64,000 nt of DNA, taken from NCBI RefSeq assembly GCF_000814005.1, contig NZ_JWLK01000010.1, forward strand, positions 62,001-126,000, read 5' to 3'. Below the pieces are notes generated by a model. It was not told the DNA's origin. It was given only the letters and a program-made list of their open reading frames with translations, and searched no databases. The DNA is from Ruegeria sp. ANG-S4. GTDB lineage: Bacteria; Pseudomonadota; Alphaproteobacteria; Rhodobacterales; Rhodobacteraceae. How positions within the stretch are numbered: position 1 is the first letter of the stretch; every line of letters begins with the position of its first letter. Position numbers and translations under genes: made by a program. Positions 1-64,000 of this stretch are shown piece by piece.

Positions 1-579
1 CTCCGTTAAACTTGTAATCGGGTCGGCCTGAAATTTCCATTCTTGACGGGCTTCAGAAACCTCTTTTTTCCAGTTTTCACCTTTCGGCAACAACGCAATC
101 CCGGATTTGTTTAAATGCTTGTCGCAAAAAGAAATTAGCGTTCTTAGGTCAGCCAAGGCCCGCGCCGAAACAACATCCGCGTTCAGGGCATCCAAGGTTT
201 CGATCCTTTTGGATAACACTCTGCAGTTTGCTTTGGTTTCCCGAACCACCGTTCTCAGAAACGCGGATTTCCTTTGGTCGCTTTCAACCAATGTAAATCT
301 TGTTTCCGGGGAGTCTTCGATCGCCATGATCGCGCAAACCATGCCAGGGAAACCGCCTCCGCTGCCAAGATCGACCCAGTGATCCGCAGATGGTGCGCAT
401 CGAAAAACCTGCGCCGAGTCGAGAACATGGCGAGTCCAGATTTCATCCAGACTGTTTCGGGAAACAAGGTTAATTCTTGGATTCCAACGCTGTACCAAGT
501 CGACATATTTGGAAAGCCTTTGAAGTGTTTCACGTGAAACATTCAGATCTGACAGCGCGCGGCAATCGTCCGGCGTCAT
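1..579 (-). CDS. rsmG: 16S rRNA (guanine527-N7)-methyltransferase RsmG, 3' end cut by window edge
   Basis: RsmG uses S-adenosylmethionine to methylate G527 of 16S rRNA in the cytoplasm. The frame is open for 193 codons to the window edge; the family is about 200-210 residues, so only a short C-terminus is missing. The SAM-binding loop [10 protein letters not shown] lies at about residues 71-80, preceded by the family-typical N-x-x-S-R-x-S-L-D-E-I-W-x-R-H segment. The ATG at 579 overlaps the mnmG stop codon in an ATGA arrangement, so translation is probably coupled. Codons 14-17 (V-S-R-E, continuing into T) are written by a perfect parS sequence. A shorter ATG start near 542 lies in another frame and is not the gene. 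Confidence 0.93.
526..541. promoter_or_regulatory. parS: parS centromere site (ParB binding), perfect 16-mer
   Basis: The palindrome TGTTTCACGTGAAACA is identical to the bacterial parS consensus bound by ParB during chromosome segregation. It lies inside the 5' part of rsmG. In many alphaproteobacteria parA and parB follow gidA-gidB (mnmG-rsmG), so they are expected just left of this window, though they are not seen here. The exact palindrome occurs twice, about 1.9 kb apart. Confidence 0.92.
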
Positions 580-2453
580 ACCTTGCGTACTTTCTGGGAG
601 CGCCTGAGCTTGGCAAGGACCAGAGACAATGCCGCTGGTGTAACGCCCTCGACTCGACTGGCTTGCGCGATGTTTTCCGGTTGGGCCTTCGACAGTTTCT
701 GCTTCATTTCATTTGAAAGGCCGTCCAAGGCGAAATAATCGAAGTCTCGCGGTATTACGTGGGATTCGTCCCGCTTCATGGCTTCGACGTCTTTTCTTTG
801 TCGATCAATGTAGTTCGCGTAAAGCGCATCACGCTCAATCTGCCGACGCGTTTCCGGATCAGTATTTTCCAGCCCATCATAGAGCGGGACAAGGTCTTCA
901 AAGTTAACATCTGGGAATGCCAGGATGTTCATGCCATTCCGACGGTTCCCATCCTGGTTGATGTTGATCCCAACCTGGCGGATTTCTTTTGGCGTAAAGT
1001 CCTTGTCAGATAAAAGCGACTTTGCCACTTCCAACTTTTCAATCTTCGCCTGAAAAACCTCATGTCTTTTGGCGCCGACGCATCCGAGATCGAGGCCGAT
1101 TGGCGTAAGCCGCTGATCTGCATTGTCGGCCCGCAACGACAGGCGAAATTCGGCGCGGGATGTGAACATGCGGTAGGGCTCTGCCACGCCGCGCGTCGTC
1201 AAATCGTCAATCATTACGCCTATATAGCTGTCGGAACGGGTGAAGTAGTGTGGCTCACGGTCTTGCGTCTTCAAGGCCGCATTCAAACCTGCGACCAGCC
1301 CTTGGGCCGCGGCCTCTTCGTAACCAGTTGTTCCGTTGATTTGACCTGCGAGGTACAGCCCGGGCACACCCCGAAGCGCCAGTGTCGCTGACAGAGCACG
1401 GGGATCAACATAGTCGTATTCAATCGCATAGCCCGGCTGCAAAATCTCTGCGTGCTCCAACCCAGAAATGGACCGGACATAGTCCCATTGGACGTCTTCC
1501 GGCAGTGAGGTTGAAATTCCATTTGGATAAACCGTGTGGTCGTCAACACCCTCGGGCTCCAGAAAGATCTGGTGGGACTCTTTGTCCGCAAATCTGACAA
1601 TCTTGTCTTCGATCGATGGGCAATACCTTGGGCCGATGCCATCGATGTGGCCGCCATACATGGCTGATCTGGAAAGGTTTTTTTCGATTATTTCGTGTGT
1701 CTTGGTATTCGTATGGGTGATTCCACACGCGATCTGAGGCGCAATCGTTCCACTGGACAGAAAAGAAAACAGTGTGGGTTCTGCGTCCCCATCTTGCCTT
1801 TCGAGGATATCCCAATTGATGGACCGCCCATCCAGACGTGGCGGCGTGCCGGTTTTCAATCTGGCCATCGGTAGATTGAAACCATCCAATCGTTCGGCCA
1901 GCTTGACCGATGGTCGGTCACCCATTCTCCCGCCGGGTCGCGACACATCTCCGATGTGAATAACCCCGCGCAGGAATGTTCCAGAGGTCAGGATGACTGT
2001 TTCGGACGGCACTTCGGATCCGCCCGCAAGCGATACCCCTGCTACGCGCTTTCCATCCATTAGAAAGTCTACAACTTCACCTTCAATGACGGACAGGTTC
2101 GGCTGATTTCGAACTTCTATCAGCATTGCCGCGCGGTAAAGTGCGCGGTCCGCTTGCGCCCTTGGCCCCTGAACGGCCGGGCCCTTGCGCCGATTGAGCA
2201 GGCGAAACTGAATTCCCGCCTTATCCGCAACGCGCCCCATGACGCCGTCCATGGCGTCGATTTCGCGCACGAGATGGCCTTTTCCCAAACCTCCGATGGC
2301 CGGGTTGCAGGACATCACGCCGATGTCGCGTTCTGACAACGTGACCAATGCGGTGTTTACACCCATCCGGGCTGCGGCATGCGCAGCCTCGACACCGGCA
2401 TGGCCTGCACCTATCACAAGGACATCAAACCTTGAATGTTTCACGTGAAACAC
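576..2453 (-). CDS. mnmG: tRNA uridine-5-carboxymethylaminomethyl modification enzyme MnmG (GidA)
   Basis: MnmG is the FAD-dependent partner of MnmE and installs the (carboxymethyl)aminomethyl group on U34 of certain tRNAs. At 625 residues it has the normal length. The FAD dinucleotide motif GAGHAG is at residues 15-20, the GidA signature [11 protein letters not shown] is near 275 and [10 protein letters not shown] near 375. The start is a GTG at 2453, three bases after the mnmE stop, with its ribosome site inside the mnmE end. The first six codons (read M-F-H-V-K-H) coincide with a perfect parS site. The 3' end overlaps rsmG by 4 bp, so mnmE-mnmG-rsmG form one leftward unit. Confidence 0.96.
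2437..2452. promoter_or_regulatory. parS: parS centromere site overlapping the mnmG start codon
   Basis: TGTTTCACGTGAAACA occurs exactly here. The mnmG initiation codon (2453-2451) begins one base outside the palindrome and runs into it, so the ParB-binding site doubles as the translation initiation region and the first codons of MnmG. It lies about 3.2 kb from the left edge of the proposed oriC gap, a normal parS-ori distance. Confidence 0.92.
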
Positions 2454-2456
2454 TCC

Positions 2457-3740
2457 CTACTTTCCCAAACAGAAGCTGGAGAATATTTCATCCAGCAGTG
2501 TTTCGACATCTATCCGCCCAACCAGAGATTCAAGGGCGCGAATGGCCGTGCGCAACTCCTCTGCCGCGATATCATACATATCCGGCCCCGATTCCAGAAT
2601 GTTTTCGGCGGCGGTCAAAGCATCAATTGCATTCAACATCGCAACGCGATGGCGTTCCCGGGTGGCTATACCGTGACTTGCTGCTCTGTCGTTTAGAGTA
2701 TTTGAGATACTGTCGATCAGTTGATCCACACCCTGCCCGGTTTTTCCGGATATGCCCTCACCTGTGTCTCTCAGGTCAGCTTTTGGCAGGACGTGAATGT
2801 CCCCATCCGCAAAACCCACGCCGAGCTCCGCCGGTGAATCTGAGAGAAAGACACGTAGGTCTGCATTCTCGGCGCGTTTACGGGCCAGTTCGATCCCAAG
2901 ATTTTCAACGTGGTCTTCGGTATCCCGCAAACCAGCCGTATCCAGCAGTGTCACCGGTAAGCCTGACAAGTCCATGCGCACTTCGATTATATCACGTGTC
3001 GTGCCGGCGTATTCCGAGGTAATTGCAGCTTCCCGACCTGCTAACATATTCAAAAGAGTGGACTTTCCGGCGTTTGGAAGGCCAATAATCGCCACTTCAA
3101 ACCCCGATCGTATACGCTCGGCAATCCGAACACCGCCCGCCTCTTTTTTTAGGTCGGCCAGGACGCGGGACATCAAGGACTTCACTTCTGGTGTGACGTC
3201 GGTTGGAACTTCTTCATCGGCAAAGTCAATTACGGCCTCCAGCAGTGCCGCAGCCCGTATCAGATCGCGGCGCCATTTTTCGACCAGTGAACCAAGTGCC
3301 CCTGTTAGGATAATCTGAGCCTGCTTGCGCTGCGCTTCCGTTTCCGCATCGATCAGATCGGCAAGACCTTCAACCTGGGTCAAATCCATCTGGCCGTTTT
3401 CCAGCGCGCGCCGGGTGAATTCGCCCGGTTCAGCCAGGCGCAATCCGTCCATATCTGACAGACATCTCATGACGGCATCAATGGATGCCGTACTGCCGTG
3501 AATCTGCAGCTCGGCAACATCCTCACCGGTGAAACTGGCTGGTCCTGTGAAGGTCAGAACCACCGCGTCATCCAGCGGTTCGCCCCCGCCGTCGCGCAAT
3601 TCGCACAGCCTCATTCCCCGCGCTGGCAAAGCCCGTCCAGACAGCTTGGATGCGGCCGACAGTGCCAGCGGACCAGACAACCGTATGACCGCAACACCGG
3701 CTTTGCCTTGAGCGCTGGCCAAGGCGAATATCGTATCCAT
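2457..3740 (-). CDS. mnmE: tRNA modification GTPase MnmE (TrmE)
   Basis: MnmE is a dimeric, potassium-activated GTPase that works with MnmG on wobble uridine modification. The 427-residue protein has the N-terminal formyl-THF-binding domain (about 1-118), a helical domain, and an inserted G domain with P-loop GLPNAGKS at 220-227, switch II DTAG at 267-270 and a P-K-A-D version of the N-K-x-D motif near 320. It ends F-C-L-G-K, a conservative variant of the catalytic F-C-(I/V)-G-K tail whose cysteine is invariant. Its stop is three bases before the mnmG start. It lies 30 bp downstream of rho on the same strand. Confidence 0.96.
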
Positions 3741-3770
3741 TCGGCGGCCTCGCGTCAGTTAAGACCAGGG

Positions 3771-5042
3771 TTAGGTATTCATCGAGTCGAAGAATTCCGA
3801 GTTCGTTTTGGTCTGCTTCAACTTGGACAAAAGGAACTCGATCGCGTCAGTCGTTCCCATCGGGTTGAGGATGCGGCGCAGAACATAGGTTTTCGCCAGA
3901 TCGCCCTTATCCACCAGCAGGTCCTCTTTCCGGGTTCCGGACTTGAGAATATCGATCGCCGGATAAACACGCTTGTCCGCGATCTTCCGATCCAGAACAA
4001 TCTCCGAGTTGCCCGTGCCCTTGAATTCTTCGAAGATCACTTCGTCCATCCGGCTGCCCGTATCGATCAGGGCCGTCGCGATGATGGTCAGCGAGCCGCC
4101 TTCCTCGATATTCCGTGCAGCGCCAAAGAACCGCTTGGGTCGTTGCAAAGCATTTGCATCGACACCACCGGTCAGAACTTTACCCGAAGATGGCACCACG
4201 GTGTTAAACGCCCTACCAAGTCTAGTGATCGAGTCTAGAAGAATAACAACATCTCGTTTGTGCTCGACCAGACGCTTGGCTTTTTCGATCACCATTTCCG
4301 ACACGGCCACGTGGCGCGTTGCCGGTTCGTCGAAGGTCGAGGACACAACCTCACCCTTCACCGAGCGCTGCATGTCGGTCACCTCTTCCGGGCGTTCGTC
4401 GATCAGCAGGACGATCAGATAACACTCCGGGTGGTTCTGTTCGATCGAATGCGCAATGTTCTGTAGGATCACGGTTTTACCGGTCCGCGGCGGTGCGACG
4501 ATCAGCGAACGCTGGCCTTTACCAATCGGAGCGACCAGATCGATTACACGAGCCGACTTGTCCTTGATCGTCGGGTCTTCGATCTCCATTTTCAGGCGCT
4601 CATCCGGGTACAGCGGCGTGAGGTTGTCGAACAGGATCTTGTGCTTGGCCTTTTCAGGATCTTCGAAGTTGATCTTGGTGACCTTGGTCAGGGCAAAATA
4701 ACGTTCGTTATCGTCTGGTGCCTTGATCTCACCTTCGACCGTGTCGCCAGTGCGCAGCGAATGCTGGCGGATCATGTCAGGCGAAACATAAATGTCATCG
4801 GGACCCGGCAGATAGTTCGCCTCGGGCGAGCGCAGGAAGCCGAAGCCGTCTTGCAGGACCTCAAGCACACCATCACCACCAACGGTCCAACCCTCATCCG
4901 CGCGTTCGCGCAGAATCTGGAACATCATCTCGCCCTTGCGCATGGTCGAGGCGTTTTCGATCTCCAGCTCTTCGGCCATCGCCAGAAGGTCTTTGGGGCT
5001 TTTGGCCTTGAGGTCGGCCAGATTCAGGGATTCAGTGGACAT
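3771..5042 (-). CDS. rho: Transcription termination factor Rho
   Basis: Rho is the hexameric RNA-dependent ATPase that ends transcription. The protein has 423 residues, near the family norm, and no insertion domain. An N-terminal Rho-N helical region is followed by the cold-shock-like primary RNA-binding domain (D-G-F-G-F-L-R near residues 65-71), Walker A P-P-R-T-G-K-T at about 184-190, and a Walker B strand V-V-I-L-L-D-S near 265. The ATG at 5042 is followed by the usual M-S-T-E-S-L-N-L. Transcription runs leftward, away from the proposed origin. Linkage of rho with mnmE and mnmG is common in alphaproteobacteria. Confidence 0.97.
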
Positions 5043-5166
5043 GATGATACGAACCTTGGCCGCTAGGACACGGCACAGTCTGGAATTTCAAATCGGAAGA
5101 TACGTCACCCGGACGGGCGTGTTGACCCCTACATAAGCGTCCGTGCGAACGGAGTCAAACAGGCCG

Positions 5167-5616
5167 TCAGAACTTCAGAACGACCGACAGGACGATGATA
5201 ACCATCAAAACGGTCGGAACCTCGTTCATCAACCGATACTGCCGCCCAGTCAGCTTATTTTGCCCGTTCAGAAAGTCCTTGCGTCGCGCCATCAGCCAAT
5301 GGTGAAACCACGTCATGGCAATCACCGCTGCCCCCTTGACCCAGGGCCAGCTCCAGTCCCACCCGACAATGCCCGGTGTGAATACCATGATCAAACCGCA
5401 GACCCATGCGACAATTATCGCGGGCCGCATGATCACGCGGAGCAGCTTTTCCTCCATTTCAAAGAAAATTCGCTCCGCACCCTCAACAGCTTGCGCTTTT
5501 TCAACGTGGTAAACGAACAAACGAGGTAAGTAGAACAGACCAGCCATCCATGAAATGACAGCCATGATATGCAGCGACTTCACCCAAGGATAAATTGTGT
5601 ACAGAAGGTCTGCCAT
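5167..5616 (-). CDS. hemJ: Protoporphyrinogen IX oxidase HemJ (UPF0093), membrane protein
   Basis: HemJ is the membrane protoporphyrinogen oxidase of most bacteria lacking HemG or HemY-type oxidases and carries out the penultimate step of haem synthesis. The 149-residue protein has four predicted membrane helices, with the conserved histidine of the S-L-H-I-M-A-V-I-S-W-M-A-G-L-F-Y-L-P-R block in helix 1 and a K-K/R-rich loop after helix 3 (F-H-H-W-L-M-A-R). It ends in a hydrophobic helix without a tail, as usual for the family. Its upstream side is the 403-bp candidate oriC gap. Family recognition rests on motifs and length only. Confidence 0.9.
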   Translation of the reverse strand: MADLLYTIYPWVKSLHIMAVISWMAGLFYLPRLFVYHVEKAQAVEGAERIFFEMEEKLLRVIMRPAIIVAWVCGLIMVFTPGIVGWDWSWPWVKGAAVIAMTWFHHWLMARRKDFLNGQNKLTGRQYRLMNEVPTVLMVIIVLSVVLKF

Positions 5617-6019
5617 TGCTTCCCCGCGTTTCGGTCATGTCATCCCTAATAAAAAATAATAGAAAGAAAAAGGATGATGGTTTTGTAGGGGGCACAAATT
5701 CCGTGGATTACTTTTTTACCCTCGACTTTTCCCCACGAGGATAAGTCCATGGCATTGAAGGCGGTCCTTGTTTGTTACTTAAATTTTTAATTTAAAACAA
5801 TGGTTTAAAGAAAATCCGAGCCAACAGAACTGGGGATAACTTGCTGAATAGATGGGGACAGGAAGGATATTCATGCCATGCAAGTTATCCTTGTCCCGTT
5901 TGGATCAGATCGGGACGACTCGCAGATGTTTTTTCCGAATTCCCCGGGCTTGCGTGTCAACAGGAAAGCCATACAAACCATCCTTGATCACTTAACGATT
6001 TGCTCAGGGGTTTTTCCAC
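5617..6019. other. oriC: Candidate chromosomal replication origin (oriC), hemJ-maf gap
   Basis: This gene-free stretch separates leftward hemJ-rho-mnmE-mnmG-rsmG from rightward maf-aroE-coaE-dnaQ, so flanking genes point away from it. It has an A+T-rich block at about 5769-5815, suited to strand opening. DnaA-box-like 9-mers (consensus TTATCCACA) include TTATCCCCA on the minus strand at 5831-5839 and TTTTCCACA at 6012-6020, each with one mismatch, plus weaker copies at 5702-5710, 5727-5735 and 5736-5744. Two perfect parS sites are within 5.5 kb. In many alphaproteobacteria the origin lies beside hem genes and the maf homologue. Function is inferred; GC-skew inversion was not computed. Confidence 0.55.
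5769..5815. other. A+T-rich block, possible DNA unwinding element
   Basis: About 47 bases of nearly pure A/T, including runs such as ACTTAAATTTTTAATTTAAA, stand out in a G+C-rich chromosome and lie between the groups of DnaA-box-like 9-mers. This is the arrangement expected of a duplex unwinding element. It could instead be part of the maf or hemJ promoter region. Confidence 0.45.
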
Positions 6020-6619
6020 ATGTCTGTCCCCATCATCCTCGCCTCGAGCTCGAACATTCGGGCGCAAATTCTGCGGAATGCGGGTGTTGCGTTCACGGTG
6101 CAAACCGCCCGAGTGGATGAAGAGGCCGCTAAACGCGCTTTGCTGGCCGAAAGTGCCCCGCCGCGCGATATTGCGGACACACTGGCCGAGATGAAGGCCC
6201 GCAAGGTCAGCGACAAAAACCCTGAGGCGATGGTGATTGGTTGCGACCAGGTTCTGGACTTTGAAGGCCAACTTCTTTCCAAACCGGAAACCCCGGATGA
6301 GGCAATCGCGCAACTGAAAATGATGCGGGGCAAACGTCATGTGTTGCTCTCCGCCGCGGTTATCTATCAGGACAGCGAACCCCTTTGGCGGCATGTGGGT
6401 CAGGTTCGGCTTCGGATGCGGGCGAGTTCGGATGCATATCTGCGCGCCTATGTCGCGCGAAACTGGGACAGCATTCGCCACGCCGTAGGAGCCTATAAAC
6501 TGGAAGAAGAAGGCGTACGCCTTTTTGCCACAATTGATGGCGACTATTTCAACGTACTGGGTATGCCATTATTGGAACTTCTGAATTTCTTGGCTGTGAA
6601 AGGTGTAATCGACCAATGA
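6020..6619 (+). CDS. maf: Maf family nucleoside triphosphate pyrophosphatase
   Basis: Maf proteins hydrolyse modified or non-canonical nucleoside triphosphates to monophosphates (house-cleaning). The 199-residue protein has the family N-terminal A-S-S-S-x-x-R motif (8-14), the active-site G-C-D-Q-V-L near 73-78 and conserved S-K-P and N-V-L-G-M-P-L motifs. The start ATG at 6020 overlaps the last base of a DnaA-box-like 9-mer. The gene ends with a 4-bp overlap into aroE, and maf-aroE-coaE-dnaQ form one overlapping operon. Substrate preference cannot be told from the sequence by eye. Confidence 0.9.
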   Translation: MSVPIILASSSNIRAQILRNAGVAFTVQTARVDEEAAKRALLAESAPPRDIADTLAEMKARKVSDKNPEAMVIGCDQVLDFEGQLLSKPETPDEAIAQLKMMRGKRHVLLSAAVIYQDSEPLWRHVGQVRLRMRASSDAYLRAYVARNWDSIRHAVGAYKLEEEGVRLFATIDGDYFNVLGMPLLELLNFLAVKGVIDQ

Positions 6620-7449
6620 CGGATCACCGTATTCCGCTGGCCGGTGTCCTCGGGCATCCGATTGCGCACTCCCGCTCTCCCAAATTACACGGTCACTGGC
6701 TGAAAACCTATGGTTTGCCAGGTCATTACATTCCGATGGACGTTGCACCGGCTGACCTTGAGACCGTTCTGCGAACGCTGCCGAAGGCAGGTTTCGTAGG
6801 TGCGAACGTCACCGTGCCGCATAAAGAGGCCGCTTTGCGACTGGCGGACCACGTCTCAGACCGGGCCTCGGTCATCGGGGCCGCCAATACTCTTGTTTTT
6901 CGCAATGACGGTTCAATCCATGCTGACAACACAGACGGGTACGGGTTCATCGAAAACCTTCGCGCTGGGGCGCCGGACTGGGTCCCGCAGGATGGGCCTG
7001 CGGTTGTATTTGGGGCTGGCGGTGCCGCACGCGCAATCCTATGGGCCTTGGCTGACGCCGGAGTTCCGGAAATTTTGCTGACCAACCGCACACGAACCCG
7101 CGCCGACCACCTGAAGGAAGAGTTTGGTCAGCGTATTACGGTCGTCGATTGGGTGCAGGCCGGCAATGTTATCGAAACCGCTGAACTGGTCGTCAACACC
7201 ACGTCGCTTGGTATGCAGGGTCAACCGGAATTGCGCGTCCCCTTGGACGGATTGCAGCCGGGCGCTGTAGTTACCGATCTTGTCTACACACCTCTTCGAA
7301 CCCGTTTGTTGCAACAGGCTGAAGATGCCGGCTGTACCACGGTCGATGGCCTGGGTATGTTGCTGCATCAGGCCGTTCCTGGATTTGAGCGTTGGTTTGG
7401 AGTACGGCCCCAAGTGGACGCGGAAACCCGCGCGGCAGCTTTGGCATGA
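6616..7449 (+). CDS. aroE: Shikimate dehydrogenase AroE (NADPH)
   Basis: AroE reduces 3-dehydroshikimate to shikimate in aromatic amino acid synthesis. The 277-residue protein shows the shikimate-binding S-R-S-P motif (19-22), the catalytic lysine in N-V-T-V-P-H-K (K70), N-T-D-G-Y-G near 105-110 and the NADP-binding glycine motif GAGGAARA at 133-140. The ATG overlaps the maf stop by 4 bp and its own stop overlaps the coaE start as ATGA, indicating translational coupling. Confidence 0.96.
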   Translation: MTDHRIPLAGVLGHPIAHSRSPKLHGHWLKTYGLPGHYIPMDVAPADLETVLRTLPKAGFVGANVTVPHKEAALRLADHVSDRASVIGAANTLVFRNDGSIHADNTDGYGFIENLRAGAPDWVPQDGPAVVFGAGGAARAILWALADAGVPEILLTNRTRTRADHLKEEFGQRITVVDWVQAGNVIETAELVVNTTSLGMQGQPELRVPLDGLQPGAVVTDLVYTPLRTRLLQQAEDAGCTTVDGLGMLLHQAVPGFERWFGVRPQVDAETRAAALA

Positions 7450-8039
7450 GCTTCGCGCTGGGCCTGACCGGTTCTATTGGCATGGGCAAAAGTACAACGG
7501 CGCGAATGTTTGTGGACGAGGGTTGTGCCCTGTGGGACGCAGATGCCGCCGTTCACCGGCTGTACGCCGTTGGAGGTGAGGCCGTAGCACCAATTCAAGC
7601 AGCCTTTCCCGACGCAATTTCAAATGGCGCGGTCAGCCGTGAGGATCTGAAGCGGATAATCTCGGCCGATCCCTCCGCGCTGAAGACGATTGAGTTCATT
7701 GTCCATCCTCTTGTCGCGAAGGATCGCGCCGCCTTTCGGGACAATGCGTTGGCGGATATTTTGGTCTTTGATATCCCTTTGCTGTTCGAAACCGGCGGCG
7801 ACGCTGCAATGGATGCCGTTGCTTGTGTTTCCGTGTCTGCGCAGGAACAGTTGCGCCGGGTCATGGCGCGCGGAACCATGACAGAGGCGCAGTTCCAACA
7901 AATTCGGTCAAAACAGATGCCCAACGACGAAAAATGTGCGCGGTCCGATTTCGTAATTGTCACAGACACGCTGGACCACGCCCGCGCGCAGGTGCAGGAT
8001 GTCGTCAGGCAGATCAGGGCGGGGCTGGCAGATGCGTGA
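7446..8039 (+). CDS. coaE: Dephospho-CoA kinase CoaE
   Basis: CoaE phosphorylates the 3'-hydroxyl of dephospho-CoA, the last step of coenzyme A synthesis. I chose the ATG at 7446, coupled to the aroE stop (ATGA), giving 197 residues that begin M-S-F-A-L-G-L-T-G-S-I-G. This puts the P-loop GSIGMGKS at residues 9-16, right for the family; an in-frame ATG 54 bases upstream would add an atypical tail. The D-x-D-x-x-V-H motif (D-A-D-A-A-V-H) follows the P-loop as expected. Confidence 0.95.
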   Translation: MSFALGLTGSIGMGKSTTARMFVDEGCALWDADAAVHRLYAVGGEAVAPIQAAFPDAISNGAVSREDLKRIISADPSALKTIEFIVHPLVAKDRAAFRDNALADILVFDIPLLFETGGDAAMDAVACVSVSAQEQLRRVMARGTMTEAQFQQIRSKQMPNDEKCARSDFVIVTDTLDHARAQVQDVVRQIRAGLADA

Positions 8040-8754
8040 AATCGTGCTCGATACAGAGACAACGGGATTTGATCCGGAAAGCGGCGATCGGATTGTCGAG
8101 ATCGGTGCGGTTGAGTTGTGGAATCATGTGGCAACCGGGGAAACCTATCACGTCTACATCAACCCCGAACGCTCGATGCCAGAAGAGGCGTTCGGCGTCC
8201 ACGGCATTGGTCCGGACCTGCTGGAAAGCCCGCGCCCGCCGGAAAAAGGTGAGGTTACGCTGAAAGACAAACCCAAGTTTGCCAAAGTTGGTCAGGGTTT
8301 TCGGGATTTCGTCGGCGACGCAAAGCTGGTGATTCACAACGCCTCATTCGACATGAAGTTTCTCAATGCCGAGTTGGGCTGGATGGGGATTGCGCCTATC
8401 CCGATGGACCAGGCGATTGATACGCTGGCCATCGCGCGCAAACGCTTCCCTGGATCGCCAGCTTCGTTGGATGCGCTTTGTCGCAGATTCAACATCGACA
8501 ACTCGAACCGCGTGTTACACGGCGCGTTGCTCGACTCTGAAATTCTGGCCGAGGTATATCTGGAACTGATCGGTGGACGGCAGCCCGATTTCGGTCTGTC
8601 TACCTCGGCGTCAAGTGCCGGGGGTGGCAGCGAAGATTGGCGACCGACCCCACGCGCCACCGCGTTACCCGCAAGAATTACCGAGGACGAGCGCGCAGCG
8701 CATGAGGCTTTTGTCGAGAAACTGGGCGAAAAAGCCCTGTGGACCCGCGCCTGA
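8032..8754 (+). CDS. dnaQ: DNA polymerase III epsilon subunit (3'-5' proofreading exonuclease)
   Basis: DnaQ is the proofreading exonuclease of the replicative polymerase. The start at 8032, overlapping the coaE end by 8 bp, gives 240 residues beginning M-R-E-I-V-L-D-T-E-T-T-G-F-D. The Exo I acidic pair is D7/E9, Exo II is in V-I-H-N-A-S-F-D-M-K-F-L near 100, and Exo III H-G-A-L-L-D-S-E is near 163-170. The C-terminus carries a short tail of the kind that binds the polymerase. An upstream in-frame ATG at 7957 lies inside coaE and was rejected. Confidence 0.95.
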   Translation: MREIVLDTETTGFDPESGDRIVEIGAVELWNHVATGETYHVYINPERSMPEEAFGVHGIGPDLLESPRPPEKGEVTLKDKPKFAKVGQGFRDFVGDAKLVIHNASFDMKFLNAELGWMGIAPIPMDQAIDTLAIARKRFPGSPASLDALCRRFNIDNSNRVLHGALLDSEILAEVYLELIGGRQPDFGLSTSASSAGGGSEDWRPTPRATALPARITEDERAAHEAFVEKLGEKALWTRA

Positions 8755-8785
8755 TCACTGACAGCCGCGGGTCAATTGATCAGGC
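8749..8785. terminator. Inverted repeat between convergent dnaQ and secB
   Basis: GCCTGATCA (8749-8757) pairs with TGATCAGGC (8777-8785), a 9-bp stem with an internal 19-base loop that spans both stop codons. There is no U-tract, so it could be a bidirectional barrier or 3'-end stabiliser rather than a classical intrinsic terminator. Confidence 0.4.
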
Positions 8786-9280
8786 TTCAGTTTTCTGTGC
8801 CTGCGCGGCCTTGCGGCGCGCCAACTCGTTCCGATACAGCGCAACAAAGTCGATATTGTCCAGGTTGACCGGCGGATAACCACCGTCGCGGGTTATGTCA
8901 CTGACGACACGACGCAGGAACGGGAACAGCATGCGCGGGCATTCGATCAACAGGAATGGGTGCATCTGATCTTCCGGCACACCTTCCACGTGGAACAGGC
9001 CGCAATAGTCGATCTCGCACAAGAACAGGATGTCATCCATACCCTTGGCTTTGGACTTCAGGTTCAGCTTGATCGACACCTCAAACTGGTGTTCGACCGA
9101 ACGTTTCTTGGCGTCCAGATTGACCTGGACCGAGATTTCGGGCTGCACTTCGCCCGAAACGCCCTTTTGCGCCATAACGTTCTCAAAAGACAAATCGCGA
9201 ATGAATTGCCCCAGAACGCGCATCTGGACCTGCGGGGCGGCCTGTGCCGCGGTGTTTTCTTTGGCGTCTTCTTCGGCCAT
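8780..9280 (-). CDS. secB: Protein-export chaperone SecB
   Basis: SecB is the tetrameric cytoplasmic chaperone that keeps preproteins unfolded and passes them to SecA. The start is set at ATG 9280 because a GGAG ribosome site lies about 10 bases upstream and the protein then begins M-A-E-E-D-A, giving 166 residues, normal for alphaproteobacteria. The core includes R-D-L-S-F-E-N, N-L-D-A-K-K and C-P-R-M-L-F-P-F-L-R-R, typical of the family. It is the tail gene of a leftward pair with fxsA. A near-parS palindrome lies within its Y-C-G-L-F-H-V-E-G-V-P coding segment. Confidence 0.94.
   Translation of the reverse strand: MAEEDAKENTAAQAAPQVQMRVLGQFIRDLSFENVMAQKGVSGEVQPEISVQVNLDAKKRSVEHQFEVSIKLNLKSKAKGMDDILFLCEIDYCGLFHVEGVPEDQMHPFLLIECPRMLFPFLRRVVSDITRDGGYPPVNLDNIDFVALYRNELARRKAAQAQKTEA
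8982..8997. promoter_or_regulatory. Degenerate parS-like palindrome inside secB
   Basis: CCTTCCACGTGGAACA matches the variant parS core TTCCACGTGGAA and differs from TGTTCCACGTGGAACA at two outer positions. It lies about 3 kb right of the proposed origin. It could be a weak ParB site, or a coincidence of the codons for L-F-H-V-E. Confidence 0.3.
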
Positions 9281-9334
9281 GGAACTACTCCAAAAATGAA
9301 TTTCGCCACTGCTTAGCAAGTTGGGCGTGGCACC

Positions 9335-9838
9335 TCAATGCTGGTGCGGACCTTCCACCCATTTTGAGGGCTTTGAAGGATCCTTTCGGGGCTTCACTTC
9401 CGAAAACTCTCCGTCGATTATGTCGCCCTGATCAAAAGGTGCGGGGCCGCCGCGAAAATGCGTACCCCCATGTCCCATCTGGAATTGTGTCACTGTTACT
9501 TTGGACTTCAGATAGCGAAACACGGCAACACGTACCCCGGGTATCAACAAAGCAAAGCCAACGGCGTCTGTGAAAAATCCGGGCGTCAGCAACAATGCGC
9601 CCGAGAGCAGGATCATCGCCCCATGGGCCAAGGGTTCGGTCGGGTCGTCCAACTCGGCGAATGATCGCTGAAGATTTGCAAGCGCCATGCGACCTTGTGT
9701 CCGCACCAAAACCGTACCCAGAACCGCCGTCAGAACGACGATGGCAAGGGTTGGCCACAGCCCGATCAGACCGCCGACTTGTATGAAAAGGGCGATCTCG
9801 ATGATGGGTACCAACAAAAATGCCAAGAACAGATACAT
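9335..9838 (-). CDS. fxsA: FxsA family membrane protein
   Basis: FxsA is a small cytoplasmic-membrane protein first known for relieving phage exclusion in E. coli; its normal cell role is unclear. The start at ATG 9838 gives 167 residues beginning M-Y-L-F-L-A-F-L-L-V-P-I-I-E-I, the conserved first helix. Further helices cover about residues 25-45 and 75-110, with P-G-F-F-T-D-A-V-G between them. A hydrophilic tail rich in H, G and P follows. It lies upstream of secB and is divergent from the Tim44-like gene. Confidence 0.85.
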   Translation of the reverse strand: MYLFLAFLLVPIIEIALFIQVGGLIGLWPTLAIVVLTAVLGTVLVRTQGRMALANLQRSFAELDDPTEPLAHGAMILLSGALLLTPGFFTDAVGFALLIPGVRVAVFRYLKSKVTVTQFQMGHGGTHFRGGPAPFDQGDIIDGEFSEVKPRKDPSKPSKWVEGPHQH

Positions 9839-9946
9839 TTGCGCTATCCTATACCATATCCCGAACTGTGGACTTGCCACCCGGTGTCACCTACATAAGT
9901 GCAAGAGGCCGGGTATACAAAGTTCCGGTTCTGAAAAGAGGACGAA

Positions 9947-10606
9947 ATGAACAATCCCATGATCCAGCTATTGGTCCTGCTTGGCATTGCTGTTTTCCTG
10001 ATCATGCGCCTAAGAAGCGTATTGGGCACACGCGAAGGCTTTGAAAAGCCGCCGCTGCAGCAACAGCCCGACACCAGCAAATCGCGCCGCGACTTCGAGG
10101 TGATCGAAGGCGGCCCGGATCATGACATCACCGACCATGTGGCCGAGGACAGCGAGCAGGCCCAGACGTTGACCGCGATGAAGCGGATCGAACCCAGTTT
10201 TTCTGTCACCGAGTTTGTTCAAGGTGCGCGCGGGGCGTATGAAATGATCGTGATGGGCTTTGAAAAAGGCAACCTGGATGAAATCCAGCCGTTCCTGTCC
10301 GAAGAAGTCTTTGACAGCTTTGTTTCGGTGGTCGCGGATCGCGAAGATAAAGGCCTGACAATCGAGGCAGAGTTCATCGGGGTGCGCGAAACCACTTTGG
10401 CGGACGCCCATTTCGACAAGGATACAAATCAAGCGGAAATCACGATGCGGTTTATTGGTGAGCTCACTTCGGTCGTACGAGATCGGGGCGGCGATATCAT
10501 CGAGGGCAACCCGAACACCGTGAAGCGCCAAAAGGACAGCTGGACATTCGCCCGCGTTATGGGAACGGATGATCCGAACTGGCTGCTTGTTGCTACGGAC
10601 GCATGA
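9947..10606 (+). CDS. Tim44/TimA-family inner-membrane protein
   Basis: Bacterial Tim44-domain proteins resemble the membrane-bound mitochondrial import motor subunit and are common in alphaproteobacteria; their substrate is not established. The 219-residue protein has an N-terminal membrane helix (about 5-22), a short charged linker, and a Tim44 domain at about 75-215 containing F-V-Q-G-A-R-G-A-Y-E-M-I and E-I-T-M-R-F-I-G-E-L. Its stop overlaps the mltA start by 4 bp. The divergent fxsA promoter region lies upstream. Confidence 0.88.
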   Translation: MNNPMIQLLVLLGIAVFLIMRLRSVLGTREGFEKPPLQQQPDTSKSRRDFEVIEGGPDHDITDHVAEDSEQAQTLTAMKRIEPSFSVTEFVQGARGAYEMIVMGFEKGNLDEIQPFLSEEVFDSFVSVVADREDKGLTIEAEFIGVRETTLADAHFDKDTNQAEITMRFIGELTSVVRDRGGDIIEGNPNTVKRQKDSWTFARVMGTDDPNWLLVATDA

Positions 10607-11643
10607 TTGCCGCGCTCCGGTCGCTCTTTCTGGTGGGTGCGATGACGACTGCCAGCGCGGCAGGAGCCGACGCGACGCGCTCTATTCTGTCATTTGACGA
10701 TCTGGATGGCTGGGCCGCCGACGATCACGGGGCGGCCCTTTCAGTTTTTCTCAATACCTGCGGGGATCTGAAAGATCCTGATTGGCAGGCGCTGTGCGCC
10801 GCGGCACGCAGCTATGAACCTGGGGCTGCCCGGGCCTTCTTTGAGGTGTTTTTCCGTCCGGTTTTAATCGAAGATGGTGATGACGCCCTTTTCACCGGTT
10901 ACTTCGAACCCGAACTGGACGGGGCGACAACTCCTTCAGGGAAGTTCCGGTATCCGCTGTACAAAATGCCGCCCGAGGCGAGACAGCAAAGCCAATGGCT
11001 GAGCCGGCGCGAGTTGTTGAGCAGCGACGTAATGAAGGGCCGTGGGCTGGAAATCGCCTGGGTCGATGATCCTGTCGAGTTGTTCTTCCTTCAGATTCAG
11101 GGCTCGGGCCGCATTCGCCTGCCGGATGGCAGCGCACTACGCGTTGGATACGGCGGGGCCAACGGGCATCCGTATCGGTCGATCGGGGCAGAGTTGGTGC
11201 GGCGTGGGGCGCTGGGCGCACACGAGGTCAGTGCCCAGATGATCCGCGCCTGGGTGCGCAAGAATCCTGAGGCCGGAGCCGAACTTTTGTTCCACAACCC
11301 ATCCTACGTATTCTTCCGCGAGGTCACGCGCGTTGCGCCAGAATTTGGACCCCTGGGCGCGATGAACCGATCTGTCACGACACTGCGTAGTATTGCCGCT
11401 GATCCTGCCTATACACCCCTTGGCGCCCCTGTCTGGGTCGAGAAAGACGGCAAGAACCCAATGCGGCGTTTGATGATCGCTCAGGATACCGGGTCGGCCA
11501 TCAAGGGCGCGCAGCGCGCAGACATCTTTTTCGGCACCGGGGATCAGGCCGGGCAAGCGGCCGGACGTCTGAAAGATCCTGGCCGCATGGTCGTCCTTTT
11601 GCCAATTCAACGTGCGTATGCGTTGCTTCCGGACGAGTTCTGA
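10603..11643 (+). CDS. mltA: Membrane-bound lytic murein transglycosylase A (MltA)
   Basis: MltA cleaves peptidoglycan glycan strands to 1,6-anhydromuropeptides in the periplasm. The 346-residue protein has an N-terminal signal sequence (about 1-20) without an obvious lipobox cysteine, the MltA domain from about 100, with F-T-G-Y-F-E-P and F-F-L-Q-I-Q-G-S-G-R, and the C-terminal 3D domain whose aspartate lies in Q-D-T-G-S-A-I-K-G-x-x-R-A-D-I-F-F-G near 290-308. It is coupled to the Tim44-like gene upstream (ATGA) and to smr downstream (TGATG). Confidence 0.93.
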   Translation: MIAALRSLFLVGAMTTASAAGADATRSILSFDDLDGWAADDHGAALSVFLNTCGDLKDPDWQALCAAARSYEPGAARAFFEVFFRPVLIEDGDDALFTGYFEPELDGATTPSGKFRYPLYKMPPEARQQSQWLSRRELLSSDVMKGRGLEIAWVDDPVELFFLQIQGSGRIRLPDGSALRVGYGGANGHPYRSIGAELVRRGALGAHEVSAQMIRAWVRKNPEAGAELLFHNPSYVFFREVTRVAPEFGPLGAMNRSVTTLRSIAADPAYTPLGAPVWVEKDGKNPMRRLMIAQDTGSAIKGAQRADIFFGTGDQAGQAAGRLKDPGRMVVLLPIQRAYALLPDEF

Positions 11644-12236
11644 TGTCTCGGCGAAAATTGACGGCGGATGAAATCGAGCTTTGGCGCAAGGTCGCAAAAC
11701 AGGCTGAACGCCTGCATCCGGAACTGCCCCAGACCGTGCATCCAACCCTATTGCCAAAGCCAAAGCCGTCGAAAACGCCAAAGCCACGGATCGAGGCCTT
11801 TGAAATCGGTCAGATGTCCAAACCCGCACCAACAGCAGGCCGGAGCACGTTCAAGCCATCTGTTGCCGAGGAGCTTCGGGGTGCTCCGGTTCAGATGGAT
11901 ATCAAAGCTTTCGGGCGCATGAAGCGTGGCAAACTCAAGCCCGAGGGAAGGATCGATCTTCATGGTATGCGCGTCGATACTGCGCACCCCGCCCTGATCC
12001 GTTTCATCCTGACGGCGCAGACACAAGGCAAACGCCTGGTTCTGGTCATCACAGGCAAAGGCAAAGACAGGGACGAGCCCGGCCCCATCCCCACCCCGCG
12101 CGGTGTTCTTCGCAACCAGGTCCCACAATGGCTGTCCCTGCCGCCGCTGGCTCAAGCCGTGCTACAGGTAGCGCCCGCGCATATCAGCCATGGCGGCGAG
12201 GGGGCGTATTATGTCTATCTGCGTCGAAACCGGTGA
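11643..12236 (+). CDS. Smr domain protein (MutS2 C-terminal-like nuclease family)
   Basis: Small stand-alone Smr proteins carry the nicking-endonuclease-like domain found at the end of MutS2. This one has 197 residues: a basic, proline-rich N-terminal half and an Smr domain from about residue 100 with I-D-L-H-G-M-R-V-D, L-V-I-T-G-K-G and the final H-G-G-E-G-A-Y-Y-V-Y-L-R. Its ATG shares one base with the mltA stop codon. It is the last core gene before the accessory glycan island; substrate is unknown. Confidence 0.9.
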   Translation: MSRRKLTADEIELWRKVAKQAERLHPELPQTVHPTLLPKPKPSKTPKPRIEAFEIGQMSKPAPTAGRSTFKPSVAEELRGAPVQMDIKAFGRMKRGKLKPEGRIDLHGMRVDTAHPALIRFILTAQTQGKRLVLVITGKGKDRDEPGPIPTPRGVLRNQVPQWLSLPPLAQAVLQVAPAHISHGGEGAYYVYLRRNR

Positions 12237-12359
12237 TAGTTAAGTTGATCCAGAAATAGAAATTTTTGGAAACGACAACACGCGCGCTTTGCAATTTAAC
12301 CAATCAAAGGCAATTCGACTCGTTTCTGGAAAGCTGAATTGCAGGTGGGGGCGCAGTTA

Positions 12360-13379
12360 CTAAAGACCAGACGCCCATTTCGCCCATTCGTGGACTCTGT
12401 GAGGGCGCGACTGGGCGCGAATAATGTTGCGACGCTTTCCGGGTGCCACGGGTTGTGCGCCATGCGCAGTATCGGTGAGAAACAAAAAGAACGTTCCTGC
12501 GGGGCCCCCAGTTGATATGACGGGGACATCTTCTTCGCGGACGCTATTGTCGATCTTTCGAAGTGGAACGCCGTCGAACATAGCGTCTTCGCGCGCGTAT
12601 CTGAGCCACTTGTTGCTGCCGACCCCTGCGCGCATGGCGCCGCAACCTTCTCCGCCGTCGGTGACATATAGCCAAGACTTCAATGTAAGTTGTTTGTCCC
12701 AATGCAAGGTACCTGATGCTGGCACGCTGGTGTGATCGGTCCATTGCGCGTAAAGCGCTGAATTGAAGTCAAATGCTTGTCCCGCAAAGATCTCGCGTGT
12801 TATTTGGCTGATCGTTTCCGACGCAAACAGTGCATGAACCTCGTCAAACCGTTCTGAAGGCAAACCCTCGCGTTCAATCCAAACACCGAAGGAATTAGCT
12901 GTAGAGTCTTCCCGAGCGTCGACTTTATAGGCGAATTGGGCACCGTTTTCGATCATGTCCTCGTACTGGCGTGAGATTCTTTCAAGCCGGTCTTCTCCAA
13001 GAACCGATGGAAAGATAGCGACACCATAATTTCGCAGAGTTTCGACAACCGTTGACATATCTACCGGTTCACGAAAGGTAACCAGGTCGAGGCAGGCTTC
13101 GGCATTTCTGTCCAAAGCCTCAAAGTCGTCAATTCTGCTCTGAACTTTGCGCAGAACACTTGCCGTGTCTGCGGGACCCTCGGGCTTATCCTTGGAGTTA
13201 ACGTCTCCAGTTTCAGGCTTGTCCATTACAATGCGCATCGAAAGCGGGTCCGAAAGAAGCACTTGGCTCTCCTCAACCCTACTGGTCGCCGCAATTGCGT
13301 CGCGAGGCACGTGTAACTCCGTTGAGTCTGAGAAATCCTTCTTTCTAGAAAGATACTCGCTTGCTTTTTTGAACAACAT
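12360..13379 (-). CDS. PhyH-like Fe(II)/2-oxoglutarate oxygenase in glycan island
   Basis: The protein resembles phytanoyl-CoA dioxygenase (PhyH) family enzymes, which hydroxylate small molecules with Fe(II) and 2-oxoglutarate. From the ATG at 13379 it has 339 residues. The facial triad is visible as H226-x-D228 (L-H-W-D-K-Q) and distal H306 (T-A-H-G-A-Q), followed about ten residues later by R316/R317, suited to 2-oxoglutarate binding. The first 80 residues are polar and unlike the core. It is the last gene of a leftward group with a nucleotide-sugar dehydrogenase, so a sugar or lipid substrate of a surface glycan is possible. Substrate is not deducible. Confidence 0.65.
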   Translation of the reverse strand: MLFKKASEYLSRKKDFSDSTELHVPRDAIAATSRVEESQVLLSDPLSMRIVMDKPETGDVNSKDKPEGPADTASVLRKVQSRIDDFEALDRNAEACLDLVTFREPVDMSTVVETLRNYGVAIFPSVLGEDRLERISRQYEDMIENGAQFAYKVDAREDSTANSFGVWIEREGLPSERFDEVHALFASETISQITREIFAGQAFDFNSALYAQWTDHTSVPASGTLHWDKQLTLKSWLYVTDGGEGCGAMRAGVGSNKWLRYAREDAMFDGVPLRKIDNSVREEDVPVISTGGPAGTFFLFLTDTAHGAQPVAPGKRRNIIRAQSRPHRVHEWAKWASGL

Positions 13380-13525
13380 GGTATGCCTTCGGTTATCTTT
13401 GGCCAAATCTAGCCCATCTCTAAGTCTTGTCGCAACAACGACACACTCTGGGTCACGCTGTTTGTTGGAGTGAAACCGCTGCTCAGATCGGCAGTTCAAT
13501 CAGCCGTTCAATGAGGTTGATGTCC

Positions 13526-14827
13526 TCAGGCCCGGACAATGTTTTCCCCGCCGTCCCGAAATTTTCCGCGCGTATCAATCAAAAGCGGGGCGTTCTCTTT
13601 GATCATGCCGTAGTCAAACGAACTGTGATCGGTCAACAGAAGCACCGCGTCTTGTTCAGAAAGTACCTGTGGTGTGAGATCGACCGACGACAAATCGAAC
13701 TTGTGCTCGCGCATCGTTGGAAAAACGGGCACATTAGGGTCGGAGTAAGACAGATCAGCGCCCCATTCGCGCAACAGCTCCATCACAAGGACCGACGGGC
13801 TTTCCCGGACATCATCTATGTCCCTTTTGTATGAGATACCAAGTGTAAGAACTTTCGCGCCCTTAAGCGATTTTCCGGCCTCATTGAGTGCGCGGATCGT
13901 CTTGTCGACCACAAACTGAGGCATTTGATTGTTAATCTCACCAGCCAGTTCAATGAATCGGGTGTGAAGGCCGTATTCGCGTGCCTTCCAGGTGAGGTAG
14001 AACGGGTCAATTGGTATGCAATGTCCGCCGATACCCGGCCCCGGGTAATAAGGCGTAAACCCAAACGGCTTCGTCGCGGCGGCCTCAATGATCTCAAAAA
14101 TGTCCAAGTTCATTGCGTCGGCAACGATTTTCATTTCGTTGGCAAGACCGATATTGATGGATCGGTGAATGTTTTCGAGCAGCTTTACAAGCTCGGCCGC
14201 TTGCGTCGAACTGACTGGCACAACCTTGTCAATAAAGGACCCGTACAACTTTTGTCCTTCAGCCAAACACGCAGGCGTATGACCGCCCACAATCTTGGGG
14301 ATTGTTTTGGTGTTGAAATGCCTGTTGCCTGGGTCTTCCCGCTCAGGCGAGTAAACGAGGTAGAAGTCCTTACCCACTTCAAGTCCGGACTTCTCTACGT
14401 AAGGAAGCAACACTTCTTTTGTGGTTCCTGGCCAAGAAGTGCTTTCGAGACTCAGCAACTGACCCTTGCGCAGGTACGGAGCGATCGACTCCATTGTCGC
14501 AGTCACAAAACTCAGGTCCGGTTCCCTTGATTTATCCAATGGCGTCGGTACGCAGATAATCAAAGCATTACATTCCGCGGCGCGACTGAAATCAGTTGTT
14601 GCCTGAAAGCCGGCCGAAAGCATGTTGGAAATACTGTCATCTGAGATATGTTTGATCGGACTGATGCCGCCGTTGAGTTGTTCAATTCGTTCGGGCAGAA
14701 CGTCAAAACCCAGAACTGGGTGACCGCACTCTGAGATGCGCAATGCGAGCGGAACGCCGACGTATCCGAGGCCGAGCACTCCGACTTTTCCGGAGCTTGT
14801 AGATACCGTGACTGAAGGGCTGGGCAT
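13526..14827 (-). CDS. UDP-N-acetylhexosamine 6-dehydrogenase (WbpA/TviB type)
   Basis: Enzymes of this type oxidise C6 of a UDP-HexNAc (or UDP-glucose) twice with NAD to make the uronic acid for surface polysaccharide. The 433-residue protein has the NAD motif G-x-G-x-x-G (G-L-G-Y-V-G at 19-24), the conserved S-T-S-W-P-G-T-T strand, catalytic cysteine in G-G-H-C-I-P-I-D-P near 270 and [15 protein letters not shown] near 350. The P-G-P-G-I-G-G-H-C and P-x-P-T-P-L features favour the UDP-HexNAc branch (WbpA-like) over UDP-glucose dehydrogenase, but the exact substrate is inferred. Confidence 0.85.
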
Positions 14828-15071
14828 GATTCACGATCCGTTGAAGAATTTTTCTGCTTCTAGCGTGTTGTGCGCGGAATGCAAACTGAGTGTGTAAGCT
14901 TGATTTTGGCATATGGGCGAGTTGGCTTGAACAAATTCGGCCTCGGGAAATTCAGTGTAAGTTTCCAGGTATTTTGACCACTCAATCTGCGACGCCATTT
15001 CCAAGGCGGCTGGTCTGACAAAAGCGGGTCAAATCCATTAGATCAGTTTTGTTCCGAACCGTTGGACCGCG

Positions 15072-15683
15072 CTACTTTTCCATCAAGAACCAAGTAATGT
15101 CGTCTTGCGGCGCCCAGTTATCGCGTTTGTAAATAAATCCGTAGTCAACAAGCTTAAGCCCAAACTGATCCATCAACTCCCCCGCAAAATCTCTTTTGAA
15201 AAGCCTGTCGGTACTTCCCCGATAGCTGATCGTTGTAGGCGTTGGGTTGTAATACTCTGCAACCAGCACATATCGCCGAGAGACTTCGAAAAGATTGGTG
15301 TAAACGTCATGTAGCCTGTCGGGGTTAATGTGAATCAACACTCCAGCGGTGAAGGTCAAATCCACAGCGTCGTGTTCGATTGGATCGAGAATCGTCCCTC
15401 GTGTAATTTTAGCGATCTCAAGTTCCGAGGCTCGCTTCGCGGCTTCTTCGTTGATCTCAATCCCGCTAAGCTTCAACGAGGGCATGAGCTTGTTCAATGC
15501 CAGCAAGTTGCCGCCGATATTGCATCCCAATTCGAGAACAGACGTGATCCCGTGCGCGCTGGAAAGCATCTTTGACCACATGGCGACTTTAGGCATCAAC
15601 AGCCGTTCATGCGTATTGCGTTCAATATACTGATTGCCGAACTTTCCGGCCCAAAACTCTTCCTGTTCAGTGGAAAAACTCAA
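15072..15683 (-). CDS. Pseudaminic-acid-biosynthesis-associated SAM methylase
   Basis: This is a class I SAM-dependent methyltransferase resembling the methylases that accompany pseudaminic or related nonulosonate loci. I chose the TTG at 15683 because an AGGAG site lies seven bases upstream and the protein then opens at the family-typical S-F-S-T-E-Q-E-E-F-W-A-G block, giving 203 residues. The SAM loop E-L-G-C-N-I-G-G-N is near 46-54 and a motif II-like D-L-T-F-T-A-G-V-L-I-H-I-N follows. Upstream in-frame codons are cysteine- and arginine-rich and unlikely to be translated. Context (pseB and pseC nearby) supports a sugar substrate. Confidence 0.7.
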   Translation of the reverse strand: MSFSTEQEEFWAGKFGNQYIERNTHERLLMPKVAMWSKMLSSAHGITSVLELGCNIGGNLLALNKLMPSLKLSGIEINEEAAKRASELEIAKITRGTILDPIEHDAVDLTFTAGVLIHINPDRLHDVYTNLFEVSRRYVLVAEYYNPTPTTISYRGSTDRLFKRDFAGELMDQFGLKLVDYGFIYKRDNWAPQDDITWFLMEK

Positions 15684-15772
15684 TTTTGATCTCCTGGTGG
15701 ATGAACATCCACTCGCTTCACTGCCCGCAAACCGTTTGCGATGCAAGTTTCCGGAATGTGGATGGCAGTTTT

Positions 15773-17341
15773 TCAACGTTTCAATTCAGCAAATGCCTCT
15801 CGTACGCGAGCGATGTTCTCGGTCTGACGCTCTTTTGCGGTGGGCCTCTGGCTGCCACCAGATTGCCTGAGCGCGATGTCGGTAACCACGTTTACGAGTG
15901 TTTCGAAATCTGTCGCCACACTGATTTCATCTGCCGCCACTAACTCCTCAAAAACTGCAGCGCCCTTTTTGGACCAAACGGCTGCGTCTGCTCCATAATC
16001 AAGCGCTTCGTAAATGATTGTAGAAGCATTACAGAGAATTAAGTCAATTTCCGGAAGCACCTGGTGCAGCGGTTTGGCGCTTTCGGCCAACACACTTTCC
16101 TTCGTGACGCCAAACTCGCGCGCAACTTCATCAAGGTAATTGTGCCCCATAGGATGCAAACGGAACCTCCAGTCCACAATGTCCCTGGTCGCAAGGTACG
16201 CATCTTTTACATGCGGCTGGATCATTGGATCGCCACCATATTGAAAACCAATCAGCACCTGTGGCCGTTGGTGCCCACTTTCGAAGGAAATGGTTTCGCC
16301 CGCGAGCGAGTAGTCCAATGCCGTTTTCGGGTTTCCACCAACAATGGCACGATGCCTGCCACTGCCATTTGAGTTAATGTAGGCAGCGCTGCGCTTATCC
16401 CAGCACCAGAAGACGTCCGGAAGTAATTCGTACCCGTGTTTGGGCGCCTTGTTCCAATTGGAAACAAGCGGGTGATGTTGATGCATGCCCCCATGCTGAA
16501 TGTCGATCACGGGAATCCCAAGTCGTTTTCCCGCCGCACAGATATAGCTGACACCTGTGTAGCTGCTTAGAAAAACTGCCTTGGGCTTAATATGACTTAA
16601 GACGGCGAACCAATACATCAGGCGTTGTGAACAGTTTTTAACTCTCACCAATACCTCATATTCATTCAGTCGCAGTTGCGCATAGCGATCAGGTATTGAA
16701 GCATTTACTCGTGAAACGGTCTTCAGAATCTTGTTTCGCACCCAAAGCTCGGCCAGCGTTGAAGGCCTTAGAAAGTTAATCAGGTCCCGGCTTGGCATGT
16801 AGGGAAGAACTTCGGTCGGCAGCAAAAACTCTGACCCGAAGTCGCTTGGATTGCCGTCTACCAGCGTCAGCTGCCGGTGCTCCTCCGGGCAAAGATACCT
16901 TATCCCATCCGTCAAAGGTTCATGCGCCTTGCCATGCGCAACCTGACGATACTGCGCACTGCGCGTCAGAAACAAGTGATCTGCGGTTGGTAAATTTTGG
17001 ATATGACCGCTCAAATTGCGCTCTGCTGCACGGCTATTCAGGTCATCAAAATACTTTACGCCAGTCGAACGGTCTCTAAGCGCCAACTGATAGAGCTCGA
17101 TTTTTCGTTGGCGGGTAACCTCGGCTAACGCTAGTTCATTGCGCGGCGCCTGAAACTTCCGCTCCGCATTGATCATAAAGCGCATCAATGGCCAGTAATT
17201 ATAGTGGAAAAATCGGCAGCTTCCCGGAACAACTTGGTTCTCGATTTCGGTCAGCAACTCGATAAACGCCCGTCCTTCGGGCAAACTTGTTTCCTGCTTG
17301 AGTGGCATGAGGGCCTCGTCGCGAGAGTGCCCGTGCGACAT
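15773..17341 (-). CDS. Large surface-polysaccharide transferase-like protein (GT-B-like)
   Basis: I do not recognise an exact family. From the ATG at 17341 the protein has 522 residues with no signal peptide. The C-terminal half looks like a GT-B or CDP-glycerol-transferase-type fold: V-I-D-I-Q-H-G-G-M-H-Q-H-H, then R-L-H-P-M-G-H, then L-C-N-A-S-T-I-I-Y-E-A-L-D-Y-G, a sequence of donor-binding elements found in capsule polymer transferases. It is transcribed with the methylase and divergently from pseB. A TTG at 17401 or an ATG at 17308 are alternative starts. Role in assembling the island's glycan is inferred. Confidence 0.55.
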   Translation of the reverse strand: MSHGHSRDEALMPLKQETSLPEGRAFIELLTEIENQVVPGSCRFFHYNYWPLMRFMINAERKFQAPRNELALAEVTRQRKIELYQLALRDRSTGVKYFDDLNSRAAERNLSGHIQNLPTADHLFLTRSAQYRQVAHGKAHEPLTDGIRYLCPEEHRQLTLVDGNPSDFGSEFLLPTEVLPYMPSRDLINFLRPSTLAELWVRNKILKTVSRVNASIPDRYAQLRLNEYEVLVRVKNCSQRLMYWFAVLSHIKPKAVFLSSYTGVSYICAAGKRLGIPVIDIQHGGMHQHHPLVSNWNKAPKHGYELLPDVFWCWDKRSAAYINSNGSGRHRAIVGGNPKTALDYSLAGETISFESGHQRPQVLIGFQYGGDPMIQPHVKDAYLATRDIVDWRFRLHPMGHNYLDEVAREFGVTKESVLAESAKPLHQVLPEIDLILCNASTIIYEALDYGADAAVWSKKGAAVFEELVAADEISVATDFETLVNVVTDIALRQSGGSQRPTAKERQTENIARVREAFAELKR

Positions 17342-17500
17342 TTTGTGCCGCCCACACTCAGATATCCTTTCCTTGGTATGACGAATATGTGAGTTATTCA
17401 AGCACTCAAGGTACGCTTTTCGTCGGGCAGTAAACCCTTTGCGGCCAGAGGTTTTCTTCGGTATTCAAATGCAACAAAAAACTTGAAGCGAGCTGATTTC

Positions 17501-18511
17501 ATGAGTTCCAAATTCGACAACGCCACCGTCTTGGTGACCGGAGGGACCGGTTCTTTCGGCAACGCTTTCGTCCCGATGACTCTTGCGACGACCAATGTAA
17601 AAAAGGTTATCGTCTTTTCCCGCGATGAAATGAAGCAATGGGAAATGGCGAAGAACTTTCAGCATGATAATCGTGTCAGGTTCTTTATCGGAGATGTTCG
17701 GGACCGAGAGCGTCTTTACCGCGCGTTCGATGGGGTGGATTATGTTGTCCATGCCGCTGCAACAAAGATTGTTCCAACGGCCGAATACAACCCATTCGAA
17801 TGCATCAAGACCAACGTAAATGGTGCAATGAACGTTATCGATGCCGCGATCGACAAACGCGTGAAGGGCGTGGTTGCGCTTTCAACGGACAAAGCGTCCA
17901 GCCCAATTAACCTGTATGGTGCCTCAAAGCTGGCGTCTGATAAGCTCTTTGTCGCAGGTAATTCTTACGCTGGTTCGCACGACACACACTTTTCCGTGGT
18001 GAGGTATGGGAATGTCATGGGCTCAAGAGGTTCAGTGATACCGTTCTTCATGCAAAAGCAAGATGTTCCGAGCTTGCCTATAACCGACCAGCGAATGACC
18101 CGCTTCATGATCACGCTTGAAGAAGGTGTCGAACTCGTTTGGCACGCATTCAATGATATGGTTGGCGGCGAAATCTACGTCAAAAAAATCCCCTCAATGA
18201 AAGTGACGGACATTGCCCGGGCTATTTCTCCGAATGCCACGCATGAGATTATCGGTATTCGTCCCGGGGAAAAGATTCACGAGCAAATGGTCGGCATCGA
18301 AGATGCGCCGTTCACTTATGAATACGAAGAATACTTCAAAATCCTTCCTGCGATTCACAATTGGTCGACGTCGAAGGAGCGCATAAAAGATGGGGTCAGA
18401 GTAGCAGATGACTTTGTGTATTCGAGTGACAAAAATGACGATTGGATGACAGAAGACGCTCTGTTGGCTTGGATCGAAAAGAACCGTTCCAGTTTGGAAG
18501 GGCACAAATGA
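17501..18511 (+). CDS. pseB: UDP-GlcNAc 4,6-dehydratase (5-inverting) PseB
   Basis: PseB converts UDP-GlcNAc to the 4-keto-6-deoxy-L-arabino sugar, the first step to pseudaminic acid. The 336-residue SDR protein starts at ATG 17501 (M-S-S-K-F-D-N), has the NADP motif T-G-G-T-G-S-F-G at 13-20, the T-D-K triplet at 129-131 and the Y139-x-x-x-K143 catalytic pair in N-L-Y-G-A-S-K. The extended A-A-A-T-K-I-V-P-T-A-E-Y-N-P segment is typical of PseB and FlaA1. It overlaps pseC by 4 bp, so the two enzymes are made together. Confidence 0.92.
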   Translation: MSSKFDNATVLVTGGTGSFGNAFVPMTLATTNVKKVIVFSRDEMKQWEMAKNFQHDNRVRFFIGDVRDRERLYRAFDGVDYVVHAAATKIVPTAEYNPFECIKTNVNGAMNVIDAAIDKRVKGVVALSTDKASSPINLYGASKLASDKLFVAGNSYAGSHDTHFSVVRYGNVMGSRGSVIPFFMQKQDVPSLPITDQRMTRFMITLEEGVELVWHAFNDMVGGEIYVKKIPSMKVTDIARAISPNATHEIIGIRPGEKIHEQMVGIEDAPFTYEYEEYFKILPAIHNWSTSKERIKDGVRVADDFVYSSDKNDDWMTEDALLAWIEKNRSSLEGHK

Positions 18512-19692
18512 TACCATACGGCCGCCAGGATATAAATGAAGACGATATCGACGCCGTAGTCGCGGTTTTGAAATCAGACTTCCTTACGCAAGGCCCTGCG
18601 GTTCCCCGGTTTGAAGACGCCTTGGCATCAAAGGTTCGGGCATCACACGCAGTTGCAGTTAACTCCGCCACGTCAGCGCTACACGTTGCGTTGGCGGCTC
18701 TTGATGTCGGTCCCGGAGACTTGATCTGGACGTCGCCGATAACGTTTGTTGCATCCGCGAATTGCGCGCTTTATTGCGGCGCGGATGTAGATTTTGTCGA
18801 CATAGATCCGCGCACTTACAACATGTGCGCCAACGCCCTCGAGCAAAAACTCCACAAAGCTGCTTTGAATGGAAAACTGCCCAAAGCCATTATTCCGGTC
18901 CATATGAGTGGCCAGTCGCCCGACATGCACCGCATATCTGAATTGGTGGCCGACTATGGCATCCATGTGGTTGAAGATGCGAGTCACGCGATCGGCGCAG
19001 AATACAAAGGAACTCCGGTGGGTGATTGCGCACATTCGGCAATCACTGTTTTCAGCTTCCATCCGGTAAAAATCATTACGTCGGCGGAAGGCGGCATGGC
19101 AACCACCAATAATCCTCGCCTCGCTGAACGCATGGCGATGCTTCGCAGCCACGGCGTTACGCGCGATCCAAGTCTAATGCGGGGGCAGCCGGATGGACCT
19201 TGGTATTATCAGCAGATTGATCTCGGCTGGAATTACAGAATGACAGACGTCCAGGCAGCGTTGGGCTTGAGTCAGCTCAGCAGGCTGGACGAGTTTGTGC
19301 AAGCCAGAAATGAGCATGCTGATCGATATGACGAACTGCTTGCAGATATTCCAATCGGTCTCCCTAACAGATTGCCCGAGTCTCGGTCTGCATTTCATCT
19401 GTATGTTGTAAGGCTGCAAACAGACAACGCTATGGCGCATAGATCTGTTTTTGAAGACATGCGCAATGCCGGGATCGGGGTGAACCTTCACTATATCCCT
19501 GTGCACGTTCAGCCCTATTACCGGGATCTAGGTTTTTCGTGGGGCGATTTTCCGCAAGCTGAGACGTATTACCAACAAGCGATGACTTTGCCTCTGTTTC
19601 CTGGTCTCACGTCGCAGGAACAGGAAAAAGTAGTTGAAACGCTGAAAAATTCGATCTTGCGGCGAAACGCGACCCCGGCGGCAACAGCTTGA
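18508..19692 (+). CDS. pseC: UDP-4-amino-4,6-dideoxy-N-acetyl-L-altrosamine transaminase PseC
   Basis: PseC is the PLP-dependent aminotransferase acting on the PseB product. Starting at ATG 18508, inside the pseB stop (ATGA), the protein has 394 residues and opens M-I-P-Y-G-R-Q-D-I-N. The DegT/DnrJ/EryC1 fold is shown by E-D-A-S-H-A-I-G-A (155-163) and the PLP lysine K188 in F-S-F-H-P-V-K-I-I-T. The usual later enzymes of the pathway (PseG, PseH, PseI, PseF) are not in this window, so the product may feed genes elsewhere or be used as an amino sugar itself. Confidence 0.92.
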   Translation: MIPYGRQDINEDDIDAVVAVLKSDFLTQGPAVPRFEDALASKVRASHAVAVNSATSALHVALAALDVGPGDLIWTSPITFVASANCALYCGADVDFVDIDPRTYNMCANALEQKLHKAALNGKLPKAIIPVHMSGQSPDMHRISELVADYGIHVVEDASHAIGAEYKGTPVGDCAHSAITVFSFHPVKIITSAEGGMATTNNPRLAERMAMLRSHGVTRDPSLMRGQPDGPWYYQQIDLGWNYRMTDVQAALGLSQLSRLDEFVQARNEHADRYDELLADIPIGLPNRLPESRSAFHLYVVRLQTDNAMAHRSVFEDMRNAGIGVNLHYIPVHVQPYYRDLGFSWGDFPQAETYYQQAMTLPLFPGLTSQEQEKVVETLKNSILRRNATPAATA

Positions 19693-19769
19693 GGTATTCG
19701 TTTTATCATGGGTCAATTTTGGTAGTCATACTGTCGGTGGGGTCGCCCAATACAAATAATGACAGGCAA

Positions 19770-19928
19770 TCAGCTGGCGAATTGTTGCGTTTTCAACCTT
19801 ATTGAGATTTCCAAGGACTTGGGTGCCAATGCCCCAAATTTACCGATGACTGACCCGAGTAAGATCACAAAAGCAATAAACCAGGAAATAGCTAAGCCTT
19901 GAGAGACCAAGTTGCCAAGGTTACTCAA
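19770..19928 (-). CDS. Possible small membrane protein translationally coupled to the MBOAT gene
   Basis: A 52-codon frame begins with TTG at 19928, overlapping the MBOAT stop as TTGA, and ends with TGA at 19770. It encodes one hydrophobic helix (about residues 12-34, rich in I, F, V, L) followed by a basic tail with K, R and K and no tyrosine. The positive tail predicts a cytoplasmic C-terminus. It is too short for standard ORF filters. Coupling to an MBOAT makes it a plausible partner subunit, but no family is recognised and the TTG start lowers confidence. Confidence 0.42.
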   Translation of the reverse strand: MSNLGNLVSQGLAISWFIAFVILLGSVIGKFGALAPKSLEISIRLKTQQFAS

Positions 19929-21079
19929 GAAAGCCCGAGTAGCTTAGCGGTCATCAAAACGGCTGTCTCAAAATCTTCCAGGTTCGCGAATGTCTGAATC
20001 CACGAAATGAACAGCAATGTCAGAATGCCGCCGAGCGCTTTCGTCGCCAACCTCGCCACCGCGCTTTCTTTGAACAACGGAAAGATCTTTTTGTTCGCAC
20101 CATAGTGAACCATCGCAACGCCTAATCCGTTTCCAAGGCCCCAAATAAAATAGTTCAAATCAAATGCGTGCCACATGCCGAACAGAATGAACGCGACGAT
20201 TGTCGCGGCATAGGTTGCCCAGGGGCGTTTGAGCCAGAGGACGATTGGGAAAAAAATGAACTGGTTTATCGCGTTACCCATCGAAATATGATAGCGCTTC
20301 CAAAACTCAGCAATGTTCGAGACCAACAAGGGCCTGTCGAAATTCTCGAAGACCTTAAGCCCGAAAATTCGGCTCAATCCAATCGCGACCGAGGAAAACC
20401 CTTCGAAGTTGATGTACGTGTAAAGGAAGCTCGCAATAATCAGCCCGAGAGCCTGAGATTGCGAGAACACCGCGATGTCCTCATAGGCGCGGCCAAACCA
20501 TTGATTTCGAATAGGGTCTAGGATTTCACCACCAATGAACATTACCAGAAAGAGGCCGACAGCAATGCGGTAGACACCATAAATTGCTTGCTTAAAGTCA
20601 AAGCGGTTGGCGAAGTTGTTTTGCGCAAATGTTGATATTTTCTCGACGGGACCCACGGTAAACAGCGGGAAAAAGAAAATTAGAAGAAACGCGTCCAACG
20701 CCTTCAGGTGTTGGCGGCCTCCGTACGCGATCATGACGAGGCCTAGAGATTTTACTGTCGCGAAGGCAACGCCAAATGACAAAAAGAATGACTGCTCGCT
20801 GAACACACGCAAACCAACCAATGGGCAAAGCGCCAACGCAATAAATAGCCAGAAGCTCCAGATGTTTCGGAACTGAAAAAACACGCGCTGTGCCAGCAGC
20901 GGCGTGATCGCTAGGCAAATACAGAAGAAGAAACCTCCGAGCGAGTACAGCAAGACCAGCGCAGCAGAAATTGAAAGCAAGACGATTTGCCGAGCCTGGG
21001 GTCGATCTGCCGGAACGGACCAGAACAATGCCAGTGCAACTAAGCTGCCGAAGAAAAAAAGCCAAATATTCGCCAGCAT
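19925..21079 (-). CDS. MBOAT-family O-acyltransferase (AlgI/DltB-like)
   Basis: Membrane-bound O-acyltransferases move an acyl group from a cytoplasmic thioester across the membrane to an acceptor. The 384-residue protein is hydrophobic throughout, with about ten helices. It has the MBOAT W-K-R-Y-H-I-S-M block (H264 region) and the invariant catalytic histidine H304 in F-I-L-F-G-M-W-H-A-F-D-L-N-Y. It ends K-L-L-G-L-S, with no tyrosine-containing C-terminal shuttle hexapeptide of its own. It lies downstream of an acyl carrier protein, an AMP ligase and an SGNH protein on the same strand: the classes DltC, DltA and DltD. Confidence 0.85.
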   Translation of the reverse strand: MLANIWLFFFGSLVALALFWSVPADRPQARQIVLLSISAALVLLYSLGGFFFCICLAITPLLAQRVFFQFRNIWSFWLFIALALCPLVGLRVFSEQSFFLSFGVAFATVKSLGLVMIAYGGRQHLKALDAFLLIFFFPLFTVGPVEKISTFAQNNFANRFDFKQAIYGVYRIAVGLFLVMFIGGEILDPIRNQWFGRAYEDIAVFSQSQALGLIIASFLYTYINFEGFSSVAIGLSRIFGLKVFENFDRPLLVSNIAEFWKRYHISMGNAINQFIFFPIVLWLKRPWATYAATIVAFILFGMWHAFDLNYFIWGLGNGLGVAMVHYGANKKIFPLFKESAVARLATKALGGILTLLFISWIQTFANLEDFETAVLMTAKLLGLS

Positions 21080-21119
21080 TAATAATCACTTCTCCGGAAC
21101 GATTTCATAAACGACCTTG

Positions 21120-21944
21120 TCATCTTTCGCACCCTTGGATCGGAATAGACTCGAAGTTCTCTAGGGTCGCCCATGTGAAATTGTCGTTCTCGGCAGCCAA
21201 TACATCCAACTGTCTAAGCGTTGTTTCCACGAGGTCACCGCCGTCACCCCAGTCCGTGTCACGGTCGTCGAATACTCCGATAATTTGTCCCTTGTAGCGA
21301 TCGAAGGAACCAAATGCGCGTTCCCAGTTTTCTTCGTTTGGGTCGGAAAACCTGGCTTGGCCGACCATTCTGGGTGGACGGCCCGGTTCGCTGTCGAGAT
21401 CGGGAAGGCTGCGTTCTGTATTTGCCCATTTTTTCAAGATTTCGAAAAACAGTTTCACATCCGCTTCCCAGCCCCGTTTTCGCAGCACACTGCGCAACAA
21501 CTCGGGATCTGAATTCGCGCCCATAGACCGCGCACGCAAGCTAAAAAGCGGGGAAACTTGAACGATTATCGCGCAGACTTTTGATTTTGTTCGCCGATCT
21601 CCAGGCACCAGAGCCCTGGAAACCAGACGCAGATCATCTGGATCATAGCTGTTGACAATAATGCGCTGTGTATTCGGTAACTCCGCGATCCATTCCGGCA
21701 CGCTGCTTTGGAACAAGCTGTCGCCCACTATGACTGCAGAAAATTCTGTCTTTTGATCCGGCAGGAACAGAGTTTGGGCCTGATACCGTTCATCCTGCGA
21801 GAATCGCAGGTTCAAGAATTGCCAAAATGCACGCTGTTCCGGTAGTTTACCAAAAACCAGGACGACGAAAGCGAATGTAAATAAAAACACAGCAAGCACG
21901 ACTGCGTACTTGAGGAGCGTGGGTGGCTTGATCCATCCAAACAT
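21120..21944 (-). CDS. Membrane-anchored SGNH-like protein lacking histidine (DltD-like position)
   Basis: From ATG 21944 the protein has 274 residues with one N-terminal membrane helix (about 11-32) and an extracytoplasmic domain. V-I-V-G-D-S-L-F at 72-79 matches SGNH block I with Ser76 as nucleophile candidate. The protein contains no histidine, so the catalytic D-x-x-H of block V is absent; the two other frames past the stop do not supply one either. It may be catalytically altered or serve as a serine acyl acceptor or scaffold. It lies 10 bp after the AMP ligase and 40 bp before the MBOAT. An in-frame start 48 bases upstream overlaps the ligase. Confidence 0.6.
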   Translation of the reverse strand: MFGWIKPPTLLKYAVVLAVFLFTFAFVVLVFGKLPEQRAFWQFLNLRFSQDERYQAQTLFLPDQKTEFSAVIVGDSLFQSSVPEWIAELPNTQRIIVNSYDPDDLRLVSRALVPGDRRTKSKVCAIIVQVSPLFSLRARSMGANSDPELLRSVLRKRGWEADVKLFFEILKKWANTERSLPDLDSEPGRPPRMVGQARFSDPNEENWERAFGSFDRYKGQIIGVFDDRDTDWGDGGDLVETTLRQLDVLAAENDNFTWATLENFESIPIQGCER

Positions 21945-21954
21945 AAGCGGAAAA

Positions 21955-23469
21955 TTAACCCTCTGCTTTGGATGAGCCCTTGGTCGCTTCAATCAGACTG
22001 GCCAGTCTTCGGCGATCAACTTTACCAGAGCCTGTTCGCGGAATTTCCGGAAGGCTGACGTATCGGGCCGGAATATGATTGACCGGAATGAACCGACGCA
22101 AGGTCCGAGAGATTTCACCGCTGTCCATTTCGCTTTCGTTTTTCCACGAAATATACGCCACTGGGACGCGGCCTTCAAAATCGTTCTCCTCGCTGGTGCA
22201 GAACACGTCGTGGATTTCATCCAAGTTCATGAGTGCGTCAGCGATGATCTGAGCAGAGACCTTCAAGCCCGATCGTTTGAAAACCGAATCCGAACGTCCC
22301 GAAAGGAAGACAAAACCTTCGTCGTCAACATATCCCATATCACCATTCAGAAAACCAACCGAGCTAAGAACTTTCTGATTGGCTTTTGTGTTTCTAAAGT
22401 ATCCTTCGAAACCGATCTGACCGGAAACGTAGATATTTCCCACCTCACCGACATCGCAGGTCGTGCCGTCGTCGCGACGTATGGTGATCTCAAACCCGTT
22501 AATGGGAAATCCGACGCTGCCGGCCTTATTACTGAGATATTGCGGAGGAAGTTCGCAAAAACGCCCGCCCAATTCAGCCATTCCATAAACCACGTGAAGC
22601 TCCAAATTGGAGAAGTTGCCTGCCAGCTTTTCGATAACTTCCCGCCGCAAATGGTCTCCCGATGACATTGCCCAGCGCAATTTTGGCAAGCGGTGTTCAC
22701 CTGCCATGGCGATGAACTGCATGTGAAAAGGTGAACCACCAAAGGCCGAAATGTCCCTGTCGTTCAATATGTCGATCAGGTCCTTGATCATCAGTGTGCG
22801 TTCAACGCCAAAGAAAGCAGCGCCGCTTAACAGCGTGACGAGAAAATGAGAAATGGAAGAGATAAAACGGAACGGTGTCGCAATCAGTAGCCTGTCGCTG
22901 TCTCTCAACTGCAGGCGCTGCGCGGTCGAAAGAGCATTCAAGTTCAACGCCCTGTGCGTCAGGGGAACGCCCTTGGGTAAGCCGGTTGTGCCTGAGGTGA
23001 AGATCAACCCCGCCAGGTCAGGCAATTCACTGTCATCAACAAATGGCAGGTCCCTGAAGCAAGATTGCAAATCACCGGCCTCAGCATTTGGATCAAATGA
23101 AGAAGGCAATCTCTCCAGCGCTTTGAATTCGGGGGTCGTTGTTTCGTCTGCTCCGATGATTTTCGATACGCTTGTCATCTGAACCACGGAGGCCGCATGT
23201 TCGTCCGAGATGTTCTTTTCGACGCAAATTGGTTTGGCACCCAAGACCCAAGCCGCAAGTAATTCGGACCAAAAAGCCAAACCCCTGTCACACATCAAGA
23301 CTACGAAGTCGTCTGGTCTAAGGCCGCTCTGCAAGAATAGATTGGCCTGCAGCCGGACGTTTTCGAACAAAGAAGATCGGTCCAGGCAAACAGTGTCGTC
23401 ACCAAGTACGGGCTTGTTTGGGCGCCGAAGCAGGCTACCCAGAACGAGGCGGGATGTATTGTCTTTCAA
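21955..23469 (-). CDS. AMP-forming acyl/amino-acid ligase (DltA-like role)
   Basis: The 504-residue protein is a class I adenylate-forming enzyme, which activates a carboxylic acid with ATP and loads it onto a thiol. The A3 phosphate loop I-F-T-S-G-T-T-G-L-P-K-G is at 156-167, V-Y-G-M-A-E-L-G follows (A5), then N-G-D-M-G-Y (A7), S-G-R-S-D (A8) and the catalytic A10 lysine K483 in P-R-T-G-S-G-K-V-D-R-R. The gene lies 25 bp after an acyl carrier protein gene, so the thiol acceptor is probably that carrier's phosphopantetheine. Substrate (fatty, hydroxy or amino acid) cannot be read from the sequence. Confidence 0.85.
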   Translation of the reverse strand: MKDNTSRLVLGSLLRRPNKPVLGDDTVCLDRSSLFENVRLQANLFLQSGLRPDDFVVLMCDRGLAFWSELLAAWVLGAKPICVEKNISDEHAASVVQMTSVSKIIGADETTTPEFKALERLPSSFDPNAEAGDLQSCFRDLPFVDDSELPDLAGLIFTSGTTGLPKGVPLTHRALNLNALSTAQRLQLRDSDRLLIATPFRFISSISHFLVTLLSGAAFFGVERTLMIKDLIDILNDRDISAFGGSPFHMQFIAMAGEHRLPKLRWAMSSGDHLRREVIEKLAGNFSNLELHVVYGMAELGGRFCELPPQYLSNKAGSVGFPINGFEITIRRDDGTTCDVGEVGNIYVSGQIGFEGYFRNTKANQKVLSSVGFLNGDMGYVDDEGFVFLSGRSDSVFKRSGLKVSAQIIADALMNLDEIHDVFCTSEENDFEGRVPVAYISWKNESEMDSGEISRTLRRFIPVNHIPARYVSLPEIPRTGSGKVDRRRLASLIEATKGSSKAEG

Positions 23470-23494
23470 GTGTGACGTCCTTGGCCATTCGGCG

Positions 23495-23734
23495 CTAGTC
23501 TTTCAATCGATTTACGGTTTCCGTGATTTTCGAGATGCTGTCCACATCATCAAGCGAAACATCAAGTGGCGAGATCGACAAGCCAAATTGGCTCTCCAGC
23601 ATCATGAGGAGTCGGAGCGAATTGAGGCTATCCAACAACCCGGCACTGAAAATTGCCGCGTCTGTTTCAAGACTGCTTGAATCAAGCCCAAATTCTGAGC
23701 TCAGGATTGATCGAACACTTTCTTCAACCGCCAT
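23495..23734 (-). CDS. Acyl carrier protein (DltC-like role)
   Basis: This 79-residue protein is a phosphopantetheine-dependent carrier. Ser36 in A-G-L-L-D-S-L-N-S-L is the attachment site, within the family pattern D-S-L. The start at ATG 23734 is favoured by a GGAGG site just upstream; GTG and ATG codons 12-18 bases further up are alternatives. It is the first gene of the leftward cassette (carrier, ligase, SGNH, MBOAT, small membrane protein) and diverges from the aldehyde dehydrogenase gene across 149 bp. It is separate from the housekeeping acpP, which normally sits with fab genes. Confidence 0.85.
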   Translation of the reverse strand: MAVEESVRSILSSEFGLDSSSLETDAAIFSAGLLDSLNSLRLLMMLESQFGLSISPLDVSLDDVDSISKITETVNRLKD

Positions 23735-23883
23735 GCTTTCCTCCATTACCACAATTGCCCTTAGTTGGAATAAGCCATGGTTGCAATCTGCTTTCCAGTT
23801 GAATCGAAGTATGCTTAGGGTTAGCCGGAGATATGACGTATTTTAGGCTTGGGCCTACAAAATTTGGTGTTTCAGGGGACGAA

Positions 23884-25404
23884 ATGATTGAGCTCTCGAA
23901 CGAATTGACTAAGCGCCGAGCACGAGCGTTTTCCGCAGGGGAAGGTGCTTTGGCCTGGTACCGGCAGCGCTGCGCTGCGACGATGGGCGATGTCGACATG
24001 TCAACCGGAGAAGGCGTGAAGTGCTATGATCCTTCGACGGGCATGGAAACTTGGACCATTCCCGAAAGTTCGGACCACCTGATCAATACATTCATCGAGC
24101 GCGCTCGCCGAGCACAACCGAAATGGATGAAGACAGAACCTGCTGAACGAGCAAAGATCCTTTGGGCCTGCGCCGATGCCCTTGAGGCGGAGCAAAGTGA
24201 ACTTGCAGAGATTCTTGCGCTTGAAACGGGCAAGTCACTTACACATGAATGCAAAGGTGAAGTGACGTTGCCGGCGTCAATTTTCAGATATTTCTCTGGC
24301 CTTGTTCACGAAATAAAGGGCCGGTCGATACAAGCCGGTCCCAAGCTGATGGGCTATACGACATACCACCCATGGGGCGTTGTCGCCGGCGTTGTGCCTT
24401 GGAATGTGCCACTGATGTTCATGGCCTACAAGATCGCTGCTCCGCTTGCAGCTGGAAACACCGTGTTGATCAAGGCCCCCGAGCAGGCGACGGCATCGTT
24501 GGCATACGCATTTCGTTTGATCGCCCACCTGTTGCCAGATGGGGCCGTTGAGATTGTAAGTGGGTCAGGTTCGGGTGCGGGAAACAAACTGATTTCAAAC
24601 CCGGGCATAGACAAAGTGAGCTTTACAGGCTCGGTTGAAACCGGCCGGGCAATATACCGACAAGCTGCAAAAGACTTTCGCTCTGTTACACTGGAACTCG
24701 GGGGCAAGAACCCCATGATCATTTTGGAAGATTGCGATCTGGACAAAGCCGTCAACGGCGTTATCGGCTCCATGCGGTTCACACGGGCTGGTCAAAGTTG
24801 CACGGCTTCCAGTCGAATTTACGTGCCGCGGAAACTGATGGACAAATACCGCGAAGCGCTTGGCTTGGCATTGAATGACCTCAAGATCGGACACGCGCTG
24901 GATCCGGATACGCATTCCGGCCCGGTGGTTTCGAAGGCACAACAGACTCGCATACAAGACTATCTGACGTCTGCGGCGTCAGATGGGCTGGATGTTAAGT
25001 CGTATGGGAACGTGCTTGATGAAGAGCTGTTTACAAAAGGCTATTTCGTAAAACCGCATCTGATCTTTGACCCGGAACATGAACACCCTGTTTCTCAGGA
25101 AGAAATTTTTGGTCCCGTGGCCACTCTCACTGGATACGATAGCCTGGACAACGCAATTGAGTTCGCGAACAGCACCGATTTCGGCTTATCCGCGAGCGTA
25201 TGGGGTCGGGATATCGATGCGTGTTTGACTTGTGCTGATGCGTTTCGCGCGGGTATCGTGCAAATCAATCAAAATGCAATTATGCTGCCCGGTTTTTCAT
25301 ATGGCGGAATAGGAATTTCAGGTGTGGGCAAAGAGTCTTCGCTGGAGGCAATGCGCGAAACCTACATGTTTGAAAAAACCAATATCGTGAATTTTGCAGG
25401 CTAG
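23884..25404 (+). CDS. NAD(P)-dependent aldehyde dehydrogenase
   Basis: The protein oxidises an aldehyde to its acid. From ATG 23884 (AGGGGACGA upstream) it has 506 residues of the succinate-semialdehyde/betaine-aldehyde type: P-W-N at 172-174, F-T-G-S-V-E-T-G near 247-254, catalytic E271 in L-E-L-G-G-K-N-P and C306 in G-Q-S-C-T-A-S-S-R. An ATG at 23833 would add 17 atypical residues. It opens the rightward half of the acylation cassette and its stop lies two bases before the next start. It may make the acid that the neighbouring AMP ligase activates; this is inference. Confidence 0.88.
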   Translation: MIELSNELTKRRARAFSAGEGALAWYRQRCAATMGDVDMSTGEGVKCYDPSTGMETWTIPESSDHLINTFIERARRAQPKWMKTEPAERAKILWACADALEAEQSELAEILALETGKSLTHECKGEVTLPASIFRYFSGLVHEIKGRSIQAGPKLMGYTTYHPWGVVAGVVPWNVPLMFMAYKIAAPLAAGNTVLIKAPEQATASLAYAFRLIAHLLPDGAVEIVSGSGSGAGNKLISNPGIDKVSFTGSVETGRAIYRQAAKDFRSVTLELGGKNPMIILEDCDLDKAVNGVIGSMRFTRAGQSCTASSRIYVPRKLMDKYREALGLALNDLKIGHALDPDTHSGPVVSKAQQTRIQDYLTSAASDGLDVKSYGNVLDEELFTKGYFVKPHLIFDPEHEHPVSQEEIFGPVATLTGYDSLDNAIEFANSTDFGLSASVWGRDIDACLTCADAFRAGIVQINQNAIMLPGFSYGGIGISGVGKESSLEAMRETYMFEKTNIVNFAG

Positions 25405-25405
25405 C

Positions 25406-26362
25406 ATGATGCGCGTCTTTTTCATCACATTGGCGCTCATCGTTTGTGGGGTTGCGGTGGTGGTGTGGATAGGCGCACAGCCCGAGCGACGATATGAAAC
25501 TTCTGCCTGCCAATACAGGATGATTCACGAATACAAACCAGAACATGAAATCGGGCTTGTTACGGTTGGGGGGTCTCGAATGAGGGTTTCAACGAATGCG
25601 CAGCACTTCGACGAGATCCTGGCTGAAATTCGACCGGGCTCTTTGCCTGTTCACAACCTGGCGCACAGCTACTTTTCGATTGGAAAGGAATACGTTCTTA
25701 TCGAAGAGTTTCTTGAAAACCATAATCCAAAAGCGATTGTTGTTATGATCCGGCGGCGGACAGGAGATTATGGAACTGTCCATCGGGATTTTGTCGACAT
25801 TGCGCGCTTGAAAGACATTCCACTTGTCGTACACGCCTTGTGGCCAGAAGATAGGCTCAACGCGATCCGTGCAGCGAGGGACGTGGTTTTAAAGCATCTG
25901 GTTCCACTGCGTCGTGTTCAGGCTCCTCATCCTGAAATGACAATTCGAAACTGTGATCGATTGGACTTCCGACTGGATGCCCTTGCCTTGGACAACGGTG
26001 CAAAAAAATTCGAAACCCTTGACGGTGTGACTGTTGATTGGGAATTGAGCGATCCTCGCCAAGAGGGCCTCAGACGTTGGATTGCTGCATTCAAAGAGCT
26101 TTCGAACCGGACCGGCACGGATATTATCTTTTTGTCTATAACGGCTACGTGGGAACCGCTTCCCGAGAAAGGCTTGGAACTCGAGTTTGAAGCTGAAACG
26201 GGTATGCCATTGATCGTTCTTGACAGGGAACTGCACAGGAAGCTTGTTGAAGACGGAAAGCGTGACGAATCCCACATGAACCAGGCGGGGAGAGAGATTT
26301 TCCTGCCTTGGCTTGTGTCGCGCATTGAAGAAAAATGCAGCCGCAGCGACGGGTGCCTCTGA
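25406..26362 (+). CDS. Membrane-anchored SGNH-hydrolase-like protein (DltD-like)
   Basis: The 318-residue protein has one N-terminal membrane helix (about 3-22) and an extracytoplasmic domain. V-T-V-G-G-S-R-M at 52-59 gives a block I serine (S57), and D287-E-S-H290-M-N-Q-A-G gives a complete block V Asp/His pair, so the SGNH triad is intact here, unlike in the paralogue-like gene at 21120. DltD and alginate O-acetylation proteins have this anchored SGNH layout. ATG at 25406 or 25409 are both possible. Its stop shares one base with the next small gene (TGATG). Confidence 0.72.
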   Translation: MMRVFFITLALIVCGVAVVVWIGAQPERRYETSACQYRMIHEYKPEHEIGLVTVGGSRMRVSTNAQHFDEILAEIRPGSLPVHNLAHSYFSIGKEYVLIEEFLENHNPKAIVVMIRRRTGDYGTVHRDFVDIARLKDIPLVVHALWPEDRLNAIRAARDVVLKHLVPLRRVQAPHPEMTIRNCDRLDFRLDALALDNGAKKFETLDGVTVDWELSDPRQEGLRRWIAAFKELSNRTGTDIIFLSITATWEPLPEKGLELEFEAETGMPLIVLDRELHRKLVEDGKRDESHMNQAGREIFLPWLVSRIEEKCSRSDGCL

Positions 26363-26517
26363 TGGAGCAAAAAGCGACTCATAGGAACACCGCTTGGCAA
26401 GTCCTCGCTCGGGGGACTCGCCTATTGGTTGTCTGTTTTATAATCAGTGTGGTACTTTTGTATCTGGCCTTTTCTGCCGAGTATACAGCGGTCCGGGCTG
26501 TTTATGAGGCATATTGA
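26362..26517 (+). CDS. DltX-like transmembrane microprotein with C-terminal tyrosine motif
   Basis: The frame encodes 51 residues: a basic N-terminus (K4, H7, R8, R17, R20), one membrane helix (about 21-38) and a short tail ending A-V-Y-E-A-Y, with Tyr48 and Tyr51. Positive-inside topology puts the tail outside the cell. In Dlt-type pathways a membrane microprotein (DltX) carries an outside C-terminal hexapeptide whose tyrosine accepts the acyl group from the MBOAT and passes it to a serine of DltD. The gene overlaps the SGNH gene by one base and the next frame begins within its end, so it is tightly coupled. Function is inferred. Confidence 0.62.
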   Translation: MEQKATHRNTAWQVLARGTRLLVVCFIISVVLLYLAFSAEYTAVRAVYEAY

Positions 26518-26528
26518 AGGGGGCAGCC

Positions 26529-27983
26529 GTGGCCGTTGATTGCGACGACAAAACGCATAGAGAACTCAGACAACTGCGCTACCAAATCAAAAAGCTGAAG
26601 TATCAGAACGCCCGGTACCAACAGCAGATTGACGCTGCAACTTGTGCGTCAGACGATGCCAAACAGCAATTGGACGACGCGCGACAGCTGCTTGATCTTC
26701 ATTACGTGGTCAAAAATAAACCACTCACTTTGGCCTACTTTCCCCTATTGACGCTCCTGCTCCCGGTCACGTTGCCGATGACCATTTACAGGTATCTGAT
26801 CAAGCGAAAACAACGTCGGAAAGAAAAGCGCGCCAAGAAAAACAAGTCGAGCGCAAAACAGCGAAATCTGGAAAAGCAATCGGGAAAAGCCCATTCGATC
26901 GTCTTGAATGCGTTTTGGAAACTCAAAGAAGATCGAGAGCAGGAGGCGTTTGAACTTCTCGAGACCCGAAGGTCAGAAATTCCCGATGAAATAATCCCCT
27001 TGTTTCGAAGCGCCACGGCGTCGGATGATCAGACTTGGCTCGATAATTTCAACTTATTCTTGTCCAGTTTGGACAAACCGATTGCCGTTTTGGAAGCCTC
27101 CGAACAGCCGCGTTTCAACAGAATCCGTTTTTCCCCAGTGAAAGCGGTGACTGATGGACCAAAAGTTTCAGTCATCATGCCGACTTTCAATTGTGAGGAT
27201 ACGGTACGCTACGCGGTGGATTCTATATTAAACCAGAGCTGGCAGAATTTGGAACTCATAGCAGTGGATGATTGCAGTCAAGATTCCACGTATGAAATTC
27301 TGTGCCAGATTGCCGAGACAGATAGTCGGCTGGTTGTCCTGCGTCAAACAGTAAACGGTGGCCCCTATGTTGCGAAAAACAGGGCATTGGCCACCGCAAT
27401 TGGTGAGTACATAACCGGTCATGATGCGGATGACATCGCCTTGCCGGATAGGATCGCAGTTCAGATGCAACCAATTCTGGATGATCCTGATTGTCAGGCG
27501 AGTATCGGGTATATGACGCGGCTGGACACTGATGCCCGATTCTCATGGCCGACCAAAGTCGGTAGCTACAGTTTCAATGGAGCTTGTAGGATTGCCTCGA
27601 TTTCGCTGCTGATCCAAAAAGAAGTTATGGAATTCGATCTGGGGTATTGGGACACAGTGCGTTTTGGCGCGGACAGTGAACTCATCGCGCGGGCGGGTGA
27701 ATTACTGGGAGAGCGGCTGGTTAAGTTGGAAACGCTTACCATGCTTTGTTTGGATGATGCGTCGGGACTTACAGGGCACGTGCAACACGGGATCAGTGTG
27801 GAGACCGGAATGTCGCCGTCTCGCATCGAATACCGCGACGCCTGGAGGGCTTGGCACCAGAATACTATGCCAGAAGACCGGTTTTTGCCGTTTCCGCATC
27901 ATGGAGCAGATAGATTTTTTGACCAGCCAGAGAATATGAAGGTTTCGGACGACGTAATTAAGTCTTTGAAGGAATACACCTAA
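26529..27983 (+). CDS. Family 2 glycosyltransferase with N-terminal coiled coil
   Basis: I chose the GTG at 26529, preceded by GAAGGGGG, giving 484 residues; a TTG at 26514 overlapping the previous stop is an alternative. Residues 8-56 are a charged coiled coil, 65-90 are hydrophobic (membrane association), 92-120 are lysine/arginine-rich, and a GT2 (GT-A fold) domain starts near 213 with V-S-V-I-M-P-T-F-N, V-D-D-C-S near 246-250 and the metal-binding D-A-D-D near 303. It is the last gene of the rightward acylation operon and may build or extend the acceptor glycan. Confidence 0.8.
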   Translation: MAVDCDDKTHRELRQLRYQIKKLKYQNARYQQQIDAATCASDDAKQQLDDARQLLDLHYVVKNKPLTLAYFPLLTLLLPVTLPMTIYRYLIKRKQRRKEKRAKKNKSSAKQRNLEKQSGKAHSIVLNAFWKLKEDREQEAFELLETRRSEIPDEIIPLFRSATASDDQTWLDNFNLFLSSLDKPIAVLEASEQPRFNRIRFSPVKAVTDGPKVSVIMPTFNCEDTVRYAVDSILNQSWQNLELIAVDDCSQDSTYEILCQIAETDSRLVVLRQTVNGGPYVAKNRALATAIGEYITGHDADDIALPDRIAVQMQPILDDPDCQASIGYMTRLDTDARFSWPTKVGSYSFNGACRIASISLLIQKEVMEFDLGYWDTVRFGADSELIARAGELLGERLVKLETLTMLCLDDASGLTGHVQHGISVETGMSPSRIEYRDAWRAWHQNTMPEDRFLPFPHHGADRFFDQPENMKVSDDVIKSLKEYT

Positions 27984-28394
27984 AAAAGACGAGTGGCTTT
28001 CTTCGTTGTCAATTGCGTGCAAACAAGTGAATGCGACTTTGTTTATGTGAAGGCAATGACACCGAAGCCATTCACATTGCAGTTTAAAAGAGATCAGACA
28101 TCGCGCCAGCGACCCGGGCCGCTGAGCCAATTGGGATCATCGACGCGATCGACTTCAGCGCGCGAAATGACTGGGCGGAATTTGAACGATTTTTTGTTCG
28201 GTAATAAAGATGTAGCCTTGCCAAGTTGCGCTCATCGGAGTCGAGCGTACAGCTTCCGCTCAGATTGGAAGGTGTATGTCAGAACGCTTCTACCGGATAC
28301 AGAATTTGGAGTATTGGATTAAAGACCTGGAACCCAGAGCGGCGCAGTGTCGGTTGCACCTTCAGGGCAGCTCACTCCCCAGGGCCCGCCTCAT
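27984..28394. other. 411-bp gap between GT2 and DUF900 genes; possible gene relic
   Basis: No complete gene is supported. On the minus strand a frame with protein-like composition runs from about 28228 (just after a stop) to a TGA at 28094. It reads ...F-R-P-V-I-S-R-A-E-V-D-R-V then D-D-P-N-W-L-S-G-P-G-R-W-R-D-V, but has no ATG, GTG or TTG start. It may be the 3' remnant of a gene lost when the island was inserted or remodelled. No terminator with a clear U-tract was seen. Confidence 0.3.
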
Positions 28395-29492
28395 TCAAGG
28401 CGCACTGACTTGGGCTTGTCCGGTTTCTGTCAGCACGATCTCAGTCGCGCCATCGGGGTTGCGTTCGCTTTCCGGGACCAGAACATCAATGCCGGGTCGG
28501 TCCGGTCCGAAGGTGCTGCTTACCCGCCGGACTGAACTGAGCAGGGCCAGCAACGCCGGGGATGTGGCCGCGACAAAGTGAGAGGATCCCGCGTCGCTGT
28601 TGAAGGCTGTCGTGTCGATAACGCTGATCGGGTACTCTGCCAGATCCTCGATCGAACTGATATTGCCCAGCCGCTCGCTGTCCGCGGTCCCGCGCAGTCG
28701 CGCTGAAATGTTGAGTATCTTGTCCTTCTGCGACACCATCACCACAAAGGGTTCGGGCGGGTTTTTGATGCTGTCCATCTGAGATCGAAACAAATCCACG
28801 TCCAGATCAGGCGAAATCAGAATTACGCCTTCTATGTTTTTGTTTGACCATCCCGGTTGCCGCAACTCGGCTTGACGCATCATTTCCATGGTCAGGGCAC
28901 TGCCCATGGAATGCGCGATAACGATCACCCGTTTCACACCGATTGATTTCAGCTTGCGAATGGTTTTCTCCAACCCGTCCCGGGCAAACAACATGCTGTC
29001 CAGATCGTACGCGTATCCCGTTCCCTTTGCCCGACTGGGCCAAGAATAGATCAGGGTCGAGCCCGGAATACCTATGTCATGTGACAACTGCGCGGCCCGG
29101 AAGGCGGTTTCCGTTTGCGTCGCGTTGTAACCATGGACAAAGATCGAAACCTCATCCACGCCGCGCAGACGCGACGCAAGGTCCTGCGTGCCTGAGAACT
29201 CGGTTACATCCGCCAGAACGAACTCTTTGTCAGGGTTTGGATTGGCGTAAGAGAAATCCAGCGTGCCCGGCGTGTGTGCGGGCGGAATCGAAACCGTCAT
29301 TTCAAGAAAGCGAAGCCCCTGGCCACGACGATACCCATAAGCTCCGTTCGCCTCGCGTGCGCGTGTCGTCGCGGCAAACACGGTCTCTGGAACGCCAACG
29401 CGCAAAGCACCTGGCACCGTTTCGGAAACCGAGCGATCCACACAGGCTCCAAGAACTGAAATAGCCAAGAACAGAATCAGGTGACGCAGCAA
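28395..29492 (-). CDS. DUF900 alpha/beta-hydrolase lipoprotein
   Basis: The 365-residue protein has a lipoprotein signal with lipobox L-G-A-C (Cys17). V-H-G-Y-N at 119-123 and the nucleophile elbow A-H-S-M-G-S (Ser195) mark the alpha/beta-hydrolase fold of the DUF900 family. A catalytic aspartate is likely in S-P-D-L-D-V-D-L-F near 225-235 and the histidine in S-S-H-F-V near 310. The substrate is unknown; an envelope esterase or lipase role is plausible. It lies downstream of hslU on the same strand with a 106-bp gap. Confidence 0.82.
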   Translation of the reverse strand: MLRHLILFLAISVLGACVDRSVSETVPGALRVGVPETVFAATTRAREANGAYGYRRGQGLRFLEMTVSIPPAHTPGTLDFSYANPNPDKEFVLADVTEFSGTQDLASRLRGVDEVSIFVHGYNATQTETAFRAAQLSHDIGIPGSTLIYSWPSRAKGTGYAYDLDSMLFARDGLEKTIRKLKSIGVKRVIVIAHSMGSALTMEMMRQAELRQPGWSNKNIEGVILISPDLDVDLFRSQMDSIKNPPEPFVVMVSQKDKILNISARLRGTADSERLGNISSIEDLAEYPISVIDTTAFNSDAGSSHFVAATSPALLALLSSVRRVSSTFGPDRPGIDVLVPESERNPDGATEIVLTETGQAQVSAP

Positions 29493-29598
29493 AGTCGGAC
29501 CTCGAACAAACTGACGCCACGCTACTGAATTCTGAGAAGACGTCCAGTGACAGCTTCTAAAATTGGATGTGGAACCGGCGGGAACCGGCTGCCCGGTG

Positions 29599-30906
29599 TT
29601 ACAAAACGTAACGGCTGAGATCGGTGGATTTTGTCAGTTCGCCCAGATTGTCGCTGACGAATTGCGCGTCGACATTGATCTCGGTTCCGGCTCTTTCAGG
29701 CGCCGCAAAGGAAAGTTCTTCAAACACTCGTTCCATCACCGTGTAGAGCCGCCGCGCGCCGATATTTTCAACGCTTTGGTTCACATCCGCCGCGATACGG
29801 GCCAAAGCTGCGATGCCGTCTTCGCTGAAACTGACCGTGACATCTTCGGTTCCCATCAGGGCGGTGTACTGCAACGTCAACGCATTGTCCGTTTCGGTCA
29901 GGATACGAACGAAATCCGCTTCGGTCAGGGCCCGCAACTCGACGCGGATCGGCAGACGTCCCTGTAGCTCAGGCAGAAGGTCCGAGGGCTTGGCGATGTG
30001 GAATGCACCCGAAGCGATGAACAGGATGTGGTCGGTTTTGACGGGTCCGTGTTTGGTCGAAACCGTGGTCCCCTCGATCAGCGGAAGCAGGTCGCGCTGT
30101 ACCCCTTCGCGGCTGACATCGCCCCCGCGGGCATCTGATCTGGCACAGACTTTGTCGATTTCATCCAGAAAGACGATTCCGTTCTGCTCGACCGACTCGA
30201 GGGCAACGCGATTGACAGTTTCGTCATCCAGCAACTTGTCAGCTTCTTCGCTGATGAGCGCGTCATAGCTTTCGGCAACCGTCATGCGTTTCTTGACGGT
30301 CCTTCCTCCAAAGGCTTTACCGAAGATGTCGCCAAGGTTCATCATCCCCATCTGACCGCGCGGCTGTCCGGGAATGTCGAACATCGGCATCGGGTTCGAG
30401 GTCTCGGAGAGCTCCAACTCGATCTCGGTATCGTCCAGTTCGCCTGCCTTCAGTTTCTTGCGGAACATCTCGCGCGTTGCCTCGCGAGCGTCGGTGCCGG
30501 CAATCGCTTCGATGACGCGGTCTTCGGCGGCCTGATGGGCCTTTGCTTTGACGTCATCGCGCATGTACTCGCGGGTTTGCAGGATCGCAGCATCGGCCAG
30601 ATCGCGCACGATCTGTTCCACATCGCGGCCGACATAGCCGACCTCGGTAAACTTGGTCGCCTCGACCTTGATGAACGGCGCACGCGCCAGTTTGGCCAGA
30701 CGGCGGCTGATCTCGGTTTTGCCGACACCGGTGGGGCCTATCATCAGAATGTTCTTGGGATAGACCTCATCCCGGATGTCATCCGGCAATTGCTTGCGCC
30801 GCCAACGGTTGCGCAGGGCCACCGCAACGGCGCGCTTGGCATCCTTCTGGCCGATAATGAAACGGTCCAGTTCCGAGACAATCTCGCGCGGGGTCAGGTC
30901 GGTCAA
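29599..30906 (-). CDS. hslU: ATP-dependent protease ATPase subunit HslU
   Basis: HslU is the hexameric AAA+ unfoldase that feeds substrates to HslV. The 435-residue protein has Walker A G-P-T-G-V-G-K-T at 57-64, the I domain with the family's charged insertion (about 110-240), Walker [10 protein letters not shown] near 250 and the C-terminal Y-V-L tail that docks into HslV. Translation starts with TTG at 30906 preceded by AAGGA. Unusually, an MFS gene on the opposite strand separates it from hslV. Confidence 0.97.
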
Positions 30907-31097
30907 GGTGCGGTCCTTTCGGTCGGCATGGCAAAGCTTGGGCTTAGGTAGTTACGCGCCACGCGAAAACAACCAAGCGAATTTCCTTGGCCGCGTTGGT
31001 TAGCAACGCCCCATCGGGTTTGCAAACGCTTTCCATAGGTGAAACGTCGCTGCTCTGTTACAGTGATTTCAACGTGTTGCGGGTCCGGAGTGTGTAA

Positions 31098-32339
31098 ATG
31101 ACGAAAATTGCCAAGATCACCCTTCTGTTTGTCGTGTTCGTGGACCTCATTGGACAGGGGCTGGTCTTTCCGATCATCAACTCGTTGATCATGGAAACAA
31201 AATCCGGGTTCCTGCCTGACAGCACGTCCATGGGAACAAGGCACCTGTACTATGGTTTGGTGATCGGGTGCTTTTTTCTGTCTTGGTTTCTGGGTGTTGT
31301 GTACGTGGCCAAGGTCTCGGACTCGATTGGACGCAAGAACGCGCTTTTGGTTTGCCTCGGCGGGGCCCTGGCAGGCTATGCGCTGACAATTGCGGCGCTC
31401 TACCTCAACAGTCTGTTGCTTTTGATCATTGGTCGGTCGATCACCGGGTTTACGGCAGGGAACCAACCCATCGCGCAGGCTGCGATGATTGACGGCAGCA
31501 CCGACGCTGCGGACCGGGACCGCAATATGGGCTATATCATCACCGGCGTCAGTTTCGGTCTGGTCGGCGGCCCGATAATAGGCGCGGTTCTTTCGGATGC
31601 GAACCTTTTGGGCAGCTTTGCCACATTGAAAACACCATTCTACGGTGCCTTTGTCCTGGTGTTGATCGCGATCTTTCTGGTGCTTTTCTTCTTCAAGGAT
31701 TTGCGCACCGAGCGAACCCGTTTCGTGTTCCGCCCAAGAGATATCACCGACAGTCTGATTGCTGTGCGCGAGCATCCACTGGTTCTGAAAATCCTACCGG
31801 TCTACGCCTTGTTCATGATTGCGAACGTCACCTTTTATGTGTTCGTCGATAACTTCCTGACCAGTGCCTGGGGCTATGGCGTGATCGGCGGCAGCATGGC
31901 GATGGTTGTCATCGGCTTTGCGCTGGCGTTCTCAAGCACGTTTCTTGTCAAGCCAGCGCAAGAAAGGTTCAGCAAGCACCAGATCATCTACACGTCTTTG
32001 GTCGTGATGGTGATTTGCGGTTTCGGATTTGCCTTCAGCCCAAGCGGCGTTCTGAGTTATGTGCCCGTGTTCTTTTTCTACTTCTTTTTTGGCGTGTCAT
32101 ACCCGACCTTGCTTGGGCTGTTTTCCTCGTCCGTCAGCGAGACAGATCAAGGGTGGGTCATGGGTGTGACGACTGCAGTGTTCTGCCTGGCGGGCGGGGT
32201 CATGTCGCTGATCGGCGGCGGGCTCATGAGCTTTGATATCCGCCTGCCGTATTACATCGTTATTGCCACCGCTCTGATGGGATTGGTCGGCATGCACCTG
32301 CGCTGGAAAGGCAAAGAGATCAAAGCCTTGTTAACCTGA
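31098..32339 (+). CDS. MFS transporter inserted between hslV and hslU
   Basis: The 413-residue protein has about 12 membrane helices and the MFS motif A variant D-S-I-G-R-K (loop 2-3) followed later by the motif C-like G-P-I-I-G-A-V-L-S, like tetracycline/multidrug proton antiporters. Substrate is unknown. It starts at ATG 31098, diverging from hslU across about 190 bp, and its 3' end overlaps the convergent hslV by 9 bp. It thus splits hslV from hslU and is read from the other strand. Confidence 0.85.
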
Positions 32340-32888
32340 GATCGTTTCGACAGTCAGATTGCCATTGGTGTACACGCAGATGTCGGCAGCAATCGCCATG
32401 GCCGCGCGCGCAACGTCCTCGGCAGGTTTGTCACTGTCCATCATTGCGCGGGCTGCGGCCAAGGCAAAGTTACCGCCCGATCCGATGGCGGCCACATCGT
32501 GCTCTGGCTCCAGCACGTCCCCTGCCCCGGTGATGACGAACAGGTCCTTTCCGTCGGTGACGATCAGCATCGCCTCAAGCTTTTGCAGGTATTTGTCCGT
32601 GCGCCAGTCTTTCGCCAGTTCGACCGAGGCGCGCGCCAATTGACCCGGGGTGGATTCCAACTTGGCCTCCAACCGCTCAAGCAGCGTAAACGCATCCGCC
32701 GTCGACCCTGCAAAACCGGCGACGATTTCGAATCCGCCCGGTGACAGTCGTCGCACCTTGCGCGCGGTCCCCTTGATGACGGTTTGGCCCAGACTGACCT
32801 GCCCATCACCGGCAATAACGACCTGACCGCCTTTTTTGACGCCAATGATGGTCGTCCCATGCCATCCGGGAAAATCGCTGTCTGCCAT
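32331..32888 (-). CDS. hslV: ATP-dependent protease peptidase subunit HslV
   Basis: HslV is the threonine peptidase of the HslUV complex. From ATG 32888 it has 185 residues: an 11-residue prosegment [11 protein letters not shown], then mature T12-T-I-I-G-V with the catalytic N-terminal threonine, and [10 protein letters not shown] and G-F-A-G-S-T-A-D-A, typical of the family. An in-frame start at 32963 would add an unlikely 25-residue tail. The MFS gene overlaps its 3' end on the other strand, so hslV and hslU are unlikely to be on a simple bicistronic mRNA. Confidence 0.95.
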
Positions 32889-32912
32889 GAAAGCCTCCGT
32901 TCTCACAGTCGC

Positions 32913-32943
32913 TATATATGGGCCGCGCAAGAGACAGGCGCAA
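32913..32943 (-). promoter_or_regulatory. Possible heat-shock (RpoH-type) promoter for hslV
   Basis: Reading leftwards, TTGCGCC (32943-32937) is followed after roughly 15 bases by CCATATATA (32921-32913), about 25 bases before the hslV start. This resembles RpoH promoters (CTTGAA-type -35 and CCATAT-type -10), which drive hslV in many proteobacteria. The -35 element is imperfect. Confidence 0.35.
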
Positions 32944-33085
32944 CCCGTTCTAAAACCGCTCAAAAGATATGCACTGAGCGCAATTCGGGGTTACCAGACC
33001 AGCAATTGTGAGTCCGCGACAGCGGGACTACATGAGCCTTACAACCGACAACGGGTCGGCTGTTTCAGACAAAAGGACTGCGCAC

Positions 33086-33280
33086 ATGGCAAATTCTGCA
33101 ACAAAACATGCGCCGCTCGGAGCAGCTACCATCCTGCACATCGCGGACGCTTTCATCTCTGCCTTCGACAACGTTGTCGAATGGAATCAAGATCGCAAGA
33201 CACGCAAGCTGCTGTCCGGGCTGACGGACGCACAGCTGGACGACATCGGTCTGGATCGCGCGGACATCGCGAAGATCTAA
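33086..33280 (+). CDS. DUF1127 small protein
   Basis: Starting at ATG 33086 (AGGA about 10 bases upstream) this 64-residue protein carries the DUF1127 motif L-S-G-L-T-D-A-Q-L-D-D-I-G-L-D-R-A-D-I at its C-terminus. Proteins of this family are common in alphaproteobacteria; some small arginine-rich members bind RNA and affect phosphate or stress responses. It diverges from hslV and is followed by a strong intrinsic terminator, so it is a single-gene transcript. An upstream start at 33008 is possible. Confidence 0.8.
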   Translation: MANSATKHAPLGAATILHIADAFISAFDNVVEWNQDRKTRKLLSGLTDAQLDDIGLDRADIAKI

Positions 33281-33308
33281 GGTCCCGACAAGATCGCCGA
33301 ATTGGAAC

Positions 33309-33342
33309 AGCCGCCCGGACACCCGAGCGGCTTTTTCTTTTT
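33309..33342 (+). terminator. Intrinsic terminator after the DUF1127 gene
   Basis: AGCCGC (33309-33314) pairs with GCGGCT (33327-33332) around a 12-base loop and is followed by a T-rich run (CTTTTTCTTTTT region), ending transcription of the rightward DUF1127 gene about 30 bp after its stop. The facing Lin0512-family gene ends in the T-run. Confidence 0.8.
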
Positions 33343-33703
33343 AATCAAGTATATAGTTTCCTGTTTGATCCGGAAGATAGGCCTCGATAGCCGCCGTAGC
33401 AACGACAAGATGTTTTCCGGATGGGTCATCGACAACGTCCAGACCACCTTTGATCGCGCGCACCTCGGCACGGCCTCGCGGCAAATCGGCGGCGATTTGG
33501 GCGCAATCGACCTTTTCGGGTTGCTGCACGCCGATGGTCACCTGAACACGCATATCGGTATGGTCTATGCCAAGCTTCGAGAACAACGTGATCGAGGAAT
33601 GATGCAGAGCATCCTGCACGGCACGGCGGGCGGCCTTGGTATAGTCCTGACCATAAAGATCATTACCGGTGCCCATCTCAAGAATGATACGCTTATCGCT
33701 CAT
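33341..33703 (-). CDS. Lin0512-family protein, second of a tandem pair
   Basis: This 120-residue protein belongs to the small uncharacterised Lin0512 family by its opening E-M-G-T-G-N-D-L-Y-G-Q-D-Y-T-K-A-A-R-R-A pattern and V-T-I-G-V-Q-x-P-E-x-V-D. It overlaps the preceding paralogue by 4 bp. No catalytic residues are known to me. Tight coupling of two homologous short genes suggests a heteromeric complex. Confidence 0.72.
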   Translation of the reverse strand: MSDKRIILEMGTGNDLYGQDYTKAARRAVQDALHHSSITLFSKLGIDHTDMRVQVTIGVQQPEKVDCAQIAADLPRGRAEVRAIKGGLDVVDDPSGKHLVVATAAIEAYLPDQTGNYILD

Positions 33704-34050
33704 TGGGCGGGCTCCATGTTGAACGAGACAATGACAGCAGCATTGGCAATCACCGTGACTCCCTGCGTATGCGGCTTGTCGATGTCCAGCCCGCCAAGTG
33801 ACGCCGTGATGTTGGGTTGACCATAGGGAAAGATCGCCTTCAGCGCTTCGGTATCCACAAGCTCGGGTTTCTGCACTCCGATCTCAGCATCGATGATCAT
33901 CGCCTCTTTTGGGAACCCGAACGCCTCTGCCATGTTCACGGAATTGTGCCAAAGTGCATCCTTGATCGCCCGCGATGCGGCCTCGGTATAGTCTTCGCGC
34001 CTGAGCGATGTGCCCATTCCGAATTCTACTAGTACCCGTGTTTTGGGCAT
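33700..34050 (-). CDS. Lin0512-family protein, first of a tandem pair
   Basis: From ATG 34050 the protein has 116 residues and shares the layout of its downstream neighbour: E-F-G-M-G-T-S-L-R-R-E-D-Y-T-E-A-A-S-R-A at the start, I-G-V-Q-K-P-E-L-V-D in the middle and G-G-L-D-I-D near the end. Both members keep the G-T-G/G-T-S turn followed by D-Y-T-x-A-A. Function is unknown. A longer in-frame start at 34155 overlaps the upstream region and is less likely. Confidence 0.72.
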   Translation of the reverse strand: MPKTRVLVEFGMGTSLRREDYTEAASRAIKDALWHNSVNMAEAFGFPKEAMIIDAEIGVQKPELVDTEALKAIFPYGQPNITASLGGLDIDKPHTQGVTVIANAAVIVSFNMEPAQ

Positions 34051-34234
34051 GTCGCCTCCTCTATGTCGTTTCACATAGTATCCAGCACGCAAGGTGCCAA
34101 AATGTAAGACCCAGAACCGACAACCCAATCCAGCCAAAAGGAGTTTCGCCAACAAATTTGGCGGCTTGCGATGTTACAAACCGACGATTCTCGCTAAAAT
34201 CGGGCTGCAATCCAAAAGGGAGGGGTCTGAGGCA

Positions 34235-34591
34235 ATGGTGTGCTTGAAACGCGTGATGCTGCTGGTGGGGTTGGGGTGTGCGGCGGCTCCGGCATCGTCG
34301 GAGGAAATTAAAAGCAAACAAGAGTTCCTGAAAATGGTCGCCGACAAGAGACTTGTTCAGGGCGAGACTTGGGTGAAAATACTGAAAGACGGCACGGTTG
34401 AAGGCAAAGGCCCAGAAGCCGGAACCATCAGCGGGTCTTGGGAGTGGAAGGAACAATATTACTGTCGGGACCTCGTCATTGATGACGTTCCCCTGCCCCA
34501 TGATTGCCAAGAGGTCGTGCTGGAAGGCGACACCGTTTCGTTCCGACACAGGGACGGCAGCGGGATTTCCGTAAGTTGGAAGATTGAGTGA
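34235..34591 (+). CDS. Small exported hypothetical protein
   Basis: The ATG at 34235 is preceded by AGGGAGGGG at good spacing. The 118-residue product has a signal peptide (about 1-20, ending A-P-A-S-S-E), then a compact domain with two cysteines (Y-C-R-D and H-D-C-Q) that could form a disulphide, and ends S-V-S-W-K-I-E. The composition suggests a lipocalin-like or beta-rich periplasmic fold, but I recognise no family. It is convergent with trxA. Confidence 0.65.
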   Translation: MVCLKRVMLLVGLGCAAAPASSEEIKSKQEFLKMVADKRLVQGETWVKILKDGTVEGKGPEAGTISGSWEWKEQYYCRDLVIDDVPLPHDCQEVVLEGDTVSFRHRDGSGISVSWKIE

Positions 34592-34625
34592 TTGGATCAC
34601 TGCCACTTAAAGACCCGCCTGCCCA

Positions 34626-34656
34626 ACAAAAAAGGACGCCAAGATTCAGGCGTCCC
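34626..34656 (-). terminator. Intrinsic terminator after trxA
   Basis: On the minus strand GGACGCC pairs with GGCGTCC (34655-34649 and 34640-34634 around an 8-base loop) and is followed by TTTTTTG. This ends the long leftward transcript that finishes with trxA. The same stem could also slow rightward transcription from the small exported-protein gene. Confidence 0.82.
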
Positions 34657-34680
34657 TTCGCATTTACCGATTGCAGGCGG

Positions 34681-35001
34681 TTAGATGGATTCGTCGATCC
34701 AGCTTTGCAGCGCGGCTTTGGGCGCAGCGCCGGCGCGGTTCGACACAACCTGACCGTCTTTGAAGATGAACAGAGCCGGAATGCCGCGTACGCCCATGGC
34801 GGCGGCTGAATTCGGGTTGCTGTCCACGTCTACCTTGGCGATTTTTATCTTGCCGCCATATTCGGTCGCCAGCTCTTCCAGTGCGGGACCAATCTGTTTA
34901 CACGGGCCGCACCATTCGGCCCAGAAGTCCACGACAACGGGAACATCGGAATTCTTGACTTCGGCGTCAAAGGTATCGTCGGTTACGGCAACGGTCGACA
35001 T
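34681..35001 (-). CDS. trxA: Thioredoxin 1 (TrxA)
   Basis: TrxA is the general cytoplasmic dithiol reductant. From ATG 35001 the 106-residue protein carries the W-C-G-P-C active site at residues 30-34 and cis-proline in R-G-I-P-A-L near 75. The gene lies 60 bp after addA, is followed by a strong terminator and seems to end the tsaE-amgK-murU-addB-addA-trxA unit. Presence downstream of addA is known in related alphaproteobacteria and probably reflects transcription rather than function. Confidence 0.96.
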
Positions 35002-35061
35002 GATCTGTCTCCTGAAAGAGGTACGCTTGGGCACTGAACCTAGGTGCGCGGATTTGCAAGG

Positions 35062-38000
35062 TCAAGAGATCGCCGCGCGGGCCAAAGCATCCGTCACAAG
35101 ATCGTGTGGCACCCACATCAAGTCAGCTGTTCGGGTCCACAAAATGGCGGTGCGAATGGTCCGATCGGGATAGATTTGGGACAGTGCGCGCTCATACGCG
35201 CCCATCTGGCGCAGCAGCCCCTCGGGGCAGGACTCCGGGCTGTCCGGAACTATTGCATTCGACTTAAAATCAATGACTTGTACTTGATCCTCGGCCACGA
35301 TCAACCGGTCGATGATGCCGTGAATTCTGCGTCCATCAAGATTGGCAGAGACGGGAACTTCTGCCAGAGTGTGAGGTGAAAACAGAAACTCAAGCTCTGG
35401 CGCGTTCAAAACGCGCTCAACTTCTTGCAGCAGATCGTCGCGTTTCGGTCCCTGCATATCGGGCAGCAACCGGGCGCAAAGCTGTGAACGGGTATCGGGC
35501 GCGACAGACGGCAAGTGTTCCAGCAACAGATGCAGGTGTGTCCCGCGCTGTTTGGCTTCTTCTTCGTCCAGGCCGGCGTCGCCTGGCAACGCCTTGGCCC
35601 CGCCCAAGTCTGATGGGCTGAGCGTACCTTTTGGCAAGACTGGATCCACAGCGGGCCGGTGGTAAATTTCGGGTAAATCCAACGCCTGGCTTTTCGGTTT
35701 GTCGCCCGAGACCAGTGGCAACGCACACCAATCGCCATGGGCAAGCCGTTTTGTCCGCGAGCCGGGTACATTTACCGCCCCTGCCCGCTCCATCGCGGCC
35801 TCGACCAGTTGGTACCAGCTGTTGCCGTCTTTGCCGACATCTCCGGCGGCGGCAACGATCAACCACTTTTCCGCCCGAGTCAGAGCCACATAAAGCAGTC
35901 GCAGCCGTTCGTTCTCTTCCCGCTCGCGGGCGGCATCCCGGGCTTGCGTGATTAGTCTGGGTGACGCACCGGCAGGAAGCTTCCAGACCGGTTTATCCCC
36001 CGCGACCATGATTTCCGCGTCCCGTGGCGGTTGTCTTTTGCCGGTGTCGGGCAGGATGACAATCGGCGCCTCCAACCCCTTGGAGCCATGGACGGTCATG
36101 ACCCGGATCATGTCACCAACGCCTGTCATCTGGCGCTTGATTTCCAGATCGTCCGTTTGCATCCAAACGAGGAAGCCGGTCAGACTGGGAATATCCGTTC
36201 GTTCATAGGCCAAGGCCTGTGACAGCAAGGCGTTGATGCCGTCCTCGGCCTCTGCCCCAAGTCGGCCCAGCAGTTTTCGCCGACCGTCGTGGCGCGTCAG
36301 AATACGTTCGATCAAGTCATATGGGCGCAAGAAATCGGTTTGTCCGCGCAGATCGTTGAGAACCGAGAGCGTATCGGGAAACTCGTCCGCACGCCCCCGC
36401 AGGGCCGCCCACAGGTAAGTTTCCTCGCGCCGGTGCGCCAGATCAAAAAGTTGCTGTTCCGACCATCCAAACAGTGGAGATTTGAGAACCGTGGCCAGCG
36501 ACAGGCTGTCTTCGGGCGTCGCCAGAAAACTCAACAAGGCAGCCAAATCCTTGACCGCCAGTTCTGCGCCGACTTTCAGACGGTCCGCCCCCGCAATGGG
36601 TAGATTTTCAGCTTTGCAGGCGCGAATGATCTCGGCAAACAGGTCCGAGCGACGCTGTACAAGGATCAGAAAGTCGCCGGGTGTCACATTGCGGCGTGCG
36701 AAAATGCCGGGCGTGCTACCATCGATGGGTATCGTTTCACCGTTGTTGATCATATCCCGAATTGACCAGGCGACTTTTTCAGCCAGCAGGACGGTATGGT
36801 GGCGGGCACCGGGTCGGTCGACCGGGTCGGTCCAGTCGCCATCTTCTTCCTCTTCGACTTTTTCGATCACGGGCCACAGGTCAACGCGACCCGGTAGGTC
36901 GGCCTTGAATGCACGGTGTTGCGATTCCTTCTGAAACCCGGCCTCAATCTGATTTTCAAACAGAATATCCACCAGGCTCAGGATCGCACTGGACGACCGA
37001 AACGAGTATTCCAGCGTGGAATTCCAAAGTTTAGAGCCTGATTCCTGCAATCGTTGCCCAAACTCGGCCTGCATCCGGTCAAAGGCTTGAGGGTCAGCGC
37101 CCTGAAAGGAATAGATCGACTGTTTCTTGTCCCCCACAACGAAGATGGTGCGCTCAACGTCAGAGCGCGCGCCCTCTCCGCTGGTGAATTCCTGAGCTAG
37201 CTTTTCGATTACGTCCCACTGGCCGGGGCTGGTGTCCTGGGCCTCGTCCACCAGAATGTGGTCGATGCCGCCGTCCAGACGATACAGCACCCATGCCGCC
37301 ACCGCTGGGTCATTCAGGACCTGACGGGCGCGCAGGATCAGATCGTCAAAGTCCAGCCAACCGCGCAATTGCTTGCGGCGTCCGTATTCCGGCAGAAAAA
37401 CTGAAGCAAACCGATGAAGAGCATGTGACTTTCGAGCAGCCATGAGCGCAAGCCGCTGCTCTCGGGCGCTCTCAACCCGCTTCATAAAGTCATCCAATTG
37501 CGACATTCGGTCCGCCAGCGCACCTTCACGCACGGGCTTCGTCGGAAAGTTCCCAACCTTTGCGGCAAAAGGCTCTTTTGCGGACTTGCCAAAAAGAAAG
37601 ACGCTTTCCAGTGCTGGCAATGCATCCATATCGGCAGTCGAAACCGCAGAGAGCTTGGCAGCCGCTTTGGCGTTGTTTCCACCGCTCTCCGTCAGAACAG
37701 GAAGAATGGATCGCAGCAGATCAACCTCGCCGCCCAGAAAGACGCTGCGAAGCAGCGCTTCTTCATCAAAGTCATCCGGCAGTCCGAAAACGGTCAGCAA
37801 GTCCTCAAATGACGATGGCTGCGCAAACAGAGTGCGCTTTTGCGAAATTGCCGCCGTGAGTTTGTCGAGATCGGTATCCGTGACAAACCGCGCGATTTCC
37901 GTGATTAGATGGGCGTGGGGCCCATCGGCGAAGTCTTCGACAATTTCCTGCCGCAACAAAGCGGCGGCGCGGTCTTCCATCTCCGAGAATTGAGGGCTTA

Positions 38001-38421
38001 CCCCGGCTTCTAGGGGGAACCGACGCAGCAAGGACGCGCAGAACGAGTGGATTGTTTGGATTTTCAGACCGCCGGGCGTTTCGATGGCGCGCGCAAAAAG
38101 CGTGCGGGCCTGCGCCAGACTGTCTTGACCGACATCACCGTCGACACCAAGGTCGGTGAGTTCCGTCCGCAGCGTCGCGTCATCCAGCATTGCCCAGTGA
38201 CCCAGCCGCTTGAACAACCGGTTCTGCATCTCGCTCGCCGCGGCCTTGGTATAGGTCAGGCACAGGATGTGCTGTGGCTGAACGCCGCTCAACAATAGCC
38301 GCGCAACCCGATCCGTCAGAACGCGTGTTTTGCCAGATCCCGCATTCGCCGCCAACCAGGTCGAGGCATCCGGGCGCGCGGCTTGCACCTGCCGCTCGGT
38401 CGCATCGTTGCGTGCGGTCAT
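35062..38421 (-). CDS. addA: Double-strand break repair helicase AddA
   Basis: AddA is the UvrD-like 3'-5' helicase and nuclease subunit of AddAB, the alphaproteobacterial counterpart of RecBCD. From ATG 38421 it has 1,119 residues. Walker A A-G-S-G-K-T-R is near 26-32, motif II V-D-E-A-Q-D-T-S near 395, helicase motifs L-L-Y-V-A-L-T-R-A-E-K-W near 860-870, and the C-terminal PD-(D/E)XK nuclease has V-I-D-F-K-S-N near 1070. Its start overlaps the addB stop by 4 bp. An upstream in-frame ATG at 38460 lies inside addB. Confidence 0.95.
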   Translation of the reverse strand: MTARNDATERQVQAARPDASTWLAANAGSGKTRVLTDRVARLLLSGVQPQHILCLTYTKAAASEMQNRLFKRLGHWAMLDDATLRTELTDLGVDGDVGQDSLAQARTLFARAIETPGGLKIQTIHSFCASLLRRFPLEAGVSPQFSEMEDRAAALLRQEIVEDFADGPHAHLITEIARFVTDTDLDKLTAAISQKRTLFAQPSSFEDLLTVFGLPDDFDEEALLRSVFLGGEVDLLRSILPVLTESGGNNAKAAAKLSAVSTADMDALPALESVFLFGKSAKEPFAAKVGNFPTKPVREGALADRMSQLDDFMKRVESAREQRLALMAARKSHALHRFASVFLPEYGRRKQLRGWLDFDDLILRARQVLNDPAVAAWVLYRLDGGIDHILVDEAQDTSPGQWDVIEKLAQEFTSGEGARSDVERTIFVVGDKKQSIYSFQGADPQAFDRMQAEFGQRLQESGSKLWNSTLEYSFRSSSAILSLVDILFENQIEAGFQKESQHRAFKADLPGRVDLWPVIEKVEEEEDGDWTDPVDRPGARHHTVLLAEKVAWSIRDMINNGETIPIDGSTPGIFARRNVTPGDFLILVQRRSDLFAEIIRACKAENLPIAGADRLKVGAELAVKDLAALLSFLATPEDSLSLATVLKSPLFGWSEQQLFDLAHRREETYLWAALRGRADEFPDTLSVLNDLRGQTDFLRPYDLIERILTRHDGRRKLLGRLGAEAEDGINALLSQALAYERTDIPSLTGFLVWMQTDDLEIKRQMTGVGDMIRVMTVHGSKGLEAPIVILPDTGKRQPPRDAEIMVAGDKPVWKLPAGASPRLITQARDAAREREENERLRLLYVALTRAEKWLIVAAAGDVGKDGNSWYQLVEAAMERAGAVNVPGSRTKRLAHGDWCALPLVSGDKPKSQALDLPEIYHRPAVDPVLPKGTLSPSDLGGAKALPGDAGLDEEEAKQRGTHLHLLLEHLPSVAPDTRSQLCARLLPDMQGPKRDDLLQEVERVLNAPELEFLFSPHTLAEVPVSANLDGRRIHGIIDRLIVAEDQVQVIDFKSNAIVPDSPESCPEGLLRQMGAYERALSQIYPDRTIRTAILWTRTADLMWVPHDLVTDALARAAIS

Positions 38422-41345
38422 GTCAGGTCCTCGGATATGGTTTGCGCTGTTCGATCCCATTCCCCGAACCGCGCCAGATGGTCATAGTCACCGATATCGG
38501 TATCCTTGTGCAGCATTCTACGGGACGAGAACCCCTGATCAGGCTCTAAATAGGCCGAAATCAACTTCTGTAGCTCTGCCAGGACCTTGTCAGAAGGCTC
38601 GTTATCCAATGGCGCCGGCACTTCTTTGTAGCTGCCGCCCATCCCGATAAAGACGGCCTGCGCCACGGGCAATGGATCAAAACCCTCAAGTCCGCCTTGT
38701 TCGGCGACGGCAGCCTCGATCAAAAGCTGTTTTTCGAACTTGGCTTGCTGGTTTTCAGTTGGCGGTACGCCCGTTTTGTAATCGACGATCCGAAGGGCGC
38801 CGCGGCTGTTGACGTCGATCCGGTCCGCACGCCCATTTAGCGTGAAAGCCAACTGGCGGATGTCCAGCTTCAACGCCGCCTCAAATGCAACTGGGCCGCC
38901 ATCTGTCCTGCGCAAGCGTTCGGCCGTCAGAAACTGATCTGCAATCCGTTCCAACCGAGCCAGCCAGAGCGCCCGCGCCGTCGGCCAGGCCACATGTTCG
39001 GCCAACAGCGTTTCGGCCCGTTTCAGGAAATTCTCTCGGGTCAATAGCGCCATATCCAAGACGCTATCCCTCACGAAGTGTTCGAGGATCTCGTGAACCA
39101 CGATACCACGCAGCAACGCGTCAGGCGCTTGCACCAGCGGGTCCAGTGGCCTCAGCCGCAATACATGCTTGGCGTAGATTGCATATGGATCGCGGATCAG
39201 GCGCTTGATCTCGGTCACGGACAAACGCCGTGGTCGGGCCGCGACCGGAGGGCAGGGCGATGGTCGATGTGCGGGCGCAGTGCGGGGTGCGTCTTCCAGC
39301 ATCGCTGCCCAACGCAACCACTGGTTCCCTCGGCCGCGCATGTCGGCAAGAGACTGCGGTCCGCCTTGGTCCGGCAGGCCTTGCAACAGATTGATGAGGC
39401 GGTTCAACCAGCGTGATGCAACGGTTTCGGCATCGTCGGACCGGACAGATCGGGTCAACCAAACCTCGGCTGCACCGATGGCTTGTTGAAAGTCGTGCGC
39501 AGACAAACCGATCCTGCGTTCTGGCAGCAACAAGCCCGCCTTGTCGCGCATCTGGCGGTTCAACCATGGATCGGGCGCGGGCGCCTCGGGCCAACTGCCT
39601 TCGTTCAGGCCACCCAAGATCAACAGATCGGCGCCCTGAACGCGCGCCTCAAGCGTGCCCCAGATCATGATGCGCGGGTGTGGCGCATCGCGGTCACGCA
39701 CCTCTTCCCCGGCAAGCAGTGCGCCCAGCAGATCGGCAAAGTCATGCGCTGACATCGACCCGCCGTGATGGGCTTCGTTTTCTAGCGCGGTGACAACAGA
39801 AAGTGCCTTTTGGCCTGCGTTCTTTTCCCACAGCGTTCCCGTACCCCCGTCGGACCCGCCGGAAATCGCCTGCGCCAGCGTGCGAAGACGCGCGACCCAG
39901 TCAGCGGTCGGTCGTTCGCCGGGACACTGTTGGTCGCAGAAGTTTTCCGTAACCCAAGCCAGCCAAGTCTCCGAGATACCGTCGCCTGCGCCGAAATCCT
40001 CCATACTCTCGCGGCTCGGGAACGGGGGGCCGTTGCGACGCAAATGCAGTTCCAGATCGCGGGTATGCAACAGATGCGTTCCGCGCTCGCCACCGTCATG
40101 GCACAGCGGATGCTTCAACAGCGTCAAAAGCGCCTCGCCATCCAGTCTTCGGGCGAACAATCCGGCAACGTGGCGCAGGAACCGGCCAGGCGGTGAAAGC
40201 TGTAGCGGCAATCCGGCGCTATCGTCGGGCAGAATGTTCCAGCGATCCAGCGCCGCGCTAACCTGCCGTGTCAGCATCCGATCCGGTGTGATCAGCGCTG
40301 CCGTTTGTCCATCTTCTGCCGCCTGTCGCAGCCGCAGGGCAATGGCCAGCGCTTCGGCGCGGGGTGAAAGCGCCTCGACCAGTGTCAGGTCACGGGTGGC
40401 GCCCTCGATATTGTCCAGCGTTGGCCCTTCGGCCATCCATGCATCCGTTATTGGAGCAGGGCGCAAAGCCAGCGAAACCAACCGGTTACGCGCGGGAGAA
40501 GGGGGTGGATCACCCGTCCATGCCCTGACGTCGCTTGGCTTTAACCCCAGCTTGTTCATCAGTTTACTGAACCGGAATTGCGGATGATCTTCGCTGGTCA
40601 AGGCGTCATTCAGTCGGTCCCAGACATAATCCGGCTGATCGAAATCGAACCCGGGCAGAATCAACGCCCCCTGCGGCAAACGGGCCACCGCCTGCATGAG
40701 CATCAGGGTCGTCCCGCGCGACCCGGTTGACCCGGCAAGGATCACCGGGTGCTTGGGCGGGGTGTCTTGCCAGTCGGCGATCAAGGCCTCGACAACGCGT
40801 CGTTGGCGGGCTTGGGCGTCAAGCGCGCCGTCCCCGGATGAAATGAGTTGATCCGCGATCCCGACGAATTTCTGTGCGCGCTCCCAATGACCCGACATGT
40901 CGCTGACATCCAGTTTCCGGATCGCATCTGCCGAAACGCCTTCGCCCTGCATCTCATCAATCAGGGCGGCGAGGCTGTCGGACAGATCAAACAGAGAGGC
41001 CCGCGCCGCCAGATCGGGTTGCTGATCCAACAACTTCGCGATCAGCTGCGTCAACTCTAGTCGACGGCGCAGCGCAGGGATCGCCGGTGGAATGTGCCCA
41101 AGATCGGCGCTTTCGCCCAGATCGGTGACAAGGGACAAACGGGGCAACAAGCACGGCGCCCCTTGGTCAAACAAATCCCGGACACGGCGTGCCATTCGAC
41201 GCGTATTCACGACCAGTTGCACGCGGGCCAGCGCCTCGGGTGGTTGCGCGGCGGTGCGTGCCCGCAATCCGTTGACCAAAGCCTTGGGAAAGTCTGCGCC
41301 TGGAGGCACTGCAAAAACGCGGGGCGTTGTGCCTTGATCAAACAT
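38418..41345 (-). CDS. addB: Double-strand break repair protein AddB
   Basis: AddB is the second nuclease subunit of AddAB and recognises the regulatory Chi-like sequence. The 975-residue protein has a degenerate P-loop-like G-S-T-G-S-R-G-T-T near 205-215, Y-P-Y-A-I-Y-like R-D-P-Y-A-I-Y-A-K near 700, and a C-terminal nuclease with L-R-I-V-D-Y-K-T-G-x-P near 860. It overlaps the murU-like gene by 8 bp upstream and addA by 4 bp downstream. Confidence 0.93.
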   Translation of the reverse strand: MFDQGTTPRVFAVPPGADFPKALVNGLRARTAAQPPEALARVQLVVNTRRMARRVRDLFDQGAPCLLPRLSLVTDLGESADLGHIPPAIPALRRRLELTQLIAKLLDQQPDLAARASLFDLSDSLAALIDEMQGEGVSADAIRKLDVSDMSGHWERAQKFVGIADQLISSGDGALDAQARQRRVVEALIADWQDTPPKHPVILAGSTGSRGTTLMLMQAVARLPQGALILPGFDFDQPDYVWDRLNDALTSEDHPQFRFSKLMNKLGLKPSDVRAWTGDPPPSPARNRLVSLALRPAPITDAWMAEGPTLDNIEGATRDLTLVEALSPRAEALAIALRLRQAAEDGQTAALITPDRMLTRQVSAALDRWNILPDDSAGLPLQLSPPGRFLRHVAGLFARRLDGEALLTLLKHPLCHDGGERGTHLLHTRDLELHLRRNGPPFPSRESMEDFGAGDGISETWLAWVTENFCDQQCPGERPTADWVARLRTLAQAISGGSDGGTGTLWEKNAGQKALSVVTALENEAHHGGSMSAHDFADLLGALLAGEEVRDRDAPHPRIMIWGTLEARVQGADLLILGGLNEGSWPEAPAPDPWLNRQMRDKAGLLLPERRIGLSAHDFQQAIGAAEVWLTRSVRSDDAETVASRWLNRLINLLQGLPDQGGPQSLADMRGRGNQWLRWAAMLEDAPRTAPAHRPSPCPPVAARPRRLSVTEIKRLIRDPYAIYAKHVLRLRPLDPLVQAPDALLRGIVVHEILEHFVRDSVLDMALLTRENFLKRAETLLAEHVAWPTARALWLARLERIADQFLTAERLRRTDGGPVAFEAALKLDIRQLAFTLNGRADRIDVNSRGALRIVDYKTGVPPTENQQAKFEKQLLIEAAVAEQGGLEGFDPLPVAQAVFIGMGGSYKEVPAPLDNEPSDKVLAELQKLISAYLEPDQGFSSRRMLHKDTDIGDYDHLARFGEWDRTAQTISEDLT

Positions 41346-42024
41346 CGGTAATCAAACTTTCTGCCAACGCGACCCCGCCCGGATGGCCAACATCGCACCA
41401 CCGCCCGGGGTATTCCACCGCAAACAATCGCCCATTGTCGTGTATTCTGTCCCACAGCGCATTCAGCGAGAAAACATCGTCGGGTATGGCATGCAACCCG
41501 TCCGGTTTGACGATTTGCGCACCGCCATAGATCAGCCCGGGGCCGCGGGTGATACGCCCCGTGTCGTCCCGGCTGAAATCGCCAGGGCCGGAATGGCCAA
41601 TCGCTTGTGCAACCGGAATACACATCAAAAGCGCGTCCATTCTGTCTGGGTCCCAAGCATTCTCCAAAAGCCTGAGCGGATTTGGCCCAGCCCAGATCGC
41701 GTCGGAATTCAAAGTAAATACCGGACCCGTCCCCAACAAAGGTAATGCGGCCCGCAAGCCGCCGCCGGTGTCCAGAATCCTGTCCTTTTCGTGAGAGACA
41801 AGAACCTCCGTTGCCGAAAGATGCGCAATTATCTGGTCGGCCAGATAGTGCACGTTCACGACGGCTCGGGCGGGCTTTTGCGCGTCGACGAGGTCCAACG
41901 CATAGTCGATCAATGGTCGCCCTGATACTTCGATCAACGGCTTCGGTCGGGTTCGGGTCAGGTCGCCCATACGGGTTCCAAACCCGGCGGCAAACAACAT
42001 CACGGCGTCGGGGTTTGTCATCAT
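41338..42024 (-). CDS. murU: N-acetylmuramate 1-phosphate uridylyltransferase-like protein (MurU)
   Basis: MurU-type enzymes make UDP-MurNAc from MurNAc 1-phosphate in the peptidoglycan recycling route that bypasses de novo synthesis and its fosfomycin target. The 228-residue nucleotidyltransferase has L-F-A-A-G-F-G-T-R-M near 10-19, R-P-K-P-L-I near 26-31 and a metal-binding L-N-S-D-A near 109. Its 3' end overlaps addB by 8 bp and its start overlaps the kinase gene by 4 bp. Pairing with an AmgK-like kinase is strong context for MurU. Confidence 0.82.
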   Translation of the reverse strand: MMTNPDAVMLFAAGFGTRMGDLTRTRPKPLIEVSGRPLIDYALDLVDAQKPARAVVNVHYLADQIIAHLSATEVLVSHEKDRILDTGGGLRAALPLLGTGPVFTLNSDAIWAGPNPLRLLENAWDPDRMDALLMCIPVAQAIGHSGPGDFSRDDTGRITRGPGLIYGGAQIVKPDGLHAIPDDVFSLNALWDRIHDNGRLFAVEYPGRWCDVGHPGGVALAESLITDV

Positions 42025-43025
42025 TGCGGCTTCAGCTGTGCAAGGTGTTCCGGTGTCGGAGCAGGGAGCGTATCGCGGATGATCTGCGCAATTGAGGTCA
42101 GCGCAGGATGTTCGAGGTCGCGCATCAGATGAGCCCAGGCGGCGGGGATCAGGTCAACATATTGCGGTTTGCCGAAATCGGTCGCCAGCCGCGCGAACCC
42201 GCCCAATATCCTCAAATTTCGTTGCGCACCCAGCACGCTATAGGCGGTTCGGAAGTCGTGCCCGTCAACGCCCGTGGCGTCAATGTACCGGTCAATCATA
42301 CGCATTTCGATCCCGGCGGGTACCGACCGTCGGACATCTTGCAGCAGCGACATCAAATCGTAGGCTGGATGCCCCAGCATCGCGCTCTGGAAATCCAACA
42401 GTCCAACCCGGCAAAGACCTTCACGGTCCGGCAACCAGATCAGGTTTTCAGCGTGATAGTCCCGTTGCACAACAACTCGCGCCCCGCCGGTTTCCCTGTG
42501 CAAGATGTCCGCAAACCGCAACTCAAACCGGTTTCGCGCGTCCGTGTCATGTGTGCCCATGATGCCCTGCGCATATTTGGTAAACGCCAGAGCCGCGTAC
42601 TCGGTCATCAGACTTGGATCATAGCTTTCCAGCGTCAACACCGGTGCGGCGTGCAGGTGGACCAGAACATCTGTTGCGGCGGCGTAAAGGGTTCGCTCGA
42701 GACCGGGGTCTTTTTCAAGAACGCGGGCGAAGAGGGCGTCACCCAAGTCTTCCAAAAGCAGAAACCCGAATTCAAGATCCATCGCATAGATCTCGGGCGC
42801 GCTCAGGCCGATGGACCGCAAGTGGTTTGCCATGCGGACAAATGCACCCATGTCTTCGTTCTGTTCCGGCGGCGCGTCCATCAGAACCGCGGTTTTTCCA
42901 CTGGCTGGGTCAGTCAGGCGTTCGTAGCGACGATTCGAGGCGTCCCCGGCCAAAGGTACGTGCTGGGCGTCCGCCCATTGCGTGCCGGCGGTCAGCGCCT
43001 TGCCCAGAATATCACGATTTGTCAT
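42021..43025 (-). CDS. amgK: Anomeric MurNAc/GlcNAc kinase-like protein (AmgK), APH fold
   Basis: AmgK phosphorylates C1 of MurNAc or GlcNAc for cell-wall recycling. From ATG 43025 the protein has 334 residues with the aminoglycoside-phosphotransferase fold: an N-lobe with A-G-D-A-S-N-R-R-Y-E-R near 26, L-L-L-E-D-L-G-D near 95, the catalytic loop V-V-Q-R-D-Y-H-A-E-N-L-I-W near 185-197 and L-L-D-F-Q-S-A near 210. Overlaps with tsaE and murU (4 bp each) indicate coupled translation. Confidence 0.82.
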   Translation of the reverse strand: MTNRDILGKALTAGTQWADAQHVPLAGDASNRRYERLTDPASGKTAVLMDAPPEQNEDMGAFVRMANHLRSIGLSAPEIYAMDLEFGFLLLEDLGDALFARVLEKDPGLERTLYAAATDVLVHLHAAPVLTLESYDPSLMTEYAALAFTKYAQGIMGTHDTDARNRFELRFADILHRETGGARVVVQRDYHAENLIWLPDREGLCRVGLLDFQSAMLGHPAYDLMSLLQDVRRSVPAGIEMRMIDRYIDATGVDGHDFRTAYSVLGAQRNLRILGGFARLATDFGKPQYVDLIPAAWAHLMRDLEHPALTSIAQIIRDTLPAPTPEHLAQLKPQ

Positions 43026-43492
43026 CGCAGACCCTCCAGCCTGTCCTGCCATTTGGGGTCGGACCAACGAATTTGAAGGTTCCGGGTGTCCTCATCCCCC
43101 AGATCCGTCCGAAATCCAAACGTCAGGGCAGAAGGCGGGGTCAGCGGCCCCAGTTTTTCGGGCCATTCAACAAGGCAAACCGCCGTTTCAAAAGCGTCTG
43201 TAAGGCCAAGTTCTTCGACCTCGGAAATGTCAGAGAGTCGGTAAAGATCCGAATGCCAAATTTCTCCAATCACTGTCTCGTAGACTTGGACCAGCGTGAA
43301 AGTCGGAGAGGGGACATCCTCGGGCTTGCGCATCAGGGATCGGATCAAGGAACGCGCAAAATGTGTTTTTCCACTGCCGATGGCACCTTCCAGCAGAAGA
43401 ACGTCGCCGGGTTGCAAAACTGCGCCCAGTTTCTTTGCCAGATCAGTGGTTTCTTCCGGTGATTTCAGTGTGATCGCAGCGGGATTTTGCAT
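43022..43492 (-). CDS. tsaE: tRNA t6A37 synthesis ATPase TsaE
   Basis: TsaE is the P-loop ATPase that works with TsaB and TsaD in making threonylcarbamoyladenosine in tRNA. The 156-residue protein has Walker A E-G-A-I-G-S-G-K-T-H-F at about 35-45, S-P-T-F-T-L-V near 80 and the conserved H-S-D-L-Y-R-L near 99-105. It leads the coupled tsaE-amgK-murU-addB-addA run. Its partner TsaD is encoded further right in this window (56,248). Confidence 0.93.
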   Translation of the reverse strand: MQNPAAITLKSPEETTDLAKKLGAVLQPGDVLLLEGAIGSGKTHFARSLIRSLMRKPEDVPSPTFTLVQVYETVIGEIWHSDLYRLSDISEVEELGLTDAFETAVCLVEWPEKLGPLTPPSALTFGFRTDLGDEDTRNLQIRWSDPKWQDRLEGLR

Positions 43493-43533
43493 GGCGCCAC
43501 AATGGACGTGCCGCCAGCCAGCCGCAACCCGGT

Positions 43534-45042
43534 TCAGGCACTGATTTTCTGAATTTCAGACGTTTGCTCTGGTTGATGACCAAGCGAAAACCGAACGATG
43601 GTCGCCCCGTTTTGCATCGGACTGACCGTGCAAGTCATACTTTGGCCATCCCGCCGCGACATGTCCGCCGACCATTGGGTGCGATTGTCGCGCATTTCGA
43701 CGAAATCCCGAATTTCACCCAGAACCGGAGTGGCCATGCATTGCTCCTGCCATCCGCGAGTTACATCCAGCACAGTTGCAAGTTCGAATGCCGTCTCTTC
43801 CGGCTCACCCCACAGCTGATTGTAGGCGTAATTGGTCAGGGCCAATGTGCCGTCGTCGGAAAAAACAGCGATCGCATCCGCCAGTTTGTCGAGTATGGAC
43901 TGCATGAGGCCCATTTCCGCGCGAAACCTGCGGGTCAACGTAATTTCAGCCGTGATATCTTCGAACAAAAACGCCACAGCCCCGTCCGGATGCGGCCGGC
44001 CGCTGACGGAATATACCGATCCGGAAGGCAGTGACCAAGTTTCCTGATAATTCCCGTCCTGTGCGGCTTCGACCAGGTCATTCATCTGGCGGCGCCAACT
44101 GCGGTAATTCTTGGGCTCCGGCATCATGTGCTGATCCCGCATGCGATCAAAAAAGCTGGATAGGCTGGGACGACAACTCAGGAAATCGGGCGGCAGATTG
44201 GTCAGGTCAATCAGTGCCGGATTGAACAGGGCCAACTGGCGGTTGCGGTCGAAGATGGCAAGCCCGATGGACAATTGCGCAAAGGTCTTGGTCATCGTCT
44301 GGACAAATTTACGCTGTGCGGCCTCAGCCTCGACAATCGCATTGATGTCAGTCGCATAGATCAACTGACCTTCGTCGCGATCGACATGGGCCAGGTCAAA
44401 CCAAAGCTTGTTCTTGCTGCCTGTCACCGCGACCGACACCCTGGATTTCCTGCCCAGATTGTTCTGGCCCTGAATCCGATGGAACAAAGGCTCGGTCAGG
44501 TCTGCGTCGCGGCCCCTTGCCTTGCGCACCAACGAAACATACGCCGCGTTGCACCATCGAACCCTGTCTGACCGGTCCAGCAGAAGTACCGGGTAAGGGG
44601 CTTGATCCATCGCAAGGCGAATTGGGTCGTTTGGATCCCGGGTAATCGGGCACGTTTCGCGATTTCGTTCACGCAATTGTACGCGGGCGATACCATCGAT
44701 CCATTCGCACAGGACCTCGCGTTCGATTGTGCAATCTATGGCGGTTACGATCAGATTGCCTTCGGTCCGAACAGTTTCCGGTGTCTCGGGAAAGGTTGGA
44801 AAGTCGCGTTTCAGCAATCGTCGCAAATCTGCCCAATCCTGTACCGTCTCGTACCCGGCCAAGGCCACATCCGAGTGGCTGATCAGGCGGTTCCCGTCGA
44901 ACAGAAAAACCGTATCGAACAGTGTATTCGGCGTTGCCAGCCCGTAATCGCCGACCCAGTTCGGGCGGCGCGGCAACAACCATTGCAACGAAAAGCCGGC
45001 AGTAATCAGGCTGATCACGGCCAGAATAATCCAGTCAGCCAT
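43534..45042 (-). CDS. Membrane-anchored multi-PAS protein without kinase domain
   Basis: From ATG 45042 the 502-residue protein has one N-terminal membrane helix (about 3-22), then at least three PAS-like domains (about 135-255, 265-365 and 375-480), with L-L-D-R-S-D-R-V-R-W-C-N, G-L-A-I-F-D-R-N-R-Q-L and A-I-A-V-F-S-D-D-G-T-L as PAS openings. No histidine-kinase H-box, ATPase, GGDEF or EAL domain follows: the frame ends shortly after the last PAS. It lies 64 bp downstream of regB. It may be a signalling input or scaffold protein, or a kinase that lost its catalytic end. Confidence 0.68.
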   Translation of the reverse strand: MADWIILAVISLITAGFSLQWLLPRRPNWVGDYGLATPNTLFDTVFLFDGNRLISHSDVALAGYETVQDWADLRRLLKRDFPTFPETPETVRTEGNLIVTAIDCTIEREVLCEWIDGIARVQLRERNRETCPITRDPNDPIRLAMDQAPYPVLLLDRSDRVRWCNAAYVSLVRKARGRDADLTEPLFHRIQGQNNLGRKSRVSVAVTGSKNKLWFDLAHVDRDEGQLIYATDINAIVEAEAAQRKFVQTMTKTFAQLSIGLAIFDRNRQLALFNPALIDLTNLPPDFLSCRPSLSSFFDRMRDQHMMPEPKNYRSWRRQMNDLVEAAQDGNYQETWSLPSGSVYSVSGRPHPDGAVAFLFEDITAEITLTRRFRAEMGLMQSILDKLADAIAVFSDDGTLALTNYAYNQLWGEPEETAFELATVLDVTRGWQEQCMATPVLGEIRDFVEMRDNRTQWSADMSRRDGQSMTCTVSPMQNGATIVRFSLGHQPEQTSEIQKISA

Positions 45043-45106
45043 AACAGCGACATCCCCTCGGTCCACCGTGCCGACTATGGACGGCAATAGTTAACGGGGC
45101 CTTAAT

Positions 45107-46504
45107 TCAAATCTGGAATGGCTGATTTGCGCCGGACGGAACCGGTGAATCACCTTTTTGCGCGTCGATCAGCTTGCGTTGCCAGGACACCTGAACGATG
45201 GCACCGCGCCGGTCCGGGTCGGTGTTCAGGTTCTGGTAGGGATCGGTCCCGTTCGCGAATTTCAACTCGGCGCCGCTGCGCTCCAGCAGGGTCTTGGCGA
45301 TGAACAGACCTAGCCCCATGCCAACATATTCAGGGCGCGCGGACTTGTCGCTGTCTGAACGCCGCCGTCGCATGAAGGGGTCTCCGATCCGGCCGATCAT
45401 GTGCGGCGGATAGCCCCGGCCATCGTCCATGATACAGATCGTGATTTGATCCGGGGTCCATTCGGCCTCGACCCAGACATTTGCCTGTGCGAAATCCACG
45501 GCGTTCTGGATCAGGTTGCGCAAACCGTGGATGATTTCGGGTTTGCGCAGTATCGAAGGCTGCTGCATGTCGGCGTCGCCGCTGGGACGTTCGCCGAAAT
45601 GGACCGATTTGCCACGATTTACGTGAGGCTCGGCAGCTTCGTGAATAACCGTCGTCAGAGGTGCCTGGCGCAGATGCAGATCGTCTTTTCCCGCGCGACC
45701 CATGTTCCGGAGAATGTCCCGGCACCGATTTGCCTGTTCGCGGATCAAGGCGGCGTCTTCCATAAGGTCTGGTCGGTCGTCCAACTCTTCGATCAATTCG
45801 GAACTGGCCAGCTTGATCGTGGCCAAAGGCGTACCCAATTCATGCGCGGCAGCGGCGACAACGCCGCCCAGGTCGGTCAGCTTTTGTTCCCGAGCCAGCG
45901 CCATGTGGGTGGCCGACAAGGCTTCGGACATGGATTGAACTTCAGAGCTGACGCGGTGGGAATAGGCTCCGATGAACACGATAGCGATAATGATCGCGAC
46001 CCAGTTCCCGAATAACAGGGTGTCCGGCATGTCCAGAACCAGGCCCAGATTGGTCCGAAGCGGCAAATGAAACTGGGCCAGAAGGCTGGTCAGAACAATG
46101 GCAACGGCCCCCACGATCAGCGTTGATCGCGTGCTCATCACGTTGGCCGAAATCGTCACCGGACCGACCAACAGCAGCGCGAAGGGGTTGTTCAATCCAC
46201 CCGTCAGGTACAGCAAAAACGACAATTGCAACAAATCGAACAGCACCATCAGGAAGTTTTCGAATTCGGACAGGCGCTTGTTTTCGGGGAATAAAAGGAT
46301 CGCAGTCAGGTTGCCCATGACCGAAACGCCGACCGCAAAGTAGCACAGCCCCAGTTCAAGCTGCACATGATAGGTCTGCTGCGCGACGGTGATCGCGGTA
46401 AGCTGGCCGATAATTGCGACCCAACGCAACAGGATCAGCGTGCGCAGGCGAATCCAACTGCTGCGCTCCTGTCCTTGCCACAGGCTGATCTTGGATTCTG
46501 CCAT
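45107..46504 (-). CDS. regB: Redox-sensing histidine kinase RegB (PrrB)
   Basis: RegB senses the redox state of the quinone pool and phosphorylates RegA to control photosynthesis, respiration, carbon and nitrogen fixation genes in Rhodobacterales. The 465-residue protein has six membrane helices. The fully conserved quinone-binding heptapeptide G-G-L-N-N-P-F is at 102-108, the H-box A-A-A-H-E-L-G-T-P has His221, the redox-active cysteine is Cys261 in A-N-R-C-R-D-I-L, and the ATPase domain with D-D-G-R-G-Y follows. It is divergent from senC across 88 bp. Confidence 0.95.
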   Translation of the reverse strand: MAESKISLWQGQERSSWIRLRTLILLRWVAIIGQLTAITVAQQTYHVQLELGLCYFAVGVSVMGNLTAILLFPENKRLSEFENFLMVLFDLLQLSFLLYLTGGLNNPFALLLVGPVTISANVMSTRSTLIVGAVAIVLTSLLAQFHLPLRTNLGLVLDMPDTLLFGNWVAIIIAIVFIGAYSHRVSSEVQSMSEALSATHMALAREQKLTDLGGVVAAAAHELGTPLATIKLASSELIEELDDRPDLMEDAALIREQANRCRDILRNMGRAGKDDLHLRQAPLTTVIHEAAEPHVNRGKSVHFGERPSGDADMQQPSILRKPEIIHGLRNLIQNAVDFAQANVWVEAEWTPDQITICIMDDGRGYPPHMIGRIGDPFMRRRRSDSDKSARPEYVGMGLGLFIAKTLLERSGAELKFANGTDPYQNLNTDPDRRGAIVQVSWQRKLIDAQKGDSPVPSGANQPFQI

Positions 46505-46592
46505 GGGTCGAATATGTCCTATTGCGTCGGCTTGGTAACTTGATAGGTGTCCGGGCCGTTACGATCAACAACCCTGCTTCAGGACAACTGCC

Positions 46593-47213
46593 ATGACTCG
46601 CCTTTATGCCATTCTCGCAACCATCGTTCTGGCCGTGGGCCTGGGGGCAATGTGGCTCATGACTCAAGGGGGCGGGTCGGACGACAAATTCGCCCAATGC
46701 CGCACCAGCCAGATCGCAGGCGGCGCTGCCGCGATCGGAGGGCCGTTCGAGCTTGTCAACGGCAAGGGGGAAACCGTGACGGATACGGATGTGATCACCG
46801 AACCCACGCTGGTATACTTCGGATACACGTTCTGCCCCGATGTCTGCCCCTTTGACATGTCACGAAACGCCGAAGCCGTTGATATCCTGGCCGAGCGTGG
46901 ACAGTCGGTAACGCCCCTGTTCATCTCGATCGACCCGGACCGGGATACGCCCGAAGTGGTGGACGATTATGCATTCAACCTCGGGGGTAAGACGATTGCG
47001 CTGACCGGGTCACCCGAACAAGTCAAGGCCGCAAGCCAGGCCTACAAGACCTATTACAAAGCCCATGACAAAAGCGATGAGTTCTATCTGGTGGACCATT
47101 CGACCTTCACGTATCTGGTGACACCTCAGGACGGGTTCATTGAATTTTTCAATCGTGATGATACGGCTACGCAAATGGCCGATAAGGTTGGGTGCTTTCT
47201 GGACAAGGTCTAG
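46593..47213 (+). CDS. senC: SenC/PrrC (SCO1-type) copper chaperone
   Basis: SenC is a membrane-anchored, thioredoxin-like copper protein needed for cytochrome oxidase assembly and linked with RegBA signalling. The 206-residue protein has an N-terminal membrane anchor (about 5-24), the metal-binding C81-P-D-V-C85 pair in F-G-Y-T-F-C-P-D-V-C-P, and the distal histidine H169 in L-V-D-H-S-T-F-T-Y. Two further cysteines (36 and near 200) are unusual for SCO1 and might form an extra disulphide. It leads regA by 86 bp. Confidence 0.93.
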   Translation: MTRLYAILATIVLAVGLGAMWLMTQGGGSDDKFAQCRTSQIAGGAAAIGGPFELVNGKGETVTDTDVITEPTLVYFGYTFCPDVCPFDMSRNAEAVDILAERGQSVTPLFISIDPDRDTPEVVDDYAFNLGGKTIALTGSPEQVKAASQAYKTYYKAHDKSDEFYLVDHSTFTYLVTPQDGFIEFFNRDDTATQMADKVGCFLDKV

Positions 47214-47299
47214 GCCGCCACAGGCTGTTTGACCTTTGGGTTGGCGCTGCTAAAACTCATGTGTAAGCCAAATGCATGAAATAGCGGAAAGACCTATAC

Positions 47300-47854
47300 A
47301 TGGCAGACATTTCCCAGCTTGAAATCGGGCCTGATAAATCCCTGCTTCTGGTGGATGATGACGAGCCGTTTCTGAGACGTCTGGCCAAGGCCATGGAGAA
47401 ACGCGGCTTTGAGGTTGAGACCGCAGGCTCTGTTGCCGCGGGCCGCGCTATTTCAACTGCCCGCCCACCTGCCTATGCGGTGGTTGATCTGCGTTTAGAG
47501 GATGGCAATGGTCTGGACGTGGTCGAAGTGCTGCGCGAGAAACGGCCTGACAGCCGGGTTGTGGTTCTGACCGGATACGGTGCTATCGCAACAGCCGTCG
47601 CTGCGGTGAAAATTGGTGCAACCGACTATCTGTCGAAACCCGCTGATGCCACGGACATCACCAATGCTCTGTTGGCCAAGGGTGACGAACTGCCCCCGCC
47701 GCCGGAAAACCCCATGAGCGCCGATCGCGTGCGCTGGGAGCATATCCAGCGGGTTTATGAGCTGTGTGATCGGAATGTCTCTGAGACTGCACGGCGGCTC
47801 AACATGCACCGCAGGACATTGCAGAGGATTCTGGCGAAACGCAGTCCTAGGTAG
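47300..47854 (+). CDS. regA: Response regulator RegA (PrrA) with Fis-type helix-turn-helix
   Basis: RegA is the DNA-binding partner of RegB. The 184-residue protein has a receiver domain with acidic pocket V-D-D-D-E (18-22), phospho-acceptor Asp63 in V-V-D-L-R-L-E-D-G and conserved lysine in S-K-P-A near 115. A proline linker (P-P-P-P-E-N-P) joins it to a Fis-type HTH ending N-V-S-E-T-A-R-R-L-N-M-H-R-R-T-L-Q-R, which is essentially invariant in the family. Its 3' end overlaps the convergent SulP gene by 8 bp; hvrA, which follows regA in Rhodobacter, is absent. Confidence 0.96.
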   Translation: MADISQLEIGPDKSLLLVDDDEPFLRRLAKAMEKRGFEVETAGSVAAGRAISTARPPAYAVVDLRLEDGNGLDVVEVLREKRPDSRVVVLTGYGAIATAVAAVKIGATDYLSKPADATDITNALLAKGDELPPPPENPMSADRVRWEHIQRVYELCDRNVSETARRLNMHRRTLQRILAKRSPR

Positions 47855-49553
47855 GTTGCGCGTCACGCTTGCTGAATGCCTCCAGCAGTTCCGTGCCAGA
47901 CCCGAATACAGCGTCATCACCCAAAGTCCCGGTAATGCCGTAGCGGTCGATTTCTGCTTTCACGCGCGGCTCAGTAAACAGAAACACCAGCCGAATGCCC
48001 CTGTCCTGAAGGGTCTTGCATAGCGACCGCAGTGTGTAGCCGGCTGTATAATCGATGTCGTCAATGGCAGACGCTTCGATACAAAACCACGAAACCTCAG
48101 GTTGGGCATCTTGCACGATTTCGAACACTTCCGTCGTGAGCCGCTGGGCGTTTGCATAATAAAGCCCGTGTGAGAACCGATAGACAACAAGACCGGGCTC
48201 GTACTGTGCGTGACTTGAAACTGGCTTTGAGTGCCAGCCGCCGCTCTCTGCCTTCACGATAACCGCGTTCTTGGGCCGGTATCCGTGGCGCGTGTGGTCA
48301 ATCAATGACAGCACCATCGCCAGCAGGATGCCCTGCTCAACCCCGATAAAGACAACCACGGCGGCCGTTGCGACGGCCACCCAAAACTCGGATCTCGCTT
48401 GCCGGAAAATCGTGCGCAATCCGCGCAGGTCGATCAGGTTTAACCCAATCAGAAAGACTACGGCAGACAGCGCGGCATTCGGTAAATAGGCCAACGGTGC
48501 GGTCAGGAACAGGATCACGATCAGAACGATCACTACGGTCGTCAACTGGGCGATCTGAGAGTGGCCACCCGCGCTGGTCACCATCTCGGTTTTGGTCGGA
48601 CTGCCATTTACAACGAAAGTCCCGGTGAAGGCGGCACCGAAATTGGCAAGCCCCAAGCCCGTAAGATCGGTGTTTTCGTCGAACTTCTCGTTGTAACGCG
48701 CCGCATAGGCCCGCGATGTTGCAGCGCTTTGCGCAAGGATGACCACAACGATCGAAAATGCGGTTGGTGTCAGTTGCTTCAACAGGGTCCAGCTCCAATC
48801 CACATCGGGAATGGAAAAACTGGGCAGGCCGCTGGGAACCGCCCCTAAAACCGAGATGCCCGCTGCGCTAAACTGAAACCCCCAACTCAACAGGATCACA
48901 CCGATGACGGCGATAAGAGGTCCCGGTATTCGGGCCGACAATTGCCTGCCGCCAATGACGACGGTCAGAACCGAAAGAGCAACCAGCAGCGTGGGCCAAC
49001 TGATCTGATCGTAGTGCTGGGCGATGCTGGACAGTTTGGCAAGCGTCCCGTGCGCTGTTGCCTCGATCCCCAGCATGGTAGGTACTTCCCCAATCGCCAC
49101 TTGAATGCCAACGCCGGTCAAAAATCCGATCAGCACGGTTCTGGATAAAAAATCAGCCAGAAAACCGAGGCCGATGACACGAGCCAGCAACAGGAGAATG
49201 GCAGCCATCAAAGCCAGTAATGAGGCCAAGGCCAGATATTCGGACGAGCCTGACACCGCCAGGCCCGCCAGTGCCGAAGCCGTGATCGCTGCGGTGGCCG
49301 AATCTGCGCCGACGACAAGGTGTCTTGAAGAGCCGAAAATGGCGAACAAGGCCATCGGGATCAGGATCGTGTAAAGGCCGGTGATGACCGGGGTGCCAGC
49401 GATCTTGGTATAGCCCATCACTTCGGGGATCGCGAGGCTGGCAAAGGTCAGCCCGGCCAGAATCTCGGCCGGAAGCTTCGACGGTTCAAACGGCAGAATC
49501 CCCTGAAAGACCGGCAGTCGAAATCTGGATTTTGATTTCTGCGCGTCCGCCAT
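47847..49553 (-). CDS. SulP family anion transporter with STAS domain
   Basis: SulP proteins transport sulphate, bicarbonate, or dicarboxylates. The 568-residue protein has the usual N-terminal P-x-E-I-L-A-G-L-T-F-A-S-L-A-I-P-E-V-M-G-Y-T signature region (about 27-50), around 12-14 membrane helices to about residue 420, and a C-terminal cytoplasmic STAS domain (about 445-550) with V-V-Y-R-F-S-H-G-L-Y-Y-A-N-A and W-F-C-I-E-A-S-A-I-D-D-I-D-Y-T. The real ion cannot be told. It is convergent with regA and downstream of the HD hydrolase. Confidence 0.88.
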   Translation of the reverse strand: MADAQKSKSRFRLPVFQGILPFEPSKLPAEILAGLTFASLAIPEVMGYTKIAGTPVITGLYTILIPMALFAIFGSSRHLVVGADSATAAITASALAGLAVSGSSEYLALASLLALMAAILLLLARVIGLGFLADFLSRTVLIGFLTGVGIQVAIGEVPTMLGIEATAHGTLAKLSSIAQHYDQISWPTLLVALSVLTVVIGGRQLSARIPGPLIAVIGVILLSWGFQFSAAGISVLGAVPSGLPSFSIPDVDWSWTLLKQLTPTAFSIVVVILAQSAATSRAYAARYNEKFDENTDLTGLGLANFGAAFTGTFVVNGSPTKTEMVTSAGGHSQIAQLTTVVIVLIVILFLTAPLAYLPNAALSAVVFLIGLNLIDLRGLRTIFRQARSEFWVAVATAAVVVFIGVEQGILLAMVLSLIDHTRHGYRPKNAVIVKAESGGWHSKPVSSHAQYEPGLVVYRFSHGLYYANAQRLTTEVFEIVQDAQPEVSWFCIEASAIDDIDYTAGYTLRSLCKTLQDRGIRLVFLFTEPRVKAEIDRYGITGTLGDDAVFGSGTELLEAFSKRDAQPT

Positions 49554-49676
49554 TCACGGTCCTTCAGAACATGCTTGTACGAATATCATACGAACACGCC
49601 AAGGTTTTTGAACCCTGGTGTGTCTCTGGCTGGCCAAAAGGCGCGAAACTGAAAGGGAGTTGGCGGCTGCCGTTTC

Positions 49677-50270
49677 TCAAGTTGCCTCTAACAACGCCGC
49701 GTGCCGGTCCGTGTAGGCCCGCCGCACCTCAATCGGTGGCCGCAACTTGATCTCCAGCCCCTCCATCACTGCCATATCGGGGCGACCAAAGAACTTCGTA
49801 GCCTCAGCTTCGGAAAACCCCGCGATCTGCGTCGCCTCCATCCATGCACTGATCTTGTCGGCCTTTTTGACCTGCCGTTTCACCGTTTTTGGCACCGCTG
49901 CGGGCAAACCGAACCGGATATGGATTGCTACAGCCAAACGGTCGTCCAAAGCGCCATAGCCGGGGCCAACTGCGGATTTAACGGGCGAAATCATGTCGCC
50001 GATCACATATTCCGGCGCGTCGTGTAACAGGGCCGCAAGCCGCCATTTTGCCGGTGCATTTGGTGCGATGCGGCCAAAGAGCTCTTCAACCAAAAGGGAA
50101 TGTTCGGCCACCGAATATGCAAAATCTCCCTTTGTCTGCCCGTTCCAGCGGGCCACAAAGGCCAGCCCGTGCGCAATATCCTCGATCTCGATGTCCACAG
50201 GTGTCGGGTCCAGCAGGTCCAGCCTGCGACCTGACAGCATTCTTTGCCACGCTCTGGGTTGTGTTGCCAT
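49677..50270 (-). CDS. HD-domain phosphohydrolase (YfbR-like)
   Basis: From ATG 50270 the protein has 197 residues and begins M-A-T-Q-P-R-A-W-Q-R-M-L-S-G-R-R-L-D-L-L, a typical opening for this alphaproteobacterial family. The HD signature is H57 (A-E-H-S-L-L-V) with H83-D84 in L-L-H-D-A-P-E-Y-V-I-G-D, and a later D-x-x near 116, fitting a metal-dependent nucleotidase such as YfbR. An upstream in-frame extension to 50561 would cross the divergent promoter and is unlikely. Confidence 0.82.
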   Translation of the reverse strand: MATQPRAWQRMLSGRRLDLLDPTPVDIEIEDIAHGLAFVARWNGQTKGDFAYSVAEHSLLVEELFGRIAPNAPAKWRLAALLHDAPEYVIGDMISPVKSAVGPGYGALDDRLAVAIHIRFGLPAAVPKTVKRQVKKADKISAWMEATQIAGFSEAEATKFFGRPDMAVMEGLEIKLRPPIEVRRAYTDRHAALLEAT

Positions 50271-50477
50271 TCTGCCATGCCTTGTGAAGTAGGACACATT
50301 CAATCGGTGTTTTTGTGGTATGATGTATCTGTCAGGATCACCGGCTGCCAACAATTTCTTGAGCATTCGTGCTTTGAACCAATTGGAAGTGATCCCGACA
50401 TTATGGACTGAGGGGGTGCAGACGCCTCTCAGTCGCGCGCCCTCTCGAAACGAAACACGTATCGAAAGGAGCTTGCT

Positions 50478-50792
50478 ATGTTCAAGCGTTTGTTTGCAAT
50501 CGCCCTGACTTTTGGAATGGCTGCCACCGCGCCCCCGGCTTTTGCCCAGAATTGTGCACAACGCGATGATGTGATCGCCAAACTCAAGGACAGCTATTCG
50601 GAAGAACTGGCATTTGGCGGTTTACAGAAATCACGTGGTGGACATTCGGTCATGGAGGTTTGGACCTCGAAAGAGACGGGCAGCTACACCGTTCTCGTGA
50701 CCCATGCGAACGGCCTGAGTTGTATTGTCGCCGTTGGCACTGATTTTTTTGAAGCGATACCCAAAGCTATCCCGGACGGCATCCCAAGCTGA
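50478..50792 (+). CDS. Small exported hypothetical protein
   Basis: A strong AAAGGAG site precedes the ATG at 50478. The 104-residue product has a signal peptide (about 1-23, A-F-A-Q-N cleavage), a cysteine pair (Cys26 and Cys82) and a compact mature region with E-V-W-T-S-K-E-T-G-S-Y-T-V-L-V-T. I recognise no family. It diverges from the HD hydrolase and ends 3 bp from the convergent GT8 gene. Confidence 0.72.
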   Translation: MFKRLFAIALTFGMAATAPPAFAQNCAQRDDVIAKLKDSYSEELAFGGLQKSRGGHSVMEVWTSKETGSYTVLVTHANGLSCIVAVGTDFFEAIPKAIPDGIPS

Positions 50793-50795
50793 TCC

Positions 50796-51803
50796 CTAGC
50801 TGCCCGGATTTGATCTGCGCCCTGATTTGATAACCGTCAGGTCATCCGGAAATCGGCTGAGATAACGCTGCGTTTTTGCGCCTGACAGAAAATGCTTGAG
50901 CAGCATCTTTCGCATTTTTCCGCTGTTGGGTTCCAGCGGCTTGTTGACCGATTGAAACATGTCGAGTTCAGGAAAATACCTGTCGGAAAAGGCTTTCATC
51001 GCATTGGCAAAGCGCGGGCTCAGCTCTCCCTTCGGGTCTTTCCACGGTTTGGTCTTGCCGATGAAGTGAACAAGGTGGGGTTCCATTTGCATCGCAAAAA
51101 GTAGGGATGACCAAGTGAACTGCCAGTTCCACATGGGGCTGATCTCGGCCCAATCACCTTGCAGAACCGCATTGTACAGGTTCTGATCGTGCCGGATCAT
51201 GATATCAGCATTCGCTTTGCCAAGCGCAAGGCAGCGGTTCAGCAGGCCCTGTTCGTTGTACCGCGCGACATCCATCAGAATGACGCCCGCATTGAAATAA
51301 GGCGCGGCCTTCAGGTTCAGGGACTTGAATTGCTTGGGTTTGCGGCCCGGCGTTCGCCATTGCGTATTGTCCCGCACTGCCGCTATCGCATGGGGCGCAA
51401 TATCCAGATCCAAAAGCGCACTGAAATCGCCGCCCTGAATAAAGATGTCACTGTCGAGATACAGGATGCGATCATATTCGTCCGCAAAAGCCGCCGGAAG
51501 CGCCAGACGCAAATACACATCGTGGCTTTTCCCGCGGTCCAATCGCAGACCTTCGAACAACCCGTCGGTTTTCACGTAGCAGAGGCGGATATTCAGATGG
51601 TCCAGCGCGGCGGGTATCGCCACCGGACGCTCGTCATAGCAAATGCAGATGTCGAAATCGCGTTCGGGGTGCAATGCCGCAATCTGTGATGCCGCGTGAG
51701 CTGCAAAGACAAGATAATTCTGATCGCAGCAAAACATGATGGCTTTTCGAAAAGCGGCGGGCCCCGAGGCGGACAAACTCAGCTGCGGCATCGTTTTTTC
51801 CAT
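50796..51803 (-). CDS. Family 8 glycosyltransferase
   Basis: GT8 enzymes (LPS alpha-glucosyl/galactosyl transferase and glycogenin type) are retaining transferases using a UDP-sugar. The 335-residue protein shows the D-x-D motif D117-S-D119 in I-L-Y-L-D-S-D-I-F-I, F-N-A-G-V-I-L-M-D near 165, D-Q-N-L-Y-N near 207 and the metal/UDP-binding H-F-I-G-K-T-K-P-W near 247-255. It lies divergent from ahcY and away from the glycan island, and may decorate LPS or a glycan. Confidence 0.85.
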   Translation of the reverse strand: MEKTMPQLSLSASGPAAFRKAIMFCCDQNYLVFAAHAASQIAALHPERDFDICICYDERPVAIPAALDHLNIRLCYVKTDGLFEGLRLDRGKSHDVYLRLALPAAFADEYDRILYLDSDIFIQGGDFSALLDLDIAPHAIAAVRDNTQWRTPGRKPKQFKSLNLKAAPYFNAGVILMDVARYNEQGLLNRCLALGKANADIMIRHDQNLYNAVLQGDWAEISPMWNWQFTWSSLLFAMQMEPHLVHFIGKTKPWKDPKGELSPRFANAMKAFSDRYFPELDMFQSVNKPLEPNSGKMRKMLLKHFLSGAKTQRYLSRFPDDLTVIKSGRRSNPGS

Positions 51804-51941
51804 CAGAAAGTGCGGTCGACCCTAACGCGACGATTGCATGTACCGCCCGAGTTTCGTTCAGCGCGGATGCCCATTTCGTTACGCATTGCAGGACAAGGAT
51901 GTCAATGCTAGATGCCCATTCAGCAAATTCGGAGAGGTCCT

Positions 51942-53330
51942 ATGGGCAGTGACTACATAGTCAAAGATATTTCGCTGGCTGATTTTGGCCGCAAAGAACT
52001 GGATATCGCTGAAACCGAGATGCCGGGCCTGATGGCCCTGCGTTCGGAATATGGCGAGAGCAAACCGCTGAAGGGCGCGCGGATTGTCGGGTCTTTGCAC
52101 ATGACAATCCAGACCGCTGTTCTGATCGAGACTTTGGTCGCACTGGGCGCTGATGTGCGCTGGGCGTCGTGCAACATTTTCTCGACGCAAGACCACGCGG
52201 CAGCAGCGATTGCGGCAGCGGATATTCCGGTTTTTGCCATCAAGGGCCAGACGCTGGAAGAACACTGGGATTACCTGGATAAATCCTTCCTGTTCGACGA
52301 TGGCCCCAACATGATTCTGGACGATGGCGGTGACGCGACGCTCTATATCCTGTTGGGTGCGCGGGCCGAGGCGGGTGAGGACATCATCCCGGTTCCGACC
52401 TCGGAAGAGGAAGAAGTGATCAAGAAGCAGATCGCCAAACGTATGGCAGCAAGCCCAGGCTGGTTCACCAAGATGCGCGACCAGATTCAGGGTGTCTCCG
52501 AGGAAACCACAACCGGTGTGAACCGCTTGTATCAGCTGGTAAAAGACGGCCACCTGCCGTTCCCTGCGATTAACGTGAATGACTCGGTCACCAAGTCGAA
52601 ATTCGACAACAAATACGGCTGCAAGGAATCGCTTGTCGACGGCATCCGCCGCGCCACCGACACGATGATGGCCGGTAAGGTTGCCGTGGTCTGCGGTTAC
52701 GGTGATGTCGGCAAAGGCTCTGCCGCGTCGCTGCGCGGTGCCGGTGCCCGTGTGAAAGTGACTGAAGTTGACCCGATCTGCGCGTTGCAGGCTGCGATGG
52801 ACGGTTACGAAGTTACCCTGCTGGAAGACGAAGTCGAAACCGCAGATATCTTTATCACCACCACCGGCAACAAGGACGTGATCCGCATTGAGCATATGCG
52901 CGAGATGAAGGACATGGCCATCGTCGGCAATATCGGCCACTTCGACAACGAAATTCAGGTGGCCAGCCTGAAGAACCACAAATGGACCAACATCAAGGAA
53001 CAGGTGGACATGATCGAGATGCCCTCGGGCAGCCGTATCATCCTGTTGTCCGAAGGCCGTCTGCTGAACCTCGGCAACGCCACCGGCCACCCCTCGTTCG
53101 TGATGTCGGCCTCGTTCACCAACCAGGTTCTGGCGCAGATCGAACTGTTCACCAAGGGCGATCAGTACGAAAACAAAGTCTACATCCTGCCCAAGCATCT
53201 GGACGAGAAAGTGGCCCGCCTGCATCTGGACCGGATCGGCGTGAAGCTGACCCAGATGGATAGCGAGCAGGCAGCATATATCGGGGTCAAGCCCGAAGGC
53301 CCGTTCAAGCCGGAACACTACCGCTACTGA
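51942..53330 (+). CDS. ahcY: Adenosylhomocysteinase (S-adenosyl-L-homocysteine hydrolase)
   Basis: AhcY hydrolyses S-adenosylhomocysteine to homocysteine and adenosine with bound NAD, clearing the methylation by-product. From ATG 51942, preceded by GGAGAGG, it has 462 residues, the alphaproteobacterial size with an insertion at about 130-170. D-Q-type active-site elements ([11 protein letters not shown]), the NAD motif G-Y-G-D-V-G-K-G near 259-266 and the C-terminal P-E-H-Y-R-Y end are all present. In Rhodobacter relatives it follows regA-hvrA; here it is separated from regA by 4 kb. No SAH riboswitch was recognised upstream. Confidence 0.97.
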
Positions 53331-53343
53331 GCGCGGTTCGAGT

Positions 53344-54093
53344 ATGACCGAACCTTCTGGGCGCCGCCGGTATCTATTGCTGGCGGCGTCTTTTGTTTTC
53401 AGGATTGCAGTTGTCGCGATCTTGTTGGGCGGAGGTGGCTGGTGGTTGTTGGCGCATCCTGAAACGCCCGTTCCGTCACATTGGAATCCTCTTCGCGCGC
53501 TGAGTGTGACCGCGCCTGTGACGCCGGTCACGCGGTATCAACTGAACCGAGCGCTGGCGGACGAAGCGCAGTGTCGGGCGGCGATATCCCAAGCGGGTGC
53601 TCGCTTTGACGCGATGGAGGATCTGGTCGTTGACCAGAACTGCGGCATCACTGGTCGGGGGATGCTGTCGCAGCTTGTGAGCGCACAGATAAATGGGGCC
53701 GAAACCAACTGTCGAACCGCATTGCGGCTGGTCCTGTGGGAGCATCACGTCGTTCAGCCCGCTGCCCGTGACATACTGGGGACCGAGGTCGCGGGATTGC
53801 GCCAAATTGGCAGCTACAATTGCCGTAGAATGCGCACGGCACAGGGTGACAACAGTCGCTGGAGCAGCCACGCGCGCGCGGACTCAATTGACATCATTGG
53901 TGTCGTTCTCGCTGACGGGCGTAGTTTGACCTTAGTTGAGGACTGGGGCGGCACCGGCCCAGAGGCTGATTTCCTTCGACAGATCTGGCGCGGTGCGTGC
54001 GATTGGTTTCGCGTGGTTCTGGGCCCTGATTTCAACCGTTTGCACGCAGATCATTTCCATTTGCAAGGACCCGGCTGGGGCTATTGCCGCTAG
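53344..54093 (+). CDS. Extensin-like C-terminal domain protein, membrane-anchored
   Basis: The 249-residue protein has an N-terminal membrane helix (about 10-35) and a periplasmic extensin-like domain (Pfam family of that name) with C-R-A-A-I-S, the Q-N-C-G-I pair, S-Y-N-C-R-R-M, S-x-H-A-R-A-D-S-I-D-I and H-A-D-H-F-H-L near the end, resembling the metal-binding pattern of MepA-like LAS peptidases. Four or more cysteines suggest disulphides. A role in peptidoglycan or envelope hydrolysis is possible. It starts 13 bp after ahcY. Confidence 0.8.
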   Translation: MTEPSGRRRYLLLAASFVFRIAVVAILLGGGGWWLLAHPETPVPSHWNPLRALSVTAPVTPVTRYQLNRALADEAQCRAAISQAGARFDAMEDLVVDQNCGITGRGMLSQLVSAQINGAETNCRTALRLVLWEHHVVQPAARDILGTEVAGLRQIGSYNCRRMRTAQGDNSRWSSHARADSIDIIGVVLADGRSLTLVEDWGGTGPEADFLRQIWRGACDWFRVVLGPDFNRLHADHFHLQGPGWGYCR

Positions 54094-54595
54094 GGTGGTG
54101 AGCGGGTTTTCACCTGTTTTGTACCCAAGGATGGAAAACGGGCCCCATTTCCTTTCCGGGGCCCAGACGCACCGCGGCTGTTTGCCAACCGTGAGCAACG
54201 CCAAAGCGCCGCAAGCGGAATCCGCGACACGGGCAAGCGTTACGATTTGAGCGTGAGATATACAGACGATCTAAAAAAAGATGCGGGTTAGAGCCTGATA
54301 TGGAGCTTTTGACCAAGGTCCCTGTCGGTTGCAGCCTCGCGTTCCATAATGCGGATGCGGCGACTGTCACGGCCGGTCACGAGTCAGAGCTTGAAACCGT
54401 TAAAACAATTGCCGATCAGTGAACGCGTTGAATTTTAGAGAAAACTTCTGAACTTGGTGTTTGATCTGACACAGTGACATCAGCTAACTTCGACCCGTGA
54501 CCAGGACGGTCAGGACCATGATTTTCCATACGCGTGTGGTGAGTTGGGAGCACGCGGGGGTAGGGAAGGTTCTGATCCGTCGGAACCTTCCCTTT
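54094..54595. other. 502-bp gene-poor region with an inverted repeat and a strong terminator
   Basis: The region holds a GGGCCCC/GGGGCCC inverted repeat at 54140-54164 without a T-run. It also has a short 40-codon frame at 54300-54422 (M-E-L-L-T-K-V-P...) with weak support, and near its end a perfect 10-bp stem terminator for the plus strand at 54563-54597. No family-level protein is supported. The terminator is too far from extensin (470 bp) to be its natural end, so an untranslated rightward RNA may end there. Confidence 0.4.
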
Positions 54596-54597
54596 TT
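54563..54597 (+). terminator. Strong intrinsic terminator with no assigned upstream gene
   Basis: GGGAAGGTTC (54563-54572) pairs perfectly with GAACCTTCCC (54583-54592) around a 10-base loop and is followed by TTTTT. The T-run supports rightward transcription; leftward there is no U-tract after the stem, so it is not a good terminator for the EVE gene whose stop is at 54596. Confidence 0.85.
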
Positions 54598-55018
54598 AAT
54601 CAGCCTGTGTCTGGCCCAGCTCGCAAATAACGGACCATTCGTCGTCCGTCACCGGCTGAACCGAAAGGCGGGAGTTCTTGACAAGCACCATCTCGCACAA
54701 TCGTTCGTCAGCTTTGATCTGATCCAGCGTGACAGCTGTTAGAAAAGGCCGAACCGCTTTGATATCCACGCATTCCCACCGTTCATCATCGGTTGTGCTG
54801 TCCGGATGCGCTTCGGCACAGACTTCGACAATGCCTACAATCGCTTTGTCCTTTTGGGAATGATAAAAGAAGCCACGGTCGCCAATCGCCATCTGGCGCA
54901 TGAAGTTTCGCGCCTGATAGTTGCGCACACCGTCCCATTCTTCGCCTGCTTCACCTTTGGCGACCTGTTGATCCCAGCTCCAGGTTGAGGGTTCGGATTT
55001 GAACAGCCAATTCGCCAT
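54596..55018 (-). CDS. EVE (PUA-like) domain protein
   Basis: EVE domains resemble PUA and YTH modules that bind modified bases in RNA or DNA. The 140-residue protein starts M-A-N-W-L-F-K-S-E-P-S-T-W-S-W and has W-D-G-V-R-N-Y-Q-A-R-N-F-M-R, G-D-R-G-F-F-Y-H-S and the G-I-V-E-V strand, all typical of family-length single-domain members. Its ATG shares a base with the stop of the YciI gene (TGATG), so the pair is coupled. Ligand is unknown. Confidence 0.9.
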   Translation of the reverse strand: MANWLFKSEPSTWSWDQQVAKGEAGEEWDGVRNYQARNFMRQMAIGDRGFFYHSQKDKAIVGIVEVCAEAHPDSTTDDERWECVDIKAVRPFLTAVTLDQIKADERLCEMVLVKNSRLSVQPVTDDEWSVICELGQTQAD

Positions 55019-55287
55019 CAGCCGATTACCTTTTTCCACGGGATCAGCTCGACCGACTGAAACAGCCCGGCCTTGGCATAAGGATCACCGTCGGCCCACG
55101 TTTGCGCCGCGTTCAGATCTTCTACATCCAGAATGATCAACGACCCAATCATATCGTCACCATCCAACAGAGGCCCGGCCTGCGCGACGACGCCCGTTTC
55201 CTCGATGTAGGCCAGGTGCGCCGAACGGTTGTCCAGCCGGGTTTGCAAGGCGCCGTCCTTGTCACGGGCAATCAGGGCGATCAGCAT
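55018..55287 (-). CDS. YciI-like protein
   Basis: From ATG 55287 the protein has 89 residues, normal for YciI, a small ferredoxin-like fold. The conserved histidine is in R-S-A-H-L-A-Y-I (catalytic or ligand-binding in family members) and an aspartate follows in D-G-D-P-Y-A-K-A-G-L-F. Function is poorly known. It sits just after gpsA and is overlapped by the EVE gene. Confidence 0.85.
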   Translation of the reverse strand: MLIALIARDKDGALQTRLDNRSAHLAYIEETGVVAQAGPLLDGDDMIGSLIILDVEDLNAAQTWADGDPYAKAGLFQSVELIPWKKVIG

Positions 55288-55288
55288 T

Positions 55289-56251
55289 TCATTCCTCCTT
55301 GAGTGGGCGATTGAGCAAGGTGTCAATTGCGTCTTTGACGTTGATCTTACCGTGGCTGAGATCGGCGACAATCATGCTTATGGGGATGTCCAAACCTTCG
55401 GCAGTGGCCAGGTCGGCTACGGCGCGGGCTGTTGCGACGCCCTCGACGGTCGTGTTTTGATCAAAGGGACGATTTAGACCCAAACACAGGCCAAAGCGAT
55501 AGTTTCGGGACAACTCTGACGAGCAAGTCAAAACCAGATCACCCAGTCCCGACAACCCCATCAAGGTGTCAGCCTGCGCACCGCGCATCAACGCGTATCG
55601 CTGCATTTCGGCAAACCCGCGCGTCATAAGGGCCGCGCGGGCACTGTCGCCCAGCCCCGCACCGATTGCCGCACCGCAGGCAATTGCCATCACGTTCTTC
55701 AAGGCCCCACCCAGCTCAGCGCCAATTGTGTCGGTGGTGCGATAAAGCCGCAGATTACTGGTCGTGAGTTGCGTTTGCAATGATCGCCCCACGGTTTCGT
55801 CGCCACATGCCAGCGTAAGCGCCGTTGGCAGCCCCCGCGCGATATCATCGGCAAAACTGGGTCCCGTCAAAAGCGCGGGTTGTGCCTGCGGTACCGTCTG
55901 TTGCGTTACGGAAATCGGACCCAGTCCGGTCGTCAGTTCGATTCCCTTGCAGCATGCCACCAGAGTCTTTCCCGCCAACATGTCGGAATGTTCGGTCAGC
56001 GCCGACCGAAGGTTTTGCATGGGCACAGCCAAGAGGATGACATCGGATGCGGCCGCACCTGCAATGTCCTCGGTCACGGTCACATTTGATGGCAAGGCGA
56101 CACCTGGCAACCGCGCGGTATTCTCGCGTGCTTCCTGCATCCGTCGGGCATGATCAGCGCTGCGGGCCCACAAGGTGACGGGCCCATTGCCGGCCAGCGA
56201 AATTGCCAATGCGGTCCCGAAAGCACCGGAACCCAGAACTGAAACGGTCAA
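55289..56251 (-). CDS. gpsA: Glycerol-3-phosphate dehydrogenase [NAD(P)+] GpsA
   Basis: GpsA makes sn-glycerol 3-phosphate for phospholipids. The 320-residue protein has the dinucleotide motif G-S-G-A-F-G-T-A at 7-14, S-V-T-x and K-G-I-E near 100-110, a catalytic lysine in A-L-K-N-V-M-A-I near 187 and the C-terminal substrate loop with S-R-N-Y-R-F-G. Its start overlaps the tsaD end by 4 bp. The stop is one base before the YciI start. Confidence 0.95.
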
Positions 56252-57345
56252 GCCTTGGCCCCCTTTTTACCGCCACCCAGCATTGCGGGGCTGTCCTGAT
56301 CCAACGGCCACCGCGGGCGGGCCATCAGGTCCAAACCGTCCCGCGCGCCAGCTTCAAAACGCTCCATCCCCGCAAATGCGATCATTGCTGCGTTGTCCGT
56401 ACACAGGCCGAGTGGCGGAGCGGTAAAACGCACACCAATGTGGGAACAAACCGACTCTAACGCTGACCGAATGGCTGAATTGGCTGCCACGCCGCCCGCA
56501 ACGGCAATCACCGGGTCGTCAGGTTCCTGTTCCAGATAGAGGGCAATTGCGCGGCGGGTTTTTTCGGCCAACGTATCGACGATCGCCAGTTGAAACCCAG
56601 CGCAAAGATCGGCTCGGTCCTGTCGCGTCAAACCACCTTTTTCAGCGACAATCTGATCGCGTGTCCGCATTAACGCAGTCTTGAGGCCGGAAAACGACAG
56701 GTCGCAACCGGGCCGGTCCAGCAATGGGCGCGGAAAGCGAAAACGTTTGGGATCACCCGAACGTGCCTCGGTTTCGACCGAAGGGCCGCCGGGTTGTTTC
56801 AGGCCCAGCAAGCGCGCAGTTTTGTCAAACGCTTCGCCCGGCGCATCGTCGATGGTGCCGCCCAAGCGGGTAAACTGTTCCGGCCCCTGGGCGATCAGGT
56901 ATTGGCAATGCCCGCCTGAGACCAGCAGCATAAGGTAGGGGAACGCGATTCCGTCAGTCAGTCGCGGCGTCAGCGCGTGACCGGCCAGATGGTTGACCCC
57001 GATCAAGGGCAATCCTGTGGCCGCGCTCAAACCTTTTGCGCACATGACCCCGGACATGACCCCGCCGATCAACCCGGGCCCGGCAGTGACGGCAATGGCA
57101 TCCATGTCACGCAGGCTCAGCCCGGCGGCATCCAGCGCCTGAACCACGCAAAGGTCCAGTTTTTCGGCATGGGCACGGGCCGCGATCTCGGGGACGACGC
57201 CGCCGAACGCGCTGTGCAGCTCGGTTTGGCCATGCACGACAGAGGACAGAATTTCGACTTTCGACTCCCCGGTTTTTTGCACAACTGCGGCGGCTGTGTC
57301 GTCACAGCTGCTTTCCAGTCCGAGGATCGTAAGTGTTTGCACCAT
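56248..57345 (-). CDS. tsaD: tRNA N6-adenosine threonylcarbamoyltransferase TsaD
   Basis: TsaD transfers the threonylcarbamoyl group onto A37 of ANN-decoding tRNAs with TsaB and TsaE. The start ATG at 57345 gives 365 residues beginning [20 protein letters not shown], the invariant opening; upstream codons are in the hemD promoter region. The iron ligands are H119 and H123 in N-H-L-A-G-H-A and D near 310 in C-T-D-N-A-A-M. It is divergent from hemD. Confidence 0.96.
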
Positions 57346-57442
57346 TGGCCTGATCCGTTGCATCATGACTTCGAAGCGGGGTATCACCCCGCGCGGACGC
57401 AAACAATCCCAAGGCCGAAGGCGCCGCCTGTTGTACTTGTTG

Positions 57443-58156
57443 ATGACCCGCCCTCGCGCCGCCTCGGAGAGGTTCGTTGCGCAGCTTCCAACGCGCGCCC
57501 GGTCGCGCGTCACGGTGGTTCATTCCCCTTTACTTGAGATCCGCCCGCTGGATGTGCAAGTGGCGACCGCTGGCGTTCGCGGATTGATTTTCACCTCTGC
57601 AAACTCGGTTAACGCTGCGGTGTCGTTGGGCGTCGACCGGACGCTGCCCGCGTTTTGCGTCGGCTCGACGACCACAGGAACGGCAAAAGGGGCAGGGTGG
57701 CCTGCCCAGATGGTTGGTGCAACCGCTGAGGAGCTGGTGGCCAACCTGCTGAAATTGCGTCCGGAAAGCCCGCTTTTGCATCTGCGGGGTGAACACAGCA
57801 GGGGAAACGTCGCCGAACGGTTGACCGAATCCGGTCTGACGACGTTGGAACAGCCCGTCTATCAGCAACGTTTGCTGCCCCTGACACCGGAAGCTCAGTC
57901 TGCTGCGAGTGGTGACCGGCCGGTCATCGCGCCGATCTTTTCACCCCGGACCGCGCGACAATTTGCCGATGTCTGGGATGGGACAGCTCCGTTATGGCTG
58001 GCAGCCATTAGTCAGGCTACGGCGGAACCACTTAGATCTTTGGCGTTCCAACGTCTGAAGATCGCTAAGGAACCAACGCCAAAGAAGATGAGTAAAGCCG
58101 TTAAAAAACTTGTGAAACATGCCTTGCGGGTTGAGGGCGGACCCGGTGCAGATTAA
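57443..58156 (+). CDS. hemD: Uroporphyrinogen-III synthase HemD
   Basis: HemD closes and rearranges hydroxymethylbilane to uroporphyrinogen III. From ATG 57443 the protein has 237 residues beginning [11 protein letters not shown]; upstream frame extends into tsaD and was rejected. The bilobed fold shows [11 protein letters not shown] near 50-60, V-G-x-T-T in V-G-S-T-T-T near 75 and F-S-P-R-T-A-R-Q near 165. Sequence conservation in this family is low, so recognition also relies on position between tsaD and mitofilin/HemY-like genes. Confidence 0.85.
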
Positions 58157-58204
58157 CTTGGGATCGTCTGTACTTCGCGTATTTTTGGAATCGATAAGGG
58201 GAAT

Positions 58205-59398
58205 GTGACGGTGGCTGGTAACAAGAAATCCGATCAGGAACCGGTAGAAGGCCCCCAATCGGAGGACACGGTCGAGTCTCAGACCGTAGAAAACAGCGGC
58301 AAGGAACAAGGCGCGTCCCTTGACGCGGCAGACAACCCGGACGAGTTGACTTCCGAAGCCGAAGCCGAAGCGGCATGGCGCGCAAAAGAACCTGCGCAAG
58401 AGAAGGTGATCGAGCGTACGGTCGAAAAGCGCGGTGGATTTTTACCGGCCCTGATCGGCGGCGTCGTTGCGGCCGGGATCGGATTTGCCGTGGGCAGTGG
58501 TGTCTTTTCCTCGGGGGGGACGGAAACGTCGGACGCAATTGCCGCGCTCGAGTCCAAGCTGTCGGATCAGTCTGATCAGATTGCACAACTGACCAAGTCC
58601 CTCAGCGATGAGCCCGATGTTTCGGGCCTGTCGGATCAGATCAAAGCGTTGTCAGACAAGCTCGCGCCGGTTGAAAGTGATCTAAGCGCGGTGAAATCCA
58701 GCGTGGACACCTTGTCCGGCCAGGTCGGACCGTTGGGTGATCGTTTGTCGGCGCTTGAGAAAGCCCCGGTTGAGGCAAGCGTCTCTCCCGAAACCGCTGC
58801 GGCATTTGAGGCCGAGCTCAAGAAACTTCAGGATTCGCTGACCGCTCAGCGCGGCGAGGTTGAAAAAATGGTTTCTGACGCACAGGCGCTTGAGGCCAAG
58901 GCCGCCGCCGAGGCGCGTGCTGCCACCAACACGGCCATCCTGTCCCGCTTGCAAGGCAAATTGGACGCGGGCCAACCCTACGAGGATTTGGTGTCGCAGC
59001 TGCAGGCCGGTGGGTTGACTGTGCCCGAAGCGCTGACCGCATCGGCTGACAAAGGCGTGGCGACGATCGCGGCGCTCAGTTCTTCGTTTTCCCCGGCGGC
59101 CCGCACGGCATTGGCGGATGCACGCGATGCAAACAAGGGCACCGGATTGGTCGCGTTTTTGCAACGTCAGACCGGTGCCAGGTCGGTAACGCCGCAAGAT
59201 GGGGATGATCCCGATGCCGTTCTGTCGCGTGCGCAGGCAGCCTTGTCGGATGGGGATGTTTCAGGCGCATTGACCGAGCTTAAGTCCTTGCCCGAAGCCG
59301 CTCAGACCGCCATGGCGGATTGGGAAACCGCAGCACAGGCCCGTCTGGCCGCGGTGGATGCCGTAAATGCGCTTGCCGCAAGCGTAAACTCGAACTGA
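58205..59398 (+). CDS. Mitofilin-like inner-membrane protein
   Basis: The 397-residue protein starts with GTG at 58205. An acidic N-terminal region (about 1-75) is followed by a membrane helix (about 80-100), a long coiled coil (about 110-240) and a helical C-terminal domain resembling the Mic60/mitofilin signature. Alphaproteobacterial mitofilin homologues commonly lie between hemD and the HemY-like gene, exactly as here, and are linked with membrane curvature in the ancestral lineage of mitochondria. It ends 10 bp before the HemY-like gene. Confidence 0.83.
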   Translation: MTVAGNKKSDQEPVEGPQSEDTVESQTVENSGKEQGASLDAADNPDELTSEAEAEAAWRAKEPAQEKVIERTVEKRGGFLPALIGGVVAAGIGFAVGSGVFSSGGTETSDAIAALESKLSDQSDQIAQLTKSLSDEPDVSGLSDQIKALSDKLAPVESDLSAVKSSVDTLSGQVGPLGDRLSALEKAPVEASVSPETAAAFEAELKKLQDSLTAQRGEVEKMVSDAQALEAKAAAEARAATNTAILSRLQGKLDAGQPYEDLVSQLQAGGLTVPEALTASADKGVATIAALSSSFSPAARTALADARDANKGTGLVAFLQRQTGARSVTPQDGDDPDAVLSRAQAALSDGDVSGALTELKSLPEAAQTAMADWETAAQARLAAVDAVNALAASVNSN

Positions 59399-59408
59399 AG
59401 GACCTGCT

Positions 59409-60896
59409 ATGCTGTGGTCATTGTTTAAAATTCTTGTTTTTGTTGCGATTATCGGTCTGCTTGCCATTGGCGCCGGGTTTCTTATGGAATCCAGCGGCGG
59501 TGTTCAGGTCACCGTTGCGGGAACGGAATATACGCTTGGTCCTTTACAATCGGTCATCGCGCTGGGCGTGCTGGTTTTTGCGGTTTGGTTGTTTTTCAAG
59601 CTGCTCAGCCTGCTGGTCGCGACGCTGAAATTCCTCAATGGCGACGAAACGGCCCTTTCGCGTTATTTCGACCGCAGCCGCGAACGGCGCGGATATCAGG
59701 CGCTGGCTGACGGATTGATGGCCCTCGCGTCGGGCGAGGGGCGTGCGGCGATGACCAAGGCGAACAAAGCCGAACGGCTGCTCAACAAACCCGAATTGAC
59801 GAACCTTTTGGTTGCTCAGGCTGCCGAGATGACCGGCGACACGAAGAAAGCCGAGGAAACCTACAAAAAACTGGTGACCAACAACGCTACCCGATTTGTC
59901 GGTGTGCGTGGAATCATGAAGCAAAAGCTATCCGAAGGCGATGACGAAACCGCCCGCAAACTGGCGGAAAAGGCATTGGCCTTGAAACCCCGGCACGAAG
60001 AAACGCAGGACGTGCTCTTGAGCCTGCAAACCAAAGCGCAGGATTGGGCGGGGGCACGGTCGACGCTGACCTCGAAATTGAAGGCTGGATACCTCCCGCG
60101 CGACGTTTTCAAGCGGCGGGATGCCGTTCTGGCGTTGTCCGAAGCAAAAGGCATTCTGGATGACTCGGCCACGGTTGCGCAGCAGGAACACGCAATTGAA
60201 GCCAACCGGTTGTCACCTGATTTGGTTCCAGCCGCAGCCATGGCCGCGCGTGCTTACATCGAAAAAGGAAAACCGCGCCCTGCGACCAAGATTCTGAAAA
60301 AGGCTTGGGAGGTTCAGCCTCATCCCGATCTCGCCCACGCCTTCGCCGAGATCGCACCGGATGAAACGCCCGAGCAACGGATCAAACGGTTTACGGCACT
60401 GACCCGCATACACCCTGAAAACCTGGAAACGCGGCTTATTCTGGCTGAATTGAACATTGTAGCAGAGGACTTTCCCGAAGCCCGCCGTGCGCTGGGTGAT
60501 GTTGTGGAAAACAAGGCAGACGCAAGGGCCTATACGCTGATGGCGGCGATCGAACGGGGCGAAGGCGCGTCAGATGCCGTTGTTCAAGGTTGGCTGGCCA
60601 AGGCGTTGAACGCGCCGCGCGGGCCGCAATGGGTCTGCACGAACTGCCACGATATCCAACCCGAGTGGGGACCCGTCTGCCAGAACTGCGGCAGCTTTGA
60701 CACGCTGAGTTGGCAGACGCCGCAGACACCCGAAATCGCCACCGCCACCGGGGTGCACATGTTGCCTCTGATCGTCGGTGCGCTCGAAGATCAGTCCGAG
60801 GTGGAAGACATATCCGATGTCGAAGAGCCGGACCCGGAGGATGTGATCGAAGCGAGTGCCGAGGCTGTCGACACCGAGGCACAGAAACAGGCCTGA
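59409..60896 (+). CDS. HemY-like TPR membrane protein with C-terminal zinc ribbon
   Basis: This is the HemY N-terminal-domain family (not protoporphyrinogen oxidase), an inner-membrane tetratricopeptide protein of hem operons. The 495-residue protein has two N-terminal membrane helices (about 3-22 and 38-62), TPR-like helices to about 400 and then a C-terminal zinc ribbon W-V-C-T-N-C followed by V-C-Q-N-C-G, four cysteines that could bind Zn. Its last 60 residues are acidic. Family function in haem metabolism is not settled. Confidence 0.85.
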   Translation: MLWSLFKILVFVAIIGLLAIGAGFLMESSGGVQVTVAGTEYTLGPLQSVIALGVLVFAVWLFFKLLSLLVATLKFLNGDETALSRYFDRSRERRGYQALADGLMALASGEGRAAMTKANKAERLLNKPELTNLLVAQAAEMTGDTKKAEETYKKLVTNNATRFVGVRGIMKQKLSEGDDETARKLAEKALALKPRHEETQDVLLSLQTKAQDWAGARSTLTSKLKAGYLPRDVFKRRDAVLALSEAKGILDDSATVAQQEHAIEANRLSPDLVPAAAMAARAYIEKGKPRPATKILKKAWEVQPHPDLAHAFAEIAPDETPEQRIKRFTALTRIHPENLETRLILAELNIVAEDFPEARRALGDVVENKADARAYTLMAAIERGEGASDAVVQGWLAKALNAPRGPQWVCTNCHDIQPEWGPVCQNCGSFDTLSWQTPQTPEIATATGVHMLPLIVGALEDQSEVEDISDVEEPDPEDVIEASAEAVDTEAQKQA

Positions 60897-60923
60897 TCAG
60901 GAACCTGGCGCACGAGGGTCGCG

Positions 60924-61703
60924 TTAGTCCTGCGGCGGTTTGCCTGTATATGTCCACCGATACTGTGGCGGGGTGGGGCCCTTGTTGCGGCCACCCTGCT
61001 GTGATTGTTCCCATGCGTGCGCGAGGATGCCGACTGATCGCGACAAGCAAAACAGACCCCGCGCAAGTGGTGCCTCAAATCCCAGTTCGGCATAGATAAC
61101 AGCTGTTGCGCCATCTATGTTCATTGGAACCGGTTTACCTTTTCGCGCTGAAAGCGCCGCTTCGACATCCTGACCCGTTTTCATAAAGCGCCCCGAACAG
61201 GCACCTGCATCAACTGCTTCGGTAACCAATTCCATCAGGCGCGGGGCACGTGGGTCTGTCGGCGAGTGAAAACGGTGACCAAAGCCGGGCAATATTTTGC
61301 CATATGTTGCGATCCAGTCGTCCATGGCATTTTCCAAACCGCCGGAATGCGCGTCGATAAAGTGATACATCATGACCGCTTGCTCGCCCGCCCCTCCGTG
61401 AACGTCGCCAAGCATGTTGACGGCGCTGGCCATCGCGTTGTTGAGGGGCAAGCCACAGGTGACGGCCATACGGGCCGCCGCAATCGATGGTGCCTGCGGA
61501 CCATGGTCCACCGCGGATACCAGAGCAGCTTCGAACAGGCGGGCTTGCGCGGAACTCGGTCTGTCGCCCCGGATCATGAGCCAGATCATTTCGGGAAAAC
61601 TCAGCTCGCCGATCAGGCTCTGAATCGGTTCTCCGCGCACCTCAATGCGCCCCGGTTCCATATCGATGATGGCCGTCTGCCACCAATCGGCGACGTCATT
61701 CAT
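60924..61703 (-). CDS. Short citrate-synthase-family protein (citryl-CoA lyase-like)
   Basis: The 259-residue protein keeps the citrate-synthase catalytic half: M-L-G-D-V-H-G-G-A-G-E-Q near 100-111 and L-P-G-F-G-H-R-F-H-S-P-T-D-P-R-A near 140-155, but is far shorter than citrate synthase (about 430 residues). Such short proteins are usually called citryl-CoA lyases. It overlaps the upstream CaiB-type CoA transferase by 4 bp, so the pair may act on one acid: CoA transfer, then cleavage or condensation of the CoA ester. The substrate is unknown. Confidence 0.72.
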   Translation of the reverse strand: MNDVADWWQTAIIDMEPGRIEVRGEPIQSLIGELSFPEMIWLMIRGDRPSSAQARLFEAALVSAVDHGPQAPSIAAARMAVTCGLPLNNAMASAVNMLGDVHGGAGEQAVMMYHFIDAHSGGLENAMDDWIATYGKILPGFGHRFHSPTDPRAPRLMELVTEAVDAGACSGRFMKTGQDVEAALSARKGKPVPMNIDGATAVIYAELGFEAPLARGLFCLSRSVGILAHAWEQSQQGGRNKGPTPPQYRWTYTGKPPQD

Positions 61704-62887
61704 ATGACCCCCTCGTTTCGCAGTGTGTCGATTTCGTCGTCTGACAGGCCCAGTTCGGACCAAATCGCCACGTTGTCAGCGCCAAGGTTCGGTGGTGCTG
61801 TTCTTGGCATCCGACGTTCGCCATCCATGACAACCGGGCTGCCCGTCAGGCGCATGTCTTCGCCGTCGACGGGCAGCGTTCCGACCAATCCGCGGTCCGC
61901 AAGTTGAGGATCGGCGAGCGCCTGCGGTACGGTCAAAACCTGCCCGGTCGGCACGCCCAACGCATTCAATTCGCGGACCCAATCGCCGGCCGGGCGCGCA
62001 ACAAGAGATTGCTCAAGTTCAGCGCGCAACGCATGCCGGTTCGCCTTTCGGTCCTCGCGGGTCACATAGTCGGGGTGGGTCAGCAAATCCTCTCGGCCCA
62101 GATGTCGGGCGAGTGCCTGCCACTGTTCGTCCCGGTTTGCGGCGATGTTGATCGGACCGTCGGATGTGGCAAAGGCACCGGATGGGGCCGAGGTCGTATT
62201 CTCATTACCATGCGCAGCCGGCGCGACCCCGCCAACAAGATAGTTCGAAACGACCCAGCCCATTGTCGACACGACCGATTCCGTCATCGCGACATCAAGA
62301 AAGGTTCCACGAGGTGAGGCGTTCAGGGCCGCGCTGATTGCAAAAGCTGCCGTCAGTCCGCCCACAGTGTCCGCAAGCGGATAGCCAACACGATAAGGTG
62401 CGGTGTCCGGCGCCCCCGTAATTGACATGACGCCGCTGATCCCTTGAACGATCTGATCGTAGGCCGGATCATCCCGGCGCGGCCCGTTCTGCCCAAACCC
62501 GCTGATCGCGCAGTAAATCAGGTTTGGGTTTTCGGCCTGCAAAACATCGTACCCGACGCCCAGCCGGTCCATCACGCCGGGTCTGAAGTTTTCGACCAGC
62601 ACATCTGAGGATCGAACCAATCGCTTCAACAGGGTCTTGCCCCGTGCGGCCTTCATATCCAATGTCACGGATTTTTTGTCCGCATTCTGCGCCAGAAAAC
62701 TGATGCCCATCCCGGCTTTGTTCCGAACCGGATCGGCGCCAAGGACTCGTGCCAGATCGCCGCTGCCGGGGCGTTCGACTTTGATCACCTCGGCCCCCAT
62801 GAGTGCCAGCTGGTAGCAACAATAGGGACCTGCAAGAACATTGGTCAGGTCCAGAACCCGCACCCCGGCAAGCGGCTCAGTGGCCAT
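61700..62887 (-). CDS. CaiB/BaiF-type (class III) CoA transferase
   Basis: Class III CoA transferases move CoA between carboxylic acids via an aspartyl-CoA intermediate. From ATG 62887 the protein has 395 residues with V-L-D-L-T-N-V-L-A-G-P-Y near 10-21, V-E-N-F-R-P-G-V-M-D-R-L-G near 100-112, and the catalytic aspartate in D-P-A-Y-D-Q-I-V-Q near 152. The acceptor acid is not deducible; coupling to a citrate-synthase-like gene suggests a di- or tricarboxylate. Its promoter region is the 381-bp gap to the right. Confidence 0.88.
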   Translation of the reverse strand: MATEPLAGVRVLDLTNVLAGPYCCYQLALMGAEVIKVERPGSGDLARVLGADPVRNKAGMGISFLAQNADKKSVTLDMKAARGKTLLKRLVRSSDVLVENFRPGVMDRLGVGYDVLQAENPNLIYCAISGFGQNGPRRDDPAYDQIVQGISGVMSITGAPDTAPYRVGYPLADTVGGLTAAFAISAALNASPRGTFLDVAMTESVVSTMGWVVSNYLVGGVAPAAHGNENTTSAPSGAFATSDGPINIAANRDEQWQALARHLGREDLLTHPDYVTREDRKANRHALRAELEQSLVARPAGDWVRELNALGVPTGQVLTVPQALADPQLADRGLVGTLPVDGEDMRLTGSPVVMDGERRMPRTAPPNLGADNVAIWSELGLSDDEIDTLRNEGVI

Positions 62888-63268
62888 TGGCCACTCGATT
62901 TGACCGACCCGCAAAAATACTGTTCACCGGGCGTTTTTTGGAACCCAGTCGCGAGCAAGCAATCAGGGTGACCGAAAAAAGGCTACTGCCGTCGCGCCGC
63001 GTCAGGGTCCGGGTGAAATTGTCCTGCGTCATGCAGCCAAGAATAAGACCGATCAACGATCGCGCAAGCGGATTGTCGGTAACTGTCACGACCAGCCAGC
63101 CAGGCGGTGTTGGGCTAGAAACACTCCAAATGACCGGGTGAAAATTGGATTAGTTCTGCGTTTTGACCAGAAAAATACGACGAAGCAACGGTGTGTTCAG
63201 CCGCGATTGTCCCAGTCGGATCAGTTTGCTAACGTCGCTCTCGCGTCGGGGAGGGCGCGCATATCCAA
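62888..63268. other. 381-bp gap between CoA transferase and MHYT genes
   Basis: Divergent promoters for the leftward CoA transferase and the rightward MHYT gene must lie here. A 70-codon minus-strand frame with GTG start (62877-63089) overlaps the CoA transferase start and has plausible codon use, but shows no recognisable domain and I do not call it a gene. No terminator or repeat was seen. Confidence 0.35.
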
Positions 63269-64000
63269 ATGCTGGACTATTCTCATAACGGCTGGCTTGT
63301 GGCGGCGTCCCTTGCCGTTGCGCTGATGGCCGGTTTCACCGGGCTATACCTGACCCATGGCGCGTCAAGGCTGGACAGCCAAAGGCGTAAGTTCGTTGTG
63401 GCGCTGGCAGCCGTCATTCTGGGTGGCGGCATCTGGTCGATGCACTTTGTGGCCATGTTGGGCCTGCAGCTTCCGATCCTGTTTTACTACGACGCTCTGA
63501 TCACGCTGATTTCGGCGCTGGTTGCGATCCTGATGGTGGGCTTGGCATTGCTGCTACTGCATTTCAGACCCCGCACGATGCAGACCATTGTTGGCGCTGG
63601 CGTGATCGTCGGGCTTGGCATTGTCGTCATGCACTACGTGGGCATGGCGGGGATGGAGCTTTGCCGACCTGTCTACAACCTGACAGATGTGGTGATTGCA
63701 ACAGCCGCGTCTGTCGTTTTGTCGGTTCTGGCAATCTGGGTCGCCTACGACAACCGGACACAGCGCAACATCCTTTTGGGAACAGTGTGCTTCGGTCTTG
63801 CCGTTTTCACGATGCATTTTGTTGCAACAGGCCTGACAGACTTTGTTGCAACGGACAGCCCAGGCGGGGCGGGTCCTGCGCTCAACAATCAGGTGCTGGC
63901 CATGGGCGTAACTGTGTCGGTCTTCCTGATCTGTGGGGCGTTCCTGTTGACCGGCATCAGCTTTATCGGGCCGGAACCCGCGTTGGAAACCGCCGAAAAG
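63269..64000 (+). CDS. MHYT-domain membrane sensor, truncated at window end
   Basis: The frame opens at ATG 63269 and stays open for 244 codons to the window edge. It encodes a seven-helix MHYT domain with the repeated signature visible three times: S-M-H-F-V-A-M, V-M-H-Y-V-G-M and T-M-H-F-V-A-T, proposed to bind copper and sense O2, CO or NO. In known proteins the domain is followed by GGDEF/EAL, a histidine kinase or LytTR output; which follows here is beyond the edge. The upstream gene is divergent. Confidence 0.85.
   Translation, partial: MLDYSHNGWLVAASLAVALMAGFTGLYLTHGASRLDSQRRKFVVALAAVILGGGIWSMHFVAMLGLQLPILFYYDALITLISALVAILMVGLALLLLHFRPRTMQTIVGAGVIVGLGIVVMHYVGMAGMELCRPVYNLTDVVIATAASVVLSVLAIWVAYDNRTQRNILLGTVCFGLAVFTMHFVATGLTDFVATDSPGGAGPALNNQVLAMGVTVSVFLICGAFLLTGISFIGPEPALETAEK

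Follow-up and report, generated by a model that had tools for sequence, protein, structure and literature searches.

The closest described systems are the Dlt pathway of Gram-positive bacteria (DltXABCD), with its ligase, carrier protein, short unfused MBOAT, one-helix microprotein bearing a tyrosine at position -4 from the C-terminus and membrane-anchored SGNH protein, and the Gram-negative PatA/PatB and AlgI-type acetylation systems, with their MBOAT, acyl-tyrosine shuttle and SGNH transferase. The acyl-tyrosine shuttle is described as separate in DltX and fused in PatA, whose donor is acetyl-CoA, and this 2025 account of MBOAT–SGNH systems presents pathways other than Dlt as having neither a carrier protein nor a DltX-like microprotein (PMC12148441). 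The DltX tail of Gram-positives is given in another paper as FLYFGF (PMC11035591).

Within the window (the whole stretch of 64,000 nucleotides of Ruegeria sp. ANG-S4 DNA that was analyzed), the reading frames at 19770..27983 form two compact divergent gene sets (Table 1) that we read, at a probability of roughly two in three, as a carrier-protein-fed transmembrane acylation relay onto a surface glycan. A sequence-only reading of the same DNA had listed an ACP, an AMP-forming ligase, an MBOAT and a tyrosine-tailed microprotein in divergent, tightly packed operons, and both the parts (Pfam matches, C-terminus AVYEAY) and the packing are borne out: the SGNH2 stop shares bases with a microprotein ATG (TGATG, 26360-26364), the TTG start of the GT2 gene overlaps the stop of the microprotein, and the intergenic gaps of the minus-strand set are about 10-40 bases, provided that SGNH1 starts at ATG 21944. 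Promoter and terminator scans did not rise above shuffle level, and the 52-aa frame at the end of the minus-strand set shows no Pfam family match, no ribosome site discernible by eye and no sign of being a gene.

Table 1. Features of the cassette and of the adjoining sugar-building genes (positions within the window).
Feature	Position	Strand	Details
Pseudaminic-acid-associated methylase	15072..15776	-	TIGR03587 269 bits, cut-off 112
PseB, UDP-GlcNAc 4,6-dehydratase	17483..18511	+	TIGR03589 515 bits, cut-off 408
PseC, aminotransferase	18442..19692	+	TIGR03588 567 bits, cut-off 424
One-helix ORF, 52 aa, uncertain	19770..19928	-	TTG start; overlaps MBOAT stop; no tyrosine
MBOAT	19925..21079	-	384 aa; PF03062 9e-9
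SGNH1, incomplete SGNH-like membrane protein	21120..21992	-	N-terminal helix, GDSLF block I; probable start ATG 21944
AMP-forming ligase	21955..23469	-	504 aa; PF00501 5e-47
ACP	23495..23752	-	Pfam PP-binding PF00550 4e-9; 85 aa from GTG, shorter from ATG 23746/23734
Aldehyde dehydrogenase (ALDH)	23833..25404	+	PF00171 8e-134; possible start ATG 23884
SGNH2, complete membrane-anchored SGNH protein	25394..26362	+	GGS block I, DESH block V
Tyrosine-tailed membrane microprotein	26335..26517	+	C-terminus AVYEAY*; start ATG 26335 or 26362
GT2 glycosyltransferase, long N-terminal extension	26514..27983	+	PF00535 5e-29

The relay reading draws most on a comparison of MBOAT loci. A separate tail ORF is found in all 24 loci, the window included, in which no acyl-shuttle hexapeptide is fused to the MBOAT (“split” loci), and 22 of these also contain a gene for a carrier, an AMP-ligase or FkbH, as opposed to 1/24 hexapeptide-fused loci; outside the training set of the search models, built from seven loci of which the window is one, the count is 15/17. 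Comparison of the locus DNA found an ACP in 19/24 split and 0/24 fused loci. The window, with its unfused MBOAT, Y(-4) tail ORF, ACP and ligase, fits this carrier-dependent split group as defined here, and the co-occurrence check proposed in the sequence-only reading, once run, found the five classes together (MBOAT, tail, ligase and ACP, plus an SGNH protein bearing both G-x-S and D-x-x-H) in nine other loci (L074, L088, L089, L090, L099, L125, L126, L129 and L130), L074 being of the same class as the window, L090 of the same family and L129 labelled Novosphingobium. Phycisphaerales, Parabeggiatoa, Hydrogenedentota, Armatimonadetes, Novosphingobium, Proteobacteria, Syntrophaceae and Caulobacteraceae are among the names listed for split loci. 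FkbH, the maker of glyceryl-ACP, replaces the AMP-ligase of the window in L033 (same genus), L092, L093, L101, L121 and L123, and in the fused-tail L152; the FkbH genes of the six split loci, 6/6 tested, were above the TIGR01686 cut-off, and the FkbH-fed loci share with the window the carrier protein, an MBOAT outside the fused clade and the Y(-4) tail. L088, whose MBOAT scored best among the matches listed (30%), and L124 have the AMP-ligase, ACP, tail, SGNH and MBOAT of the window, but carry a PLP-dependent decarboxylase (for L124, TIGR03099 388 bits, cut-off 478) where the window has its ALDH. These counts retain 10/17 short-frame MBOAT picks; left out were L075, L076 and L077 (fused tails, the latter two also cut by a contig edge), L095, L097 and L098 (cut by a contig edge) and L091 (taken to be a disrupted fused gene; its 365-aa frame precedes one of 31 aa that ends in FLYFQF), and L034 and L019 (344-aa frame) also stand outside the counts, as the fused L078 does outside the 24 fused loci. 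A plasmid dltB of Ligilactobacillus has no dltA beside it.

The window MBOAT, the sole Pfam MBOAT match in its genome, ends in MTAKLLGLS without a fused hexapeptide, and a first genome scan with this protein alone found no relative. Its nearest solved chains are DltB (7e-19); against the DltB model TIGR04091 it scores 104 bits, below the cut-off of 375. This model matches at least 125/385 class genomes at E 1e-5, and most of the long-frame ordinary MBOATs among the matches listed surpass the E-value of the window MBOAT, so the model cannot decide Dlt membership and was rejected as proof of Dlt kinship. In a 102-row tree, which omits six unclassified rows, 75 fused MBOATs form one clade and all 25 split ones fall outside of it, the window MBOAT among them (99 SH-aLRT) on a long branch (2.63); the AlgI/PatA membership of this clade rests on the fused hexapeptide, the tree having no named AlgI or PatA row. 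Apart from a row mislabelled through a chance pattern match (L100, annotated dltB), L023/L152 is the only fused-tail MBOAT outside the fused clade, and it was then found to have an adjoining ACP and an FkbH gene 1.3 kb off. As for a grouping with the acetylation MBOATs, which the sequence-only reading had named as a way to refute it, the tree thus places the window MBOAT elsewhere, although an AU test (44 rows, L090 and L023 omitted) did not formally reject joining it to the fused group (p 0.1).

This last result, together with the fact that a ligase, an ACP and an MBOAT sharing operons need not share a reaction, and with PseB, PseC and a Pse methylase lying adjacent (PseI being elsewhere in the genome), is what an alternative could draw upon in which the MBOAT, microprotein and SGNH2 would use acetyl- or acyl-CoA in the manner of PatA/AlgI, and the ligase, ACP and ALDH would serve some other reaction of the island. 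N-acylation of a Pse-type sugar or lipid would be an example of such a reaction. We deem this unlikely in view of the ACP counts above, the tree position and the unfused MBOAT: PatA/AlgI MBOATs have the hexapeptide fused, whereas the window has a separate tail plus an ACP and a ligase.

The ACP, with its phosphopantetheine serine within LDSL (FSAGLLDSLNSL), scores best of 13 NCBIfam models with that of DltC (PRK05087, 43.9 bits), without reaching the cut-off of 68. The ligase keeps TSGTTGLPKG and GKVDRR, and at the A4 position it has Ile (FRFISS), where the aligned LgrA amino-acid domains and the ligases of L099 and L090 have Asp; Asp stands there in DltA as well, its role being to bind the amino group. 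The A4 Asp was rejected as a clean amino-acid marker, the test being suggestive only because the ligases of L088, L124 and L125 carry it too. Against the DltA model TIGR01734 the ligase reaches 105 bits of the 560 required, scoring higher with acyl-CoA ligases, MenE and the exosortase-A-associated acyl ligase TIGR03098, its second-best NCBIfam match, though also far under the cut-off (185 bits, cut-off 592). Its best whole-sequence PDB match is the two-domain NRPS LgrA (148 bits; MenE 122, DltA 92), which leaves an amino acid possible as its substrate. NRPS-type ligases are present on contig 18 (L043).

A bona fide Dlt system transferred to a Gram-negative, its ligase loading D-alanine for transfer to a surface glycan or LPS in the way reported for the dlt genes of soft-rot enterobacteria, would have the same protein classes, and DltB and DltC are indeed what the MBOAT and ACP resemble best among solved chains and models, respectively; dlt genes are described in a few Gram-negatives (PMC5541007), and L099, of the same phylum and a different family group, looks like a genuine Dlt locus, its Asp-bearing ligase matching DltA chains at 4e-75. 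The Ile at A4, the DltA score and the presence of an ALDH nevertheless make this quite improbable for the window. An ALDH is not known to us to take part in D-alanylation. Other differences from Dlt are the placement of the tail and SGNH2 in a divergent operon and the added ALDH and GT2, and teichoic acid is not expected. The sequence-only reading had seen exactly the Dlt classes here, which overstates the kinship, as every DltA, DltB or DltC model that matches falls well below its cut-off; the cassette would appear to function like Dlt, yet the models tested do not class it as Dlt. The suggestion in that reading of a different acyl group gains indirect support from the missing aspartate, and the loaded acid is probably not D-alanine. 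The ALDH keeps its catalytic Cys (GQSCTASS) and Glu (LELGGKNP), and might conceivably make the acid on the spot; including it in the pathway found no backing among the 23 other split loci, whose locus DNA holds no ALDH match, so any such role rests on one locus.

The microprotein has a single hydrophobic helix (by hydropathy only) with Tyr exactly at -4, an aromatic residue at -1 and A rather than F at -6, its AVYEAY thus deviating from FxYxxF at either end. Only 1/13 small hydrophobic ORFs in the window combines Y at -4 with a hydrophobic residue at the C-terminus, namely the microprotein itself, compared with 1/195 in the background (577 kb, 30 loci), which is more than chance would give. 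It belongs to the opposite operon, 5.2 kb away from the MBOAT, whereas a tail ORF is within 3.5 kb in 22/23 other split loci, and by position it may be called DltX-like. F follows the tail Tyr in 23/24 fused loci, and neither F nor Y does so in any of the 24 split ones (W once); the residue at this place was rejected as a donor signature, given that the Gram-positive DltX tail (PMC11035591) has F there.

Of the two SGNH proteins proposed earlier, only SGNH2, next to the microprotein, is complete; SGNH1, next to the MBOAT, is not. Over residues 42-316 of its 322, SGNH2 aligns with SGNH partners from other loci (hhalign E 2.8e-5, probability 74%; second comparison, E 1.4e-4, 52%), spanning block I (GGS) and D-E-S-H, and is the probable transferase partner; its Ser and D-x-x-H are known from this profile alignment, with no Pfam SGNH or NCBIfam match found. 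SGNH1 aligns over residues 69-171 of 274 only (GDSLF; E 0.005, probability 7%), gave no match in a second profile comparison (E 0.41) or to any Pfam family, and its frame ends ...GCER* without a D-x-x-H block. Plain sequence searches returned only SGNH2 itself from 385 class genomes and no relative of either protein from plasmids and split loci; the AlphaFold models have mean pLDDT values of 40 (SGNH1) and 38 (SGNH2). The incomplete gene beside the MBOAT makes decay possible, i.e., a decaying or rearranged cassette that has stopped functioning, with SGNH1 as a remnant and a drifted microprotein motif, and the hexapeptide is indeed off consensus, in a low-GC island, home also to PseB, PseC and the Pse methylase, that is probably acquired (GC 0.50-0.51 vs. 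0.56-0.58) and not found at the corresponding site in six same-genus genomes. Set against this, the ACP, ligase, MBOAT and ALDH match their families over most of their length, the catalytic motifs of ligase and ALDH are kept, and a complete SGNH2 adjoins the microprotein, the stop of the former overlapping a start of the latter, so we hold a dead system to be rather improbable.

In the relay favored here, the ligase would activate a small carboxylic acid with ATP, perhaps one produced locally by the ALDH, and load it onto the ACP; the short MBOAT would accept the acyl group at the cytoplasmic side and pass it to Tyr -4 of the microprotein, a step suggested by the Dlt and PatAB mechanism and the architecture found here; and SGNH2 would take it from there to esterify a periplasmic or lipid-linked glycan, probably the island's own and perhaps one with pseudaminic-type sugars. 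The order from ACP thioester through MBOAT and separate tyrosine tail to SGNH, as first proposed, is well supported by the locus comparison: in the 24 split loci unfused MBOATs always come with a tail ORF, mostly with a carrier, ligase or FkbH, and fall outside the fused clade, which argues for a cassette working like Dlt. What the sequence shows is the parts, the separate tail, the absent aspartate, the co-occurrence pattern and the island; the relay proposed from them can be likened to Gram-positive D-alanine attachment, probably with a different acid.

Taken as a whole, and tentatively, at somewhat less than even odds, a wide and mostly undescribed family of MBOAT relays fed by carrier proteins may exist across several Gram-negative phyla. 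In this family, the lineage of the MBOAT would determine the donor, a carrier instead of CoA, and interchangeable loading modules (AMP-ligase, ligase with PLP decarboxylase, FkbH or, here, ligase with ALDH) would choose the acid for the surface glycan; the window variant would make its own acid by aldehyde oxidation, with membrane entry and glycan transfer split over two divergent operons. The collected Gram-negative loci do pair a carrier with a microprotein, with several loading enzymes, and surface glycans may thus bear hydroxy-, amino- and other acyl esters that would escape acetyl-focused assays, while the MBOAT lineage, together with a fused or separate tail, could offer a simple sequence test for predicting the donor type.

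The cassette lies in two divergent gene sets, as proposed by the sequence-only reading, and Pfam matches were confirmed in place for the acyl carrier protein (ACP), the AMP-ligase, the MBOAT, the aldehyde dehydrogenase (ALDH) and the GT2. Neither SGNH1 nor the small ORFs gave a Pfam family match, the sub-cut-off matches of SGNH2 were all to unrelated families, and the 52-aa ORF might represent the extra helix of fused MBOATs or be spurious. The MBOAT is the single Pfam MBOAT match of its genome at E 0.001.

Genes of the cassette in order along each strand (window coordinates)
Feature	Coordinates	Strand	Family match
ACP	23495-23752	minus	Pfam
AMP-ligase	21955-23469	minus	Pfam
SGNH1, SGNH-like protein	21120-21992 (probable start 21944)	minus	none
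MBOAT, 384 aa	19925-21079	minus	Pfam
Doubtful 52-aa ORF, one helix and no Tyr, overlaps the stop of the MBOAT	19770-19928	minus	
ALDH	23833-25404	plus	Pfam
SGNH2	25394-26362	plus	Pfam, only sub-cut-off and to unrelated families
Microprotein	26335-26517	plus	none
GT2	26514-27983	plus	Pfam

The acyl-Tyr shuttle has been described, in passages of PMC12148441, as residing in a C-terminal hexapeptide, found on the separate DltX in Dlt and, in PatA-type systems, fused to the MBOAT itself; no such hexapeptide ends the MBOAT of the window. Seventeen MBOATs with frames under ~430 aa were taken among the matches listed in searches of 148, 385 and 398 genomes, ten of which were complete and unfused, and all ten are accompanied by a tail ORF, a separate small frame with one helix and a Tyr at -4, although these frames were picked for shortness and the tail pattern itself sets the Tyr position. 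The hexapeptide was fused in 19 of 20 long-frame controls, the exception (L101) being an unfused MBOAT with FkbH (the alternative loading gene), ACP and a separate tail; three further unfused long-frame MBOATs (L121-L123) have a separate tail and ACP in 3/3 and FkbH in 2/3 cases. A profile scan of genome contigs with a two-sequence MBOAT alignment found at least 14 loci, nine split and five fused among those listed.

When one fixed rule set was applied to 24 split loci (including the window) and 24 fused loci, the expectation that carrier, ligase and tail classes co-occur elsewhere was borne out: ACP was found in 19/24 split versus 0/24 fused loci, AMP-ligase or FkbH in 21/24 versus 1/24, and any of the three in 22/24 versus 1/24. 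The fused tail count (0/24 versus 24/24) is partly built in, since short frames were chosen by length, and every locus was gathered by MBOAT similarity; carrier and loading genes were no selection criterion. The single fused exception (L116) has its gene 5.5 kb away; those of split loci all lie within 5.2 kb of the MBOAT, and the split loci devoid of all three are L096 and L133 (the latter on a 5.4-kb contig). Because seven of the split loci, including the window, had served to train the search models, the 17 others were counted separately (ACP 12/17, ligase or FkbH 14/17, any 15/17). FkbH genes of six split loci exceed the TIGR01686 cut-off (294-317 versus 147 bits).

A tail ORF lies within 3.5 kb of the MBOAT in 22/24 split loci and, under loose rules, in 4/24 fused ones, the more distant split tails being those of the window (5.2 kb) and L101 (4.4 kb). 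The background of such tails among small hydrophobic ORFs is 1/195 in 577 kb; in the window it is 1/13, the one being the microprotein. The L131 ORF closest to its MBOAT appears spurious, and a good tail (FVYEEF) sits 3.0 kb off; this locus (13871-16255, titled Syntrophaceae) has two tail ORFs, both ending KFVYEEF, and behind each comes an SGNH-like gene carrying D-A-D-H. Directly behind the shuttle Tyr stands F in 23/24 fused loci, and F or Y in 0/24 split ones, the Gram-positive DltX tail FLYFGF being an exception to this pattern.

A tree of 102 MBOATs (77 rows labelled fused, 25 split) bears on the grouping with acetylation-type MBOATs against which the sequence-only reading had to be weighed: one clade (SH-aLRT 99) holds 75 of the 77 fused-labelled rows and leaves outside the window MBOAT and all other split rows, together with the plasmid dltB L100 and the fused MBOAT L023; an AU test run with 44 of the rows, however, did not reject the window MBOAT among fused rows (p 0.1), and its branch is long (2.63), its closest partner being unsure. 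The "fused" label of L100 is a chance pattern match; this lone dltB (NZ_AP025729.1, 5764-6951) adjoins, on a Ligilactobacillus plasmid, the gene for a bactofencin-type bacteriocin and is perhaps linked to immunity. Around L023 (the same locus as L152), ACP adjoins the MBOAT and FkbH lies at 1.3 kb, so carrier genes track the MBOAT lineage even with a fused tail. The L152 (G122) tail is FIYAGF and its MBOAT groups with split MBOATs; the locus may be intermediate between the fused and split designs.

The proposal of two SGNH proteins stood for SGNH2 only. Against an alignment of the SGNH partners of ten further split loci, whose five invariant columns are the start M, G-x-S and D-x-x-H, residues 42-316 of its 322 aligned (E 2.8e-5, probability 74%; E 1.4e-4 and 52% with a three-row set), taking in both G-G-S and D-E-S-H. 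The SGNH1 alignment was limited to residues 69-171 of 274 (E 0.005, probability 7%; E 0.41 in another comparison), D-x-x-H is absent through to its C-terminal end, and inspection by eye of other minus-strand frames around that end revealed no such block, so that SGNH2 alone is a likely transferase. AlphaFold models of both from single sequences were too poor for use.

Regarding the acyl group, D-alanine seems unlikely, as the ligase has Ile at A4, the position at which, in DltA as well, the alpha-amino group is bound by an Asp, and which is Asp in the LgrA amino-acid domains and the L099 and L090 ligases. Its top NCBIfam scores are acyl-CoA ligases, TIGR03098 and MenE, with DltA far below cut-off, and its top PDB match is the two-domain NRPS LgrA (148 bits), then MenE (122), with DltA at 92. 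The argument is weakened by Asp also occurring at A4 in the ligases of three other loci (L088, L124, L125). The ALDH keeps its catalytic Cys and Glu and is about equally like aminobutyraldehyde, betaine-aldehyde and phenylacetaldehyde dehydrogenases, all below cut-off; as none was found in the DNA examined around the 23 other split loci, a role for it in producing the acid is guessed from gene order.

Other loci may differ in their acyl group. A second Dlt-like cassette in the genus (L033 in G020, 8550-13162), a one-strand row of a short MBOAT, a small ORF ending FVYTGF*, an SGNH-like protein, FkbH (TIGR01686 301 bits, cut-off 147) and ACP, is predicted to make a glyceryl or similar ester. PLP-dependent decarboxylases (Orn/DAP/Arg family; TIGR03099-like) at L088 (13907-15163) and L124 (13835-15079), in stretches also holding ligase, ACP, tail and MBOAT, suggest another made-to-measure acyl group.

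The cassette is a rare island, probably an acquired one, as GC is 0.50-0.51 across 12.2-28.1 kb (flanks 0.56 and 0.58), a search of 385 class genomes with SGNH2 returned only itself, and the island was not found at this site in six same-genus genomes: in five, Smr, the 406-aa gene, the 28395 hydrolase, HslU, MFS and HslV are consecutive and island-free, and in G007, the sixth, 19 kb downstream of Smr are differently arranged, with no relative of the compared island genes. The island also encodes PseB, PseC and a Pse methylase, all scoring above their cut-offs, and PseI is on another contig. The MFS transporter between HslU and HslV (31098-32339) is Tet(A)-family-like, below all cut-offs, and occupies the same place in those five genomes.

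The dlt genes have been reported in soft-rot enterobacteria (passages of PMC5541007), and the portions of PMC11279074 consulted name no Gram-negative ones; titles and abstract openings of the literature on DltX, MBOAT-SGNH, Gram-negative dlt, FkbH and glyceryl-ACP, a scope mostly excluding subscription papers, contained no non-Dlt carrier-fed MBOAT system. With moderate to good confidence, the cassette works like Dlt, while by the sequence models tested it is no Dlt member; the more important result is the broader set of MBOAT loci fed by a carrier, the FkbH-fed ones included.
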